Part shown: positions 1-64,000 of the stretch, one piece after another
How the letters are laid out: every line of letters begins with the position of its first letter
Position numbering within the stretch: the first letter of the stretch is position 1
Assembly: GCF_918320885.1 (NCBI RefSeq)
Contig: NZ_OU907312.1
Coordinates: 558,001 to 622,000 of the forward strand
Direction of reading: 5' to 3'
DNA length: 64,000 nucleotides
DNA from: an unidentified bacterial endosymbiont
Lineage (GTDB): Bacteria; Pseudomonadota; Gammaproteobacteria; Enterobacterales; G038960095
Position numbers and translations under genes: made by a program
Notes under the pieces: model-generated
What the model saw: the letters and a program-made list of their open reading frames with translations, nothing else
Told to the model about the DNA's origin: nothing
Databases searched by the model: none

Positions 1-147
1 GAGGCTGCCTCGGTATCTTTACGGAGTATTGGGCAGCAGCTGGGCTGGGAACTCCTGTTAAATTCTTCTGTACTAGTCATTGCGTTTTCCCTTGATCGGC
101 GCCATGCTACGAACGTTTTCCAGGTTTGCATGGAGCTGCTATCATGA
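1..147 (+). CDS. 3' end of an unidentified upstream gene
   Basis: A frame is open from base 1 to a TGA at 145-147. That stop overlaps the prlC start codon in an ATGA arrangement (ATG at 144-146), the usual sign of translational coupling between two real genes. About 48 residues are visible, with a hydrophobic LLLNSSVLVIAFSL stretch near the middle. I do not recognise the family, and the enteric neighbours of prlC do not offer an obvious match. It could also be a chance open frame, since only its last part is inside the window. Confidence 0.35.
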   Translation, partial: EAASVSLRSIGQQLGWELLLNSSVLVIAFSLDRRHATNVFQVCMELLS

Positions 148-2183
148 ATAATCCCCTACTGACAACGACCGATCTACCTCTTTTTTCCGCCATACGTGCT
201 GAGCATATCGTGCCAGCTGTGCAACAGGCCATTCAAGCCGGTCGTCAGCTGGTGACTCAGCTATTATCTCAGGGTGAACACTTTACCTGGGACACCTTCT
301 GCCAGCCTTTGGCTGAGGAAGAGGACCGACTGGACCGACTGTGGTCACCTATTCGTCATCTGTATGCTGTAAAAAACAGTCCAGAGTGGCGCGCACCCTA
401 TCAAGAGTGCGTGCAATTATTGACGGAGTATGCGACTTGGTTGGGTCAACACCAGGCCCTGTATACCGCTTATCGGCAGTTGCAAGCGAGCGATCACTTT
501 AACACCCTCCCGCTCGCACAACGGAAAGCGGTAGACAATACCTTGCGTAATTTTAAACTGGCAGGTGTCCACCTGCCAGCAGAGCAGCGGCAGCGCTATG
601 CGGTGGTGATGGCCCGGTTATCAGCGCTGAGCATCCAATTTGAAGATAATGTGCTGGATGCGACCATGGGATGGCATCAAATCATCCTTGATGAGTCCCT
701 ATTAGCTGGTTTGCCCTCCCGGGTGATTGACCTAGCGCGGGCCTGTGCTGAAGAGCAAGGTAAGCCTGGTTGGTGCTTTACGCTAGAGATCCCTAGCTAC
801 CAGGCGATGATGACCTATTGCGATAATCGAGATCTACGCTACTCCTTCTACCACGCCTACCATACCCGGGCTTCCGACATAGGGCCCCAAGGAGGACAGT
901 GGGATAATGGGCCGATCATTGAGGAGTGCATGGCTTTACGACATGAGCTGGCACAACTGCTTGGATTTGCTAATTATGCTGAAAAATCTCTCGCTAAGAA
1001 GATGGTTGATACGCCACAACAGGTGTTAGATTTTCTAAACGATCTGCTGCAGCGTGTGCGTCCGCAGGGAGCGCGTGAGTTCAATGAGCTACAGAATTTT
1101 GCACGGCAGCAGGATAGCATTGAGACGTTACAGCCTTGGGACCTTCCCTACTACAGTGAGAAATTAAAACAGCAGCAGTATGCCATCGATGATGAGCAGT
1201 TGCGCTCTTACTTTCCAGAGGAGCGGGTGCTGCAGGGACTATTCGAAGTCTTACGCCGCCTATTTTCGGTGACTATCCGTGAACGGCAGGGAGTCGATAC
1301 CTGGCATCCTGAGGTGCGTTTTTTTGAACTGTACGATCAGCAAGGCCTCCAGCATTTGGGGAGTTTCTATCTTGATCTGTATGCCCGTTCTCATAAACGT
1401 GGGGGTGCTTGGATGGATGAGTGTATTAACGCACGGCGTGATAGCCGTGGCGTTTGGCAAAAGCCGGTCACCTATCTCACTTGTAATTTCAGCAGACCCG
1501 TAGGGAATCAACCAGCGCTGTGGAGTCATGAGGAGGTGATCACGCTATTCCATGAATTTGGCCATGGTATTCACCATTTGCTGACCCAAGTGGAGGTGGC
1601 TGCGGTTTCAGGAACCCGTGTGCCGTGGGATGCTATTGAAGTTCCCAGCCAGTTTTTGGAAAACTGGTGTTGGCAATCGCCCGCCTTGGCGTTAATTTCT
1701 GGCCACTATCAAACGGATCAGCCGCTGCCGCCGGCACTATTAGAACCTTTGTTAGCGGCTAAAAATTTTCAGGAAGCGCTATTTATTCTTCGCCAATTAG
1801 AGTTTTCGCTCTTTGATTTACGCTTGCATCAGGAGTACCAGCCAGAACAAGGCGGGCAAGCGCTAAAAATCTTGGCGGCGGTTAAACAGGAGGTGGCGGT
1901 GATGACGGCGCCTGATTGGCTGCGGACCCCTCAGACTTTCCTACACATTTTCTCTGGCAGCTATGCGGCGGGCTACTATAGTTATCTGTGGGCTGAGGTG
2001 CTGTCGGCTGACGCTTTTGCTCGCTTTGAGGAGGAGGGGATCTTTAATTCTCAAGTGGGACATGAGTTTGTTGAGTGCCTGTTATCACGAGGAGGTTCTG
2101 AAGAGCCACTAGTACTATTTAAACGCTTCCGTGGTCGATGGCCTCAACCGGACGCTTTTTTACGACACCATGGTATCCAGTGA
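144..2183 (+). CDS. prlC: Oligopeptidase A (M3 zinc metallopeptidase)
   Basis: Cytosolic thimet-type oligopeptidase that degrades short peptides, including released signal peptides. The zinc motif HEFGHGIHH lies near residue 470, and the following region (VPWDAIEVPSQFLENW) supplies the third zinc ligand Glu as in the E. coli enzyme. The length of about 679 residues matches the family (680). I chose the ATG at 144 because MNNPLLT aligns with the E. coli start and because an upstream frame stops there in an ATGA overlap; an in-frame ATG at 126 would add six unsupported residues. The 3' end overlaps rsmJ by 14 bases, as in enteric genomes, so the two genes are probably co-transcribed. No defect seen. 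Confidence 0.95.
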   Translation: MNNPLLTTTDLPLFSAIRAEHIVPAVQQAIQAGRQLVTQLLSQGEHFTWDTFCQPLAEEEDRLDRLWSPIRHLYAVKNSPEWRAPYQECVQLLTEYATWLGQHQALYTAYRQLQASDHFNTLPLAQRKAVDNTLRNFKLAGVHLPAEQRQRYAVVMARLSALSIQFEDNVLDATMGWHQIILDESLLAGLPSRVIDLARACAEEQGKPGWCFTLEIPSYQAMMTYCDNRDLRYSFYHAYHTRASDIGPQGGQWDNGPIIEECMALRHELAQLLGFANYAEKSLAKKMVDTPQQVLDFLNDLLQRVRPQGAREFNELQNFARQQDSIETLQPWDLPYYSEKLKQQQYAIDDEQLRSYFPEERVLQGLFEVLRRLFSVTIRERQGVDTWHPEVRFFELYDQQGLQHLGSFYLDLYARSHKRGGAWMDECINARRDSRGVWQKPVTYLTCNFSRPVGNQPALWSHEEVITLFHEFGHGIHHLLTQVEVAAVSGTRVPWDAIEVPSQFLENWCWQSPALALISGHYQTDQPLPPALLEPLLAAKNFQEALFILRQLEFSLFDLRLHQEYQPEQGGQALKILAAVKQEVAVMTAPDWLRTPQTFLHIFSGSYAAGYYSYLWAEVLSADAFARFEEEGIFNSQVGHEFVECLLSRGGSEEPLVLFKRFRGRWPQPDAFLRHHGIQ

Positions 2184-2949
2184 TTCAGATCCAGTAGCCA
2201 GTATCGCTTTGCTAGGAGATTCAGCAGCGGCTCAGGCTACCCTGGTAAACATTGCTGCAACTTGGCAGTTACAACCTGATCAGCTGGCACGGTTTGGTTT
2301 AATGCTGACACCGCAAGGTTTGGCGCTGTGTCAGCGTGATCAGCCCCGCTTTAAGCCGCTGATCATTGATTTTGTGAGTGGTCGCCTGGGGTATCGTTAC
2401 CGTCAGGCCACGGTGGCCAATGAGGCATTAGCCCGAGCGGTGGGTATCCAGGGAGGTTATCGACCGACCGTATTGGATGCAACGGCCGGGCTAGGGCGCG
2501 ATGCCTTTATTTTAGCGGCACTGGGTTGCCAGGTACAGATGTTGGAACGTCATCCCGTTGTGGCTGCTTTATTACAGGATGGGTTACAGCGTGCTTATTT
2601 TGATAAAAAAAGTGGAATTTGGTTATCAGAGCGACTAAGGTTGCTCGGGGTTGGTAGCTTAGGCAGTGAACAGCCTGGGCTGAGGGCACCTGAAGTGGTT
2701 TATCTTGATCCCATGTTTCCGGCTCGTCATCATCGGGCTTTAGTTAAAAAAGAGATGCAAATGCTACAACAGTTGGTAGGCTTAGATAGAGATGCCGATC
2801 AATTATTAGCCTCAGCCAACACCTTGGCCAGTCGTCGAGTGGTCGTTAAAAGGCCAAAAGGCGCTCCGCCGCTGGCAGGACTGAAGCCATCAGCCTGGAT
2901 ACCGACACCACACGGCCGCTTTGATCTTTATTTTAACAATAAACTTTAA
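2170..2949 (+). CDS. rsmJ: 16S rRNA m2G1516 methyltransferase
   Basis: SAM-dependent methyltransferase (YhiQ family) that modifies G1516 of 16S rRNA. The SAM-binding motif DATAGLGRDAF and the acceptor-side motif YLDPMFP are both intact, and the C-terminal RPKGAPPL segment typical of the family is present. The length of 259 residues is close to the E. coli protein (250). The ATG at 2170 lies inside the 3' end of prlC; the frame is open further upstream, but that part merely reads prlC in another frame. It forms an operon with prlC. After its stop comes about 260 bases of AT-rich DNA before polA. Confidence 0.92.
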   Translation: MVSSDSDPVASIALLGDSAAAQATLVNIAATWQLQPDQLARFGLMLTPQGLALCQRDQPRFKPLIIDFVSGRLGYRYRQATVANEALARAVGIQGGYRPTVLDATAGLGRDAFILAALGCQVQMLERHPVVAALLQDGLQRAYFDKKSGIWLSERLRLLGVGSLGSEQPGLRAPEVVYLDPMFPARHHRALVKKEMQMLQQLVGLDRDADQLLASANTLASRRVVVKRPKGAPPLAGLKPSAWIPTPHGRFDLYFNNKL

Positions 2950-2984
2950 GATAGTGCATCAAGTGCATAAGAAAAGACCTTTTA

Positions 2985-3240
2985 ATAACTGTCCACAGAA
3001 GTTACTCAATAGCTGTCTTTTTGTATGGTCGTTTTTTGTTATGTAACTTATTGTTTTAACTCATAAATAATTTAAATGATTTTTTGTTTTCAATAGAAAT
3101 AGTGATTTAGTTAAAAGAATACCCACAAAGTTATCCACAGCTTTGCCCATGACGGGTTCCCTTTTTGTTTAGCACTGTGTGACTTTTATTCACCAATCGG
3201 TTCAGCCAACTGATGAGGAGACAGGCTGTGGATAACCCGC
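2985..3240 (+). promoter_or_regulatory. DnaA-box cluster and AT-rich stretch upstream of polA
   Basis: Matches to the DnaA box TTATNCACA: perfect TTATCCACA at 3131-3139 (+); perfect on the other strand at 3227-3235, overlapping the proposed polA start; TTATTCACC at 3186-3194 (8/9); and weaker 7/9 matches at about 2990 and 3119. Between 3025 and 3120 the DNA is strongly AT-rich. DnaA is known to stimulate polA expression in E. coli through boxes upstream of the gene, so a regulatory role is the first choice; a replication origin is a less likely alternative. Confidence 0.6.
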
Positions 3241-5993
3241 TTATTTTGGTTGATGGATCGTCCTATTTGTATCGTGCTTTCCATGCTTTCCCGCCACTAA
3301 CCACTGCAGCCGGCGAGCCAACAGGCGCGATAGTTGGCGTGTTAAATATGTTGGGTAGTTTGTTACGGCAGTATCAGCCCACTCACGTAGCCGTCGTGTT
3401 TGATGCCAAGGGCAAAAACCACCGTCATGCCTTGTATGCGGACTACAAGGCTCATCGCCCCCCGATGCCGGACGAGTTGTGCCGACAAATTGAGCCGCTA
3501 TACCAAATTATGGATGCCATGGGGATCCCACAGCTGGCGGTGCCGGCGTTTGAAGCTGATGATGTGATGGGGACTTTGGCTTGTCGTGCCGCTGCTGAGG
3601 GGCGTTGCGTGATCATCAGCAGCGGCGATAAAGATATGGCGCAGTTAGTCACGCCAGCGATCACCGTAGTCAATACCATGACCAATACCGTGCAAGATGT
3701 GGCACAGATCAAGGCACGCTATGGTATTGCTCCGCCACTGATGGTGGATCTGTTCGCACTGATGGGGGATAGCATCGATAATATTCCGGGAGTTCCGGGG
3801 ATTGGCGAAAAGACAGCACTGGCGCTATTACAGACCATTGGGAGTCTGCAGGCTATTTACGCCGATCTCTCTCAAGTCGCGGCATTAACCATACGGGGGG
3901 CGAAGCGGGTAGCAGAGCGCTTAGCACTGCATCGTGAACTGGCTGAGCTCTCTTACCGTCTGGCCACCATTGACACGGCGGTGGCGTTGTCGGTAACGCC
4001 GGCTGATCTGCGGCCCCGAGCTGCAGATTTTGATCAGCTGTGTACTTTACTATCGCGCTATGAACTTAAACGCTGGTTAGCGGCGGCGCAAGCAGGGCGG
4101 TTGTGGAGCGATCAGCCAACGACGACCGTGAGCACCCCGTTGAGGGTTCCAGAGCCCCCGGGTGCTTCTGAGGAATCACCTCCACTAGAGACGACCCTGA
4201 TTGTGGATGAAGCCGCTTTGTCGGCCTGGCTAGTGAAGTTGCGTACCGCCCCGCTGTTTGCCCTCTATTGCGACACCGAGGCGTTCGATCACGGGCTGGT
4301 GACGCTGAGTGGTGTGGCGGTTGCCGTGACGGAAGGTGAAGCGGCTTATCTCCCCTGCAGCACTCCGATCTCAGGGAGATCACTGCCATGGTCGCTCGAA
4401 CAGCTGCTAGCTCAGCTTAAACCCCTGCTCGAGGATGTCTCACTCCCTAAAGTGGGGCACTATCTTAAACCACAGCAACAGGTGTTAGCACGCTATGGGA
4501 TCACGCTCCGTGGGGTGATCGGTGATACCCGGTTGGCCACTTACCTGTTAGACAGTGCAACTGGACGTAATGATTTACCGAACTTGGCTGCCCATCATCT
4601 GCAGCGCACGCTCCACCACGGGACGCTGAGTGCTGGAAAAGCCCGCTCCCAAGGAACAGCACCTGCCCGGACACTCGCCCAAGTCGCCGCTGGTGCGACT
4701 GAACAGGCCACGGTGGCGTTACAGCTGTATCACCATCTATGGCCGCAGTTGCAACAGCAGCCGCGGGTGTTACAGCTACTCACTGATCTAGAGCTGCCGG
4801 TGATGGCAATCTTGGCACGGATGGAGGCGATCGGGGTGTTGTTGGATGTCTCACTACTCCAGCACTACTCCCAGACGCTAGCGGTCATGCTGCAATCGCT
4901 GGAGGATCAAGCCCACACGCTCGCAGGAGAGCTTTTCAATCTCTCCTCCCCGAAACAACTACAACAGATTTTATTTGAAAAACTGCAGATCCCCTGCTTC
5001 AGAAAAACCCCCGGTGGCGCCCCTTCGACCGATGAATCGGTGTTAAGTGAGTTGGCCCTGCGCTACCCACTGCCCGCTATTGTTTTACGCCACCGTAGCT
5101 TAGCAAAACTGAAGTCTACTTATGCCGATACCTTGCCGTTGCTGGTGCACGCGGAGACCGGACGTATTCATACCACCTACCATCAAACAGGGACCAGCAC
5201 GGGTAGGCTCTCCTCCAGTGATCCCAATTTACAAAATATCCCCATCCGAACCCCTGAAGGACGTCACATCCGTCAAGCCTTTATCGCTCCTGAGGGCTAT
5301 CAACTGCTCTCTGCCGACTATTCCCAGATAGAGTTGCGGATTATGGCCCATTTGTCAGAGGATCAAACCCTGCTACAAGCGTTTGCTAATGACCAAGATG
5401 TTCATAGCGCCACAGCTGCTGAGCTGTTTGAGGTTCCTTTAGTTGCGGTCAGCTCAGAGCAGCGGCGTCAGGCTAAAACGGTTAATTTTGGGTTGATCTA
5501 CGGGATGAGTGCTTTTGGATTAGCGCGCCAATTGGGGATTAATCGCCAGGAAGCCCAAGCGATTTTAACCCGTTATTTTGAGCGCTACCCGGGGGTACTG
5601 CGTTATAGGCAGCAGGCCCGTCAACAGGCTCTAGAACAGGGGTATGTGGAGACCCTGTTTGGGCGGCGGCTCTATCTCCCCGATATTCAATCCGCTAACG
5701 CCCCCCGTCGTCAAGCCGCTGAGCGCGCGGCGGTGAACGCCCCGGTGCAGGGCAGCGGGGCAGATATTATCAAGCGCGCCATGGTGATGATTGACCAGTG
5801 GTGTCACACCCAACCACCGGGCCAGGTGCAGATGGTGCTGCAGGTGCATGATGAGTTGATTTTTGAAGTTGCACAGCCTGTAGTGCCAGAAGCCACCGAA
5901 AACATTCGTCGATTGATGGTACAGAGTGCCGCGCTTTCGGTGCCACTCAAAGTTGATATTGGCGTGGGTCCTCACTGGGCAGCAGCGCACTAA
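3228..5993 (+). CDS. polA: DNA polymerase I, proofreading site degenerate
   Basis: Repair and Okazaki-fragment polymerase. The N-terminal 5' nuclease domain keeps its acidic motifs (LVDGSSYLYRA, FDAKGK, EADDVMGTLA, SGDKDM, MGDSIDNIPG). The polymerase domain keeps motif A (DYSQIELR), motif B (RRQAKTVNFGLIYG) and the HDE of motif C. The middle 3'-5' exonuclease domain keeps the DTE of motif I at about 4272-4280. It has Gln where E. coli has Asp424 (in VGHYLKPQ), and GATEQAT where E. coli has Tyr497 to Asp503, so Asp501 is Gln. Proofreading is therefore probably lost. Length is near the E. coli 928. The GTG at 3228 has an AGGAG seven bases upstream; an in-frame ATG at 3213 is the alternative. 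Confidence 0.94.
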   Translation: MDNPLILVDGSSYLYRAFHAFPPLTTAAGEPTGAIVGVLNMLGSLLRQYQPTHVAVVFDAKGKNHRHALYADYKAHRPPMPDELCRQIEPLYQIMDAMGIPQLAVPAFEADDVMGTLACRAAAEGRCVIISSGDKDMAQLVTPAITVVNTMTNTVQDVAQIKARYGIAPPLMVDLFALMGDSIDNIPGVPGIGEKTALALLQTIGSLQAIYADLSQVAALTIRGAKRVAERLALHRELAELSYRLATIDTAVALSVTPADLRPRAADFDQLCTLLSRYELKRWLAAAQAGRLWSDQPTTTVSTPLRVPEPPGASEESPPLETTLIVDEAALSAWLVKLRTAPLFALYCDTEAFDHGLVTLSGVAVAVTEGEAAYLPCSTPISGRSLPWSLEQLLAQLKPLLEDVSLPKVGHYLKPQQQVLARYGITLRGVIGDTRLATYLLDSATGRNDLPNLAAHHLQRTLHHGTLSAGKARSQGTAPARTLAQVAAGATEQATVALQLYHHLWPQLQQQPRVLQLLTDLELPVMAILARMEAIGVLLDVSLLQHYSQTLAVMLQSLEDQAHTLAGELFNLSSPKQLQQILFEKLQIPCFRKTPGGAPSTDESVLSELALRYPLPAIVLRHRSLAKLKSTYADTLPLLVHAETGRIHTTYHQTGTSTGRLSSSDPNLQNIPIRTPEGRHIRQAFIAPEGYQLLSADYSQIELRIMAHLSEDQTLLQAFANDQDVHSATAAELFEVPLVAVSSEQRRQAKTVNFGLIYGMSAFGLARQLGINRQEAQAILTRYFERYPGVLRYRQQARQQALEQGYVETLFGRRLYLPDIQSANAPRRQAAERAAVNAPVQGSGADIIKRAMVMIDQWCHTQPPGQVQMVLQVHDELIFEVAQPVVPEATENIRRLMVQSAALSVPLKVDIGVGPHWAAAH

Positions 5994-6108
5994 GCCGGTG
6001 ATCACGCTCTGGATGGAGCCTGGTGAGCGGTAATCATGGAAGGGTAGTCTATTTTCCTGATCGTTTGACGAGGCCGCCGATGCGGTAAGCGATGTGATGA
6101 AAACCTTA

Positions 6109-6153
6109 TTAGGGCCTGTTAAGGTTTCACATGGGCAGCCATAGATAACTACA
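6109..6153 (-). mobile_element. IS5-family remnant, distal inverted-repeat end
   Basis: The 22-base sequence from 6109 (TTAGGGCCTGTTAAGGTTTC...) is the inverted partner of the end at about 7541-7562. Together they mark the two ends of one insertion sequence, of which only about 45 bases remain on this side before the nested IS3-family element starts. TA dinucleotides abut both ends, consistent with a short target duplication. Most of its transposase gene is gone. Confidence 0.65.
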
Positions 6154-6215
6154 TGATCTGCCCTTGAATTAGTGCACACCTTGTTTTCAAATGTAAGATT
6201 GAAAATGAGGTTAGT

Positions 6216-6512
6216 ATGTCAAGACAGCAGTATACGCCTGAGTTTAAACGACGGGCTCTGGAATTGCTGGCGGAGAGCGGCAAATCTGTTCCCCAACTGG
6301 CTAGCGAGTTGGGAATCAGTGACAATACGTTGTATGGTTGGCGGCACACAGCCAAGGCTGATAAAAGCTTTACTCGCCAGCCACAATGCTCTGAGCAAGC
6401 GCTAGAGATAAGGCGTTTAAAGAGGAAGGTCATTGAATTAGAAGAAGATAAATTAATTTTAAAAAAAGTGGCAGCGCTCTTTTCCAGGGAAAGCAGGAGA
6501 GGTTCGCTATGA
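6216..6512 (+). CDS. IS3-family transposase OrfA
   Basis: Helix-turn-helix protein of 98 residues (EFKRRALELLAESGKS, then LASELGISDNTLYGWR) with a C-terminal leucine-rich coiled coil, as in IS3-family OrfA, which binds the element's ends. Near its 3' end the codons LKK are encoded by a run of seven A followed by G (about 6459), the standard slippery site for the -1 frameshift that makes the OrfAB transposase. The stop overlaps the orfB ATG as ATGA. Confidence 0.88.
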   Translation: MSRQQYTPEFKRRALELLAESGKSVPQLASELGISDNTLYGWRHTAKADKSFTRQPQCSEQALEIRRLKRKVIELEEDKLILKKVAALFSRESRRGSL

Positions 6513-7351
6513 TACTGAAACAACAAGCTTTCCACCCAGTTAAACGGCTATGTGTTTTATTATCAGTCAGTCGGCGCGGTTTTTACGCCTGGCTTAATCG
6601 CCGACTTGGCCAGCGTGGTCAGGAAGATAAAGTCTTAGGTGAACGCATTCTGGCGCTACATCTGGCCAGTAGAAAAACCTACGGTGTTCGACGAATCAGG
6701 GTTGATTTACAGGCTGAACAGCGCTATTGCGGCAAGGAGCGTATTGCTAAGTTGATGAAACAGCTGGGTATAAAAGCAGCAGCCACCCGTCAACATCAAG
6801 TGACGACGGACAGTAACCATCGGTTACCAATAGCTCCTAATTTGCTGAATCGACATTTTTCTCCACTAGGCGCTAATCAGGCTTGGGCCAGTGATATCAG
6901 CACTATTTCAACCCAAACGGGCTTTCTGTATTTGGCTACAGTGATTGACCTCTATAGCCGTATGATCGTTGGCTGGAGCCTAAGCGGTAGCCTTAAAACG
7001 CCATTAATAATCGATGCTCTGACCATGGCTAGGACTCGACGTCAGCCACCAACAGGATTGGTGATTCACTCTGACCGAGGGAGCCAGTATGCTAGTGCTC
7101 TGTATCAGAAAACACTTAAAAATTATGGTATGGTTTGCTCGATGAGCAGTACTGGATGCTGTTATGACAATGCCGTCATGGAAAGCTTCTATCACACACT
7201 TAAGGTAGAGCTTATCTATACCATGAAATTAATGACGGAACAGCAGGCATCTAACGCAATATTTGACTATATAGAATCGTTTTATAATCGTCAGCGTAGA
7301 CATTCTACACTGAATTATCTTTCACCCATGGCTTATGAAGTAGCAGCGTAA
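6509..7351 (+). CDS. IS3-family transposase OrfB (DDE integrase domain)
   Basis: 280-residue rve-type integrase. The DDE residues are visible: Asp in WASDISTI, Asp in HSDRGSQYAS and Glu in AVMESFYHTLKVE, followed by the closing FYNRQRRHSTLNYLSP motif. An N-terminal HTH_21 region (RGFYAWLNR) precedes the catalytic core. The frame is intact, so the element could be active. It is clearly different from the two identical IS3-family copies further right. Confidence 0.92.
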   Translation: MILKQQAFHPVKRLCVLLSVSRRGFYAWLNRRLGQRGQEDKVLGERILALHLASRKTYGVRRIRVDLQAEQRYCGKERIAKLMKQLGIKAAATRQHQVTTDSNHRLPIAPNLLNRHFSPLGANQAWASDISTISTQTGFLYLATVIDLYSRMIVGWSLSGSLKTPLIIDALTMARTRRQPPTGLVIHSDRGSQYASALYQKTLKNYGMVCSMSSTGCCYDNAVMESFYHTLKVELIYTMKLMTEQQASNAIFDYIESFYNRQRRHSTLNYLSPMAYEVAA

Positions 7352-7382
7352 ACTCGGTGCGCACTTTTTCCGGGACAGATCA

Positions 7383-7562
7383 GAGTGAGCTTGTCATAAA
7401 TTCCTTCTTGAAGCATGATCGTTTTTAGCTTCGACCACTGCTCATCACTGAGCATTAAGCGGGGCATTGCAAACTCGTTTTTTTGTTGGTATCACAACGA
7501 CAATATTACGAGTTTGCTCTTATATTTCAATAAATTATAGCGAGACCTCAACAGGCCCTAAA
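7383..7562 (-). mobile_element. IS5-family remnant with transposase N-terminus
   Basis: Read on the minus strand this is the 5' end of an IS5-type element: the terminal repeat at 7541-7562, then an ATG at 7467 beginning MPRLMLSDEQWSKLK and running for about 28 codons until it is cut by the end of the nested IS3-family element. The N-terminal motif is characteristic of the IS5-family transposases of the IS1031/IS427 type. The rest of the gene is absent, so this is a dead fragment. Confidence 0.75.
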
Positions 7563-7612
7563 CAAATAACACCAACCTTTAAGGGGATCAATCTTTCTAT
7601 ATGAGCAGGTTT

Positions 7613-8406
<794 letters not shown>

Positions 8407-8550
8407 ATCTACCACTCCCATACATTTAAAATCAGAGTAGCAAAATATTAAGACATTGTCATTACAATTATTAAAGGGGTCTGGGTAAACATAAGAACTT
8501 TCCCGCTTCGCTAGGACCTGAAAGAGGCTTTGCCCCTCTGGACACACCAC

Positions 8551-8799
8551 ACTCGCCGTGAGGCAGAGGGTGGTGATTTAAGACCCATCACCTTTCCACT
8601 CCTGAGGCTCTCTGAATTGGGGACCCTCAGGGAAATGTTGTGATTAAACAATCTGGTAGACTGCTAAGCCGCGGCTTTTCTATCACAAACCATAAGTATT
8701 TCTTTGCGGTCGATCTAGTGTAACATTCCATTAACGAAAGAGTCAAAGTCGACAACAGGAAAGAAATAAATGTATGAGATGGATAGAGATAGCCCCAGC
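8551..8799. other. Non-coding stretch between the TA module and IS scrap
   Basis: About 250 bases with no convincing gene. It contains one inverted repeat (CCTGAGG near 8602 with CCTCAGG near 8630) without a T-run. The remainder looks like decayed accessory DNA between the toxin-antitoxin pair and an IS3 remnant. Confidence 0.4.
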
Positions 8800-8997
8800 C
8801 TACTCATAGTTTATGGGAGAGCGGTAACCTAAAGTTGAATGTAAGTGATGACTATTGTAAAAACCCTCGATGTAGTCTATCACTGCTGGTTTCGCCCGAG
8901 CTCTTATCTCATATTCTGTAAAAGAACAGCTGGATTCTCTCGTAGGGAAAAAGTGGAGTCTCCGAGATTCTCGAGGCGATTCACTGTTCTGCCACAA
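8800..8997 (-). pseudogene. IS3-family OrfB C-terminal remnant
   Basis: The last about 35 codons read AVIDYIEGFYNSHHLHSTLG and end YRSPINYE, the closing motif of IS3-family transposases (normally FYNRxRRHSTLGYxSP). The two Arg residues of the motif are replaced by His-His/Leu, and upstream the frame gives no catalytic residues. It is unlike the other IS3-family copies in the window, so it derives from a third, older insertion. Confidence 0.7.
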
Positions 8998-9034
8998 GAA
9001 GGTCAGTACTGAATATTGCAGCAGTATCCAACCG

Positions 9035-10249
9035 TTATTGCCGGTAAGTGGACAAAAAACGAGCTAATTGACCGATAGCGCTCTCCAGCTGAGTGATGGA
9101 GGGTAGGGTGACAATGCGAAGATGGTCTGGATAAGGCCAATTAAATCCCCTCCCATGGATTAATAACACTTTCTCCTGACGCAGTAAATCGAGCGCCAAC
9201 TGTTGATCGTCGGAGAGCTGGAAGCGCTGTCTATCTAACCGGGGAAAAAGATAGATTGCCCCGCTTGCTTTAACGCAAGAGACACCAGGAATTTGGTTGA
9301 GCAGTTGCCAGGCGTGGTGGCTCTGTTCATACAGCTGACCGCCAGGTTGCGTCATCTCACGAATATAGTGTGGCGTGTTCAGGGCGATGGGGATGGCATA
9401 CTGCATCGGCACGTTGGCACACAGCCGCATGGAGGCCAGTAACTCTAACCCCTGTAAATAGCTCTGTGCTAGGTGTATGGGGCCAGTGATGACTATCCAA
9501 CCCTGTCTAAATCCCGCCAGAAAATAGGCTTTGGATAGACCATTAAAAGTGATGGTCAGTACATCGGGAGCTAGAGCAGCTATTTTATGGTGCTGGGTCC
9601 CCTCATAGAGAATTTGGTCGTAAATCTCATCGCTGAATAGAATCAATTGATGCTCTCTGGCCAAGCGAGCAATCTCTAACAAGAGTGAGCGACTATAGAC
9701 GGCGCCCGTGGGGTTATTGGGATTAATGAGAACAATCCCACGGGTACGGGGGGTGATTTTACGTTGTAAATCGGTGAGATCAGGGAACCAATCTGCCCCT
9801 TCATCACAGAGATAGTGCACTACATGCCCGCCACAGAGAGAGACCGCTGCAGTCCATAGTGGATAATCCGGCATGGGAACCAATATCTCATCCCCTGGAT
9901 TGAGCAGGGCTTGCAGCGCTTGTACAATTAGCTCGGAAACACCGTTACCGATAAAGACTCGATCAGCGGTCAGATCGGCGAGCCCTTGCGCTTGGTAGTA
10001 GGCCACAATCGCTGCCCGGGCAGTGTAGAGCCCTTTGGAATCACAGTAGCCTTGGTTGGTTGGGAGATGTTGCAAAACCTGGCTAATAATCTCCTGGGGG
10101 GCTGTCAGACCAAAAGGGGCCGGGTTTCCCAAATTGAGCTTCAAGACGTGATGTCCCTGCTGCTCTAGCTGCTGTGCAGTTTTGAGCAGTGGCCCACGGA
10201 GATCGTAGTGAATGCCCTCAAGTCTTTGGGCGTGCTTGATCAAATTCAT
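9035..10249 (-). CDS. alaA: Glutamate-pyruvate aminotransferase AlaA
   Basis: PLP-dependent class I/II aminotransferase making alanine from pyruvate. The N-terminus LEGIHYDLRGPLLK...LNLGNPAPFG matches the AlaA (YfbQ) family closely. The PLP site is visible as NPNNPTGAVYS, SDEIYDQI, and the lysine in NGLSKAYFLAGFRQGW; the C-terminal Arg is in HLRIVTLPS. The length of 404 residues equals the E. coli protein. It stands alone on the minus strand between an IS scrap and coaD. Confidence 0.92.
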   Translation of the reverse strand: MNLIKHAQRLEGIHYDLRGPLLKTAQQLEQQGHHVLKLNLGNPAPFGLTAPQEIISQVLQHLPTNQGYCDSKGLYTARAAIVAYYQAQGLADLTADRVFIGNGVSELIVQALQALLNPGDEILVPMPDYPLWTAAVSLCGGHVVHYLCDEGADWFPDLTDLQRKITPRTRGIVLINPNNPTGAVYSRSLLLEIARLAREHQLILFSDEIYDQILYEGTQHHKIAALAPDVLTITFNGLSKAYFLAGFRQGWIVITGPIHLAQSYLQGLELLASMRLCANVPMQYAIPIALNTPHYIREMTQPGGQLYEQSHHAWQLLNQIPGVSCVKASGAIYLFPRLDRQRFQLSDDQQLALDLLRQEKVLLIHGRGFNWPYPDHLRIVTLPSITQLESAIGQLARFLSTYRQ

Positions 10250-10471
10250 TTAGAACAGCCTATTGTCCACGATCTAGGGGCTTAGGCGCTAAAGCGCCGC
10301 TAAGGTATCGATTCAAGGCCTCTAGTGTAACGACTCGATGATCCTAGCGGCAAGTGGCGTTATCACACTATTGAAGGAAAAATCGGTAGTGGCGCATCAT
10401 GACTGATGACGGACATTATCCGAGCGACCCTCGCCAATTTTATCTACGATTGATGCCAGAATTTCTGGGTT

Positions 10472-10996
10472 CTATAGGAGCTCAGCATGTTTACCCATCA
10501 CTCCAGGGGAGCCACCACCCTGTAGTTTGGCCGCTACTGCCACGGCGATGGGGGGGGGTAAAAATTGATCGACCTGACCACCATGGCGCGCTATCTCTTT
10601 CACCAAAGAGGAGGAGAGAAATAGCCACTCTGGAGCGGGGGGCAGGAATAGCGTTTGCACCTGGCTACACAGGCGATGATTCATCATTGCCCGCTGTAAC
10701 TCGCTATCGAATTCGCTGCTGTTGCGTACACCCCGCAGCAGCAGCGTGGCCTGTTGCTGCGCTAAGCAGTCGATTAATAGCCCATTGAAGCTGATTACCT
10801 GCACGTTAGGCAGGTGGTGGGTGGCGCTTTGAGCTAAAGTGACCCGTTCGGTCACCGTCAATAGCGGCTGTTTGTTACTGCTGTTGGCAATGGCCACCAC
10901 CACCTGTGCAAACAGCTTTGCTGCCCGCTGAATGAGATCAAGATGGCCATTGGTTAATGGATCAAAGGTGCCTGGATAGACTATTTTGGTCGGCAT
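10472..10996 (-). CDS. coaD: Phosphopantetheine adenylyltransferase
   Basis: Penultimate step of coenzyme A synthesis: transfers AMP from ATP to 4'-phosphopantetheine. The nucleotidyltransferase signature (GTFDPLTNGHLDLI, with the HxGH-type TNGH) is at residues 9-22, RGVRNSSEFDSE binds substrate, and LSSSLVKEIA is the ISSTxVKE motif. At 174 residues it is slightly longer than E. coli CoaD (159) because of a C-terminal tail. In E. coli coaD follows waaA; here the neighbours are alaA and an NlpC/P60 gene, which indicates rearrangement. Confidence 0.93.
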   Translation of the reverse strand: MPTKIVYPGTFDPLTNGHLDLIQRAAKLFAQVVVAIANSSNKQPLLTVTERVTLAQSATHHLPNVQVISFNGLLIDCLAQQQATLLLRGVRNSSEFDSELQRAMMNHRLCSQVQTLFLPPAPEWLFLSSSLVKEIARHGGQVDQFLPPPIAVAVAAKLQGGGSPGVMGKHAELL

Positions 10997-11111
10997 GGGT
11001 TTCAGTCATCGTGGACAGTGTGCTGGTGGGGCTAGAGCAGTCGCCATGACTCTATTGTAGCGAGGGTTAGCCAGGATTAAAAGGCAGCTGTGATCCTATC
11101 GCTCCCAGTGG

Positions 11112-11993
11112 CTATTGGGTTGACTGTGGGGGTTGTTTCGAGAGTGGGTAGTTGTCTGCCGTGACGACGATGAGGCGCTGCAACCGGTCGAGCAAAGTGT
11201 GAGGGATATTCGCATACCCCGTATCGACGTTCAGGGGCATGATCACTGAGCGTCCAATCAAGGCCCGTCCGGTTTGCTGTGTGGTAGAATCCACCGTTTT
11301 AAACCCCCAAAGGCTATTAAACAGGTGGGGAATGCCCTGTTTTTCGCCAAGATAGAGCACAACATGGCCAGGCAGCCACCCCAGTGTCAGGAAGGGCACC
11401 CCCTGCTGCTTAATGAGTGCCAGTTTTTGTGGGCGGTCCAATCCGGTTAAATCAAGATAGGGTTGTGCAGTCCTCGCTTGATCACCAGAGTTCCTGGGTA
11501 GCCAGATCCCGAAGGGTTGAAACAGTGTTACCAGCGTCGAGGAGCAGTCATACAGGCCACCAAGTCCCCCCCAGCTATAAGGAAGCCCCATCAGCTGATT
11601 GACCAGGGTGGCTAACTGGAGCGAGATCAGCGGTAAGGGGAAGCGGGCGGCTGCTGATTTCAACACCATCACTGGCTGGAGGAGCGCCTTCCCTTCGGCA
11701 TCGCTATTGGCCGCATAGAGTATCCAGTGGTCGAGTTGTTCTGCCACCAGCGGATGGAGGCTGCTGAGCTGTGCCTCGGTGATAAAGTTTGCTGTTGGAG
11801 TGACCAAGGCAGTTTTTAAAGTAGTGATAGTGGCATGACCCTGCTGTGGAGATTGCCACTGCTGAATGAAGTCAGCCTCTACGATAGCCACCTGCTGGGT
11901 GGGTAACCACCCAAAAGTATGGCCTAATAAGAGTAAGCGCCAAGCATTATCTCGGGTTTCATGCAGGATCAAGACGGGGGTATTACTCATCAC
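11112..11993 (-). CDS. NlpC/P60 cell-wall peptidase, N-terminus lost to an IS
   Basis: Peptidoglycan endopeptidase of the gamma-D-Glu/diamino acid class. The C-terminal NlpC/P60 domain keeps catalytic Cys150 (YDCSST), His210 (PGHVVLYLG) and a likely third polar residue His223. The N-terminal 45 residues look like the second of the bacterial SH3 domains that precede the catalytic domain in this architecture. The frame stays open upstream of the first start codon right up to the IS end at 12005, so the gene was probably longer and was cut by the insertion. No signal peptide remains, so export and function are doubtful. Confidence 0.75.
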   Translation of the reverse strand: MMSNTPVLILHETRDNAWRLLLLGHTFGWLPTQQVAIVEADFIQQWQSPQQGHATITTLKTALVTPTANFITEAQLSSLHPLVAEQLDHWILYAANSDAEGKALLQPVMVLKSAAARFPLPLISLQLATLVNQLMGLPYSWGGLGGLYDCSSTLVTLFQPFGIWLPRNSGDQARTAQPYLDLTGLDRPQKLALIKQQGVPFLTLGWLPGHVVLYLGEKQGIPHLFNSLWGFKTVDSTTQQTGRALIGRSVIMPLNVDTGYANIPHTLLDRLQRLIVVTADNYPLSKQPPQSTQ

Positions 11994-12044
11994 CCAACTC
12001 TCTTTGATCTTGCCACCTTTTTTTAGACACAGAGAAGAGAAACC

Positions 12045-12899
12045 TTAAGCGACCTGGGATAACCAATTTTTTTCAAAATTTACAGGAGACAGATAGCCTA
12101 GCGTTGAGTGCCGTCTCTGTCGGTTATAAAACACTTCTACGTATTCAAAAATGCTCAATTTGGCTTGTTCTCTGCTCTCAAAACGTTCAAAGTGGGTGTG
12201 CTCTGTTTTTAAGGTATGGAAAAAACTCTCTGCTACTGCATTGTCATAACAATTGCCCGTACTACTCATGCTAAGCGTTATCTGGTGATGCGCCGATACA
12301 GCCTTGAATCCTTTGCTGGTATACTGGCTGCCTCGGTCGGAGTGGTGGATGAGACCTGCAGCAGGCTTCCTCCGTGTTATTGCCTGGCGTAATGCTGCGG
12401 CTACTAACTCGGTGGTCATGTGAGCTTGCATATCCATCCCCACGATACTACGAGAGAACAGGTCCAGTACGATAGCAACATACAACCATCCCTCTTGGGT
12501 CGGAATATAGGTAATATCTGCTGCCCAGTATTGATCAGGGCGAGTGGCTGTGAACTTCTGCTTGAGTAAATTAGGCGCCACTGCGGCCTTTGGATCGACT
12601 ATTGTGGTTACCTTAAATCGTTTTTTCATCTTAGCCGCAATATGGGCTGCTTTCATTAGCCGACAAACCCGTTTGCGTGAACAGCGCTCACCTCTAGCTC
12701 GTAACTCAGCATGGATACGTGGGCTACCGTAAATTTGGTTGCTTATGGTATAAACCTCTTTAATTTCAGATATTAAACGCTCATCCTCACAATAGCGCTT
12801 GGATGGCTCAGCCTTGATAAACTGATAATAGCCACTGCGGGATACACCTAACACGTTGGACATCCTCTCTACGCTGAATTCCCCAGCATGCTTTTGCAT
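12045..12899 (-). CDS. IS3-family transposase OrfB, copy 1
   Basis: 284-residue integrase with intact DDE residues: Asp in WAADITYIPT, Asp in HSDRGSQYTS and Glu in AVAESFFHTLKTE, ending FYNRQRRHSTLGYLSP. The HTH_21 region (SRSGYYQFIKAEPS) is at the start. The orfB frame continues upstream of its ATG, fitting a fused OrfAB product made by -1 frameshifting at the A-run in orfA. Identical in amino-acid sequence to copy 2. Confidence 0.93.
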   Translation of the reverse strand: MQKHAGEFSVERMSNVLGVSRSGYYQFIKAEPSKRYCEDERLISEIKEVYTISNQIYGSPRIHAELRARGERCSRKRVCRLMKAAHIAAKMKKRFKVTTIVDPKAAVAPNLLKQKFTATRPDQYWAADITYIPTQEGWLYVAIVLDLFSRSIVGMDMQAHMTTELVAAALRQAITRRKPAAGLIHHSDRGSQYTSKGFKAVSAHHQITLSMSSTGNCYDNAVAESFFHTLKTEHTHFERFESREQAKLSIFEYVEVFYNRQRRHSTLGYLSPVNFEKNWLSQVA

Positions 12900-12910
12900 A
12901 AACTGGTATT

Positions 12911-13210
12911 TTACTTGCGGGCCACTGAGAAGATGCCCAAGGCTTTTTTTAGGATATCCCTCTCTTCGCGTGCTATCGCCAATTCTTTCCGCAATTGACT
13001 GAGCTCAGCATCAGACGCTTTCAGGTATCCTTTGCCCGGGAAAGCCTCTGCACCATCCTTGTTATGCTGATGGACCCACCCTGCCAATGTACTCTTGGGA
13101 ACTCCCAATTCCTCGCTCAATTGACAGAGCGTTTTACCAGTGCTGTGATACAGCTTTACCGCATTCAGCTTGAATTCCTTATCATAGCTCCTTGATTCCC
13201 CTTGATTCAT
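12911..13210 (-). CDS. IS3-family transposase OrfA, copy 1
   Basis: 99-residue helix-turn-helix protein (KEFKLNAVKLYHSTGKT, LSEELGVPKSTLAGWV) with a C-terminal coiled coil (LRKELAIAREERDILKKAL). The ILKKA codons contain seven consecutive A then G, the slippery site for frameshifting into orfB. Identical to copy 2. Confidence 0.9.
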   Translation of the reverse strand: MNQGESRSYDKEFKLNAVKLYHSTGKTLCQLSEELGVPKSTLAGWVHQHNKDGAEAFPGKGYLKASDAELSQLRKELAIAREERDILKKALGIFSVARK

Positions 13211-13355
13211 AACTTCACCTCAAAAAGTAACAAAAAATTATACGCTTTGTTCCTCTTCGTTGTGTCCGTTAAAGGGTAGCAAGATCAACCTGCATGCGTC
13301 TTATGGATATGACGCCTATTCGTCTCCTGTGGAGTAGTGAACCTCCACAGCTGTT

Positions 13356-14145
13356 TCAACGGAAATAGGTATGCAGTTTTTTACCATCAGGTAGCACGAT
13401 TGGCTGCGAGTAGCCATCTATGTGAATCCATCCCTCTACTACGTGGATTCTGTCGTGATCTGCTGGGCCACAGCGGGAGATGTAGCGGACCGACTCCTGG
13501 CCTTGGCAAGCCTTGGCGTCAGCTTCGCAGATGTGTTGCAAAACATTCTATCTGCGATGTTGGTAAGTGGTCAGATCACTGCTGCCATAACGTGCCTCTA
13601 GCTTCGCCAACGTCTCCTCTGGACTGAGCAGTACTGCAGAGGCAGTATTGCCCCCGAATCCCTTAGCATTGATGATAACGGCCTCTGCTGCGCCGATCTC
13701 GCGGGCTTCCGTTAATACATCGAGAGCAGGCACTGCAGCGCAGTCTGCCACCCGATCGATTGTGGTAATGCCCGGGACCCAACCGTATTGCCAGGCCCCT
13801 AGGGTAGCTGCGATCTGATCTCCAGCTGCAGTGCCCAGCGAATGTCCGACGTAGGGCTTTATCGAGGTCACGGCCAGTCGAACATCATTACCCAGCATGG
13901 CAGCCACAGTCTGCAATATTTTCGCCTCTGTAGAGCAGTTGAGCGGTGTGCCTGTGCCATGGGCATGGACGTACAGACTCCTTGCCCCGCTTTCCCCGAG
14001 CAATGACCAAGCTAAGGCGCCAGCTTTTAGCATGGTGACATAATTGCCGATGCCAGGTTCGGTAATCGACTTTTTGGATCCGTCTGCTTGGACGAATACA
14101 TCCGCTACCATCCCCAGGATATTGGCACCCAGATCCAGAGCTAAC
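13356..14145 (-). pseudogene. fabY-like beta-ketoacyl synthase, C-terminal remnant
   Basis: Reading leftward from the IS edge, LALDLGANILG and VADVFVQADGSKKSI are followed by the thiolase-fold motifs HGTGTPLN and KPYVGHSLGTAAGD (catalytic His residues) and GFGGN near the C-terminus. This matches the FabY-type ketosynthase (Pseudomonas PA5174 family), which condenses acetyl-CoA with malonyl-ACP to start fatty-acid synthesis. A TAG at 13548-13550 interrupts the frame; the same frame then continues for about 63 codons through a plausible FabY C-terminus (HVVEGWIHIDGYSQPIVLP). The N-terminal part is at 15429-15667, and about 290 residues between them are missing. Confidence 0.8.
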
Positions 14146-14222
14146 TGATCTTGCTACCCTTTAACGGACACAACGAAGAGGAACAAAGCGTATAATTTTT
14201 TGTTACTTTTTGAGGTGAAGTT

Positions 14223-14522
14223 ATGAATCAAGGGGAATCAAGGAGCTATGATAAGGAATTCAAGCTGAATGCGGTAAAGCTGTATCACAGCACTGGTAAA
14301 ACGCTCTGTCAATTGAGCGAGGAATTGGGAGTTCCCAAGAGTACATTGGCAGGGTGGGTCCATCAGCATAACAAGGATGGTGCAGAGGCTTTCCCGGGCA
14401 AAGGATACCTGAAAGCGTCTGATGCTGAGCTCAGTCAATTGCGGAAAGAATTGGCGATAGCACGCGAAGAGAGGGATATCCTAAAAAAAGCCTTGGGCAT
14501 CTTCTCAGTGGCCCGCAAGTAA
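14223..14522 (+). CDS. IS3-family transposase OrfA, copy 2
   Basis: 99-residue helix-turn-helix and coiled-coil protein, identical to the OrfA of copy 1. The run of seven A followed by G near 14482 is the likely -1 frameshift site joining it to orfB, whose frame is already open upstream of its ATG at 14534. Confidence 0.9.
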   Translation: MNQGESRSYDKEFKLNAVKLYHSTGKTLCQLSEELGVPKSTLAGWVHQHNKDGAEAFPGKGYLKASDAELSQLRKELAIAREERDILKKALGIFSVARK

Positions 14523-14533
14523 AATACCAGTTT

Positions 14534-15388
14534 ATGCAAAAGCATGCTGGGGAATTCAGCGTAGAGAGGATGTCCAACGTGTTAGGTGTATCCCGCAGTG
14601 GCTATTATCAGTTTATCAAGGCTGAGCCATCCAAGCGCTATTGTGAGGATGAGCGTTTAATATCTGAAATTAAAGAGGTTTATACCATAAGCAACCAAAT
14701 TTACGGTAGCCCACGTATCCATGCTGAGTTACGAGCTAGAGGTGAGCGCTGTTCACGCAAACGGGTTTGTCGGCTAATGAAAGCAGCCCATATTGCGGCT
14801 AAGATGAAAAAACGATTTAAGGTAACCACAATAGTCGATCCAAAGGCCGCAGTGGCGCCTAATTTACTCAAGCAGAAGTTCACAGCCACTCGCCCTGATC
14901 AATACTGGGCAGCAGATATTACCTATATTCCGACCCAAGAGGGATGGTTGTATGTTGCTATCGTACTGGACCTGTTCTCTCGTAGTATCGTGGGGATGGA
15001 TATGCAAGCTCACATGACCACCGAGTTAGTAGCCGCAGCATTACGCCAGGCAATAACACGGAGGAAGCCTGCTGCAGGTCTCATCCACCACTCCGACCGA
15101 GGCAGCCAGTATACCAGCAAAGGATTCAAGGCTGTATCGGCGCATCACCAGATAACGCTTAGCATGAGTAGTACGGGCAATTGTTATGACAATGCAGTAG
15201 CAGAGAGTTTTTTCCATACCTTAAAAACAGAGCACACCCACTTTGAACGTTTTGAGAGCAGAGAACAAGCCAAATTGAGCATTTTTGAATACGTAGAAGT
15301 GTTTTATAACCGACAGAGACGGCACTCAACGCTAGGCTATCTGTCTCCTGTAAATTTTGAAAAAAATTGGTTATCCCAGGTCGCTTAA
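14534..15388 (+). CDS. IS3-family transposase OrfB, copy 2
   Basis: 284-residue DDE integrase, identical in sequence to copy 1, with all catalytic residues present. Complete identity of two copies means recent transposition or ongoing gene conversion; the element is probably still active. Confidence 0.93.
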   Translation: MQKHAGEFSVERMSNVLGVSRSGYYQFIKAEPSKRYCEDERLISEIKEVYTISNQIYGSPRIHAELRARGERCSRKRVCRLMKAAHIAAKMKKRFKVTTIVDPKAAVAPNLLKQKFTATRPDQYWAADITYIPTQEGWLYVAIVLDLFSRSIVGMDMQAHMTTELVAAALRQAITRRKPAAGLIHHSDRGSQYTSKGFKAVSAHHQITLSMSSTGNCYDNAVAESFFHTLKTEHTHFERFESREQAKLSIFEYVEVFYNRQRRHSTLGYLSPVNFEKNWLSQVA

Positions 15389-15428
15389 GGTTTCTCTTCT
15401 CTGTGTCTAAAAAAAGGTGGCAAGATCA

Positions 15429-15667
15429 GAGCGCTCGTTACTGATGTCGCGCACCAGCGTGCCGGCGAGAACCTGTGGTTGTACCGCAATAGGGTTTTCG
15501 CGCCATGCGAGCTCCAACCCCATTCGGATGGCTAGATCCTGTACGACTGCATTCGCATCGTCGGCTGACAAATGAGGAAAAATCAATCGTTTGTAGCCCT
15601 GATGACCAGAAGTCCGCCCAGCAGCGTTAATCCCACCTGCCGCGACAATTAGTGGTGCTTGTTTCAA
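15429..15667 (-). pseudogene. fabY-like beta-ketoacyl synthase, N-terminal remnant
   Basis: About 79 codons starting MKQAPLIVAAGGINAAGRTSG and continuing GYKRLIFPHL, which matches the characteristic N-terminus of FabY-type ketosynthases (VGFGGxNPAGRSS...GYRR). It ends at the IS junction at 15428. The remainder of the gene (13356-14145) lies on the other side of the IS and lacks the middle of the protein, including the active-site Cys region. E. coli has no FabY and uses FabH, so its loss may be tolerated if a FabH is encoded elsewhere. Confidence 0.8.
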
Positions 15668-15922
15668 TTGTTAACCCTTTAGTTAAATGAGTAATCCATT
15701 ATGCGCAAGTTAGCTATTGTCGCTTTCCTACGGACGCTTGCTCGAACGCAGATCATGCTTGGGATCGGCCAAAGCGTACGGTGAAGCGGCGATATCTGAC
15801 CTTGACCCATCTGATGACCTTTAAAAAGTAGTAAAGTTTATACTCTTCGTTTATCTTCAGATCTGTCCATTAATTTGGGGGAACATCAATCTCACACTCC
15901 CTACTCTTTCGAGGCGATTTTT
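15668..15922. other. Intergenic region between fabY remnant and PAP2 gene
   Basis: About 250 bases. A short plus-strand frame at 15701-15784 encodes 27 residues beginning MRKLAIVAFLRT, which faintly resembles the N-terminus of FadI-type thiolases (xIAIVxGLRTPFAR) and may be a decayed gene start. The part nearest the PAP2 gene is AT-rich and could hold its promoter. Nothing else is recognisable. Confidence 0.35.
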
Positions 15923-16714
15923 ATGGTACTAGATGGCATTGTAGTAGCCAAAGCCTTGCTGATTCTTAGTCATGCTCCCACCTTGGCGCTGCTGATTGTG
16001 CTGGGATTTATTTGGTGGAGTCGACAGACTTTTTATCACATCACTAGCCTCATGTTGCTAGCCGGTATCGCCTCCGCAGCGCTAAAAGCCACCTTTAAGG
16101 TCCCACTGCCTCCGGCATTGGGGATCCCGGGATTTGGATTTCCTAGTGGGCACATGCTGATGGCAACGGTTTTATACACCTCAATAGCCTATAAAGCTAA
16201 AAGGCCCAGTGTTACCTTATTGATCTCACTACTCCTGGTAGGCATTGGGTATAGTCTGGTCTATAGGGGTTATCACTACTATAGCGATGTTTTCGGTGCG
16301 TTAGTTTTTGCGTTATTGCTCATGATTGGTTACACCCTCTGCTGTAAAAAAATCCCTGAAACTATGCCCTGGTTAACACTGGCGCTCGCTACCGCGATGG
16401 TGTGCTATCTACACCAGATAACTCCCGGGATCCCATTTTATGTCTGGGTAAACTACTACGCACTATTCGGGCTAGTGGTTGGTTCAACCATGGTTCAATC
16501 AACCAGCAGGGCGCAGCCTGTAGCACAAAAAATATTGGCCACTCTATTCTGGGTACTCGCTATATCAGCGCTGTCACTCTACCTGCAAAAGCTGTTTTGG
16601 CAAGGCACCCCCCGCACCAAAACCTCACAAATCAAAGGACTATTAACCTCTCCAGGCACCTTGATAGTGATGGATACTGAAATGAAACAACGGAGTATTA
16701 TCAACTTAAGCTAA
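15923..16714 (+). CDS. PAP2-family membrane phosphatase
   Basis: Polytopic inner-membrane protein of 263 residues with about seven hydrophobic segments. The PAP2 signature is present: FPSGHMLM (motif 2) and YRGYHYYSDVFGA (motif 3, the Arg, His and Asp of the SRxxxxxHxxxD motif with Ser replaced). The first motif (KxxxxxxRP) is not clear; KVPLPP is the nearest match. Members dephosphorylate undecaprenyl-PP or other lipid phosphates on the periplasmic side. I chose the ATG at 15923, preceded by GAGGCG; a TTG at 15875 is possible. Its end overlaps the 3' end of the convergent mutH by nine bases. Confidence 0.75.
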   Translation: MVLDGIVVAKALLILSHAPTLALLIVLGFIWWSRQTFYHITSLMLLAGIASAALKATFKVPLPPALGIPGFGFPSGHMLMATVLYTSIAYKAKRPSVTLLISLLLVGIGYSLVYRGYHYYSDVFGALVFALLLMIGYTLCCKKIPETMPWLTLALATAMVCYLHQITPGIPFYVWVNYYALFGLVVGSTMVQSTSRAQPVAQKILATLFWVLAISALSLYLQKLFWQGTPRTKTSQIKGLLTSPGTLIVMDTEMKQRSIINLS

Positions 16715-17380
16715 TAGCTGTGCCGTAAAAGCAGTTCTCAGATAAAAACCCAAGGGCAAGGTGCTGATCGGCCGCCCTTGGTGATCCACTGCTGCCGTTC
16801 GCGCCCGGCTATTCGCCGCTTTGGGACGCAGTTGCAACACCTCACCCCGATGTGCAGAGATCTGAGCAATGTCACCCAGAACAATGTGATCCATCAACTC
16901 TTCCCAATCAGTCTGCAATTGCCGCTCCTGTTGTACAGTGGGCGACCATAGCCTCGGGATACCAATCCGCCGCTCTGTCCATAGGTAGCCGCGCCGGCCA
17001 ACAATGGGGATCCATAACACCCGTTGCAATTTATGCCTGACCAAACTGTTAGACCAGCTGAGACCGCTATTCCCGATTAATGGAGCAACACAAACAAAGG
17101 TGCTTTCCAAGGGCTGCTCTCGCTCATCAACGGGAACTGTTTTTAACTCAATCCCCAATTGCGGAAAATCTTGCTGCGGTTTGCTGCCACTGCTAGCCCC
17201 TAGAGTCTGTTCAAGTAATAAACCAGCCCAGCCCTTGGTATGCCGCATTGTATTCGGCACCATGAAACCTGCCCTAGCCGCTAAGGTATCCAGCCTGTGA
17301 CCCGTTAAGGCGCAGGCACGCTGATAGAGCTGCCGTTCATTGTCTGGTGACACCCGGGCCAAAGAGGGTACTTGATTCAT
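16706..17380 (-). CDS. mutH: DNA mismatch-repair endonuclease MutH
   Basis: Nicks the unmethylated strand at hemimethylated GATC during MutS/MutL-directed repair. The catalytic D-x(n)-ExK motif is visible as DFPQLGIELKTVPV, and the DNA-contacting NSGLSW, RHKLQRVLWIP and RPKAANSRARTA stretches match E. coli. The length of 224 residues is near the E. coli 229, with a slightly shortened C-terminus. Its presence implies that Dam methylation and strand-directed repair are retained, which is notable beside a Pol I that has lost proofreading residues. Confidence 0.94.
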   Translation of the reverse strand: MNQVPSLARVSPDNERQLYQRACALTGHRLDTLAARAGFMVPNTMRHTKGWAGLLLEQTLGASSGSKPQQDFPQLGIELKTVPVDEREQPLESTFVCVAPLIGNSGLSWSNSLVRHKLQRVLWIPIVGRRGYLWTERRIGIPRLWSPTVQQERQLQTDWEELMDHIVLGDIAQISAHRGEVLQLRPKAANSRARTAAVDHQGRPISTLPLGFYLRTAFTAQLLA

Positions 17381-17930
17381 GCCAGCTAGCGTAGCAGATC
17401 TACACAGGCTGGTGAAGTCACAAGACGATCAACCATCTGAAAGTTATCCACAGTCTCCCTCGGCTTACCGTAAAACAGGGCCTCATCACCACCGTTTACG
17501 ATTTAAAAAGTCCCTATCGATGACTTTGAGGCACCACTTAAGCAAGCTGTCAAGAGGTCTTGTGTATAAATCCAGAGCTGGCTAATCTTTCACCAACCTG
17601 ACTTTTGTTGATCACAGCCAGTGGAAATACCTGTCAATTTAAAGAAAAAATAGAAATAAACCATTGTTTTTTAAGTTTTATTTAAAATATGATGCTTTTT
17701 AAATGATCAGGCAGTTCTAGTTATTCTAAGAGTCCACGGTAATTTTTCACACAGATATCCACAGAATAAGTGCATAACCTTGTGAGGCCCCCCGAGCAGC
17801 TGTACATAAATCATCCTAATATCACCAGTTATCCAAAGCACTTCACGCCCCTGTCAACTATTTACCTGTAGTCCCGTTGTATGTCACAATCCCGCGCATG
17901 GTCTATCCTCTATTCACTGAGAACCAGCTG
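17381..17930. promoter_or_regulatory. Gene-free interval with a DnaA-box cluster (mutH-rppH)
   Basis: About 550 bases between the divergent mutH and rppH. Boxes: perfect TTATCCACA at 17444-17452 (+); perfect consensus TTATACACA on the minus strand at 17561-17569; TTATCCAAA at 17829-17837 (the sequence of the E. coli oriC R3 box); and 8/9 matches at 17743-17751 and 17755-17763. An AT-rich stretch lies at 17636-17705, and GATC occurs at about four places. A short open frame at 17379-17585 shows no protein-like features. A DnaA-binding regulatory or titration locus is likely; an origin cannot be excluded. Confidence 0.6.
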
Positions 17931-18494
17931 ATGATAGATAGTGAAGGCTACCGTCAAAACGTTGGTATCGTCATTTGCAACCCAGCGGGCCAACTGTTGT
18001 GGGCGAAGCGCTGTGGTCAACATGCCTGGCAATTTCCCCAAGGCGGCATCAATGTGGGTGAGTCTACAGAGCAGGCGATGTACCGTGAATTATACGAAGA
18101 GGTCGGTCTTGGTCCCAAAGCGGTGCGCCTCTTAAGTATTACCCGCCATTGGTTGCACTACCAAATTCCAAAAAGACTCATACGCTGGCATAGTAAACCC
18201 CTCTGTATTGGTCAAAAACAGAAATGGTTTTTACTGTGCCTACAAGGGGATGAACAGTGTGTCAACATTCGAGCGACTGACACACCAGAGTTTGATGATT
18301 GGCGCTGGGTGAGCTACTGGTATCCGGTACGCCAAGCAGTCTCCTTTAAACGCAATGTCTATCGGCAGGTCCTCCAGGAGTTTGCTGGCATCGTGATGCC
18401 TGCTGCTGAGGGAACACCGTTGAGCAGAGTACGCCCTTTTAAGTCAAAACCGACCAACCGTGACCACTCAAATGCAACCAGTCATACACACTGA
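17931..18494 (+). CDS. rppH: RNA pyrophosphohydrolase RppH
   Basis: Nudix hydrolase that removes pyrophosphate from 5'-triphosphate mRNA and so starts 5'-end-dependent decay. The Nudix box [23 protein letters not shown] spans about residues 37-59, preceded by [13 protein letters not shown] and [14 protein letters not shown] match E. coli. I chose the ATG at 17931 ([12 protein letters not shown]), which aligns with the E. coli start; the frame is open 18 codons further upstream. In E. coli ptsP separates rppH from lgt; here rppH overlaps the lgt start, so ptsP is missing. Confidence 0.93.
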
Positions 18495-19275
18495 AGCATG
18501 GCTACTGCCGCACCTCGATCCCATCCTGGTTTCTGTTGGGCCAATCGCTTTACGCTGGTACGGCCTAATGTATTTATTAGGTTTCTGCTTCGCCTTGTGG
18601 CAAGCCAAGCGACAGGCAAGCCAGCCCAAAAGCGGCTGGCACAGTGGGGAAGTAGAAACGCTGCTACACGCCTGCTTCTTTGGACTATTCTTGGGGGGAC
18701 GACTGGGTTATACCCTGGTTTATCAATACCCTACTTTTGTCACTGATCCCCTCTCTGTACTGCGCATTTGGGAAGGAGGGATGTCATTCCACGGCGGGCT
18801 GGTGGGGGTCATTCTAGCGTTAGGATGGTTTGCACGACTGACTCAACGTCCTTTCCTATTGGTGGCTGATTTTATTGCCCCCTGGGTTCCCGTCGGCTTA
18901 GGGCTGGGACGTATCGGTAATTTTATTAATGGTGAACTCTGGGGACGGGTGACAGGGGTGCCTTGGGCGGTGATCTTTCCACAAGCGGGCCCATGGCCTC
19001 GCCACCCCTCACAGCTGTATGAAGCGCTTTTAGAAGGAGTATTGCTATTCCTCTTGCTCCAGCACTTTCGACACCCCGCTCGTCCAACGGGAACACTCTC
19101 TGGACTATTTCTCTGTGGCTATGGTTGTTTGCGCTTTATAGTCGAATATTACCGTGAACCTGATCCACAATGTGCTGCATTAGTCGCTACATTGACCATG
19201 GGACAACAGCTCTCATTACCGATGATCATTGCCGGCTTGACGTTACTAGTCCTGGCTTATCGTCGATCGTCCTAG
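18472..19275 (+). CDS. lgt: Prolipoprotein diacylglyceryl transferase
   Basis: Inner-membrane enzyme that transfers diacylglycerol from phosphatidylglycerol to the lipobox Cys of lipoproteins. Conserved parts are visible: [11 protein letters not shown] near the start, [10 protein letters not shown] (catalytic His), the Lgt signature [27 protein letters not shown], and the Arg in [15 protein letters not shown]. It lacks the loop of about 20 residues between GRV and RHPSQLY present in E. coli Lgt. The start at ATG 18472 is my choice; a GTG at 18460 is also in frame. It overlaps rppH and lies 14 bases before thyA. Confidence 0.93.
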
Positions 19276-19289
19276 CACAAGGAACCCCT

Positions 19290-20087
19290 ATGCAACAGTA
19301 CCTAACCTTGATGGCGCATATCCTGCATAATGGTTCCCGCAAACCAGATCGTACTGGGGTGGGAACGCTCTCTATCTTCGGCTACCAGATGCGCTTTAAC
19401 TTGCAAGAGGGCTTTCCATTGGTCACCACCAAACGGTGCCATCTACGTTCAATTATTTATGAACTGCTGTGGTTTTTACAGGGGAGCACCCAGGTGGCTG
19501 ATCTACAACAACATCAGATCAGCATTTGGGATGCTTGGGCTGACGCTCAAGGTGAATTGGGGCCGATCTATGGCAAACAGTGGCGTGCCTGGGGGACGGC
19601 TCAGGGAGACTCTATCGACCAACTCAGCCAAGTGATAGAACAACTGAAACAGAATCGCCATTCACGACGCCTGGTGGTCTCAGCCTGGAACGTTGGGGAG
19701 CTCGATCAGATGGCGCTAGCACCTTGCCATGCGCTATTTCAATTTTATGTCGATGGTGATAATCGCCTCTCTTGCCAACTCTATCAGCGCTCTTGTGATG
19801 TCTTTTTAGGGCTGCCCTTCAATATTGCTAGCTACGCACTATTGACCCATCTGGTGGCCCAGCAGTGCGACTTAGCGGTCGGTGACTTTGTCTGGAGTGG
19901 TGGTGACACCCACCTCTACCTGAATCATCTTCCCCAAGCAGAATTACAGCTGAGCCGTCAGCCAAGGGCGCTCCCACGTCTACAGATCACCACCAAACCG
20001 GCGTCGCTGTTTGAGTATCAATTTGAGCACTTTGAAGTACTGGATTACCATCCCTATCCAGCCATTAAAGCCCCTATTGCTGTCTAG
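19290..20087 (+). CDS. thyA: Thymidylate synthase
   Basis: Converts dUMP to dTMP using methylene-tetrahydrofolate. The catalytic Cys is in [13 protein letters not shown], and RxxV (RLVVSAWN), [20 protein letters not shown] and GDTHLYLNH are conserved. The length of 265 residues is one more than E. coli. The start ATG at 19290 follows AAGGA; an upstream ATG at 19170 lies within lgt and is rejected. A hairpin (CGTGATC-TTG-GATCACG, about 20094-20110) follows the stop without a T-run. Confidence 0.96.
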
Positions 20088-20245
20088 CTACCGCGTGATC
20101 TTGGATCACGGTGAACAGCAGCGCCTTTCAAGCGACCTCTCCCTTTTTTGGAATGAATTTTCCAATTCTAACCCCCTGCTCTGGCTAACCACTGCAGTAG
20201 CTTGCAAGCTACTGCTCTCTATAGGGGTATAGCGGAGCGTCCTCG

Positions 20246-20728
20246 ATGCGTGGTCTCCTACTGATAGAACTCCTGCTAACGCTCAGTATCATCGCCCTGT
20301 TCAGTGCCTATACGCTGCAGGGGTGGCAGCACCAACAGCAGCGCCTAGCTTTGGAAGATAGCAGCAGTGCCCTATTGGCTTTCCTGGCTCAAGTACACAG
20401 CTTGGCTGAACAACGCCAACAAACGCTGACAGTCCACTCACAACGGTCGACTACCGGTCACTGGTGTCTCTGGGCTCGAGAGCTCTCGCCGCAGACGCTT
20501 TGTGAAGCCACCCCCCTACACTGGCTATTACCTCACTCGAACGTTCGGTTACTGACGACCCCCCATTTTCCCCCACCGCGCTTCCAGGGGGCATCAGGAG
20601 CCACTGCGGCTACTCGCTTGCAGTTACGCAGTGGCCCCTACCAGATCAGAGTGGTTCTATCCAGTAAGGGACGACTCAGTCGCTGCAGTGAGCAGGCAAA
20701 TTTCACCACACTCCGATCCTGCCGATGA
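20246..20728 (+). CDS. ppdA: Prepilin-peptidase-dependent pseudopilin PpdA
   Basis: Minor type IV pilin-like protein of 160 residues (GspH-type). The short leader is followed by the class-III signal: cleavage after Gly3 leaves LLLIELLLTLSIIALFSAY with Glu at position +5. Position identifies it: first of four small genes between thyA and the ptrA/recC region, as in E. coli. It overlaps ppdB by four bases (ATGA). Such proteins prime assembly of a type IV pilus or pseudopilus; no major pilin or PilBCDQ genes are in the window. Confidence 0.8.
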   Translation: MRGLLLIELLLTLSIIALFSAYTLQGWQHQQQRLALEDSSSALLAFLAQVHSLAEQRQQTLTVHSQRSTTGHWCLWARELSPQTLCEATPLHWLLPHSNVRLLTTPHFPPPRFQGASGATAATRLQLRSGPYQIRVVLSSKGRLSRCSEQANFTTLRSCR

Positions 20729-21327
20729 ATGACCACCGTGGTTTCTCTCTGCCAAACCTATTACTCTGGTTAACGCTGGGAAGTCTGATCACGCTAGCCT
20801 CCCTAGGCGCGGTGAGTCAGCTGATCTATCAAGCGAAGCAACAGTATCAGCGCTACTACCTAACCTATACATTACAGCAGCACCTCAATAAAATGGCGAT
20901 CCTGTTAAAGCGTGCTGGTTTCCTCTACAGAGCCAATGCTCGGCAATCCGCTCAGATCATTCGGCCGCTCCCGGCCCCACTGGTTATAGGACACTATCCA
21001 GGAGAGCCGGCTGCTTCCTGCCTACTACTCTATTACGATCGCAATCGTAACGGCTTGATCGGCAGTAGCCACAGGCCGGCGTTGGCAATGACCATGGGCT
21101 ATCGGCTACGTCAAGGGAACTTAGAAACACAACAGGGCATTACAGCCTGCCACAGCCGCGGTTGGGAAGATTTAGTGGATGAGCAAGTGATCACCGTGCA
21201 ACGTTTTCAAGTGCTACAGCCCCTCGGTGCCTCCTGGGTAGAGCTCACCCTGCAGGCGTGCTTAACGCGCCAACCCCAGGTAATCCAGCGCCTACACGCG
21301 GTTATCCAGTTGGAAAATAGCCGATGA
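20725..21327 (+). CDS. ppdB: Prepilin-peptidase-dependent pseudopilin PpdB
   Basis: Minor pilin-like protein (GspJ-type) of 200 residues. The leader MNDHRG is followed by FSLPNLLLWLTLGSLITLAS. The residue at +5, normally Glu and needed for subunit packing and methylation, is Asn here. The body matches E. coli PpdB in order: LLKRAGF near residue 60, YYDRNRNGLIG (E. coli WDANSNGIWD), CHSRGWEDL, and a beta-rich C-terminus. ATGA overlaps couple it to ppdA and to the next gene. Confidence 0.78.
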   Translation: MNDHRGFSLPNLLLWLTLGSLITLASLGAVSQLIYQAKQQYQRYYLTYTLQQHLNKMAILLKRAGFLYRANARQSAQIIRPLPAPLVIGHYPGEPAASCLLLYYDRNRNGLIGSSHRPALAMTMGYRLRQGNLETQQGITACHSRGWEDLVDEQVITVQRFQVLQPLGASWVELTLQACLTRQPQVIQRLHAVIQLENSR

Positions 21328-21869
21328 AGCAGCTCTCTAGCGTGGAACACCACCACCCCCGGCTCCCCCAAAAAGCGCTATCTAGAATGCCAAACCGAGG
21401 ATTAAAAACCCGACGGGGCTTTATTCTCTTGAGCTGGACCCTGCTGCTGATAGTGCTCCCGCTACTACTCCTCACGGGACTTGAACGACGGTGGCTGTTA
21501 GCCCTGCAGGCCCAACAGCAACAGCGCCGTTATCTACAAGCGCTCACACAAAGCCTCTCAGCACTCACCCTAGCGCCCTACCTGGTGTGGCAGCCTGCTG
21601 GTCCCCAGTGGCAATGCCACCACGTGGAGCAGCGCCAACTCTGTTTGAAGCAGCGGCTCACCTGCCCGGAGATGGCCCTGCTGCGGGTCGCACCCGTGAC
21701 CCCCTCTATCACCGACCCGATCACGCTCTATCGCTTTGTTAAACAGCCCAGAGTTCACAAGGCAACCCCCGATCGAGACGCCACCCACTCTCGCCCAGTT
21801 AGCCTAGAGTGGATCAGCGGGGGGTGGCTGGACAGCTGCCCAGAACAAGAGGCGACGCTATGCCAATAG
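21324..21869 (+). CDS. ygdB: YgdB-like pseudopilin component
   Basis: 181-residue protein (GspK-like, DUF2509) with an unusually long N-terminal extension of about 31 residues before GFILLSWTLLLIVLPLLLLTG. As in E. coli YgdB there is no Glu at +5. The C-terminal GGWLDSCPEQEATLCQ matches the YgdB ending (GWSDFCPLKE..LCQ), which fixes its identity. It overlaps ppdC: the ppdC ATG lies inside its last four codons. Confidence 0.75.
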   Translation: MKQLSSVEHHHPRLPQKALSRMPNRGLKTRRGFILLSWTLLLIVLPLLLLTGLERRWLLALQAQQQQRRYLQALTQSLSALTLAPYLVWQPAGPQWQCHHVEQRQLCLKQRLTCPEMALLRVAPVTPSITDPITLYRFVKQPRVHKATPDRDATHSRPVSLEWISGGWLDSCPEQEATLCQ

Positions 21870-22243
21870 GCTCACCCAAAGCCAGCAACCAGTATGGGAT
21901 GCTGCTGCTGGAGCTACCGTTTATGCTGTTGATCACGGCCCTGATGTTCAAGGTGCTGTGGTGTTATCATCAGCAGCTACAAAGACAATTTTTGCAGATC
22001 GAATGGCGGCAACAGGCGTGGCAACTGGTTTATTACTCGCTAGAAGCCGCTGGTGCCCAGCAGGGAGAGGCGGTTCACAGACCACCGTTGCCCTCTGTGG
22101 CCTGGAAACGACGCTGGCACCGTAGTCCCCTGCTGGCCGACTGCCAACGGCTGACGGTGACGATCAGCCGATCCGCTGCTGTGCAAGCACAACTGTCCGC
22201 AGTCTACTGCCCCGCACCACCGGTGGTGACGACGCTCTATTAG
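21860..22243 (+). CDS. ppdC: Prepilin-peptidase-dependent pseudopilin PpdC
   Basis: 127-residue minor pilin-like protein (GspI-type). After a leader ending in Gly the mature start is MLLLELPFMLLITALMFKVL with Glu at +5. The rest (QLQRQFLQIEWRQQAWQLVYYSLEAA) matches the alpha1-C part of the family. The ATG at 21860 overlaps the ygdB stop. In E. coli recC follows directly; here vapBC and an inverted ptrA lie between. Confidence 0.75.
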   Translation: MPIGSPKASNQYGMLLLELPFMLLITALMFKVLWCYHQQLQRQFLQIEWRQQAWQLVYYSLEAAGAQQGEAVHRPPLPSVAWKRRWHRSPLLADCQRLTVTISRSAAVQAQLSAVYCPAPPVVTTLY

Positions 22244-22369
22244 TCACTTACATTCAAGATAAGCAACGGCTCTCTATTGGGGTCATTCATTGTTGTTGTT
22301 ATGATCCGGTCCAGAAAAAGTCCCAGTGGCTTCCCCGGAAAAACCCAGGATTTCGGCAGTCAGCACCCA

Positions 22370-22771
22370 TCAAGATAGCAGCCGAGTTCTAATAGAGCCG
22401 TGCTTTTTGAGTATGGCGACAGCCTTTTTATCAAAAGTAGCGAAAACCTCGCCTCCGAGGGCAAGACTTTCATAGGCTATGACACCATCGGCAAAATCGC
22501 CACTAGCACGAAGCATGGTGAGGCCGGCATCGACTGCACCCCGGTCGACTTCAACGTTATCAGCTTCAATAAGAACCGTTATGGCATCGGCTATCTCCTT
22601 GCCTGCCAGCTTATAGCCCCGCGACAGGTTCCAGACGACTTCACACAGCACCGGCAAGGCAATCGCTATCAGTACAGCCTCCTGCATGACTTTGCGGGCT
22701 GTAGTGGCCTGTTTGAGGTCATCGGCCAATAGGTAGCGCAGTACAACATTGGTGTCGACAGCGAGTTTCAC
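22370..22771 (-). CDS. vapC: VapC-type PIN-domain toxin
   Basis: 133-residue PIN-domain ribonuclease; VapC toxins cut tRNA or rRNA. Acidic metal-binding residues are visible: Asp6 (AVDTNVVLRYL), Glu44 (LCEVVWNL), Asp93 (GDFADGVIAY) and Asp114 (TFDKKA). It starts at a GTG that overlaps the vapB stop (GTGA), so the pair is coupled. The insertion of this pair between ppdC and the ptrA/recC genes breaks the usual enteric order. Confidence 0.88.
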   Translation of the reverse strand: MKLAVDTNVVLRYLLADDLKQATTARKVMQEAVLIAIALPVLCEVVWNLSRGYKLAGKEIADAITVLIEADNVEVDRGAVDAGLTMLRASGDFADGVIAYESLALGGEVFATFDKKAVAILKKHGSIRTRLLS

Positions 22772-23025
22772 GCTTCACCCGCCCACCCCTTGCGAGCTAT
22801 CTCATTCATCTCCTCGATAGAGAGAACGAGATTGCCCCTGTTTTTGGCTTTGAGAATTCCAAACGAATCGCTAATGTTTCGTCCTTCCCGTAGGGCTTGA
22901 ATGACTGCCCGACCATCCGGAAGCACCTCGACGTTGATTTTTTGACCAGGCTTAATGCCCAGGTGCCGCAAAAGCGCTTGCTTGAACGTTACCTGCCCTT
23001 TCGCAGTGACTGTCAAGGTCGTCAT
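22768..23025 (-). CDS. vapB: VapB-type antitoxin (AbrB/SpoVT fold)
   Basis: 85-residue antitoxin with the AbrB-type swapped-hairpin motif at its start (TTLTVTAKGQVTFKQALL...LGIKPGQKI) and a C-terminal toxin-wrapping tail (LSIEEMNEIARKGWAG). I chose the ATG at 23025; the frame allows four more residues from 23037. It would bind its own promoter in the 23026-23172 gap. That gap also holds the inverted repeat AAGGTA-AAAA-TACCTT near 23060, a candidate operator. Confidence 0.85.
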   Translation of the reverse strand: MTTLTVTAKGQVTFKQALLRHLGIKPGQKINVEVLPDGRAVIQALREGRNISDSFGILKAKNRGNLVLSIEEMNEIARKGWAGEA

Positions 23026-23172
23026 GGTTAACCTCATTCGTTGAACAGGAGCACATGGTAAGGTAAAAATACCTTACCTTCAAGCATTCAGCAGCCGCTT
23101 ACAGCACCTCTCTAATCAGTCGTCTATCTACAAGTGGCACTGTACTGTGTAGACAGGGCTCAACTGGGGCCA

Positions 23173-26130
23173 TCAACGCTGCACAGAGGGTGGTTTCGTT
23201 GTTTTTCCCTGAGTTAACAGCTGCTGCTTTAGGGCATCGGCAGAGGGATAAACCCGCCAGCCGGTAGGCGCCGCGAACCCCTGAGCCGTTGGAGGGACTT
23301 TGGATGAGGCACTGAGACCCTGCACTTGCGATAACAGCGCCAACCCTGTCGGTTTTAGGACCGCCTGTTGATAGAACTGCAACACCTCTTCTGCCGTCAG
23401 CGCTTTGACCCGAGCAATTAATTGTGCCCGAGAATCAAAGCTCAAACGCTCGTTTAAAAAATCCTTCACCCAGGGTGCCGCTTCGTCACTCGGTTTAGTC
23501 GGTTTTTCCTTCAGCCCCTTGAGTAACTCACGCTGGTAAGCGGCAAATTCACGGGGCTCTTTGAGCTTTTGTAGCTGTTGCCACGCTTGTTGATAAAAGG
23601 CTTGGTAGCGCTGATAGAGCTGGGCTGGCGTATGCCCGTTACTCTGCACAGTGAATTGCAAACCGGTCTGCTTGCCCAGACGGTGAGTACCCACATAGGC
23701 AACGTATCCCAACTGCTCTTGGGTCCGTAGCTGGTCAAAAAACCAGGTTCCTAATAAAGTGTTTAACAGATAAGCATTGGCTTGACTGGAAACGCTGTCA
23801 TAACCGCTGGGGATATAGAGCGCGGTTAGGGCATGGCCTTCAACGGTCCCCGATTGGTTGAATAAAGCGTAGGTGGGTCTATCGATCACGATCACTGGGT
23901 TGTCTGTGTGCTGCTGTTCTCGGATGGCTAGCTGCTGTTGCACCGTTTGAGCCAACTCCTTCAATTGCGCAGCACTGAGATCACCAATCGCTAAAATATC
24001 TAGGGTGGCGTGATTCAGTAGGCGGTCGCGATAAGATAACAGCTCTTTTAGCCCAATTTCAGTCAGTAGGGCTCGTTGCTGATCAAGGTTTCCATAATGT
24101 ATCCAATTAATTTCGCTTATTATCTGGTTCGCTTGATGATAAGGGGATTGCTTGACCAGACTATCCCAGTGCTGAATCAATCGCTGTTTCACTTGAGCTA
24201 GCTGGGTTTCTCCAACTGTAACGTGCTGATAGGCCTTGATGAATTGCAGCAGCAATTTCGGCAACTGTTGCCGGAAACCGTAGGCGCTGATGATCAAGCC
24301 ATTGTCCTCATCGCAGGATAAATGAATACCAGCGTTGCTTGCCTGTGTTATTAAGGTTTGCGTCTGGAGATCCAGCAGGCTAGTCAATAGACCAAAAAGT
24401 AGCCGATCACGAGGCGTACTAAACGCTTTGGGATTGCGCAGCGCCAGAGTGAGATTAACCATCGGTTGTTTCTTGAAATGATAGCTCGGCAGCAGCCAGA
24501 CACGAACGCCCGCTGCTTGCAGCACTGGCTGCGGTGTTAACGGCCGCAGCCCTGACACAGGCATCACAGAAAAATCGGTGGGCAGATAGGGATTGAGGGG
24601 GGGCAATGCGAACGTTAACCCTTTGCCAAGACGTTGCCACTCAGCGATCTGTTGACGACTTAACGGCTTAACTTGATAAGGAGCCTCTAAAAAATAGGCT
24701 TTCTTATCATGGGGTTCTTGTGGGCTAGCCCACCAAATACGCGCCTGCTGCGGGATCATCTTAGATAACCGCCGTTGGATAAAACCAGGTCGATAACGGT
24801 CTGCCCGGGTATTCACCATGAGTACCTGCTCTATCGGGTACTCTAATAGATTATTAGTCAGTCTGGTGACATAACTGAGATTGTGCTGTGCTGCTGAATA
24901 GTAGGTGCTCATCATCAATTGTTGCGCCATCTGATCAAAGTAGTGGCGCTGAACGCCCTGCGTTGTGATCAGCTGTAGATAACGAAACAGGGCAGCTAGG
25001 ATAAGATCTTGTCGTGCCATACCTGCTTCAGTAGGATGAATGTGAATGCTAAATAGGCCGGCATTACCAGCCATTCTTGAATCACCGGATACCGAAAGGT
25101 TAGTAGCCAAACCCTGTTGTAGCAACCAGTCGGCTAGGGTCCCCTCGCCACGAGCCGTAATCAGGCTCTCTAGATAAGTATTGGTTTTACTATGCAACGA
25201 ATCCTGTTGATCTGGGGTGATCACAAAGTCAACCTGTAAGGCATTATACACTTTTGCGGGGACATAGTGGATTGCCACCCCCTGCTCTTTAATCGTCGCC
25301 AGCGGGGTGGTGATCGGTTTAACCACGGTTTTATGGTTAGGGATGCGCCCATAACTTTCAACCGCTAAATGCGCCAAAGCGGCTAACGGTTGATTACTGT
25401 AGATGACGGCCACCATGATATTGGCAGAGTAGTAGTGTTGGTGGAACTGTTGAACCGTTTGCAGCAACGAACTGTTCGGTTTATCAGCTAAAGTCTCCAA
25501 ATTGCCCACAGAAAAACGGGCAAAGGGGTGTCGAGGATTGAGTGTCTCTTTATTAATCTGGAAGATACGCCAGCTATCTTCCGTACGATACCCGCACGCC
25601 TCTTGATGCACACTATGACGCTCTTTTTCTGCTAATTGGGGATCGAACTTAGGATGAGCCAGGGCATCTGCTAACCGCTCTAAAGTAATGGCCAACCAAG
25701 GATGTTGGGCCGCTGTCATAAAAATCGTTCGGTCACTAGCGGTGCCTGCACTGTGGTTTTGGACCTCAATGCCCTCGGGATAGTTTTCTGATCCTAAAAA
25801 TAACAGGTGCTCTAAGTAGTGAACCAGTCCAGGCTGCTGTTTGGGATCGTGCAGCGAGCCTACCGGCAGAGCCACCGTGGTCATTGAATAGGGCGCTTTA
25901 GGATCAGAGACTAATAGCACCTTCATGCCATTCTCTAGCCTAATCGCCTGGTATTGCCGAGTATCTTGGGGCGTTTTCTCCAATGACTCTACTAAGGGTT
26001 GCCAACGCTGCTCAGTTGCACTCACTGGGGCGAAGGTGAGTCCGCATAAAAAAAATAGTCCCAACAATCCTGCACTCAGCTGCTGGACTAGGGTACGGTG
26101 TAGTCGGTTACTGCGATAGCGTTTGAGCAT
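23173..26130 (-). CDS. ptrA: Pitrilysin (protease III)
   Basis: Periplasmic M16 zinc protease of 985 residues (E. coli 962) that degrades small peptides. A signal peptide is visible (LSAGLLGLFFLCGLTFAPVSA). The inverted zinc motif is HYLEH near residue 107, with the third ligand Glu in KERHSVHQE about 76 residues later. The four-domain M16 layout is complete, including RTQEQLGYVAYVGTHRLG in the C-terminal half. In E. coli ptrA lies between recC and recB in the same direction; here it is on the opposite strand, divergent from recC across about 200 bp. Confidence 0.93.
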   Translation of the reverse strand: MLKRYRSNRLHRTLVQQLSAGLLGLFFLCGLTFAPVSATEQRWQPLVESLEKTPQDTRQYQAIRLENGMKVLLVSDPKAPYSMTTVALPVGSLHDPKQQPGLVHYLEHLLFLGSENYPEGIEVQNHSAGTASDRTIFMTAAQHPWLAITLERLADALAHPKFDPQLAEKERHSVHQEACGYRTEDSWRIFQINKETLNPRHPFARFSVGNLETLADKPNSSLLQTVQQFHQHYYSANIMVAVIYSNQPLAALAHLAVESYGRIPNHKTVVKPITTPLATIKEQGVAIHYVPAKVYNALQVDFVITPDQQDSLHSKTNTYLESLITARGEGTLADWLLQQGLATNLSVSGDSRMAGNAGLFSIHIHPTEAGMARQDLILAALFRYLQLITTQGVQRHYFDQMAQQLMMSTYYSAAQHNLSYVTRLTNNLLEYPIEQVLMVNTRADRYRPGFIQRRLSKMIPQQARIWWASPQEPHDKKAYFLEAPYQVKPLSRQQIAEWQRLGKGLTFALPPLNPYLPTDFSVMPVSGLRPLTPQPVLQAAGVRVWLLPSYHFKKQPMVNLTLALRNPKAFSTPRDRLLFGLLTSLLDLQTQTLITQASNAGIHLSCDEDNGLIISAYGFRQQLPKLLLQFIKAYQHVTVGETQLAQVKQRLIQHWDSLVKQSPYHQANQIISEINWIHYGNLDQQRALLTEIGLKELLSYRDRLLNHATLDILAIGDLSAAQLKELAQTVQQQLAIREQQHTDNPVIVIDRPTYALFNQSGTVEGHALTALYIPSGYDSVSSQANAYLLNTLLGTWFFDQLRTQEQLGYVAYVGTHRLGKQTGLQFTVQSNGHTPAQLYQRYQAFYQQAWQQLQKLKEPREFAAYQRELLKGLKEKPTKPSDEAAPWVKDFLNERLSFDSRAQLIARVKALTAEEVLQFYQQAVLKPTGLALLSQVQGLSASSKVPPTAQGFAAPTGWRVYPSADALKQQLLTQGKTTKPPSVQR

Positions 26131-26331
26131 AAAACTCCAGAAACTGTGCGCCGGGGAACAGGTGATGTAAACATCGCTAATAATAGATTGTAAAACAAAA
26201 ACTTACAATGCTCTTCCCTATTACACGCTTTCATCAACCCCTCCCGACTCCTTGAAACACCGTGAACGAGCGGAGTTTACAGGCCACCTGATTTAGCCGA
26301 CAATCGCTGGACATTAAACCCTGATAAGCGA

Positions 26332-29300
26332 GTGTTTCCCCTGCTGACGGTTTACCGCTCTAACCAGCACGAAGTGCTCTGTAGCCTGATCGCTGCCCTG
26401 GTGCAAGGGGATCAGGTGGGAGATCCTTTCCAGCGTGAAACGATTCTAGTCCCCAATGTCGGAATAGCGCAGTGGCTGCAGCTGCAGTTGGCACAACGCT
26501 TGGGCATTGCTGCTAACTTTGACTGTATACTCCCGGCCGCTTTTATCTGGCGACTCCTGGCCCAAGTACTCCCAGAGGCCTCTAACACCGAGAGGGCGTT
26601 CAGTAAGCGGGCTATCGCCTGGAAGTTAATGGCGCTGCTGCCAACCCTGCTTAATGATGGACGCTGCCAGGTGCTGAATCACTATTTAGAGGATGATCAG
26701 CCTGGTCGCAAAGGCTATCAGTTAGCACAACAGGTGGCCGATCTATTCGACCGTTATCTGGTCTACCGTCCAGAGTGGCTGGCGGCTTGGGAACAGGATC
26801 AACAGCTGCCACAATTAGCGCCAGCCCAAGCCTGGCAAGCACGGTTATGGCAAGCTTTAGTGCAGTATACGGCGCAGTTGGGGCAATCAATCGACCATCG
26901 CGCAGTACTCTACCAGCGCTTACTCGCACAGCTACAACACTCCCCCTGCACGATAGCACCACTGCTCCCTAAAAAACGCCTGTTTATGGTGGGAATTTCC
27001 GCCTTACCCCCGATGTTCCTCACACTGCTGCAGGCTTTAGCACAGCACTGTGAGATCCACCTGATGCTGCTGGAGCCCTGTCGCTATTACTGGGCCGATA
27101 GGCCCCCCCCAACCGCCACAGCGGCCACTGCAGATGAACACCCCTTACTGGCCGCTTGGGGGCAATCGGGTCGGGAACTGCGGACCCTGTTGCTGCAAGG
27201 GAACGTGGCTGATATTGATGCTATGGTGGAGATCAACCCAGAGACGACGATGACCCTACTCCAAGCACTGCAGTATGAGCTGCTAGAGTTAGTCACCCCC
27301 CCTCAACCACCCCATCCAGCGGCCAGTTGGAACCTGCTCGACCCCCGAGATCACTCTCTCACCCTGCATGCTTGCTACAGTCCACACCGTGAGGTTGAAC
27401 TGCTGCAGGATACCCTGCTCGGGCTGTTAGAGGCTGATAACACCCTCACACCACGGGATATTATGGTGATGGTGACCGATCTGCAGCGCTATGTTCCTGA
27501 TATCCAGACAGTCTTTGGCCAAGCACCCGCAGATCGCTATCTGCCCTTTAGTTTAGCAGAGCAGTGTGCTCAAGAGACTCAGCTGATTCCGCAGGCCTTT
27601 TTAAAATTGCTCTCATTACCCAGCAGCCGATGTGAGTCAGAAACGGTACTCTCGCTACTCGAAGTCCCGGCGATCGCGGCGCGCTTCTCGATGACGGCAG
27701 CCAGCTTGCAACGCCTGCGACAGTGGATCAGTGAGTCGGGGATCCGCTGGGGTTTAGATGATCAGGATCTGATACGGCTACAACTGCCTACCGGGGGGCG
27801 CCATACCTGGCACGCTGGGTTACAACGACTATTACTCGGTTATGCTATGAGTAGTGAACAGGGTCCGTTTCGCGAGCAGCTGCCTGATGATGTGATTGGG
27901 AGTGATGCAGCAGCGTTGGTGGGTTATTTAGCCAATTTTCTAGAACAATTAACAGCGTGGCGACAACGTCTGGCACAACCGCACACCTTAATCGAATGGC
28001 TTCCTTGCTGCCAGCAGCTCCTGGAGGCTTTCTTTAGTCGTGATGCCAGCAATGACGTCGTCTTCAATGGACTAGAACAGCAGTGGCGACAGTGGATCAA
28101 TCAAGGAATCGAAGCACAGTATACAGCACCGATGAGCATCACCCTGCTGCAGGAGGCCTTAGCCGTTCAGCTTCAACAGCGCTCTACCGGCGACCTATTT
28201 CTGACAGGGGCTATCACCTTCTGTAGCCTGATGCCAATGCGGGCGATTCCCCACCCAGTGATCTGCCTGCTCGGCATGAATGAGGATTGCTTTCCACGTT
28301 CAGCCCCCCGCTTAAATTTTGATCTGATCAGTAGCACCCCACGCTTAGGAGATAGCCAGTGCAACCAGGAGGATCGTTATCTATTTTTAGAGGTACTGCT
28401 CTCTGCCCGAGCGACTCTACACATTAGTTATGTTGGCCGCTCTATTCAAGATAATCGGCCCCGACAACCCTCTATTGTCGTGAGTGAACTGCTGGATCAC
28501 TGCTGCCAATACTATCGCCTGCAGGGGGATGAGGCCCTGACGCCATCGAGTGCAGCCGAGAGAGTACGCCAACAGCTGCTGCAGGAGCACCCCTTAACCC
28601 CCTTTAACGCCCGCTGTTTTCACCCGGAAAACCCTTGGCAAAGTTATGCAGCAGAGTGGTTAGCCGCTGCCCAACGACGAAGTGCTAAACCGCCCCCTTT
28701 TTGCCAACGCCCCTTAAGTCAACAGAGCCTGCCCAGCGAATTGGCGCTCTCTACTTTCAAACGCTTTTATCGCCATCCCGTGCGTAGTTTCTTTCAACAG
28801 CGGTTGCAGATTACTTTTCGCCCCCCCCCAAAGCCTTTATTGATAGAGGAGCCTTTTACGCTGGACCCACTGATCCGTTATTCACTCAATCAGCGACTAT
28901 TAACACTGCTCATCCAGCAGCAGGATCCGGATGAACTGTACCAGCGCACGGTCACCTCAGGTCTGCTGCCGCAGGGTGCCTTTGGTGAACTGCTCTGGCA
29001 GCAGCAGTGTCAGTTGCTACAGCCCTTAGCTAGCCAACTGCAGCGGCACTGTCTGCACAGTGAAGTCCGGGTGATTGAACTCACCCTGGCAGGTCTCCGT
29101 CTGCATGGGGAAGTCACTGCACAACCTGGCGAAGGCCTACTGCGTTGGCAACCGTTTGAGATCCAAATGACCCACGCTTTTGAACTCTGGTTAGACCATC
29201 TACTATTGTGTGCTATGGGGTACTGCGGACCCAGTCACCTTTATGGGATCCAAAAAAGCTATTGGGGCTTTGCAGCACTACCCATCGAGGAAGCACAAGC

Positions 29301-29634
29301 GCTACTGAGCGACTTGTTGGAGGGATGGCAGCAGGGGCAACAGCAACCCCTATTGTTATTACCGAAGTGTGGCTGGTCTTGGTTACAAGCGCTTTATCAG
29401 CCCAAAGAGCAATCATTACTCACGACACCAGAAGCCCTTCAAAAAGCGCAACATCGGTTACAACAAACCTGGCAGGGCAATCGCCAGATTCGTGGAGAGT
29501 CTAGTGATCCCTATTACCAGCGGCTGTTGTCCCCGCTGACCCCAATGGATTTAGCAGCGGTGATGGAGAGTGCGAAACGCTTTTTATTACCCTTAGCCCA
29601 TTATCGTCAGAATGTCCCTCCAAACCTGCCCTGA
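26332..29634 (+). CDS. recC: Exodeoxyribonuclease V gamma subunit
   Basis: Chi-recognising subunit of RecBCD, which processes double-strand ends. The 1,100 residues (E. coli 1,122) align along the full length: the N-terminal Chi-scanning domain (PNVGIAQWLQLQLAQRLGI), CRYYWADRP, PADRYLPFSLAEQ, SGIRWGLDDQDL, CSLMPMRAIPHPVICLLGMN and the RecB-binding C-terminus. It starts at a GTG. No recB or recD follows; about 500 non-coding bases and then the polysaccharide locus come next, so the recBCD operon is split or its partners are elsewhere. Confidence 0.93.
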   Translation: MFPLLTVYRSNQHEVLCSLIAALVQGDQVGDPFQRETILVPNVGIAQWLQLQLAQRLGIAANFDCILPAAFIWRLLAQVLPEASNTERAFSKRAIAWKLMALLPTLLNDGRCQVLNHYLEDDQPGRKGYQLAQQVADLFDRYLVYRPEWLAAWEQDQQLPQLAPAQAWQARLWQALVQYTAQLGQSIDHRAVLYQRLLAQLQHSPCTIAPLLPKKRLFMVGISALPPMFLTLLQALAQHCEIHLMLLEPCRYYWADRPPPTATAATADEHPLLAAWGQSGRELRTLLLQGNVADIDAMVEINPETTMTLLQALQYELLELVTPPQPPHPAASWNLLDPRDHSLTLHACYSPHREVELLQDTLLGLLEADNTLTPRDIMVMVTDLQRYVPDIQTVFGQAPADRYLPFSLAEQCAQETQLIPQAFLKLLSLPSSRCESETVLSLLEVPAIAARFSMTAASLQRLRQWISESGIRWGLDDQDLIRLQLPTGGRHTWHAGLQRLLLGYAMSSEQGPFREQLPDDVIGSDAAALVGYLANFLEQLTAWRQRLAQPHTLIEWLPCCQQLLEAFFSRDASNDVVFNGLEQQWRQWINQGIEAQYTAPMSITLLQEALAVQLQQRSTGDLFLTGAITFCSLMPMRAIPHPVICLLGMNEDCFPRSAPRLNFDLISSTPRLGDSQCNQEDRYLFLEVLLSARATLHISYVGRSIQDNRPRQPSIVVSELLDHCCQYYRLQGDEALTPSSAAERVRQQLLQEHPLTPFNARCFHPENPWQSYAAEWLAAAQRRSAKPPPFCQRPLSQQSLPSELALSTFKRFYRHPVRSFFQQRLQITFRPPPKPLLIEEPFTLDPLIRYSLNQRLLTLLIQQQDPDELYQRTVTSGLLPQGAFGELLWQQQCQLLQPLASQLQRHCLHSEVRVIELTLAGLRLHGEVTAQPGEGLLRWQPFEIQMTHAFELWLDHLLLCAMGYCGPSHLYGIQKSYWGFAALPIEEAQALLSDLLEGWQQGQQQPLLLLPKCGWSWLQALYQPKEQSLLTTPEALQKAQHRLQQTWQGNRQIRGESSDPYYQRLLSPLTPMDLAAVMESAKRFLLPLAHYRQNVPPNLP

Positions 29635-30129
29635 CGGCAGAATACAGAGGCGGCCTCATAAAAAGTCATCCCAAACAACCGGGGATTCTTGGGTGAGCAC
29701 CATTCACCGCCCAATTCAACGCTTCTACAACTTCTAAGGCACCATTATTAAAACAGCCCATAATAAAGCAGTAGGAGAGTATCCAGTAGATCGCTGCAAT
29801 GCATCTTCTGTTGGCGGGCTCAAGACGCTTTTTTCGAATACAGTACCCATTTTTCACTCATTATTACTGCTAGTGATCTGAGCTTTTTAATCCTCTGTTC
29901 TCTAGGATGTGCTCACACCCGATCAGAGGTTTTTCCACTATCAGATCAAGCCTATGGCTCAGCTTTTTAACCCATCCCATGGCGGAACATAACGGGGAAC
30001 TTAAAAAATGATCACGACTCAAGAGAGAGGAGAGCACACCGCTGGTAGGGGCTACTGCGGTTAGGAAAGGTTCAGTACCCTAGCAATCTAGCCTGATGAT
30101 ATGCTAGGATCGCTCTAGAGGGATCGTTA
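29635..30129. other. Intergenic region between recC and the polysaccharide locus
   Basis: About 495 bases where recB would normally be approached. A minus-strand frame at 29666-29857 (63 residues) has two hydrophobic patches and matches no family I recognise. At about 30041-30065 a stretch containing GCTGGTAG and GCGGTTAG resembles a degenerate JUMPstart/ops element, the RfaH-recruiting signal found ahead of O-antigen operons, but the ops core GGCGGTAG is not exact. A direct promoter call is not possible. Confidence 0.35.
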
Positions 30130-31089
30130 ATGAACTGTGCGGTCGTCATACCCAGCTATAAAGTAACCCATTCCATTGTAGAGCTGATCAAGCAAATTGG
30201 TCCCGAAGTAGCGCGGATCTACGTGATTGATGACGCCTGCCCTGATGGATCAGGCCGTCTTGTAGAAGAGTGTTGCACCGATGAACGGATCAGCGTTCTT
30301 TACCACTTAGAAAACAAAGGAGTTGGTGGGGCAGTCCTCACCGGTTACCAGGCCGCGATAGCTGATAACATGGATATTATCATCAAGCTCGATGGTGATG
30401 GCCAGATGGACCCAAGCTTAATCCCTTATTTCATAGCGCCGATTGCAGCTGGTGAGGCTGATTACACGAAGGGCAATCGTTTCTTTAACCTGGAAGATCT
30501 ACAGACGATGCCGAAAATACGTCTATTCGGCAACGCACTCCTCTCCTTAATGACTAAGCTCTCCTCTGGCTATTGGGACCTGTTTGATCCCACCAATGGT
30601 TACACAGCGATTCATCGTGTTGCTGCTCAATCCCTGCCTTTTGAAAAAATTAGTCAACGTTACTTTTTTGAAACCGATATGCTATTTCGGCTGAATACCT
30701 TACGGGCGGTGGTGGTTGATATTCCCATGTGTGCACACTATGGGAATGAAATCAGCAATATGAAAATTTCCAACCTGATTGCAGAGTTTACCTGTAAACA
30801 TTTTAAAAATTTTAGTAAGAGAATTTTTTATAACTATTATCTTAGAGATATGTCACTAGCCTCTATTGAATTACCCCTCGGTCTATTGCTGCTGTTGTCC
30901 GGACTTATCTTTGGAAGCCTTCGTTGGTTCAACGCCTTACCAACGGGTACACCTACACCAGCAGGTGTGGTCATGCTAGCAGCTTTACCCATGATTTTAG
31001 GTCTGCAATTTATTTTGGCTTTTATTGGCTATGATATTGCCAGCGTACCCAAAAAACCATTACACTTGATGAAAAAATGGCAACGCTAA
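30130..31089 (+). CDS. GtrB-like polyprenyl-phosphate glycosyltransferase (GT2)
   Basis: 319-residue GT2 enzyme of the GtrB/DPM1 type, which moves a sugar from a nucleotide donor to undecaprenyl phosphate on the cytoplasmic face. The GT-A core has VIPSYKV, YVIDDACPDG and the DxD-type KLDGDGQMDP, with NRFF and YFFETDMLFRL further on. Two C-terminal transmembrane helices (residues about 247-265 and 278-300) anchor it. It begins the left half of the locus and is followed by a small flippase-like gene, the same pairing seen in gtr and arn systems. The sugar cannot be deduced. Confidence 0.85.
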   Translation: MNCAVVIPSYKVTHSIVELIKQIGPEVARIYVIDDACPDGSGRLVEECCTDERISVLYHLENKGVGGAVLTGYQAAIADNMDIIIKLDGDGQMDPSLIPYFIAPIAAGEADYTKGNRFFNLEDLQTMPKIRLFGNALLSLMTKLSSGYWDLFDPTNGYTAIHRVAAQSLPFEKISQRYFFETDMLFRLNTLRAVVVDIPMCAHYGNEISNMKISNLIAEFTCKHFKNFSKRIFYNYYLRDMSLASIELPLGLLLLLSGLIFGSLRWFNALPTGTPTPAGVVMLAALPMILGLQFILAFIGYDIASVPKKPLHLMKKWQR

Positions 31090-31105
31090 CTCCTGTCTAT
31101 TAACC

Positions 31106-31447
31106 ATGATGATCTATCTTATTGCTGCTTTTTGTGTGCTCGGTATTGCTATCGGTCAACTCCTATTTAAGTTAAGCGCCAACTGGCTACAACGCACGGG
31201 GAATCTGTTTGATACTCATACCTTACTAGCCCTAGTGGCGGCTTTTACGGTTTATGGAATCACCAGTTTGGTGTGGGTTTGGCTGTTGCAAAAAGGAGAT
31301 TTAGGGCGTCTCTATCCACTGATGGCCTTTGCATTTATAGCCGTTCCTATCGGCAGTCACTATTTTTTTGGCGAACGCTTCCCAACTCAATACTTTGTGG
31401 GTATCACCTTGATCATGACTGGTATTATTATTACTATGAAATCCTAA
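31106..31447 (+). CDS. Small four-helix flippase-like membrane protein (EamA/ArnE-F type)
   Basis: 113-residue protein with four hydrophobic segments (about 3-22, 40-60, 66-88, 94-111) and the SMR/EamA-like signature GQLLFKLSANWL and LYPLMAFAFIAVPIGSHYFFGE. Relatives such as ArnE/ArnF flip undecaprenyl-phosphate-linked sugars. It lies 16 bases after the GtrB-like gene and before two GT-C-like genes, consistent with moving the Und-P-sugar to the periplasm. Confidence 0.72.
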   Translation: MMIYLIAAFCVLGIAIGQLLFKLSANWLQRTGNLFDTHTLLALVAAFTVYGITSLVWVWLLQKGDLGRLYPLMAFAFIAVPIGSHYFFGERFPTQYFVGITLIMTGIIITMKS

Positions 31448-31456
31448 TAAACCACT

Positions 31457-32941
31457 ATGAAATCATGCCCTAATAGCAGTAATAACGCTCTGTTAGCTTC
31501 GTCACTATCACCTTCCATAAAATACTCTATTTTTTGTCAAAAAAAATACAATAACAGCTATAAAATCATTCTTGCAATCATCCTCTTGTTTATTGCTATA
31601 AACTTATTAGTTGGTCTAATATGGATCGCCCGTAACTTATCTCATATTCCACAGTATGGGGATACGCCAGAATATTTATTCTTGTCTAAACAACTACGAG
31701 TTGACCAATATCGTGGGATATTCTATCCATATTTTATTCATTTTTGTAACAGTTTGCCCTATTGTAATAACTTTAAAACCCATACTATTATTTATAGTAT
31801 TCAAATAGTATTAACATTTTTTTCATCATCATTTCTAGCCTACAGTTTTTTAGTTTTTTCAAAAGAAAATAATTATAGTTATCAAACTAAACTACTTCCA
31901 TTGATTATAGGATTTTTAGTTTCCTTAGACCCTCTCCTAGCCCATTTTTCATTAACCATATTAACAGATTCCCTTGCAAATTCTTTTACAATGTTATTCT
32001 TAGGTTGTTTGATACTGATCCTAAAAAATAGAAGAAGAATTATTCATATTATTATTGCAGCCATCTGCTTTATAATAATATCTTTAACTAGGGTAGATAA
32101 ATTTTATTTTTCTCTGGGTATGTTTTTATGGTTTTTGTTTTTCTTGATTATTAAAAATAAAAAACATAATCACCCGTATAAAAATACAGCAACTTTTTTT
32201 ATATTCATCATTTTTATTTCCATGGCAGGTATTCATTCAATAAAAAATAAAACTCAGATTTATAATAACAACCGTCCTCCATTAGATAGGACTTGCCTTG
32301 CTTTTAATAGAATAGTTTGGCCAAGAATGAGCAAAGTTTATGACTACTTGCCTGAAAATATTAAAAAAAACATCACCAAAACAGAAGCTATAAAATTTGA
32401 TGAACACAATAATAATGTTTACCCCTTTCTAGTCAATCAGCTAGCAGAAAACAATGGAAAAGAAACCATAAACACTATCACCTGGATAACACTTAAGCAA
32501 TTCCCTCTAGCTGTTCTCTCTAAGTTGATATTTGACTTTACCAAATATTCTCTACCCAACCTGGCCTACCCGCTAGAATTACTAGGTCTATTCCCTATGT
32601 CCGTAGCCACTGATTGGACTTTTTCAAGAATGGCGATGTTTCAGCCCCTACTAACTAGAATTTTTACCAGTATCAGCACCCTTAGTTTTTTCATGATGCT
32701 TATTTACAATTTATTAAAAAATATCTCTAAACCAGCCTGGTGCCCCTTAACAACCCTGGAAACACTGTTTGTGATTAGTTCGGCTATTTTAACTAACTCC
32801 ATACTATTTACGCTTGAAGCTGGAATGGATGCACATATCCGCTATGCACTGCCAACTTATACTATTATCATTATTTGGGTAACAAGCTTGTTCTTTAAGT
32901 TTATTATTAACAATAAAAATTATAATAACCAATCTCAATGA
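31457..32941 (+). CDS. Polytopic membrane protein, probable GT-C glycosyltransferase
   Basis: 494 residues with about ten hydrophobic segments and a short periplasmic C-terminus. Just after the first transmembrane helix, residues 66-72 read QYGDTPEY; an acidic motif in the first periplasmic loop is the hallmark of GT-C enzymes that use polyprenyl-phosphate sugars. No closer family could be named. The coding sequence is much richer in A+T (many AAA, ATT and TTT codons) than the flanking housekeeping genes, a sign of horizontal acquisition. It is the possible transferase partner of the GtrB-like enzyme and flippase upstream. Confidence 0.6.
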   Translation: MKSCPNSSNNALLASSLSPSIKYSIFCQKKYNNSYKIILAIILLFIAINLLVGLIWIARNLSHIPQYGDTPEYLFLSKQLRVDQYRGIFYPYFIHFCNSLPYCNNFKTHTIIYSIQIVLTFFSSSFLAYSFLVFSKENNYSYQTKLLPLIIGFLVSLDPLLAHFSLTILTDSLANSFTMLFLGCLILILKNRRRIIHIIIAAICFIIISLTRVDKFYFSLGMFLWFLFFLIIKNKKHNHPYKNTATFFIFIIFISMAGIHSIKNKTQIYNNNRPPLDRTCLAFNRIVWPRMSKVYDYLPENIKKNITKTEAIKFDEHNNNVYPFLVNQLAENNGKETINTITWITLKQFPLAVLSKLIFDFTKYSLPNLAYPLELLGLFPMSVATDWTFSRMAMFQPLLTRIFTSISTLSFFMMLIYNLLKNISKPAWCPLTTLETLFVISSAILTNSILFTLEAGMDAHIRYALPTYTIIIIWVTSLFFKFIINNKNYNNQSQ

Positions 32942-32987
32942 TTAGAATCTATTATTAAGAAATATTCAATAATTTTGGAGAGAATTA

Positions 32988-34928
32988 ATGCATTTATTGA
33001 TTGCTAGCCCTCTGATTTTTTTCTCCGCATGGACTGTTTCAGCACAGCTCTGCATTTTATTAGGATGGAATCTAAAATTACTATTAACTATTGCCCCAGT
33101 GAGCATAGTGTTATTATTTTACCTGTATTTTTTAACATCAAAAAAACCTTGTAGAGACTGGCGTCAATCCACCCCTATTTTTTTATTCAGGCGTGACCAA
33201 GAACAAGTAACCACTCTTTGTTTACTGATCCTTTTAGTTTCCCCCATTGCCCTTTACTTCTCTTATAATCTGTTTTTTATACTCTCTCTATTTTTACTCG
33301 GGATTTGTTTAATACCACAAACGATTAAACAAATACCCGATCCTATTGAAGCACACTCTGTTAGTAAAAAATTAACCACTGTGCTACTTATTTTTGCGAT
33401 AGTGTCAATGATTATACTGACCTATACAGTCTCTAGAAGTGATTTAGATGATGCTTTTTATGTGGCTGTCGCAGCATTTACCTCTGCCCGACCAGAACAA
33501 CCGCTGCTGCATACCGATCCCATGTTCGGAGAAATTGGATTGCCTTTATTATTTCCTAGTTACCGTTTTGCATCATTTGAGTTATTAGTGGGTGCTATTG
33601 CTTATGGGTTATCCCTCCCGGCAATGGAGATCTACTATATTGTTCTGTTACCTGTGTGGGTCATGATCACGATAATAGCAACGATGTTACTCACAAAAGA
33701 GTTCATGCCCAAGTATTGGTTGTGGAGTGGACTGATGATGCTGCTACTGACAGTTCTCCTAGGAGAGACACATCGTGGCCCAGGAAATTTATCTTTTGTT
33801 CGTCTATTCCAAGGTAAAATAGTATTTTTATCCACCATGGTTCCGACAATTTTTTATATTACAGCCCGTTTTTTCTCTCGTCATGGCACCCGACGAGATC
33901 TATTGTTACTCGCTTGTTGCCAAATCAGTTCAATAGGTTTAACCAATTTTGGTATGCTGGCTGGACCCATGGCTGGTTTTAGCGCACTAGTCTCTAATAT
34001 CCCCTTGATTTTTAACTGTAGGGAGCCAGTAAAAAAATTCTACGCTGCCACAGCTATCCTGTTAATTCCTCTACCTTATCTAATATATGTTAGTAGACAT
34101 GCCACGAAATCCCCCCTCTTAAATTTCAACAGTGAAAGTGCCGTACAAGTATTTCAATCAGTATTGGGTCCACACCAACAATATCTGCTCATACTACTGC
34201 TACTCGCTGGACCTATTTTAGCAAAAGACACTATCACACGATGGCGACTAGCGGTTCCGCCTTTACTACTGTTTGGAATTTATCTTAACCCCTGGCTAGC
34301 AGAACTTATCTCAAAGCACATCACAACCCCTCCAGTCTATTGGCGTGTGGTGTGGTCATTTCCAATATTAATTTATAGTGCAATCGCTTTTTGTATGATC
34401 TTCACCACACGTTTAAAAAGCACTGCAAACCGCCTCCTTCATGGCCTCTTGGCTGCAGTCGTTCTAGGCTTAATGATTTATACACTACCACTACATACCT
34501 TACGCTTAGATAACATTGGTCCTATAGAGGGTTTTGCCACCTGGAAAATCCCCAAAAATCATCTCCAGATTGCTGAAAAAGCGGTGAAACTGAGTCATCA
34601 TGGAAAACTGCTAGCGCCCGATGAAATCGCTGGGGTCATTGCGCGATTCGAACAGCACCCACCATTGGTCAATGTCAGGGAAGCCTACTTAGAATTACTA
34701 CGTCCTACTATGAAAGAAAATAATTATAAACCTAGGCGGGTTCTCTATGATTTTATCACGACGCCTCTTAAAGAGGATCAACCAGTGCGGATCGCCTTGA
34801 AAACACTCGATGTTTCGATTATTGTGATGCACCTAAGCAATGAATCCTCTGAAAAAAGTAATCTATTGTTAACCGAGCACTATGAACGGCAAGCGCCAAT
34901 AGCTGACTATAGTATTTGGAGAAAATAA
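32988..34928 (+). CDS. Large polytopic membrane protein, possible GT-C (DUF6077-like)
   Basis: 646 residues with about a dozen hydrophobic segments up to residue 500 and a soluble C-terminal domain of about 140 residues, probably periplasmic. Residues 150-156 (SRSDLDDAF) follow a membrane segment and look like the acidic loop motif of GT-C enzymes. The overall pattern resembles DUF6077-type membrane proteins found in glycan loci, an attribution I hold loosely. A good Shine-Dalgarno (GGAGAG) precedes the ATG. It could transfer a second sugar to the growing or finished glycan. Confidence 0.55.
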   Translation: MHLLIASPLIFFSAWTVSAQLCILLGWNLKLLLTIAPVSIVLLFYLYFLTSKKPCRDWRQSTPIFLFRRDQEQVTTLCLLILLVSPIALYFSYNLFFILSLFLLGICLIPQTIKQIPDPIEAHSVSKKLTTVLLIFAIVSMIILTYTVSRSDLDDAFYVAVAAFTSARPEQPLLHTDPMFGEIGLPLLFPSYRFASFELLVGAIAYGLSLPAMEIYYIVLLPVWVMITIIATMLLTKEFMPKYWLWSGLMMLLLTVLLGETHRGPGNLSFVRLFQGKIVFLSTMVPTIFYITARFFSRHGTRRDLLLLACCQISSIGLTNFGMLAGPMAGFSALVSNIPLIFNCREPVKKFYAATAILLIPLPYLIYVSRHATKSPLLNFNSESAVQVFQSVLGPHQQYLLILLLLAGPILAKDTITRWRLAVPPLLLFGIYLNPWLAELISKHITTPPVYWRVVWSFPILIYSAIAFCMIFTTRLKSTANRLLHGLLAAVVLGLMIYTLPLHTLRLDNIGPIEGFATWKIPKNHLQIAEKAVKLSHHGKLLAPDEIAGVIARFEQHPPLVNVREAYLELLRPTMKENNYKPRRVLYDFITTPLKEDQPVRIALKTLDVSIIVMHLSNESSEKSNLLLTEHYERQAPIADYSIWRK

Positions 34929-35024
34929 CTATCTGTAGGCATGGTTTTTTCATGACCATAACCCGTATGAGGCTGCTCTAAATCACTATCAATCAAACTC
35001 GCTGGATTAAGGAAATTGAGTCTA

Positions 35025-36170
35025 ATGCCATCAGCCATGATCCCTTTTAACAAGCTTTACCAGACTGGTAATGAGATCGATTATCTCGCCAAAGCGCTCC
35101 TGAATGGCCGCTTGGCAGGCGATGGTCCTTTTACCCAACGTTGCCAGAGTTGGCTCAGGCAACAGACCAGCTGTTGCCAAGCGCTACTGACCCACTCTTG
35201 TACTGCGGCACTCGAAATGACCGCCCTACTGTTGAACATTCAACCAGGGGATGAAATCATCATGCCCTCCTATACGTTCGTCTCAACGGCTAACGCTTTT
35301 GCGTTACGAGGTGGGGTCCCCGTATTTATCGATATCCGTTATGATACGCTGAACATCGATGAAAATTTAATTGAAGCGGCGATCACCTCACGCACTCGGG
35401 CCATTGCGGTGGTGCATTATGCTGGGGTTGCCTGCGAAATGCAGGCTATTCTAGCTATCGCCAAACGCCACGGACTGGCAGTCGTAGAAGATGCGGCGCA
35501 TGGCATGATGGCTAGATATCATGGGCAACTCTTAGGGTCACTTGGTGACTTGGGCGCCTACAGCTTTCATGACACTAAAAATATCATCAGTGGTGAAGGC
35601 GGCAGTCTGCTGATCAATGATTCCAGCTTTGTCCTGAGTGCTGAAACCATCCGCCAAAAAGGAACGAATCGCAGCCGTTTTTTACGTGGTGAAGTGGACA
35701 AATATACTTGGGAGACATTAGGTTCCTCTTTTTTGCCTAGCGAATTAACCGCTGCCTTCCTGTGGGCACAATTAGAACAGGCCGAATGGATTACCCAACA
35801 GCGATTAGCCCTGTGGGAGTTCTATCAGGAACAGCTAAAGCCAGTAGAGCAGCAAGGTCTACTGCGACGTCCTGTGTTGCCAAGTGGCTGCCAGCACAAT
35901 GCTCATCTCTACTACCTATTACTATCACCAGAGATCGATCGCCAAGTCGTCTTAGAACACTGTAAACAACAAGGGGTGAGCATCCTTGGACATTATGATA
36001 CCCCGCTGCACCGCTCGCCGGGTGGCCAGCGTTATGGCAGAACGTCCGGGCAATTAGTGACTACAGACGCTGTGGCACAACGGTTGATCCGTTTACCGCT
36101 GTGGATAGGGTTGAGTGAATCCGAACAAGCGAGAGTGGTTAAGGTGCTAGAAACTTCTTTATTGCAATAA
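35025..36170 (+). CDS. dTDP-4-keto-6-deoxy-D-glucose aminotransferase (WecE-like)
   Basis: PLP-dependent sugar aminotransferase of the DegT/DnrJ/EryC1 class. It follows E. coli WecE (RffA) closely: GDGPFTQRCQSWL, the LTHSCTAALEM loop, DIQPGDE-like NIQPGDEIIMPSYTFVSTANAF, VVHYAGVACEM, EDAAHG, and the PLP lysine in SFHDTKNIISGEGG. It would turn dTDP-4-keto-6-deoxyglucose (the RmlB product made at the right of this locus) into dTDP-Fuc4N. The acetyltransferase WecD is not in the locus. I chose the ATG at 35025 because AAGGA sits about ten bases upstream; an ATG at 35037 (MIPFNK) aligns with E. coli. Confidence 0.85.
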   Translation: MPSAMIPFNKLYQTGNEIDYLAKALLNGRLAGDGPFTQRCQSWLRQQTSCCQALLTHSCTAALEMTALLLNIQPGDEIIMPSYTFVSTANAFALRGGVPVFIDIRYDTLNIDENLIEAAITSRTRAIAVVHYAGVACEMQAILAIAKRHGLAVVEDAAHGMMARYHGQLLGSLGDLGAYSFHDTKNIISGEGGSLLINDSSFVLSAETIRQKGTNRSRFLRGEVDKYTWETLGSSFLPSELTAAFLWAQLEQAEWITQQRLALWEFYQEQLKPVEQQGLLRRPVLPSGCQHNAHLYYLLLSPEIDRQVVLEHCKQQGVSILGHYDTPLHRSPGGQRYGRTSGQLVTTDAVAQRLIRLPLWIGLSESEQARVVKVLETSLLQ

Positions 36171-36224
36171 CTGTGGCTATGCTTTAGCCTAGCCCATTGA
36201 TATCATGAACGAGCTATAGGTTAT

Positions 36225-37064
36225 ATGAAGAGGGTCAATGTTGGATTAGTCCTTTACAATAATAGTCAAGAAGAAATTTTTCAATGTCTAAACAGCCTCA
36301 ATAGACAAACCAGTGTTAAATCTATTAATAAGCTATTAATAAAGGATAATAGTATAAGCCCTCTCGAGCATATCGATCACTGGATAGCGGCTCAGACGGC
36401 CAACTTTGAAATTCAACAGTGGCATGGGTCTAATAATGGTTTCGGAGCCGCTCATAATTTTTTATTTCAACACACTCCTGAGACTATTGAAGCCTACCTT
36501 TGTCTTAATCCGGATGGGGTAATGCATCCCAATTGTCTAAAAGCGCTGCTAGAAAAAATGGACCAAACAGGACCCAACAACCTATTTGAAGCACGACAAG
36601 AGCCGGTGATGCACCCGAAATTTTATCACCCAGATTCTGGAGTGACCGATTGGTGTTCAGGCGCCTGCTTATTAATCCCTTCCCCGCTGTATCGTACTAC
36701 ACAAGGTTTTGATGAAACCTTTTTTCTTTATTGTGAAGATGTTGATCTCTCCTGGAGAGTCAGAGCTCAAGGTGGCCGGTGCTTTTCTATTTCTGAGGCC
36801 CGCTTCTTGCATTATACACTGGATAGAAAGCAGAGCAGTAGTGATGTAGAGATATGGAAATCTGCTGCTATTTTAGCGCATAAATGGGGTTCAAAAAAGT
36901 TCGTTAAACAGGCTCTAGATAGGGTGAAATCATTGGATCGTAGCAAACTTAATTCAGTACAAGAAACCCTAAAGAAAATAGAACAGGTGCCTTGGGGATC
37001 ACTGAAAACCGTCAAACCTCACTTCAACTCCGGTTTGGTTTTTTCTGATGCACTATGGAATTAA
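36225..37064 (+). CDS. GT2 glycosyltransferase, rhamnosyltransferase-like
   Basis: 279 residues, GT-A fold. VGLVLYNNSQEEI starts the nucleotide-binding half; NNGFGAAHNF and LCLNPDGVMHP carry the donor-binding motif; DWCSGACLLIP and GFDETFFLYCEDVDLSWRVRAQG form the acceptor-side signature typical of WbbL/RfbF-type rhamnosyltransferases. With rmlBDAC nearby, dTDP-L-rhamnose is a sensible donor, but this is inference. It is followed within two bases by the next glycosyltransferase, in a lower-G+C stretch. Confidence 0.78.
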   Translation: MKRVNVGLVLYNNSQEEIFQCLNSLNRQTSVKSINKLLIKDNSISPLEHIDHWIAAQTANFEIQQWHGSNNGFGAAHNFLFQHTPETIEAYLCLNPDGVMHPNCLKALLEKMDQTGPNNLFEARQEPVMHPKFYHPDSGVTDWCSGACLLIPSPLYRTTQGFDETFFLYCEDVDLSWRVRAQGGRCFSISEARFLHYTLDRKQSSSDVEIWKSAAILAHKWGSKKFVKQALDRVKSLDRSKLNSVQETLKKIEQVPWGSLKTVKPHFNSGLVFSDALWN

Positions 37065-37065
37065 A

Positions 37066-38061
37066 ATGGACGATTTATTAACAATTATTATCAGAACAAT
37101 GCCAGGTCGTGAACAGTTCTTGGACTGTTGTCTACTGAATCTTAGCTGGCAACAGTATAAAAAAATTGAGCTGGTTTTAGTGGCACAAACTGTGCAAGAG
37201 AATGAGAATTTTGATAAGTTACAAGCGCTTCTTCAATTGTGGCAGCCCTATTTTCCAAACTTACAGTTGTTAACCCACTTCTCCCAATCTGATGCTAGAG
37301 CACATAGCCTAAATCTTGGATTAGAACATGCTAATGGTCGCTATATCGCTTTTCTCGATGATGATGATAAGATCTATCCAGGGCACTATTCACTTTTAAT
37401 GAAATCCCTACAGGCTTCTGATTATGTTTGGGCTTATTGTGATATTGTGAGAGCACTCTATAATAAGCATGGTCAACTGATCTCACGATCGATGCCTTTT
37501 CGTCGATCCAGTTACTCTTTTATTCATCATCTGAAGAATAATTTCATTCCAATACACTCCTTCATACTTGATCGGCAAAATATCCCCAATTTAGTCAAGG
37601 TTGATGAAAGATTATCATTTCATGAAGATTATGCTTTTTTATTACAATTAGCTGCGTTATACCCACCGCTATATGTTCCAGGTATCGGTGCTGAGTATTG
37701 CATTAGAGAGGATGGAACCAATACCATTATAAGTGGAATCTATGATGGAGAAAACCGCTTTAAAAAACATAAAAATTGGACACTCTCTGAACAGCTCATG
37801 CAAGAAAAAAAGAAAAATTTAGTGGGTTGGTGGTTCAAAGAACTCGATAATTATCCAATAGAATCCACTGCTTATCAAGAAAAATGGTTTTACAAAATAA
37901 TCAGAAAATTTTATTTAAAGAATACAGGAATTATTCATTCTATTTGGAATAAATTAATTGATAAAGCTAGTGAAAAAATATCATTTAGACTAGATTCTTT
38001 AGAACTAAAAATAGAACAGCAACAAAAAATTTTAGAAAAAATAGATAAGAAACTAAATTAG
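37066..38061 (+). CDS. GT2 glycosyltransferase with C-terminal amphipathic tail
   Basis: 331 residues. GT-A motifs: TIIIRTMPGRE, ALNLGLEHANG-like SLNLGLEHANGRYIAF, and the DxD-type LDDDDKIYPGHY; FHEDYAFLLQLA is the catalytic-side acidic motif. The last 60 residues (from EKWFYKIIRKFYLKN) form a charged helical tail, possibly a membrane or partner contact. Nearly the same tail ends the convergent gene at 38134-40239. The ATG at 37066 is preferred; the frame also opens from 37048. Confidence 0.75.
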   Translation: MDDLLTIIIRTMPGREQFLDCCLLNLSWQQYKKIELVLVAQTVQENENFDKLQALLQLWQPYFPNLQLLTHFSQSDARAHSLNLGLEHANGRYIAFLDDDDKIYPGHYSLLMKSLQASDYVWAYCDIVRALYNKHGQLISRSMPFRRSSYSFIHHLKNNFIPIHSFILDRQNIPNLVKVDERLSFHEDYAFLLQLAALYPPLYVPGIGAEYCIREDGTNTIISGIYDGENRFKKHKNWTLSEQLMQEKKKNLVGWWFKELDNYPIESTAYQEKWFYKIIRKFYLKNTGIIHSIWNKLIDKASEKISFRLDSLELKIEQQQKILEKIDKKLN

Positions 38062-38315
38062 AACAAGGGTATTCTATGAATACCTCATTGCTTAATTAGA
38101 AAATAATTCTACAGTCAATAACATCATCTTACCTTAGTTTAACTTTTTAAGTATTTCTTCTAAATCTTTTTGTAGGCATTCCATTTTTATTTCCAGAGAA
38201 TCCATTTTAAATAATATTTTTTCACTAGCTTTATTAACTAATTTGTTCCAAACAGAGTGGATGATATTTTTATTCTTTAAATAAATGCTTCTTACTATTC
38301 TATAATACCATTTTT
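37888..38315. repeat. Imperfect inverted repeat formed by two homologous gene ends
   Basis: The last about 170 bases of the plus-strand gene ending at 38061 and of the minus-strand gene ending at 38134 encode the same tail (YLKNxxIIHSxWNKL, KASEKI, DSLElKxE). By eye the two arms are about three-quarters identical in DNA, read toward each other across a 72-base spacer. The repeat is coding on both sides. Confidence 0.7.
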
Positions 38316-40239
38316 CTTTATCAACAGATGATGCTCTACTGATCTTATTGATAATGATTTTATTTTCTGCTCTGCACTCTTTTTGCATAGGATAAAAATT
38401 TAATAAATAAATCCTAAAAGCTTCTCTTGCTTGTTGCAAAGATACTGTTTTGCTAATATTTAATGCATGGTGTTGAAAATTATAGATTTCATCTTCATTT
38501 TTGTTATAAAGGGTCTCAAAAAAATCTTTGGTACCAAAGAGATCATTAATAAAGAAGGCAGACTGACCATCCACAAAGAGACTATCACTACCACCATTAT
38601 GTTTTAAGATAGGAATTGCTCCACAATTGGCTGCTTCTAAAGGTAATAAACCTAGCCCTTCAAAATAAGAAAAATCAAGGTAATAGCCTACTGAATTAAA
38701 CAATTTATTTAATTCTGAAGAGGATAAATCTCCATGGTGCTGTCCTAGATCATTAGGCAAATAAAAAGCATCACTCTCTTGACCAAAAAGATGGATTTCA
38801 AATCCAACTTCCTTAGCCAGTAATAAGGTATGTAACATTGCTCCAGAGCCTTTAGATTCAGTAACTCTTAAACAAGCAGCAATTGATTTTTGATTACGAT
38901 TTTTATAATGGTTAGAAATATAAAATTTATCCTTATCTGCTCCTAAAGGTATAAATTCATGATGACTAACCTTTAGTTGAGACAAATAAGAAAATAAAAA
39001 ACCAGAAACACAGACTATTCTTAAATGATGATTTTGATAATCATTAACGACTGAACCAAAATATTTTCCACTAGAAAACAGGCTTTCAGGACCTTGAACT
39101 AAATACAGTATCTTTGCATTATAATAGTGTGACAATTCTTTTGAAATACTAACAGAATCATACATAGTTGCACAGACTACTTTTATTTTATAAATATTTT
39201 TATAAATGTCTTGAATAGAACGCCAGGGATTGAATAAACCTAAATTATCCACAAATTGTTCATCAATCATACCATAACAATAAATAGATGCTTTAATATT
39301 ATTCATTGTTAAATAGTTGGCAAAATCTATTGCAATATTAATCCCTCCTGAATTTCTTATAAAAGCAGGCAAAACAAATAATATATCGATTTCTTCATAA
39401 TCAACCTCAAAAGAAAAACGATTGTTTTTAAATCGTAGATAGTCATAAGGCTTTAGTTTATGATACAGTTTTTCTGATTTTGTATGTTCATATCCCCATT
39501 TTTTATAAAAAATTTCTTTATTAGTTTCAGATAGTTTAGAAAGATTATGTCTCAGTGAAAAACTACTACTTCCATTGGCATGATGAACTAATAAATTATC
39601 AATAACCACCGATCTAAAACCTTTCTCTAATACTCGATAATGCAAATCAGTCTCTTCCCAATAACCTTGATGATAATTTTTATCAAATAATTGAAACTCC
39701 TTTAAAGTGGTTTTCCGTACCGCTAAGCAAAAACCAACTGCAGTGTGTGCAGCTGGATATTTTGGTGTAAAACTACAGAGATAGCGATCAAGATCTAACC
39801 AAGATTGTCCCCAGTTCGGTAAGATAGTTAAATTTGAAGCATTAGTAGAAAATGGTGTTGCTAATACAACCTTAGCATCACTCTGAAAAGCAGATTGAAT
39901 TCTCTCTAACCAATCAGGAGGAACCAAGGTATCAGTATTAAGAAATACAACGATAGCTGTTTCTGCTGCCGCATAAAGCTGATTAGCATTTTCAAGATAA
40001 CCAATATTTTCTACTTGCCTAATTAATTTTATTTTAAATGGTGAATCATCAATAATTTGATCAATTAAAGATTGTGTTAATTCATCAGAACAGTCATCCC
40101 CTATAATAATTTCTGTTAACAGTGATGGGTTACTGTTACTCTCTAATGTTGTAAACAAATCGCGTAAGCGATGTGGCGAATTGAATACCGGGATCACAAT
40201 TGAAATAGAATGACTGTTGTTATCCATAAAATTTTCCAA
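38134..40239 (-). CDS. Two-domain glycosyltransferase (GT2 plus GT-B)
   Basis: 701 residues with two catalytic modules. Residues about 10-250 are a GT2/GT-A domain (SIVIPVFNSPHRL, IIIGDDCSDE, VVFLNTDTLVPPDWL, GYWEETDLHYRVLEKG). Residues about 280-600 are a GT4-like GT-B domain (LPAFIRNSGGINIAIDFA, VQGPESLF, FIPLGADKDKF, and the E-x7-E region YFEGLGLLPLEAANCGAIP). A charged helical tail shared with the convergent neighbour follows. Such fusions add two sugars in sequence. The gene is AT-rich and transcribed towards 38061, on the same strand as wzt/wzm. Confidence 0.78.
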   Translation of the reverse strand: MENFMDNNSHSISIVIPVFNSPHRLRDLFTTLESNSNPSLLTEIIIGDDCSDELTQSLIDQIIDDSPFKIKLIRQVENIGYLENANQLYAAAETAIVVFLNTDTLVPPDWLERIQSAFQSDAKVVLATPFSTNASNLTILPNWGQSWLDLDRYLCSFTPKYPAAHTAVGFCLAVRKTTLKEFQLFDKNYHQGYWEETDLHYRVLEKGFRSVVIDNLLVHHANGSSSFSLRHNLSKLSETNKEIFYKKWGYEHTKSEKLYHKLKPYDYLRFKNNRFSFEVDYEEIDILFVLPAFIRNSGGINIAIDFANYLTMNNIKASIYCYGMIDEQFVDNLGLFNPWRSIQDIYKNIYKIKVVCATMYDSVSISKELSHYYNAKILYLVQGPESLFSSGKYFGSVVNDYQNHHLRIVCVSGFLFSYLSQLKVSHHEFIPLGADKDKFYISNHYKNRNQKSIAACLRVTESKGSGAMLHTLLLAKEVGFEIHLFGQESDAFYLPNDLGQHHGDLSSSELNKLFNSVGYYLDFSYFEGLGLLPLEAANCGAIPILKHNGGSDSLFVDGQSAFFINDLFGTKDFFETLYNKNEDEIYNFQHHALNISKTVSLQQAREAFRIYLLNFYPMQKECRAENKIIINKISRASSVDKEKWYYRIVRSIYLKNKNIIHSVWNKLVNKASEKILFKMDSLEIKMECLQKDLEEILKKLN

Positions 40240-40255
40240 AAATAAACAACCAATC

Positions 40256-42163
40256 CTACTGATTGATTTTATTTAAAATAAAATTGATCACCTTCGATAA
40301 AAAACGAACTGGCCGCATGACCCGCCAAGAGTAACTGTTATGTATTTGAACAATGTATTTTTCTAACAAGGCCAGTTGTTCCTGATACTGGTTAATCGTT
40401 GCACTATTACTCTCTAATAATTCTGCTATCTTATTATGTTTCTTAAATTCATTGATAGCGAGCACCCTGATAGGCAATAAACGTGCCTGCACCATCGGCA
40501 ATGAGATCATCTGTTTTGTATCACAAACCCAACTTTGCAACTCATCTTCTATCACTAGATAACGCGTTATATCTGGAAGCGTAATCAGCAAATTTAAACG
40601 GGCTGTTAACTCAAAAAAGAGTTCCAGTATAACGATAGGAACCCCGTCTTGCGGTATCGCTATCGCCCTTACGGTTAAAAAACTAAAAAAGAGTGCCCGA
40701 AAAACTATATAACCAAACTCAATGGCATACTGCAACTGCCACTCTTGATCGATAAAAACTGCCGTACCATCCTGTTTAAGGATCAAGTTGCGTGGCAAAG
40801 CATCTAACAAGTTACCAGGGACCAGTGACTCCGACGTCGGCAGGGTATTCAGCCTGGCCTGTCGTAAAAAAGCCGCTAACCAAATTTTAGCCCAAGCCGT
40901 TAATTCCTCTAAGGTCCAACCTGGCTGGTTAACAATTTGATAGAGTTTTTGTTGCCAATGCTCCCCTTTGACAAAGGGTTCATCTTCAGAGAGCGTCAAC
41001 ATCAGTGGAATATCCTGTGTTATGGCTACTGGTGGGTATAAACGCTCAGAACTCACACACACTTCGCTATTCCTAGTAGAGAAAGTGACCACTTTGCTAA
41101 ACTCTGCTCGGCGATCCGTCGCGTAATGGTAGCCTAAGATATCCTGTGGGCACTCCGTTTTTTGTGCGCCAGCTATCACCAGAAATGAGTTTGAGAGCTC
41201 GCCAAATAGCTTATTACGGCTAATAGCCTGACTGGCCAGCTCTAGCGAAAATAGAGAGAGCTCTGAATGTTGAGCATCAGCGGCCAGCGCGCTACTTAAC
41301 AGTGGGGCAATATCGATAGCCCTGTCCTGCGTTAACAAGTTCTCCGACAGCAGCAGGGTCGGCAGTTTATAATCCGGGAAAGGGAACCACCACCGCTGTT
41401 CGGCGAAGCCGCTAGCCTGTAAACGCTGAGCCAGTTCTACACGGCCAAAAGTCACCACCCCATCCATCGAATAACGATCTTCAATACCCTGCATTAACTG
41501 GCTGGTATGGTCTTCGGCATAACCAGAAAAATATTTTAGCCCTAACTGATTTTCAATCGCTAAAATCAGTACCCCCTGTGGCTTTAAGAACTGGCGCGCC
41601 CTGGCTAACAGGGCATCGACTGGATCAATACCCGTCCGAGCCGGAAAATAGAGGCGTGCATACTCCAGCACCCCAATCAAGGTGACGACATCATACTCTG
41701 GAATAATCGGTACTTGATGAAATTGGTCAACGACGACAGTGACATTCGGCAAATCGCGACAACGGGCCGCGGCGACTGCCGCTCGGCGCTCACTCCCCTC
41801 GATGGCCAAGATTTCACCACCAACTTCCCCTAAAAAACGGGTGATGGCCCCACAACCGGCACCGATTTCTAGCACCTTTCCAGTGAGGTGCTGCTGAACG
41901 GGGCGCAGCAAATTCGCACGCCGTGCATGCAAATGGTACATGAGCGGCCAACTCTCCTGTGCCCGCTGCCTTAATTCACTCGAAGTGATACTGACATCGT
42001 TGGCCTGCTGTACAATCTCCAATAGCTGCTGTTCGATCGCTTCCCCATCCGAATAACCAAACGGCGGTGCATTAGCGTTGATCCAAAACTGGTGCTGCTG
42101 ATTGAAGCTGTAATGTGTCTCTAAGAAAACAGCTTGCCGCTCTTCTCTTACGAATTTACTCAT
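40256..42163 (-). CDS. Class I methyltransferase with C-terminal kinase-like segment; O-antigen terminator candidate
   Basis: 635 residues. Residues about 85-260 are a SAM methyltransferase (VLEIGAGCGAITRFLGEV, AIEGSERRA, VTLIGVLEYARLYFP). Residues about 420-500 contain LPRNLILKQDGTAVFIDQEW, which resembles the nucleotide-binding end of kinase-like domains in O-antigen-capping proteins; the end (SYSWRVMRPVRFLSKV) is a tail common in glycan-locus proteins. The gene is directly downstream of and overlaps wzt. In the E. coli O9a system WbdD, a methyltransferase-kinase beside Wzm/Wzt, caps the chain and sets its length. The same role is inferred here. Confidence 0.68.
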   Translation of the reverse strand: MSKFVREERQAVFLETHYSFNQQHQFWINANAPPFGYSDGEAIEQQLLEIVQQANDVSITSSELRQRAQESWPLMYHLHARRANLLRPVQQHLTGKVLEIGAGCGAITRFLGEVGGEILAIEGSERRAAVAAARCRDLPNVTVVVDQFHQVPIIPEYDVVTLIGVLEYARLYFPARTGIDPVDALLARARQFLKPQGVLILAIENQLGLKYFSGYAEDHTSQLMQGIEDRYSMDGVVTFGRVELAQRLQASGFAEQRWWFPFPDYKLPTLLLSENLLTQDRAIDIAPLLSSALAADAQHSELSLFSLELASQAISRNKLFGELSNSFLVIAGAQKTECPQDILGYHYATDRRAEFSKVVTFSTRNSEVCVSSERLYPPVAITQDIPLMLTLSEDEPFVKGEHWQQKLYQIVNQPGWTLEELTAWAKIWLAAFLRQARLNTLPTSESLVPGNLLDALPRNLILKQDGTAVFIDQEWQLQYAIEFGYIVFRALFFSFLTVRAIAIPQDGVPIVILELFFELTARLNLLITLPDITRYLVIEDELQSWVCDTKQMISLPMVQARLLPIRVLAINEFKKHNKIAELLESNSATINQYQEQLALLEKYIVQIHNSYSWRVMRPVRFLSKVINFILNKINQ

Positions 42164-43505
42164 TGATTATCCTAGGCAAGGTGCTTTGATTAACGACTTC
42201 TAAACGATAGTTCATCTGTAATTCTGCTAAGCCAGCGCTACGATGTGGATTTGATAACACCATATGAATCGCATCATAGCGGCGATCCAAGGGGATTACT
42301 TCACCCGTCTCATCCGTGGCCACTCCCAAAGAGAGCAAATAATCTCCATGAGCTAGCCATAATGAGAGTTCCAAGGTGACGATGGCCGTTGTTCCAGCCC
42401 TGACAGCGGTGAATGTGCTGGCACGGGAGCAGTCACGGCTATTATTGCCATAGACAGTCACACCATCGACCGTCTTGAGTGTTAGGCCAAAAATAGGGCG
42501 TTGACACGCCTGTAAAAAATCGACACTGAAAGAGAGGGATAACTGATCACCGGTGGTAAAGTGAGTTTGGTGCTCGGTTTTCCCTACTGGAGAGAGATGA
42601 AAAGCTTGGATCACCGCTAAGCGATTGCCCCAACGATATTCGGATGGGTTATAGCCAGCCTGCTGTTCAAAGGGAATCATCTGTTGTTGGATGGCTACAG
42701 GAGTGACCGAAGCGGTGATTGCTCCTCCTACTGACTGGTCAATCGCTTTAGGTTCTGTGATGCCTTTAGGCCCTAGCATGCGGTCTAGATAGTGATTGAC
42801 GACAACCCTAGGATCGCCCGATTCAACAATAGACCCTGCAGCCATCAAAAAAGCTTTTGAGCAGTGACGAACCACTTGCTCGGTCGAATGTGTCACGAAA
42901 ATAATGGTCGTGCCCCGGGCAATCAGCTGATTGAAGTGGCGAAAACATTTGGCTTGGAACTGGATATCCCCCACGGCCAAGGCCTCATCCACAATTAAAA
43001 TGTCGGGATCAATCGTGGCGGCGACGGCAAAAGCTAAGCGCATTGCCATACCACTGGAGTAGCTTTTGACCGGTTGGTGGATAAACTCGCCGATATCGGC
43101 AAAGGCTAAGATCTCATCTAACCGCTGTTCTATCTCTCGACGACTCAGCCCTAGAATTGTGGCATTTAAATGGACATTCTCTAATCCACTAAATTCTGGA
43201 TTAAAACCGCTACCTAGTTCCAATAAGGCGGCAATGCGTCCCTGGGTCACTATTTCACCACTGGAAGGGGTGACACAACCACAAATCATCTGCAGCAGCG
43301 TTGATTTTCCCGATCCATTTTTGCCTAAAACCCCAACCACTTCACCCCGTTTGATCTCCAAGGAGAGATCACGAACTGCCCAGAACTCGCGGTAATATTG
43401 TCGTCGAGCGCCCCATAGCCATTGGCGTAACCGATCACTTGGCTGGCGATAAATGGGATAATATTTACTCAAGCGCGAACAACGCACTGCAACATCACAA
43501 GGCAT
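42156..43505 (-). CDS. wzt: Polysaccharide ABC exporter ATPase with C-terminal substrate-binding domain
   Basis: ATPase of the O-antigen exporter. Walker A is GKNGSGKST, the signature motif is KSYSSGMAMRLAFA, Walker B is DILIVDEALAVGD, and the switch His is in IIFVTHS. After about residue 260 comes an extra region (about 300-445) with alternating beta segments (TTGDQLSLSFSVDF, TVYGNNSRDCS), matching the carbohydrate-binding domain that recognises the capped chain end in Wzt proteins of the O9a type. The ATG at 43505 overlaps the wzm stop codon; the longer frame to 43547 is unlikely. Confidence 0.88.
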   Translation of the reverse strand: MPCDVAVRCSRLSKYYPIYRQPSDRLRQWLWGARRQYYREFWAVRDLSLEIKRGEVVGVLGKNGSGKSTLLQMICGCVTPSSGEIVTQGRIAALLELGSGFNPEFSGLENVHLNATILGLSRREIEQRLDEILAFADIGEFIHQPVKSYSSGMAMRLAFAVAATIDPDILIVDEALAVGDIQFQAKCFRHFNQLIARGTTIIFVTHSTEQVVRHCSKAFLMAAGSIVESGDPRVVVNHYLDRMLGPKGITEPKAIDQSVGGAITASVTPVAIQQQMIPFEQQAGYNPSEYRWGNRLAVIQAFHLSPVGKTEHQTHFTTGDQLSLSFSVDFLQACQRPIFGLTLKTVDGVTVYGNNSRDCSRASTFTAVRAGTTAIVTLELSLWLAHGDYLLSLGVATDETGEVIPLDRRYDAIHMVLSNPHRSAGLAELQMNYRLEVVNQSTLPRIINE

Positions 43506-44313
43506 CAGCAAACACCTGTCGAAATCGTTGAAAAACGCTAAAACCAATCCACAATATCACGACACTACCGGCCGTGGCCAAGAGTACTGTGGAAACATTG
43601 GGCGTTTGTCCAGCCAGCAACAGCGCGCGCGACTGCTCGACTACCCAGGTCAGGGGGTTGAGGTAGACTATCGTTTGGTAGCGCTCCGGTAGCACGGAGA
43701 CGGGATAGAAAATCGGTGACAAGAAAAGCAATACCGTCGTTAAAATGCCAATGATATGCGAGGTGTCTCGACAACAAACCCCCAGCGTGGCCAACAGGTA
43801 AGCGCTCCCAATAGCAAACCCTGCGAGCGGCAACAGCATAACCACCAATAGCAACACCGTCCAGTGAGGTAATCCATGCAGTACCATAAAGAGTAGCAGC
43901 CACACCGCTAAGCCCACGGCAAAATGGAACAGTGCGGCACAAAAGGTCACCCAGGGTAAGATCTCCAGGGGGAAAATCACCTTCTTGACATAGTTCATAT
44001 TATTGATAATCAGTAGCGGTGCCCGCTGAATACACTCCGTAAACAGATTAAAGATCAATAAACCGATAAAGAGCACTAAGGCAAATTCTGTTTTAGAGTC
44101 GCCGCTATCGCCCCAACGCGCTTTAAAAACCACTCTAAAAACAAAAGTGTAGATAAGCAACATCACTAGCGGATTTAACAGTGACCAGAGCATGCCCATC
44201 ATCGACCCTCGATAACGGGACGCTATCTCTCGCTTGATCAACAACCCTAATAATTCGCGATACCTCCATAGTGATTTCACGAGTGCTTGGGGTTCCATAG
44301 AAAAACCACCCAT
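43495..44313 (-). CDS. wzm: Polysaccharide ABC exporter permease
   Basis: 272-residue ABC-2-type permease with six hydrophobic segments. The N-terminus LLGLLIKREIASRYRGSMMGMLWSLLNPL is typical of Wzm/RfbA-type transporters (amphipathic gate helix plus first TM helix), and PIFYPVSVLPERYQTIVYLNPLTWVVE near residue 200 is the family signature. With Wzt it moves undecaprenyl-PP-linked O-antigen to the periplasmic face. Its start overlaps the rmlC stop (TAATG), so the genes are coupled. Confidence 0.88.
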   Translation of the reverse strand: MGGFSMEPQALVKSLWRYRELLGLLIKREIASRYRGSMMGMLWSLLNPLVMLLIYTFVFRVVFKARWGDSGDSKTEFALVLFIGLLIFNLFTECIQRAPLLIINNMNYVKKVIFPLEILPWVTFCAALFHFAVGLAVWLLLFMVLHGLPHWTVLLLVVMLLPLAGFAIGSAYLLATLGVCCRDTSHIIGILTTVLLFLSPIFYPVSVLPERYQTIVYLNPLTWVVEQSRALLLAGQTPNVSTVLLATAGSVVILWIGFSVFQRFRQVFADAL

Positions 44314-44864
44314 TAGGCGAAAACCTCAACCTGTTCTAAAAGTAGTGCTTGTTGATCTTTAGAGGATAGTAGCGGTGCGCTAGCACAGGGCGGCCACACA
44401 ATAGCAATCGCTGGATCATCCCAACGAATCGTGCGCTCACAACCGCTATCCCAATAGTCAGTGGTTTTATACAGGACTTCAGCCCGGGCCGACAACGCCA
44501 TAAACCCATGAGCAAAGCCGGGGGGGATCCAGAGCTGATGCTGATTATCAGCCGATAAAATCTCACCCACCCACTGACCAAAGGTCGGGGAGCTGCGACG
44601 AATATCCACCGCCACATCAAAGATCTCACCCACCACCGCTCGAACTAACTTTCCCTGGGCTTTAGGCGGTAGCTGGTAGTGCAATCCTCTGATCACCCCC
44701 TGGGTGGACACTGAGTGGTTATCCTGTACAAATGGCCACTCTACACCACTGTGCGCTTGAAATTCACGCTGATTAAAACTTTCATAGAAGCAGCCACGAG
44801 GATCACCCCAGACTTGCGGCGTTAACCGTAGCACGTCAGAAATTGGCAGCGGTATCATCAGCAT
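44313..44864 (-). CDS. rmlC: dTDP-4-dehydrorhamnose 3,5-epimerase
   Basis: Cupin-fold epimerase, third step of dTDP-L-rhamnose synthesis. Matches: [35 protein letters not shown] (catalytic His), [19 protein letters not shown] (catalytic Asp), [14 protein letters not shown] and YKTTDYW. About 183 residues, the usual size. The ATG at 44864 lies within the last codons of rmlA, so the pair overlaps; the frame extending to 44915 reads into rmlA and is not used. Confidence 0.92.
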
Positions 44865-45747
44865 AGGCCTGCGGATCCTCCTGTAAGAGCTGTAATAGGT
44901 AACGTCCGTAACCACTCTGTAACAGCGGTTGAGCTAACAGTTCCACCTGTTGACGATTGATCCAGTGCTGCCGAAAGGCGATCTCTTCCAAGCAGGCGAT
45001 CTTCATACCCTGCCGCTTTTCTAAAGTGGCAATGAATTGGCTGGCCTCTAACATCGATTCATGCGTGCCGGTATCTAGCCAGGCGTAACCTCGCCCCATG
45101 ATTTTCACTGATAAGTGGTTATTGTCTAGGTAACAGCGGTTGAGATCGGTAATTTCCAACTCGCCTCTGGCGGAGGGTATGAGTTGTCGCGCATACTCTA
45201 CCGCTTGTTGATCATAAAAATAGAGTCCGGTTACAGCATAGGGGGAGCGGGGAACGTAAGGCTTCTCCATTAAGCTGATAGCCCGCCCACTGTGGTCAAA
45301 TTCTACGACCCCATAGCGTTGAGGATCCTGAACATGATAAGCAAACACAGTCGCTCCACTAGCCTGCCGATCGGCCTGCAGTAGCAGCTGGTGCAGCTGC
45401 TCACCATAGAAAATATTATCGCCTAAAATCAAGGCCACCGGATGACCAGCAAGAAATTCTTCACCAATCAACAGGGCTTGTGCCAATCCCTCTGGAGTGG
45501 GCTGGATCCGGTAAGAGAGGTGAACCCCCCACTGCTGGCCATCGCCTAGGAGTTGTTGATAACGTTCAATATCCTGTGGGGTCGAAATGATTAAAATATC
45601 GCGGATCCCCGCCAACATCAGTACCGACAACGGGTAGTAAACCATCGGCTTATCGAAGATAGGCAGCAGCTGTTTTGATAGGGCTAAAGTGGCTGGATAG
45701 AGACGGGTCCCCGCCCCACCGGCCAGTAGTATTCCTTTACGGTTCAT
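44836..45747 (-). CDS. rmlA: Glucose-1-phosphate thymidylyltransferase
   Basis: First step of dTDP-L-rhamnose synthesis. Signature [32 protein letters not shown] at residues about 9-41, [11 protein letters not shown] for the metal site, EKP ([10 protein letters not shown]) and [14 protein letters not shown]. At 303 residues it has a slightly longer C-terminus than E. coli (293). It shares the supply of dTDP-glucose with both the rhamnose route and the WecE-like aminotransferase of the locus. Confidence 0.94.
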
Positions 45748-45753
45748 CGTCGG

Positions 45754-46656
45754 TTAATGACCTGGTTGCAAGAGTGTACGAATGAGACGAATCAGGTGAT
45801 GTTGCCAATGAGGCAACTCAATGCCGAAAAATCGTTTTAATTTATCACTGTTTAAACAGCTATTCGCTGGCCGTTGCGCTGGCAGAGGATAGCCACTGGT
45901 CGCAATCGGTTGCAGCTGCGCCGAGATCAGTTGCAGGGTTTGCCCTTGGGCTAGCGCCTGTTGCAGTACAAATTGGGCGTAGTGATACCAACTAGTCTGC
46001 CCTGCTGCCGTCAGATGATAGGTACCAGAAGCCTGTTGAGCAAAAGTATTATCATGATGAATGCGGTAGAGCATCAAGGCAGTGACATCGGCAATGCAGT
46101 CAGCACTGGTTGGCGTCCCAATTTGATCATCAATCACCGAGAGCTGCTGTCGCTGCTGTGCCAGCCGCAAAATGGTTTTAGCAAAATTATCGCCATATAA
46201 TCCATAAACCCAACTGGTGCGCACCAGCAAATGCTGGCAGCCACTGGCGCGAATAGCCTCTTCACCCTGCCATTTGGAGTCTCCATAAACGTTGAGCGGA
46301 TTAGCGACATCCGTTTCATCATAGGCGCCCGCTTGAGTCCCATCGAAAACGTAATCAGTCGAGTAACTGACTAACCAGGCATTGAGAGCTTTAGCCTCTA
46401 AGGCTAATACCTCGACTGCTGCGGTATTGATTTGATAAGCCAAATCAGTCGCTGTCTCAGCTTGGTCAACCGCGGTATACGCCGCCGCATTAACAATCAC
46501 GGTCGGTTGCAGTTGGCGAATCAGCTGACGCAACTGGTTGGGCTGCGTCAAATCGGCTTGATCACGACCAAACGCTTGACAAGATCCTAAAGCCGCTAAT
46601 GACCGTTGTAACGCCCACCCCACTTGACCATTTTTACCCAATAATAGAATTTTCAT
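45754..46656 (-). CDS. rmlD: dTDP-4-dehydrorhamnose reductase
   Basis: Final NAD(P)H-dependent step to dTDP-L-rhamnose. Rossmann motif GKNGQVGWALQ at the start, VNAAAYTAVDQAE, the SDR triad in SYSTDYVFDG and YGDSKWQGE (Tyr and Lys), and the substrate-binding VRTSWVYG. About 300 residues, as expected. The start ATG at 46656 overlaps the rmlB stop by four bases; an upstream in-frame GTG at 46680 is not needed. Confidence 0.93.
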   Translation of the reverse strand: MKILLLGKNGQVGWALQRSLAALGSCQAFGRDQADLTQPNQLRQLIRQLQPTVIVNAAAYTAVDQAETATDLAYQINTAAVEVLALEAKALNAWLVSYSTDYVFDGTQAGAYDETDVANPLNVYGDSKWQGEEAIRASGCQHLLVRTSWVYGLYGDNFAKTILRLAQQRQQLSVIDDQIGTPTSADCIADVTALMLYRIHHDNTFAQQASGTYHLTAAGQTSWYHYAQFVLQQALAQGQTLQLISAQLQPIATSGYPLPAQRPANSCLNSDKLKRFFGIELPHWQHHLIRLIRTLLQPGH

Positions 46657-47714
46657 TCGGTGTACTGCTGCTCCAACCAACTCCGATAAGCCCCGCTAGT
46701 CACCTGTTCTAACCAACTCTGGTGGGTTAAATACCAAGTGATGGTTTTTATAAGACCACTCTCAAAGGTTTCTTGAGGCTGCCAACCCAGTTGTTGGGAA
46801 ATTTTCGTTGCATCAATGGCATAACGACTGTCATGACCAGGACGATCCGTCACAAAAGTGATCTGCCTGGCATAACGGTGACCATCCTGCCTAGGTTGCT
46901 GCTGATCCAGTAGGGCACAGAGTTGTTGTACCACCTCAAGGTTACTTCGTTCATGATGGCCGCCAATATTGTAACACTCCCCAGGCCTGCCTGCCTGCAA
47001 AATGCGCCGTAAGGCAGCACAATGATCGGTGACGTAAAGCCAATCCCGGCGCTGTTGACCATCGCCATACAGCGGCAGTGGTTGATGTGTGATGGCATGA
47101 TGCAGCATCAAAGGAATCAATTTTTCAGGAAATTGATAGGGTCCATAATTATTGGAGCAATTGGCAGTCAGTGTCGGCAGACCATAGGTATGATAATAAG
47201 CACGGACTAAGTGATCGGCGGCAGCCTTAGAAGCCGCATAGGGGCTATTGGGTTGGTAGCGGTTGCTCTCTTTAAAAGCGGGCTCCGTTGCTGCCAACGA
47301 TCCATACACCTCATCCGTAGAAATATGCAAAAAACGGAAGGCTGTTTGCTCAGAAGGAGTCAGTGCCTGCCAGTAGCACTTCACCGCCTCTAAGAGCTGA
47401 AAAGTGCCTACCATATTGGTTTGAATAAAGGTATCCGGTTCGCTAATGGAGCGGTCAACATGGCTTTCAGCAGCAAAATGGACAACGGCGCGCGGGTGAT
47501 GCTCTGTTAACAATCTGCTCACTACACGCCTGTCTGCAATATCCCCTTGGATAAACTGGTGTCGCTCACACGCTTGCAATGAAACTAGGTTGTTAATATT
47601 TCCGGCATAGGTGAGCTTATCAAGATTAATAACCTCTTCATCCTCTATTGTTAGCCATTCTAATACAAAATTACTACCAATAAATCCGGCACCGCCCGTT
47701 ACCATGATGCTCAT
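46653..47714 (-). CDS. rmlB: dTDP-glucose 4,6-dehydratase
   Basis: Second step: dTDP-glucose to dTDP-4-keto-6-deoxyglucose. GGAGFIGSNFV at the N-terminus, HFAAESHVDRSI, LHISTDEVYGSL (catalytic Asp-Glu) and SPYAASKAAADHLVR (Tyr and Lys), then NCSNNYGPYQFPEKLIP. 353 residues. Its product is the branch point for rhamnose and for the WecE-like enzyme. First gene of the rmlBDAC-wzm-wzt-methyltransferase run on the minus strand, preceded by a GT2 gene 18 bases upstream. Confidence 0.95.
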   Translation of the reverse strand: MSIMVTGGAGFIGSNFVLEWLTIEDEEVINLDKLTYAGNINNLVSLQACERHQFIQGDIADRRVVSRLLTEHHPRAVVHFAAESHVDRSISEPDTFIQTNMVGTFQLLEAVKCYWQALTPSEQTAFRFLHISTDEVYGSLAATEPAFKESNRYQPNSPYAASKAAADHLVRAYYHTYGLPTLTANCSNNYGPYQFPEKLIPLMLHHAITHQPLPLYGDGQQRRDWLYVTDHCAALRRILQAGRPGECYNIGGHHERSNLEVVQQLCALLDQQQPRQDGHRYARQITFVTDRPGHDSRYAIDATKISQQLGWQPQETFESGLIKTITWYLTHQSWLEQVTSGAYRSWLEQQYTE

Positions 47715-47732
47715 CAGCTACCATTCACTCCA

Positions 47733-48728
47733 TTATATTTTATTGAGGACTATAGCCACTAGTAAGCCCAGATTATCAAGATAAGTCTGTCGATAGACCT
47801 GACAGCGACGCATGGCTAATAGTCTTGATAACCAACCCTGTTGGTCACGTGCCGCACAGAATTGCTGAAATAACTGGCGATTCTCTAGGCTCAAATAGGT
47901 TTGCATCGTTTGCAGGGCTCGGATATTACAGGCATTAGCATGCCTAAGGTGCCCCTGTAACAGTTTTTTAGCCCGAGTGAATTTCGCCAACCAGGCACCA
48001 TTAGACCCGGATACATTATGGTTGTGCTGTCGGTAACCCACGGTAGGCGTTCTATCATAAAAAACCGTGCCGCCACAACCAGAAACTAACAGATAAGTCC
48101 ACCAGTCATGGCTGAACGCTTCACATGACCCGCCTGCGGTACAGAGCAAATGACGAGCCGCTTGGTTGAACACCATAGTATTCCCCCCAGCAATCACTTG
48201 CAGCAAGGCATGGGGAAAACTGGGTGGCCTGCTATACAAAGTTGATAATCCAACTGGACGCCCCTGCGCATCTAGTAAACAGGTACGGGAACAGTAGAGT
48301 GCTGGCTGCGATGCTGGAATCGACTTGAACCACTGGAGGGCGCGGCTCAGTTTGTCGGAATACCAAATATCATCCTGATCAGCATAGGCATAAAAGTCTG
48401 CTGTTATCGTGGGCTGGCAGGCTAAGCTCAAAAAATTAGCGGCGAAGCCTCTTTGAGGCCCCTGGCCAATAGAGAGTTTATGGGGACCCCAACTTTTTTG
48501 ATAATGCTGCAGTAGCGATAGTGTATCATCCCTAGAGCCGTCATCAGAGGCATAAACGTGCCAGTCGGCATCCGTTTGCTGGGCAATGGACTCTAGTTGC
48601 TGACCGAGAAAGTTTTGGCCATTCAAGGTTGCTAGCAGTACCGCTACCTGCGCTTGCTCTGGGAGAGGTACTGCCACTGGGGTGATAACCCTAGGGTCAG
48701 TTGTGGTTGAACGCTGATCATGCTTCAT
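47733..48728 (-). CDS. GT2 glycosyltransferase, rhamnosyltransferase-like
   Basis: 331 residues, typical of rhamnosyltransferases of O-antigen clusters. VAVLLATLNGQNFLGQQLESI begins the GT-A fold, then YASDDGSRDDTLSLL and the FYAYADQDDIWYSDKL motif (DxD region), with GGNTMVFNQAAR, SHDWWTYLL and YRQHNHNVSGSN on the acceptor side. The N-terminus carries about 25 extra residues before the fold. It is divergent from the phosphoglycosyl transferase across 114 bases, which probably contain promoters for both directions. Confidence 0.82.
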   Translation of the reverse strand: MKHDQRSTTTDPRVITPVAVPLPEQAQVAVLLATLNGQNFLGQQLESIAQQTDADWHVYASDDGSRDDTLSLLQHYQKSWGPHKLSIGQGPQRGFAANFLSLACQPTITADFYAYADQDDIWYSDKLSRALQWFKSIPASQPALYCSRTCLLDAQGRPVGLSTLYSRPPSFPHALLQVIAGGNTMVFNQAARHLLCTAGGSCEAFSHDWWTYLLVSGCGGTVFYDRTPTVGYRQHNHNVSGSNGAWLAKFTRAKKLLQGHLRHANACNIRALQTMQTYLSLENRQLFQQFCAARDQQGWLSRLLAMRRCQVYRQTYLDNLGLLVAIVLNKI

Positions 48729-48842
48729 GTTAGATGGTTACTATATTTAGGGATGCGACTGTGTTCATGAAAAAGTCAGTGCACAGTGTAACATAGCCGA
48801 CAGTGGACTATTTTCATATTTTCATCCAGGGATTATCTCATC

Positions 48843-49394
48843 ATGAAGACTAAACGACTGTTCGACATCACGATGACTACTATTAGCTTACTGGTGTGCC
48901 TACCCTGTTTGATCGTCATTGCTTTGATGATCCGCTGTTGCCTGGGTTCTCCCGTCCTGTTCCAACAAAGGCGTCTTGGTCTGCATGGAAAATTTTTTTT
49001 GATTTATAAATTTCGCTCTATGCTGGATAAGCGTAATACCCGAGGGGAGCTGCTGGCTGATTCTCAGCGTTTAACCTGGCTAGGGCGTTGGTTACGAGCA
49101 ACCAGTTTAGACGAGTTACCACAGCTCTGGAATGTCTTGAAAGGGGAGATGAGTTTGGTAGGGCCTAGGCCATTGCTGTTGGAGGAGTTACCTGACTGCC
49201 CTAAAACCCAAGCGAAACGCCACGCAGTTCCTCCGGGGATCACCGGCTGGGCACAAATCAATGGCCGTAACGCTCTCTCTGTTCAAGAGAAGTTGGCGTT
49301 TGATCTCTGGTACGTTGAACACCAGTCACTCTGGCTTGATTGCAAAATTTTACTGCTCACCATCAAGCCGGTGCTGCTGCGTAAGAACATCTAA
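48843..49394 (+). CDS. Monotopic phosphoglycosyl transferase (initiating sugar transferase)
   Basis: 183 residues, the size of the short PglC-type enzymes that transfer a sugar-1-phosphate from a nucleotide sugar to undecaprenyl phosphate. The re-entrant helix is KRLFDITMTTISLLVCLPC; FQQRRLGLHGKFFLIYKFRSM, the catalytic Asp-Glu dyad in ATSLDELPQLWNVLKGEMSLVGPRPL, and GITGWAQINGRN are all present. It would start the glycan made by the locus. The gene stands alone on the plus strand, opposite to the rml/wzm/wzt run. Confidence 0.9.
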   Translation: MKTKRLFDITMTTISLLVCLPCLIVIALMIRCCLGSPVLFQQRRLGLHGKFFLIYKFRSMLDKRNTRGELLADSQRLTWLGRWLRATSLDELPQLWNVLKGEMSLVGPRPLLLEELPDCPKTQAKRHAVPPGITGWAQINGRNALSVQEKLAFDLWYVEHQSLWLDCKILLLTIKPVLLRKNI

Positions 49395-49396
49395 AT

Positions 49397-49420
49397 CAGC
49401 ACCGCTCTAAAGAGGTGCTA
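49397..49420. terminator. Possible bidirectional terminator hairpin
   Basis: AGCACCGCTC-TAAA-GAGGTGCT can fold into a stem of about eight pairs with one bulge, right after the phosphoglycosyl transferase stop. There is no clear T-run on the plus strand, so the call is weak. It separates the polysaccharide locus from the convergent opp operon. Confidence 0.35.
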
Positions 49421-49484
49421 CTCCCACCCACAACATCACCTCTACTGACCACTCCACTCTAATTTTCGCCACGCGACAACCGAT

Positions 49485-50495
49485 TCAAACCGCCACCTTT
49501 AAACAAGAGACCGTGTGCTGTGCATTGCCCTGCAGCTGAGGGCGGGTGACGGCACACTCTGGACCGGCTATGGGACAGCGCGTACGAAATACACACCCTG
49601 ATGGCGGGTGAATCGGCGACGGCAGGTCCCCTTCCAAGAGTTGGACTGTTTTATTCCGCTCTTTCCGGGGATCAGGTATCGGCACCGCTGCCATTAAGGC
49701 TTTAGTATAAGGATGTAGCGGATTATGGTAAATTTGCTCGTAGCTCCCATACTCTACGGGATGCCCTAGGTACATGACCAACACTTGATCAGAGATATGT
49801 TTGACCACTGCGAGATCATGAGCGATAAACAGCAGTGTCAAGCCACGCTCTCGTTGTAGCTCTTTTAACAGGTTGATCACTTGGGACTGAATGGAAACAT
49901 CGAGGGCTGATACTGATTCATCACAAATCAGTAATTTTGGCTGCGAGATCAAGGCACGCGCAATGCCAATCCGTTGACACTGGCCTCCTGAAAACTCATG
50001 GGGGTAGCGATTAATCAGATTAGGCAATAAACCAACCCGATCCATGATCGCTCTCACTTGCGCCTGCCGATCGGCTTTGCTCATCGCTGAGTAGAGGCTC
50101 TGTAGGGGTTCAGCAATGATATCACCCGCCGTCATCCGCGGATCAAGCGAGGCCAACGGATCTTGGAACACCATCTGAATCTCTCGGCGCCTGCCCAGCC
50201 ACTGTCTTGCCGTTAACTGGAGTAAATCCTCACCATTCCAATAAACTGCCCCGGCGGTCGCGGTGACTAAGCCGACGATAGCGCGGGCTAAAGTAGATTT
50301 ACCACAGCCTGACTCGCCCACAATGCCTAACGTTTTATTCTGCGCCAAAGAAAAGCTGACACCATCGACCGCTTTAAGCTGTTGAAATTTCGGCTGCCAA
50401 AACCAAGTTCCCCGCTGTCTGATGTTAAAATAGACCTTTAAATCGACCACCTCAAGGAGCGGTTTCAGCTGTTGATTGCTTTGATCGTGATTCAT
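49485..50495 (-). CDS. oppF: Oligopeptide ABC transporter ATPase OppF
   Basis: One of the two ATPases driving oligopeptide import. Walker A GESGCGKST, Q-loop QMVFQDPLASLDPRMT, signature HEFSGGQCQRIGIAR, Walker B KLLICDESVSALD, and the C-terminal oligopeptide-transporter extension with a Cys cluster (CVFRTRCPIAGPEC) that in some members binds an Fe-S cluster. Start ATG 50495 follows the oppD stop closely. 336 residues. Last gene of the operon. Confidence 0.94.
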   Translation of the reverse strand: MNHDQSNQQLKPLLEVVDLKVYFNIRQRGTWFWQPKFQQLKAVDGVSFSLAQNKTLGIVGESGCGKSTLARAIVGLVTATAGAVYWNGEDLLQLTARQWLGRRREIQMVFQDPLASLDPRMTAGDIIAEPLQSLYSAMSKADRQAQVRAIMDRVGLLPNLINRYPHEFSGGQCQRIGIARALISQPKLLICDESVSALDVSIQSQVINLLKELQRERGLTLLFIAHDLAVVKHISDQVLVMYLGHPVEYGSYEQIYHNPLHPYTKALMAAVPIPDPRKERNKTVQLLEGDLPSPIHPPSGCVFRTRCPIAGPECAVTRPQLQGNAQHTVSCLKVAV

Positions 50496-50497
50496 CG

Positions 50498-51457
50498 TCA
50501 ATACTCTTTGGCATGATAACAGGCGCATACCCCACCTTCACCCACAGGGCGCAAGGGGGGGGTGACTTGACAGCGCACTTCGGCCAACGGGCAGCGCGGT
50601 TGAAAAGGACAGCCTGTCGGCAGCCGCAGTAAGTTAGGAGGATCCCCGGGAATCGTTGCCAACACTTGATTATCCACATCAAGACGGGGCACAGCGTTTA
50701 ACAAGCCAATCGTATAGGGATGGGTGGGACGATAGAAAATAGACTCGGCGCTGCCACTCTCCATGGTACTGCCCGCATACATCACCAGCACGTTATCACA
50801 GCTACCAGCCACGACCCCTAGATCATGGGTGATCAAAATAATGGCCGTATTAAAAGCCTGTTTCAACTCATTTAATAAGCTCATAATCTGTGCTTGAATG
50901 GTCACATCCAAAGCGGTCGTCGGCTCATCCGCTAATAACAGGCGTGGGCGACATAGCAGCGCCATCGCAATCATCACCCGTTGACGCATGCCGCCAGAAA
51001 ATTCATGTGGGTACATGGTCATGCGCTGGCGTGCCTCAGGGATTTTAACCGCTTCTAACATCCAGACCGACTCCTCAAAGGCTTTGGCGTGACTGAACCC
51101 TTTATGGTGGATTAAGGTCTCCATCAACTGTTTACCAATCGTGATGTAAGGATTCAGCGAGGTCATCGGATCTTGAAAAATCATGGCAATCTGTGTCGCC
51201 CGAATTCGGTTACGTTCTTCAGTGGATAGATGAAGAATCTCCTGCCCGGCAAATTGAATCGAGCCCTTCACGTGACTATTATTGGCCAAGAGTCCCATCA
51301 GCGCAAAAGCCGTTTGCGATTTACCAGCGCCAGTTTCCCCGACAATGCCGAGCGTTTCACCAGCAGCCACGGTGAAGCTCAGATCATTCACCGCCGCGAC
51401 GGTACCCTCGGGGGTCGTAAAAGTAATCTGTAATCCATTGACCGCTAATAACGTCAT
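50498..51457 (-). CDS. oppD: Oligopeptide ABC transporter ATPase OppD
   Basis: 319-residue ATPase partner of OppF. Walker A GETGAGKSQ, IFQDPMTSLNPYITIGKQL, signature HEFSGGMRQRVMIA, Walker B RLLLADEPTTALD, and the C-terminal cluster CPFQPRCPLAEVRC. It abuts oppC with no gap and is followed two bases later by oppF. All motifs needed for ATP hydrolysis are intact. Confidence 0.95.
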   Translation of the reverse strand: MTLLAVNGLQITFTTPEGTVAAVNDLSFTVAAGETLGIVGETGAGKSQTAFALMGLLANNSHVKGSIQFAGQEILHLSTEERNRIRATQIAMIFQDPMTSLNPYITIGKQLMETLIHHKGFSHAKAFEESVWMLEAVKIPEARQRMTMYPHEFSGGMRQRVMIAMALLCRPRLLLADEPTTALDVTIQAQIMSLLNELKQAFNTAIILITHDLGVVAGSCDNVLVMYAGSTMESGSAESIFYRPTHPYTIGLLNAVPRLDVDNQVLATIPGDPPNLLRLPTGCPFQPRCPLAEVRCQVTPPLRPVGEGGVCACYHAKEY

Positions 51458-52375
51458 TCAAACTCTCCCTGAACTGTCTTTGGGATCGAGGGCGTCGCGT
51501 AAGCCATCACCAATAAAGTTGCAACAGAACAGCGTGACCATTAAAAATAGGCCAGGGATAATCAGTAGCCAACGGTAATACTCCAGATATTTGGGTCCCT
51601 CTTGCAACAACCCGCCCCAGCTGGCCATCGGCTCCTGGACGCCTAACCCCAGGAAACCTAGAAAGGATTCAAATAAAATCATCGCTGGGACTAGTAATGA
51701 GGCATAGACCACTACCAGCCCTAATACATTGGGCACAATATGCCGCCACAAGATTGCGCAGGTTGAGGCGCCACAAGTGCGGGCAGCCTCAATAAACTCT
51801 TTTTGCTTTAAACTAAGCGTCTGTGCCCGAACAATCCGCGCGACATTGAGCCAAGAGACCATGCCAATCGCTACAAAAATTAAGAACAGGTTGCGACCAA
51901 ATAGGGTCACCAGTAAGATCACAAAAAAAGTAAACGGGAAGGCGTCTAAAATTTCTACCCACCGCATCATTAAGGCATCAACCGTGCCTCCTAAATAGCC
52001 GGCGGTGGCCCCATAGAGCGTTCCTACCAACACCGCAATCAAGGCACTGGAGAGTCCTACCATTAGGGAGATACGACCGCCAGTAGCCGTCCGTACCATG
52101 AGATCTCGCCCTAAAAAATCGGTACCAAAATAGTGTCGATTAGCGATATTAGGGGGGGTTAACATAGCACCCCAATCAGGTGCTTCATAAGTGAAGGGAG
52201 AGCAGATCGGCGCCAGGATTAAAAACACCACAATCAATAACAAAACAGTTAAACTCACCACCGCTGCACGATTGGCGATAAAGCGCTGCAAGGCGTGCTG
52301 CCATAAACTACGACCTTTAATATCCAGCAGATGACTCGCTGGATCGACTGTTTTACTCAACTTTCGTAGGCTCAT
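51458..52375 (-). CDS. oppC: Oligopeptide ABC transporter permease OppC
   Basis: 305-residue inner-membrane permease with about six transmembrane segments. The N-terminal OppC_N segment (SLWQHALQRFIANRAAVVSL) precedes HYFGTDFLGRDLMVRTATGGRISL, the family signature, and the EAA loop (EAARTCGASTCAILWRHIVPN) that contacts the ATPases is present. Pairs with OppB; 18 bases separate the two genes. Confidence 0.94.
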   Translation of the reverse strand: MSLRKLSKTVDPASHLLDIKGRSLWQHALQRFIANRAAVVSLTVLLLIVVFLILAPICSPFTYEAPDWGAMLTPPNIANRHYFGTDFLGRDLMVRTATGGRISLMVGLSSALIAVLVGTLYGATAGYLGGTVDALMMRWVEILDAFPFTFFVILLVTLFGRNLFLIFVAIGMVSWLNVARIVRAQTLSLKQKEFIEAARTCGASTCAILWRHIVPNVLGLVVVYASLLVPAMILFESFLGFLGLGVQEPMASWGGLLQEGPKYLEYYRWLLIIPGLFLMVTLFCCNFIGDGLRDALDPKDSSGRV

Positions 52376-52393
52376 CTTCCCTCCTCGAATGCC

Positions 52394-53317
52394 TTAATAA
52401 CGAATTTTGGGATCGATCAGCGCATATAAAATGTCGACGACCGCCGTAAAAAAAATGGTTAAGGCTCCGATAATAATCGTTAAACTGAGTACCATGGCAT
52501 AGTCACGGTTGAGCGATCCATTCACCAGCAGCTGGCCAATCCCGGGTAACCCAAAAATGGTTTCAACCACGACAGAGCCGGTAATAATACCAACAAATGC
52601 TGGACCCAGGTACGCCATGACCGGCAGCAGCGCTGGCTTTAAAGCGTGGTGACAAACAATATAATAGAGGGGAAGCCCTTTGGCCTTGGCGGTACGGATA
52701 AAGTTTGTATGGAGCACTTCGAGCATGGAGCTCCGGGTAATCCGGGCAATACTGGCAATATAGCCAATAGCCAGTGAAACCACTGGCAACAACATATAGT
52801 TCCAGGGGCCACCGTTCCAGCCCCCCGCTGGGAGCCAGCGTAGCCACACCGCAAAAATCATGATCAGCAGCTGTGCTTTAATGAAGCTAGGGATGACGAC
52901 GCCAACCATGGCAAAGATCATCAGCGCATGGTCTAGCCAGCTGTTTTGCTTCAGGGCGGCCATCACGCCAATGCTCACCCCTAATACTACGGCAATGATA
53001 AAGGCGTAGATCCCAATTTTAATCGACACCGGAAAGGCCTGTTCAACCAGATCATTGACTGAAAAATCCCTATATTTGAAGGAGGGCCCCAAATCACCAT
53101 GCAGTAAGTTATTCATATAACGAAAGTATTGCTGATATAGGGGGGCATCTAACCCATATTTGGCTTCAATATTGGCCAGTACCTGGGGCGGTAAATTGCG
53201 ATCACTACTAAAGGGATTGCCGGGTGCCAGCCGCATCATAAAAAATGAGAGGGTGATCAAAATCAGCAGTGTGGGAATGGCCTGTAAAAAGCGCCTAATC
53301 GTAAAATTTAACATCAA
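52394..53317 (-). CDS. oppB: Oligopeptide ABC transporter permease OppB
   Basis: 307-residue permease, same size as E. coli OppB (306). N-terminal IRRFLQAIPTLLILITLSFFMMRLAPGNPF, the AKYGLDAPLYQQYF loop, the EAA-type loop RTAKAKGLPLYYIVCHHALKPALLPV, and ETIFGLPGIGQLLVNG near the end. It is separated from oppA copy 1 by 433 bases, longer than usual, which include the left edge of the duplicated unit. Confidence 0.94.
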   Translation of the reverse strand: MMLNFTIRRFLQAIPTLLILITLSFFMMRLAPGNPFSSDRNLPPQVLANIEAKYGLDAPLYQQYFRYMNNLLHGDLGPSFKYRDFSVNDLVEQAFPVSIKIGIYAFIIAVVLGVSIGVMAALKQNSWLDHALMIFAMVGVVIPSFIKAQLLIMIFAVWLRWLPAGGWNGGPWNYMLLPVVSLAIGYIASIARITRSSMLEVLHTNFIRTAKAKGLPLYYIVCHHALKPALLPVMAYLGPAFVGIITGSVVVETIFGLPGIGQLLVNGSLNRDYAMVLSLTIIIGALTIFFTAVVDILYALIDPKIRY

Positions 53318-53750
53318 TGCCTACCTTACTGGGTCGATCCAGCTTCCTACTTGAGAGACCAGTCACCGTGCCCATGCACTGTTTGATTGGGGGCTTCATC
53401 TCTGAGATAAGGCTAGGGGGTTAGGGGCCATCGCTCAGTGTGCTTTTTTAAAGCTTATCGGATGGTTTATCCTCCGGCTAACGACTATTTAACCCTTTTT
53501 TATACACCCCTACTGTATTCCAGCCTCGCCTAAAGCGCAACACTCTCTATAGCCGATAAAACCACCGGCAGTGATCAATGAGTAGGCTGTAAGCAATCAC
53601 ACCACCCGAGCGCCGAGAAAGTACACTAGGCGCCCCCCTGCTTATCAAAAATAGAAGGGGGGAATTAACAGCTTGGCTCACCACTGAAAACAGATGATCA
53701 GGCTCAGCTAGATGACGCGCTACTCATGGCCCTACTCTCTTCATCCATCA
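53318..53750 (-). other. oppA1-oppB intergenic region, including the left duplication edge
   Basis: 433 bases without a gene. From AAGCTTATCG at 53451 to oppA1 it resembles the sequence after oppA2 (from 55725), so this is the downstream part of the duplicated unit. A GCCGATAAAACC...CCGGC motif near 53550 recurs near 55825 and could be a weak attenuating hairpin. The part 53318-53450 is unique. Confidence 0.55.
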
Positions 53751-55385
53751 TTAATGCTTTGTAATGTAGAGATCTTTCGTATGAATAACCTTCATGGGAT
53801 TTTGCGTGCTATAGCCCTGAACATAGGGTTTAATCAGGCGAGCATCCACATAATGGTAAATGGGAACAATGGGCATATCGATCGCTAGCTGGGCTTCCGC
53901 CTTTTGGTAACAGGCCTGACGCTGGGGCTCGTTGGAAGCCACCAATGCTTGCTTGACCCAGTTGATAAACTGGGCATTATCATAGCCGGAATAATTGGTA
54001 CTACTCCCGGGTAACAAGATATTCAGGAAAGCAGAAGCTTCATTATAATCTGCTACCCAACCAGCCCGGGACATCTGATAATGACCTGATCGTTGGTTCT
54101 CTAAATAACTCTTCCATTCTTGACTATCTAGAGTCACCTCAGCACCGAGTGCCTGTTTCCAGAATAGGCTGGCAGCAACCGCCAACTGTTGATGCAGTTC
54201 TGAGGCGTTATAGAGTATGCTGAACTTTAAAGGATTTTTACTGTTGTAACCAGCCTCTTGCAGCAAATTTTTGGCGGCTTGGATCCGTTTTTTTTGCGAC
54301 CAAGTGTCCCATTCTGGCCGCTTGAGCGCTCCCCCCCCAATAGCTGGTGGGGTAAAACTGTAAGCAGCCGTATCCCATTGCCCTTTTACTTTTTCCACTA
54401 AAGCAGTTTTATCTAAAGCCAAGGCAACTGCTTGACGAACCTTAATATTATTAAAAGGAGGTTCCCGAGTGTTTAATGCGTAATAGTAGGTCGAGAGAGC
54501 GGGGTTTTTATGTAATTCTTTTGGGCACTCTTGCTTGAGCTGTTGAAACGTTGCTGATGGAACCGTACCATATATGATGTCCAGTTCACCAGAACGATAA
54601 CGCGCAATCTCCTGATGGTCTACAATGGGCAGGTACTTGACTTGGTTAATGACTGTTCGGCTATTGTCCCAGTACTGTGTATTGCGGATCAGGGTAATCT
54701 GCTCATTCACCACCCACTCCTGCATTTTATAAGCGCCATTACCGACCTGATTTCCAGGTTGGGTCCATTGATCCCCATATTTTTCAATGCTTGCTCGATG
54801 GACCGGTTTCACTGCCGTATGTGCCAGCATCTTAATAAAATAGGAGAGCGGTTGCGATAAAGTAATCTGTAGCGTCTGGGCATCCAGTGCCTGAATGCCT
54901 AAAGTCTCCACTGGCTGACGACCAGCCAGCACTTCCTTACTGTTCTGCAGTTGTACATCGTTTAAATAACTACTATAGGGAGAAGCGGTGTTTGGATCGG
55001 CTAAACGCCGCCAGCTGTAGACAAAATCCTGCGCTGTCACTGGATCACCATTAGACCATTTAGCCTCGGGGCGTAATGAAAAGATCCAAGTTTTCTGATC
55101 ACTGCTCTGCCAACTTTTAGCAACCCCAGGGACAATTTCCCCTTGAGGTCCGAAATTGACGAGACCCTCCCAGAGCTCATGAATAATATTGGAATCTGGA
55201 TGCCCAGTTGCTTTATGGGGATCTAAAGATTCAACCTCTGAACCATTGCCACGCACTAGCTCCTGTTTAGGAGAGAGTTGAACGCCAGGGGGTACTACGG
55301 CAGCACTAGACAAAGCAGGGGCGATGAGATAGATAATGGCCACAGTCCAGTTTGTCCATTGTAATAGGCCTCTAATCATAGTCAC
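53751..55385 (-). CDS. oppA: Oligopeptide-binding protein OppA, copy 1
   Basis: Periplasmic solute-binding protein of 544 residues (E. coli 543) that delivers peptides to OppBCDF. A signal peptide is visible (WTVAIIYLIAPALSSAAV). Landmarks shared with E. coli: GSEVESLDPHK, APGVAESW-like VPGVAKSWQSSD, DAKWSNGDPVTA-like EAKWSNGDPVTAQDFVYSWRR, DPNTASPYSSYL, KYGDQWTQPGNQVGNGAY, KPPFNDVRVR-like EPPFNNIKVRQAV, and ARAGWCADYNE-like SRAGWVADYNEASAFLN. About 83% identical to copy 2 by eye. It is the copy next to oppB. Confidence 0.94.
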   Translation of the reverse strand: MTMIRGLLQWTNWTVAIIYLIAPALSSAAVVPPGVQLSPKQELVRGNGSEVESLDPHKATGHPDSNIIHELWEGLVNFGPQGEIVPGVAKSWQSSDQKTWIFSLRPEAKWSNGDPVTAQDFVYSWRRLADPNTASPYSSYLNDVQLQNSKEVLAGRQPVETLGIQALDAQTLQITLSQPLSYFIKMLAHTAVKPVHRASIEKYGDQWTQPGNQVGNGAYKMQEWVVNEQITLIRNTQYWDNSRTVINQVKYLPIVDHQEIARYRSGELDIIYGTVPSATFQQLKQECPKELHKNPALSTYYYALNTREPPFNNIKVRQAVALALDKTALVEKVKGQWDTAAYSFTPPAIGGGALKRPEWDTWSQKKRIQAAKNLLQEAGYNSKNPLKFSILYNASELHQQLAVAASLFWKQALGAEVTLDSQEWKSYLENQRSGHYQMSRAGWVADYNEASAFLNILLPGSSTNYSGYDNAQFINWVKQALVASNEPQRQACYQKAEAQLAIDMPIVPIYHYVDARLIKPYVQGYSTQNPMKVIHTKDLYITKH

Positions 55386-55561
55386 AATCCCCGTTGTATT
55401 GATGCATTCAATTCGCTATTACGTTAATCTTTCCAAGCGTAACAGAATAGTGCAGTCAGATCAAAAACAAGTGAGCGTGTGCTTTAATAACAAACAGATG
55501 ATTGACTTTATTTTAACCATAATCAGATAAAATGAGTAAGAATACTTACACCTTGGCAGCA

Positions 55562-55724
55562 TTACTCTACTATTTTATCAGAGAGCACTGAATCGGTAGC
55601 CGTCCCCTGCCAACGTGATTGAATATGATCGACGACTGGCTGTTTTTGTGGATCCAAGAGATTCAGTGAACTGAACAACATACTGCCCTGTATCCCCACT
55701 GTTTTTTCATTAAAATCTAAAAGC
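55562..55724 (-). pseudogene. Duplicated 3' fragment of digH
   Basis: The frame encodes the last about 52 residues of the glycosyl hydrolase at 57822-59258 (LDFNEKTVGIQGS, then SLNLLDPQKQPVVDHIQSRW), with a single Val-to-Met difference. It begins abruptly at the duplication junction (55724/55725). A start codon upstream of it belongs to the junction sequence, so this is a dead by-product of the oppA duplication. Confidence 0.88.
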
Positions 55725-56010
55725 TTATCGTAGGGTTTATCCACTGGATAACAACCCTTAAACCCTCTTTTATACTATACCTACTGTGTTCCAGCCCCCC
55801 CTAAAGCGCAATACTCTCTACCGCCGATAAAACCGCCGGCAGTGATCAATGAATAGGCTGAAGGCAATCACACAACCGGAGAGCCCGGAAAGCGCAGTAG
55901 GCATCCCCCTGTTGATCAGACATAGGGGGGCTAACCACTGAACACAGTTGAACCGATGATCAGGCTCCAACCAGATGACACTCTGCTCAGGGCCCTACGC
56001 TGTTCATCCC

Positions 56011-57645
56011 TTAATGCTGTGTAATGTAGAGATCTTTCGTATGGATAATCTTCGTGGGATTTTGCGTGCTATAGCCCTGAACATAGGGTTTAATCAGGCG
56101 AGCATCGACGAAATGATACACTGGAATGGTTGGCATATCCGTTGCTAACTGGGCTTCCGCTTTTTGGTAATAGACCTGACGCTGGGTCTCGTTAGAGGTT
56201 CCCAAAGCTTGCTTGCCCCAGTTGACAAACTGGGGACTATCGTAGCCAGAATAATTGGTACTACTACCTGGTAACAAGATATTCAGGAAAGCAGAGGCTT
56301 CATTATAATCCGCCACCCACATAGCCCGGGCCATCTGGAAATTACCTAAGCGTCGGTTCTCTAAGTAACTTTTCCACTCTTGACTCTCCAAAGTTATCTC
56401 AGCGCCGAGGGCCACTTTCCAGAACGTACTAGCGGCAATGGCCAGCCGTTGATGCGATTCTACAGAGTCATGTAATATACTGAATTTTAAAGGATTTTTA
56501 CTGTTATAACCAGCCTCTTGCAGCAATGCTTTTGCGGCTTTAATCCGTTTTTTTTGCGTCCAGGTGGCCCATTCTGGCCTACTGACAGGAGCTCCATCGA
56601 TAGCTGGTGGAGTAAAACAGTCAGCAACAGTGTCCCATTGCCCTTTTACTTTTTCCACCAAGGCTCTTTTATCTAAAGCCAAGGCGACCGCTTGACGGAC
56701 TTTAACATTATTAAAGGGTGGTTGCCGACAGTTCAATTGATAATGATAGGTCCCAACACTAGGGATTTTATGTAACTCTTTTTTATACTCTTGCTTGAGC
56801 TGTTGAAACGTTGCTGATGGGACCGTGTCGTAGATCATATCCAATTCACTGGAACGATAACGGGCAATCTCCTGATGGTCTTGAATGGGTAGGTACTTGA
56901 CTTGGTTAATGACGGTTCGGCTGTCATCCCAGTACTGTGTATTGCGGATGAGTGTAATACGCTCGTTCACCACCCACTCCTGCATCCTATAAGCGCCATT
57001 ACCGACCTGATTTCCAGGCTGGGTCCATTGATCCCCATATTTTTCAATGCTTGCTCGATGAAGGGGTTTCAGCGACGTATGTGCTAGCATCTTAATCAAA
57101 TAGGAGAGCGGTTGTGATAAAGTAATTTTTAGAGTCTGGGCATCCAGTGCCTGAATCCCTAAAGTCTCCACTGGCTGACGACCGTTTAGGACTTCAGTAC
57201 TGTTCTGCAATTGTATATCGTCTAAATAACTACTGTAGGGAGAAGCCGTGTTTGGATCGGCTAAACGCTGCCAGCTGTAGACAAAATCCTCTGCTGTCAC
57301 TGGATCACCATTCGACCATTTGGCCTCGGGGCGTAATGAAAAGATCCAAGTTTTCTGATCACTGCTCTGCCAAGATTGAGCCACCCCCGGGACAATCTCC
57401 CCTTTGGGTCCAAAATTGACTAGACCTTCCAAGATCTCGTGAATAATATTGGTTTCTGTAAGCCCGGTGGTTTTATGCGGATCTAAGGATTCCACTTCTG
57501 AGCGATTACCACGCACTAGCTCCTGTAGCGGAGATAATTGAACGCCAGGGGGTACTACGGCAGCACTAGACAAAGCAGGGGCGATGAGATAAATCATGGC
57601 CACAGTCCAGTTTGTCCATTTTAATAGGACTTTAATCATAGTCAT
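56011..57645 (-). CDS. oppA: Oligopeptide-binding protein OppA, copy 2
   Basis: 544 residues, same architecture and signal peptide as copy 1 but about one residue in six differs. Differences are few in the first 170 residues and the last 60 and are denser around residues 255-430, which include parts lining the peptide pocket in the E. coli structure (for example the RAGW...DYNE region reads RAMWVADYNE here). Both copies are intact and keep nearly the same upstream region, so both are probably expressed. It is the first gene of the opp run, downstream of digH. Confidence 0.94.
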   Translation of the reverse strand: MTMIKVLLKWTNWTVAMIYLIAPALSSAAVVPPGVQLSPLQELVRGNRSEVESLDPHKTTGLTETNIIHEILEGLVNFGPKGEIVPGVAQSWQSSDQKTWIFSLRPEAKWSNGDPVTAEDFVYSWQRLADPNTASPYSSYLDDIQLQNSTEVLNGRQPVETLGIQALDAQTLKITLSQPLSYLIKMLAHTSLKPLHRASIEKYGDQWTQPGNQVGNGAYRMQEWVVNERITLIRNTQYWDDSRTVINQVKYLPIQDHQEIARYRSSELDMIYDTVPSATFQQLKQEYKKELHKIPSVGTYHYQLNCRQPPFNNVKVRQAVALALDKRALVEKVKGQWDTVADCFTPPAIDGAPVSRPEWATWTQKKRIKAAKALLQEAGYNSKNPLKFSILHDSVESHQRLAIAASTFWKVALGAEITLESQEWKSYLENRRLGNFQMARAMWVADYNEASAFLNILLPGSSTNYSGYDSPQFVNWGKQALGTSNETQRQVYYQKAEAQLATDMPTIPVYHFVDARLIKPYVQGYSTQNPTKIIHTKDLYITQH

Positions 57646-57821
57646 AATCCCCGTTGTATTGATGCATTTAATTCGCTATTCCATTAACCTTTCCAAGCGT
57701 AACAGAATAGTGCAGTCAGATCAAAAACAAGTGAGAGTGTTCTTTAATAACAAACAGATGATTGACTTTATTTTAACGATAATCAGATAAAATGAGTAAG
57801 AATACTGACACCTTGGCAGCA

Positions 57822-59258
57822 TTACTCTACTATTTTATCAGAGAGCACTGAATCGGTAGCCGTCCCCTGCCAACGTGATTGAATATGATCGACGACTGGC
57901 TGTTTTTGTGGATCCAAGAGATTCAGTGAACTGAACAACACACTGCCCTGTATCCCCACTGTTTTTTCATTAAAATCCAACTGTCTTTTTATTTCTGGGA
58001 CGCCATCAGCTATAGACCACGCTGGGTCACCGATCGATTTTCCTGCCCCTGGATAGTGAAATACTTGTCCCACTCTATAGAGCCCTACCCCGATATAGAG
58101 CTGTGTTTTAGTATACTTAACCAGATCAGCCCACCAGGTGGCAACCACCTCATAGGGTGCTAGTTCTGAGGCATGCGCCCAGTAAATCTGCGGCACAATA
58201 TAATCAATCAAGGCTTCCTGCACCCACTGCCGAGTGTCGGCATAATGGGTATCATAATGAGCTAAGGCATTAGTATTAGAGCCGTTAGGATCATCTTTTT
58301 TATTGCGCCAGACTCCGGAGGGACTAATACCAAACTGTATCTGTGGCTTGATCGCTTTTATTTTTTTTGATACTGCTTTAATCAAGGTATAAGTATTGTG
58401 CCGTCTCCAATCAGCTTTATGAGCAAAACCCGCCCCATAACGGCTAAAGGTCTGATCATCTGCTAAGGTTGAATCGTGTGATTCGTAATAAAAATAGTCA
58501 TCAAACTGAATGCCATCAACCTGGTATCGATTGACTATTTCTTCAATAATCTGTTCAATCCAGGCACGTACTTCAGGAAGACCAGGATCCAGCACATAAC
58601 GATGGAAGGCAGTTCTGATCCATTCGGGATGCTGGTTATAAAGACTGCGTGGGCAGTCCAGCAACGCCTGAATGCTCTCCTGTTCAAGGTTCATGGAGAC
58701 GCGATAGGGATTCAGCCAGGCGTGCAGCTGTAGTCCTCTGGCATGTGCCTCCTCAATGGCATAAGCCAGCGGATCAAAACCCGGGTCTTCTCCTAACGAT
58801 CCCGTTAGGTAGGGGGACCAAGGCAATAGGGCCGAGTGATACAGGGCATCTGCACAGGGCTTCACCTGGAAAACGACGGTGTTCATCCCCAGCGCTACGA
58901 CTTTATCCAGTATTGTCCGTAATTCGGTTTGCTGCAGTTCAATCCGTTCGGCACGCTCTTTGAGCGCTAAAGAGGCTTTAGAGGGCCAGTCCATGTTCTG
59001 GACAGTGGCTATCCAAGTTGCGCGTAACTGCCGATCCTGCCAGTGACTAGGTTTAATAGGACTCCCTGCTACACCGCTCTTCTGCTGAGAAGGTGCGGTC
59101 GTAGCCGTGGTAGCCTGCTGACTGCTGGTGGGCGGCGCTAGCGGGGCATGATGCTGCATCGCTTGTACAGACGCATTGATCGCTGAGTTCCAGAGCATGA
59201 CATTGAGGAGGATTGCTGTGAATGGTTTCCCCGGTTTAAAGCGCTCCAGTGCCCCCAT
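57822..59258 (-). CDS. digH: Divisome-type glycosyl hydrolase DigH (YddW, GHL10)
   Basis: 478-residue envelope protein. E. coli DigH cleaves denuded peptidoglycan at the division septum. The match is strong across the catalytic domain: LRATWIATVQNMDWPS, GMNTVVFQVKP, LPWSPYLTGSLGEDPGFDPL, LHAWLNPYRVS, VDGIQFDDYFYYES (acidic catalytic region), FGISPSGVWRN, DYIVPQIYWA and LYIGVGLYRVG. The N-terminus has a hydrophobic segment (AILLNVMLWNSAINASV) and a Thr/Gln-rich linker; no lipobox Cys is seen, unlike the E. coli lipoprotein. A 3' fragment of this gene is repeated at 55562. Confidence 0.88.
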   Translation of the reverse strand: MGALERFKPGKPFTAILLNVMLWNSAINASVQAMQHHAPLAPPTSSQQATTATTAPSQQKSGVAGSPIKPSHWQDRQLRATWIATVQNMDWPSKASLALKERAERIELQQTELRTILDKVVALGMNTVVFQVKPCADALYHSALLPWSPYLTGSLGEDPGFDPLAYAIEEAHARGLQLHAWLNPYRVSMNLEQESIQALLDCPRSLYNQHPEWIRTAFHRYVLDPGLPEVRAWIEQIIEEIVNRYQVDGIQFDDYFYYESHDSTLADDQTFSRYGAGFAHKADWRRHNTYTLIKAVSKKIKAIKPQIQFGISPSGVWRNKKDDPNGSNTNALAHYDTHYADTRQWVQEALIDYIVPQIYWAHASELAPYEVVATWWADLVKYTKTQLYIGVGLYRVGQVFHYPGAGKSIGDPAWSIADGVPEIKRQLDFNEKTVGIQGSVLFSSLNLLDPQKQPVVDHIQSRWQGTATDSVLSDKIVE

Positions 59259-59259
59259 T

Positions 59260-60057
59260 TTAGGGCTGCTGCGCCCGAGCGCTGTGAATGCCCTTCAACA
59301 GGGATTTAATCATTTTAGTGGGGGCAACCACCACTTCATTCGATCGCCCCCGATGTGGGGAACCACTAAAATCGGTGACCAAACCGCCCGCTTCACTCAC
59401 CAATAAGGCGCCTGCGGCCAGTGCCGCAGGCGCTACGCCACGCCCGAAAAAACCATCCAGTCGGCCAGCGGCCACGTAGGCAAAATCCAGGAGCGTACAC
59501 CCACTACAGCGGATGGCAGCCCCTTGTCCTAGCAAGGCCCCTAACAGGATGGTGGCGGGTTCCAGTGAGTGCTGAGGATTGGAAGTGAGTCGGGTCGCCA
59601 GCACACTCTCTGAGAGCGATTGAGACTGCGACTCCAGTCGCAAGCGATAACCATTGATTTGAGCCCCTGAGCCGCGCACCGCGGTAAACAGCTCATTACG
59701 CAAAGCGTCATAGATCACCGCTACCTCAGTAGCCGCTTTAATAGATACCGTGATGGAGAGCGCACAATGTGGCCAACGCTTGCTAAAATTGCGCTTCCCT
59801 GCCAGCGGTTCAATCAACCACTGAACCTCACCCTCACCGCTAATCGGCTCGCCCAGAGTACTCACAATAGCGTGATGTGGATAAGAGCGCTGGATCACAG
59901 CTATCATGACTTGAGCTATTGCTTGACTGACGGGCAAGCTATCCCCCGGAAAACCAGGGAAATGGCTATTAGGCTGTGTTCGCTGCTCATAAGCTTGGAC
60001 CATGCATTGACCCGCTTTACGCACGGCACGTACGGCAATATTCAGCATTGGATGCAT
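59260..60057 (-). CDS. suhB: SuhB-family protein with inositol-monophosphatase active site lost
   Basis: 265 residues aligning end to end with E. coli SuhB (MHPMLNIAVRAxRKAG, EVAVIYDALRNELFTAVRGSGAQINGYRLR, DFAYVAAGRLDGFF, SEAGGLVTDF). The metal-binding residues of the phosphatase are gone: the TEE segment is STL (66-68), DPLDGTTNF is EPLAGKRNF (83-91, so Asp84 is Glu and Asp87 is Ala), and PWDFAAGE is PAALAAGA (Asp212 is Ala). Catalysis is therefore very unlikely. SuhB also acts with NusA/NusB in rRNA antitermination independently of catalysis in E. coli; that role may be what is kept. Confidence 0.88.
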   Translation of the reverse strand: MHPMLNIAVRAVRKAGQCMVQAYEQRTQPNSHFPGFPGDSLPVSQAIAQVMIAVIQRSYPHHAIVSTLGEPISGEGEVQWLIEPLAGKRNFSKRWPHCALSITVSIKAATEVAVIYDALRNELFTAVRGSGAQINGYRLRLESQSQSLSESVLATRLTSNPQHSLEPATILLGALLGQGAAIRCSGCTLLDFAYVAAGRLDGFFGRGVAPAALAAGALLVSEAGGLVTDFSGSPHRGRSNEVVVAPTKMIKSLLKGIHSARAQQP

Positions 60058-60149
60058 TCTAGGACCTACTACAGCGATTAAAGAACCTTGAGTGGCGCCG
60101 ATTCTAGCAGAGGGCGCGCTAAAAACCTAACTGCGCGAACGCCTGTCGG

Positions 60150-60869
60150 CTAATGAGGCGTCCTGCTGATCTGATCCATTAACGCCTGCTGGATTTCCCG
60201 TAAGGCGGCCGCTGGATCAACCGCTTGGGTAATGGGACGACCTATCACCAGATAATCAGCACCAGCAGCGATGGCTGGCCCTGGGGCCATGAGCCGCTGT
60301 TGATCATGTGCGGCAGTGCCTGCTGGTCGGATCCCTGGGGTGACTAAAGTAAAGGAATTGCCACATAGTGACCTCAGCTGGCGAGCCTCCTGGGCTGAAC
60401 AGACGACACCCTCCAGACCGCAGTGTTGAGCAAGCACCGCCAGCCGTTCAACCTGTTGTGAAGCTGGTCCAGTGATCCCGAGCAGTGGCAAATCATCCTC
60501 GTGTAAGCTGGTTAGCAGGGTCACACCCACCAGTTGTGGCGCTTTAGCCTTAAAGCTGTTCAGTGCCGTGACAGCCGCTTCTAACATTTTGGGACCACCA
60601 CTCGCATGTAGGCTGATCATCCATACCCCTAAATCAGCTGCTGCAGTGACCGCCTGGGCAACGGTCTGTGGGATATCATGAAATTTTAGATCAAGAAAAA
60701 CGTCGAATCCCCGTGTCTGCAGTTGCTGTACTAAAGAGGGCCCGTACCGGGTAAATAGCGCCTTGCCCACTTTTAAACGGCACGCTTGTGGATTGAGATC
60801 CTCCACTAATCGGAATAGTGCTCCGGCCTCTGCTAACTCTAAAGCAACAATAATGCATTGATTGAGCAT
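60150..60869 (-). CDS. pyrF: Orotidine 5'-phosphate decarboxylase
   Basis: Last step of UMP synthesis. 239 residues, group I type. The catalytic array is mostly intact: Lys in CRLKVGKALF, DLKFHDIP with Asp, Lys and Asp, and GVVCSAQEA, TPGIRPAG and VIGRPIT for phosphate binding. The N-terminal substrate-contacting Asp of VALD (E. coli Asp22) is Glu here (VALE, residue 11). In E. coli lapA and lapB separate ihfB from pyrF; here only about 100 bases with a terminator do. Confidence 0.93.
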   Translation of the reverse strand: MLNQCIIVALELAEAGALFRLVEDLNPQACRLKVGKALFTRYGPSLVQQLQTRGFDVFLDLKFHDIPQTVAQAVTAAADLGVWMISLHASGGPKMLEAAVTALNSFKAKAPQLVGVTLLTSLHEDDLPLLGITGPASQQVERLAVLAQHCGLEGVVCSAQEARQLRSLCGNSFTLVTPGIRPAGTAAHDQQRLMAPGPAIAAGADYLVIGRPITQAVDPAAALREIQQALMDQISRTPH

Positions 60870-60929
60870 ACGCGCTTCCAGCTCCTTAATGGCTCATGTT
60901 CATGGTTTAAGGCACTCAACAGCCCGGCT

Positions 60930-60959
60930 GTAAAAAGAAACGGCACCCGCAGGTGCCGT
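60930..60959 (-). terminator. Rho-independent terminator after ihfB
   Basis: On the minus strand an eight-pair stem ACGGCACC/GGTGCCGT with a four-base loop is followed directly by TTTCTTTTTA. It sits 15 bases after the ihfB stop codon and ends the cmk-rpsA-ihfB run before pyrF. Confidence 0.88.
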
Positions 60960-60973
60960 GTTGACTCATACTG

Positions 60974-61258
60974 TCACGCATAGCTATTAACGCGATCACG
61001 TAACTCTCTGCCTGGCTTAAAATGCGGTACGCACTTAGCGTTTAATGCCACTTTCTCCCCAGTCTTGGGATTTCGACCCATGCGTGGTGCGCGGTAGTGC
61101 AAGGAAATACTGCCAAAACCACGTATTTCAATACGCTCTCCGCTAGCTAAAGTGCTGACCATATGCTCTAACAGCTCTTTAACAGCCTCTTCAACCACCT
61201 TTCCGCGTAGATGCGCTTGTTGATCAACAAGCCGCTCAATTAATTCAGATTTAGTCAC
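60974..61258 (-). CDS. ihfB: Integration host factor beta subunit
   Basis: 94-residue DNA-bending protein of the HU/IHF family; with IhfA it bends DNA at promoters, origins and recombination sites. TKSELIERL at the start, [28 protein letters not shown] (the beta-ribbon arm with the intercalating Pro in RNPKTG) and [14 protein letters not shown] match E. coli. The frame is open to 61309, but the homologous start is the GTG at 61258, preceded by AGGGGCG. The terminator at 60930-60959 follows. Confidence 0.94.
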
Positions 61259-61318
61259 GCACGCCCCTAGTATTAACAGCAGGCCCAAACAGACCCAGGA
61301 GGTCATCAATGCTCCCGG

Positions 61319-63034
61319 TTACTTACCTTTCGCAGCCCGGAACGCTTCTGACATGGCATTAGAGAACACCGCTTTACTGGCCGGTTTTTCCTCTCCACTC
61401 GACTCTACCGAACTGTTTTTACCTTCAAGTTCATCCTTGGCACGCAGCGTGACATTCACCACACGATTTTTACGATCGACAGAGACATATTGGCTCTTCA
61501 GATCACTCCCTATCGTATAAGGCTCTGTGCCTCTGTCTACAGTAAACCCAGCGATATTACTCCCCTCAACGGCATCCAGCAGGCTCACCTCAACCGTGGA
61601 AAGACGACCGATAACACCCTCTGCTAAATTGAGCGTAACGCTCTTGGCATCAATGGCTGTTATCTTTCCGCTCATCCACTCCCCTTTCTTAATCGTTGCA
61701 AGATAGTGGTTGAAAGGATCATCTTCCAGCTGCTTAATACCCAAAGAGATCCGCTCACGCTCTACATCAACCTGCAGTAACACAGCGTCAATCTCATCGC
61801 CTTTCTTATACTGGGCGACCGCCTCTTCTCCAGAGAGATCCCAAGAGATGTCTGACAGGTGGACCAGTCCATCGATATTGCCTGGCAAGCCAATAAAAAT
61901 ACCGAAATCGGTAATCGACTTGATTTTACCGCGGAGTCGATCGTTTTTATGGTAGGTTTCGCTGAAATGCTCCCAGGGATTACCTTTGCACTGCTTTAAC
62001 CCTAGGGAGATGCGCCGACGCTCTTCATCAATATCTAAAACCATCACTTCAACAGTGGTACCTACACTGACGATTTTAGCAGGATGAATATTTTTGTTAG
62101 TCCAGTCCATTTCAGAGACATGTACCAAACCTTCTACACCCTCTTCAATTTCAACGAAACAGCCATAATCGGTTAGATTGGTGACACGTCCCATCAACTT
62201 GGTGTTGATCGGGCAACGTTTGGCAATCGCCACCCACGGATCTTCGCCTAACTGCTTTAAGCCTAGCGACACTCGGTTGCGTTCGCGGTCAAACTTTAAG
62301 ATTTTAACCCGGATCTCTTCACCGACACTGACACACTCGTGTGGCTCTTTTACTCGCTTCCAAGCCATATCGGTAATGTGTAACAGACCATCTACACCGC
62401 CTAAATCAACAAAAGCACCATAATCGGTGAGGTTTTTAACAACGCCTTTGATTATTGTCCCCTCTTGCAAACTATCCAGCAGCTGGCTACGCTCCACACT
62501 GTTTTCTGACTCTATAACCGCGCGACGAGAGACGACGACGTTATTACGTTTTTGGTCAAACTTGATGACTTTGAACTCCAGCTCTTTACCTTCCAGGTGA
62601 CTGGTGTCGCGGACTGGTCTGGCCTCAACCAAGGATCCTGGCAGGAAAGCACGGATACCATTCAGTTCGACAGTAAAGCCGCCTTTAACTTTACCGCTGA
62701 TCAAACCAGTGATCACGGTCGATTTTTCATAAGCTTCTGCCAGTGATAACCAGGCTTCATGGCGTTTGGCCTTTTCACGGGATAGCTGCGTTTCCCCGAA
62801 ACCATCCTCGATAGCCTCTAACACCACATCCACTTCATCACCAACGCTGACTTCTAACTCACCGTGGCTATCTCTAAACTGCTCAATGGGAATAACTGAT
62901 TCAGACTTAAGCCGGGCATCGACGACGACGATTCCCTTACCAATAGCGGTCACCAAGCCACGAACTACAGAACCTGGACGTGTTTTAAGGTCTTTTAACG
63001 AGTCTTCAAATAGTGTTGCAAAAGAGGTTGGCAT
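61319..63034 (-). CDS. rpsA: 30S ribosomal protein S1
   Basis: Six S1 RNA-binding repeats in 571 residues (E. coli 557). [13 protein letters not shown] starts the ribosome-binding part; [45 protein letters not shown] and [23 protein letters not shown] mark repeats 3-5. The sixth repeat is unusual: where E. coli has about 20 residues between EASRDRVEDA and KFTGVDRKNR, this protein has an insertion of about 12 residues ([20 protein letters not shown] region). The start ATG at 63034 gives MPTSFATL. The leader 63041-63133 has an inverted repeat near CCCTAACAGATGGGG, possibly for autoregulation. Confidence 0.95.
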
Positions 63035-63133
63035 AATCATTAATCTATGAAATTTTCATGGGAATCCACCTGTTGTTCCCTAACAGATGGGGCTGTACTG
63101 ACGACCTACACGACACTCCTTGTAGTAGGCCAG

Positions 63134-63841
63134 TTAATCAGGGGCAGTATACGCCAACCCCTTGCTGATTACTCTACACTCTACGTAATTAAGGGCCAAT
63201 TGAATCACCTGCTCAATCGGTAAATCGGTCGAATCCAGCAGTAGAGCGCCCTCTGCGGCTGCCAAAGCAGCAACAAGTCGCTGAGTGTCCCGCTGATCAC
63301 GCTCGCTCATCTCCCCTAAAAGGGGCTCGAATTTAACATTAACACTCCTGCTTTGCAACTGGCGTAACCGCCGACTAGCCCGCTCTTCTAGGCTAGCATA
63401 CAAGTAAATTTTGGCCCGTGCTTCGGGAAATATCACCGTACCCATATCACGCCCATCAGCGATTAACCCAGGCGGCTGACAAAAGGCTCGCTGCCGCTGG
63501 TGCAGTGCCTTCCGTATTGGCGATAAGCATGCAATTTTCGAAGCGGTTGACCCCACTGCTTCGGTGGCCAATTGCTGGCTGACATCTTGACCCTCAAAGA
63601 TAATCTGCAGGCCCAAAACCGTCATAACAAACCGCACCTCTAGCTGGGTTGCTAAACTAACTAGAGGTGCCAACTGGGTGAGATCCAGCGATCGGCGCAG
63701 AGCCTCCCAAGCTAACAAACGATAGAGCGCCCCGGAGTCGAGCAAATGCCATCCTAGCCGTTGGGCTAACGCACGACAGAGTGTTCCTTTCCCCGCACCA
63801 CTGGGACCATCGACCGTGACTACTGGAGGCGTGGTTATCAT
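63134..63841 (-). CDS. cmk: Cytidylate kinase
   Basis: Phosphorylates CMP and dCMP. P-loop GPSGAGKGT at residues 12-20, DSGALYRLLAW, GRDMGTVIFPEA, and the LID Arg residues in SLEERASRRLRQLQ and RDQRDTQR. 235 residues (E. coli 227). Gene order aroA-cmk-rpsA-ihfB is as in enteric bacteria, except that ycaL is missing between aroA and cmk. Confidence 0.95.
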   Translation of the reverse strand: MITTPPVVTVDGPSGAGKGTLCRALAQRLGWHLLDSGALYRLLAWEALRRSLDLTQLAPLVSLATQLEVRFVMTVLGLQIIFEGQDVSQQLATEAVGSTASKIACLSPIRKALHQRQRAFCQPPGLIADGRDMGTVIFPEARAKIYLYASLEERASRRLRQLQSRSVNVKFEPLLGEMSERDQRDTQRLVAALAAAEGALLLDSTDLPIEQVIQLALNYVECRVISKGLAYTAPD

Positions 63842-63862
63842 GCCCTTTACCCTCTTTTTTCT

Positions 63863-64000
63863 TTATCCTATTGATAGTCGTGCAGAACGTACTACAGCCG
63901 GTACAACACCCCTCGGCACCGTGAGGCGTTCGAATTCAGCAAAATAGTTGGGGAAACTTTTAGAGACACACTGCGGATCAGAGAGTGTTACCGACACCTT
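63863..64000 (-). CDS. aroA: EPSP synthase, 3' end only
   Basis: The last 45 codons of aroA enter the window on the minus strand: KVSVTLSDPQCVSKSFPNYF, then AEFERLTVPRG and a short tail ending at TAA (63863-63865). E. coli AroA ends [23 protein letters not shown], so the match is good, with about 18 extra residues here. The gene makes 5-enolpyruvylshikimate-3-phosphate in aromatic amino-acid synthesis. It reads into cmk across 21 bases. Confidence 0.85.
   Translation of the reverse strand, partial: KVSVTLSDPQCVSKSFPNYFAEFERLTVPRGVVPAVVRSARLSIG

Follow-up and report, generated by a model that had tools for sequence, protein, structure and literature searches.

In Escherichia coli, SuhB is a Nus factor that is required for boxA-dependent antitermination and for rRNA maturation (PMC4807359). 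It binds the AR2 repeat of NusA with a Kd of 94 nM, and the K251A/L254A double mutation abolishes this binding (PMC6614801). The suhB gene itself is repressed by the Nus complex through a boxA at about -28, for which the consensus GYTCTTTAANA has been given (PMC5725501). According to Chen and Roberts (2000), as summarized in PMC4807359 and PMC6614801, the phosphatase activity of E. coli SuhB is not needed to relieve the defects of suhB mutants, which agrees with the statement in a preliminary description of the present locus that catalysis is dispensable for the antitermination role of E. coli SuhB. The catalytic chemistry has been described for the enzyme of Mycobacterium tuberculosis, in which three catalytic Mg2+ ions are bound by the equivalents of E67, D84, D87, and D212 together with a backbone carbonyl, and mutation at these sites cuts activity dramatically (PMC2080633). 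The suhB gene has been counted as ancestrally essential in Enterobacteriaceae (PMC11481867), and a metabolic model of Buchnera omitted it as unconnected to biomass (PMC2649895). A search of the open-access literature returned no earlier report of a natural SuhB pseudoenzyme, or of such proteins as the rule in reduced genomes.

The window analyzed here is a stretch of 64,000 nucleotides from an endosymbiont genome that is assembled as a single contig of 1,661,850 bases with a completeness of 100. Judged from its sequence and that of its relatives, the SuhB ortholog encoded in this window has very probably been reduced to a non-catalytic role and kept as a Nus factor.

The suhB locus and its predicted product

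The features of the locus are as follows.

60057..59260, minus strand: suhB, encoding a full-length SuhB ortholog without the active site (265 codons, ATG start, TAA stop)
59800..59814 (approximate codon range), minus strand: former DPLDGTT motif, now EPLAGKR (D84E, D87A, T89K, T90R)
59419..59427 (approximate codon range), minus strand: former PWD motif, now PAA (W211A, D212A)
60078..60086, minus strand: boxA-like GTTCTTTAA upstream of suhB, in its leader, 29 nt from the start codon

Inspection of the open reading frame found zero internal stops across the 265 amino acids, and the earlier claim of a full intact frame thus holds, with the minus strand, which it had lacked, now supplied. The protein matches Pfam Inositol_P (PF00459) over its full length with 127.8 bits, and its closest solved structure is E. 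coli SuhB (~1e-61, collinear over residues 1-257). An AlphaFold2 model was obtained with a mean pLDDT of 88 and a pTM of 0.88, and its best structural match is E. coli SuhB 2qfl (TM 0.90); in this model, the SuhB fold is intact. Together with the retention of 47 of the 68 non-catalytic conserved residues, this bears out the earlier remark that the scaffold is otherwise conserved. In addition to the fold, the window protein shares with E. coli SuhB (PDB 2qfl, 6ib7, 6ib8, and 6tqn) about 44% identity, residues K251 and L254, and the leader boxA. It is among the most divergent SuhBs examined (median identity 0.40, distance 2.0 times the median), nothing in either genome collection exceeds 47% identity to it, and a search for close relatives found no other genome of its family (f1). 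PyrF of the same genome, at 1.68 times the median distance, is divergent too, suggesting that much of the apparent speed of SuhB is genome-wide.

Several neighboring features were recorded. A GHL10-family glycosyl-hydrolase-like gene (57822..59258, minus strand) starts 1 nt past the suhB stop codon, a spacing that suggests translational coupling of the two genes. An IHF-beta-like open reading frame (60974-61309, minus strand) is called with an odd N-terminal extension from TTG, and its true start is probably an internal GTG. An oligopeptide ABC transporter region (49485-57645, minus strand) includes two tandem, very similar OppA-like binding proteins of 544 amino acids (53751-55385 and 56011-57645). 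The stretch 32000-40000 has a GC content of 0.37, compared with about 0.49 around it, and encodes a DUF6077 protein, a DegT-type aminotransferase, and three GT2 glycosyltransferases; it is probably an acquired surface-glycan locus. No RNA families were found within the window, promoter and terminator scans of the window gave scores no better than those of shuffles, and a hairpin listed at 59433-59408 was set aside as it falls inside the coding sequence.

Loss of the active site and selection on the frame

Unlike E. coli SuhB, the window protein has its four side-chain metal ligands and its phosphate/inositol contacts replaced. In E. coli numbering, all four ligands are altered (E67T, D84E, D87A, and D212A), the window protein having T67, L68, E83, A86, and A212 at the positions of E67, E68, D84, D87, and D212. 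Alignment to E. coli SuhB thus confirmed the Thr/Leu, Glu, Ala, and Ala that had been read at these positions; the substitutions were right, and only the numbering Glu66/67 needs correction, since counted from Met1 the residues are E67 and E68. The statement that every metal ligand is replaced is accurate for the four side chains, except that D84E retains a carboxylate and the backbone carbonyl of L86 could not be lost by substitution. Further substitutions include D44S, E68L, T89K, T90R, R184C, E205G, and W211A, and the mobile-loop residues K34, N37, D38, and V40 are also lost. The substrate contacts T89 and E205 are thus now K and G, and AA stands in place of the WD motif. As the equivalents of the Mg2+ ligands of the M. 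tuberculosis enzyme are altered, the active site is gone, with D84E as the one conservative exception, and we infer that phosphatase activity is absent. The protein would fold in the IMPase manner but would no longer hold the catalytic Mg2+ or position the phosphate ester.

A rebuilt site (E83, K88, and R89), serving another metal arrangement, substrate, or ligand and giving the protein a chemical or ligand-binding role, is extremely unlikely. The carboxylate kept by D84E fits such a site, and an anion could be bound by the new K and R where the phosphate pocket used to be; against it, no acidic residue is found at E67, D87, or D212, and W211, E205, and D44 are gone as well. Moreover, the replacements at the ligand positions differ widely among lineages with dead SuhBs (K, N, S, Y, I, A, and G), as expected of released constraint.

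Against PRK10757/NF008027, the NCBIfam inositol monophosphatase equivalog, the window SuhB scores 232 bits, below the cut-off of 332, and five other dead SuhBs score 304-411 bits. Four of these five pass the cut-off, indicating that the model is blind to the active site.

The other members of the superfamily served as controls. In a PF00459 search of the 1.66-Mb genome, neither a second SuhB nor another IMPase was found; the only match besides SuhB is class I fructose-bisphosphatase (Fbp), whose metal motif (IASEEEE ... LLDPLDGSSN) is intact. The second catalytic suhB that would have undermined the preliminary description was looked for and is absent. In 12 reduced genomes, each of the 13 paralogs from the IMPase superfamily, most of them CysQ-like, retains the complete set of four ligands. 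CysQ and Fbp share the fold class and the metal motif with SuhB; unlike in the window SuhB, that motif is intact in the Fbp of the same genome and in the 13 CysQ-like proteins. General genome decay or drift in base composition was thus rejected as the cause of the SuhB losses.

Alternatively, this reduced genome could carry suhB as a recent pseudogene, one yet to gain a stop or a frameshift. The genome is indeed reduced (1.66 Mb), and the protein is divergent, with 21 of the 68 non-catalytic conserved residues lost, some of them probably second-shell; given this divergence and these losses, partial decay is possible. Ordinary decay is nevertheless very unlikely. The losses cluster at catalytic positions: of the nine that at least 93% of active orthologs share, 9/9 are gone, compared with 21/68 of the remaining conserved positions (Fisher p=9e-5). 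At least 0.58 nucleotide changes per site are seen in the 11 catalytic codons that were lost, and when neutral change was simulated at 0.5 per site, the frame stayed stop-free in only about 0.1% of cases, a comparison that assumes that these codons drifted freely after the loss. A true SuhB pseudogene, found in genome G168, is riddled with stops and frameshifts, unlike the window frame.

Dead SuhBs across Enterobacterales

The search of relatives for the same losses, which had been proposed earlier, found them to be recurrent. A loss was scored when at least two of the four metal ligands were gone, and SuhBs scored in this way are called dead here. In Enterobacteriaceae sensu lato (f19, assigned from Hamiltonella, Sodalis relatives, and E. 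coli-like members), ligand loss was observed in 0/34 genomes of at least 2.6 Mb (a sample from about 130 larger genomes of this family), 5/7 genomes of 1.7-2.6 Mb, 19/21 genomes of 0.75-1.7 Mb, and 30/31 genomes below 0.75 Mb, with 49/52 overall below 1.7 Mb. Ligand loss also occurs in families with larger genomes. All 11 species of f2 (one genus, 4.4-5.2 Mb; loci including L021, L019, L031, and L153-L160) carry E67K, D87N, and D212E, 4 of the 12 species of f10 (4-5 Mb) carry D84N and D212E, and one f4 genome has lost ligands as well. The proteins of f2 and f10 may be crippled rather than dead, since some carboxylates remain (D212E). Besides the window protein, eight of the sequences examined have lost all four ligands.

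A SuhB tree from which the catalytic columns were left out requires at least eight separate losses. This tree places the window protein beside a Hamiltonella-like clade, although its family is f1; because fast lineages attract each other in this way, eight is probably a lower bound, and the varied replacements in dead SuhBs likewise argue for many loss events. The dead SuhBs of reduced Enterobacteriaceae (Hamiltonella L033, Sodalis-like L034, and G041), f2, and f10 have lost two to four ligands and kept the scaffold, and largely the same non-catalytic residues are kept in them as in the window protein, which comes from a different family and retains less of the active site than most of them. 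The description of the window gene as a natural separation-of-function allele therefore pointed in the right direction but understated the case, as the state recurs across the order.

The residues that are shed and kept were compared at 77 positions conserved in active orthologs, with retention counted across 57 dead SuhBs and the window protein excluded from defining the split. The shed class comprises E67 (kept in 14%), A188, R184, D44, E68, A214, T89, G70, E205, V40, D84, D212, and D38, and the residues kept in 95-100% include W81, N91, P97, G186, L190, E222, H62, R13, R139, R141, Y194, and G224, among others. With a threshold of 80%, the window protein retains 36/39 kept-class sites and 12/38 shed-class sites (p=2e-8; p=3e-7 to 3e-4 at other thresholds), an agreement with other dead SuhBs that also speaks against ordinary decay. 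The structural core certainly accounts for part of the kept class. However, H62, P97, R141, Y194, R199, and partly R139 are mostly absent from catalytic paralogs, which suggests that they serve more than the fold and makes them candidate contact sites in transcription.

Dead SuhBs of relatives are under purifying selection, with dN/dS values of 0.03-0.14 in larger genomes. The median is 0.138 in f2 (55 pairs), and f10 shows 0.034 for dead and 0.043 for active SuhB, both at near-saturated dS; pairs of dead SuhBs from reduced genomes give about 0.12 to 0.5. These values, which come from families other than that of the window (f1), answer the earlier call for such a check in relatives, with f2 and f10 well below 1, and support purifying selection on the window gene indirectly.

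SuhB has probably become a pseudoenzyme repeatedly and independently in Enterobacterales, in nearly every examined symbiont-like reduced genome that retains it and in some lineages with larger genomes, with the catalytic set shed together and the antitermination set kept, which would imply that the phosphatase is selected in larger-genome Enterobacteriaceae.

boxA, the Nus machinery, and the retained role

The boxA-like element in the suhB leader matches that of E. coli suhB in position and sequence. Its core is identical to the core of the boxA in the rrn operons of the same genome, and it agrees with 10 of the 11 consensus bases, with the mismatch at the last position of the published 11-base consensus. 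GYTCTTTAA occurs 58 times in the genome; at this frequency, the calculated chance that a correctly oriented copy falls within a 10-nt slot is about 2 in 10,000. The conservation of this element in front of a gene with a dead product is a further point against ordinary decay. Additional matches to GTTCTTTAA lie at 32890-32898 and 57739-57747 (both plus strand), and GYTCTTTAA occurs five times in the 64-kb window, with 1.4 expected. Across orthologs, a leader boxA was found in 58/91 active SuhB genes, with about one expected by chance in all 163 leaders, and was recognizable in 8/70 dead ones. The idea that boxA marks dead SuhBs in general was therefore rejected; the element supports the case of the window, not the class.

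The partners of SuhB are also present. All three rrn operons carry boxA in their leaders and spacers, NusA of the same genome has both AR repeats (AR1 and AR2), and NusB is encoded. With the interface judged from the NusA-AR2 crystal paper, both contact residues (K251 and L254) are kept in the window SuhB. In a comparison of 76 mostly reduced genomes, NusB was absent or broken in six, and SuhB was lacking in 6/6 of these (p=1e-6, uncorrected for phylogeny or genome size). The full pair of NusA AR repeats was lacking in 8/10 SuhB-less genomes and in 10/66 SuhB-bearing genomes. Strict co-occurrence of SuhB and NusB was rejected, as NusB is kept without SuhB in G132, G258, and G205. The clearest example of joint loss is G168 (1.2 Mb; L341 and L342): all that is left of SuhB is a frameshifted sequence containing stops, NusB also has stops, and two IMPase-superfamily paralogs (CysQ-like) are intact. 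The complex for boxA antitermination has apparently collapsed in this genome.

A different non-catalytic role, such as binding to the ribosome or to the polymerase holoenzyme, or a mere translational link to the GHL10 gene that follows, is very unlikely. E. coli SuhB has been found bound to the RNA polymerase holoenzyme and Pseudomonas aeruginosa SuhB associated with the ribosome, according to papers cited in PMC6614801, and the GHL10 gene begins just beyond the suhB stop codon. Coupling alone, however, would not preserve amino-acid identity, and the Nus complex is favored instead by the presence of the Nus partners, the AR2 contacts, boxA in both contexts, and the loss of SuhB together with NusB.

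The window SuhB would accordingly be placed in the rrn antitermination complex. As a scaffold, it would bind NusA-AR2 and RNA polymerase and help to hold NusB/NusE on the boxA of nascent rRNA, thereby supporting antitermination and rRNA folding, and its level may still be autoregulated through the boxA in its own leader. The preliminary description held that selection keeps antitermination only: the tie to the Nus factors is supported by the leader boxA, the AR2 contacts, the partners, and the joint loss of SuhB and NusB, and we infer the "only".

The loss of catalytic parts in nearly all genome-reduced relatives examined points to a SuhB that survives for its rRNA role and not as an enzyme. 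E. coli SuhB is a moonlighting protein, and evolution has repeated the mutant experiment with dispensable catalysis many times: reduced genomes and some lineages with larger genomes have dropped the active site and kept the rest. Many proteins automatically annotated as inositol-1-monophosphatase are thus very unlikely to be that enzyme. The resulting residue map can be tested against the rrn antitermination complex, with E67, R184, A188, D44, E68, T89, E205, D84, and D212 on the shed side and H62, W81, N91, P97, R139, R141, G186, L190, Y194, and E222 on the kept side. To our knowledge, no laboratory role has been described for the SuhB phosphatase. Since the active site is kept in 34/34 of the larger Enterobacteriaceae sampled, this activity is probably selected there, which reopens the question of what the SuhB phosphatase is used for in larger-genome bacteria.
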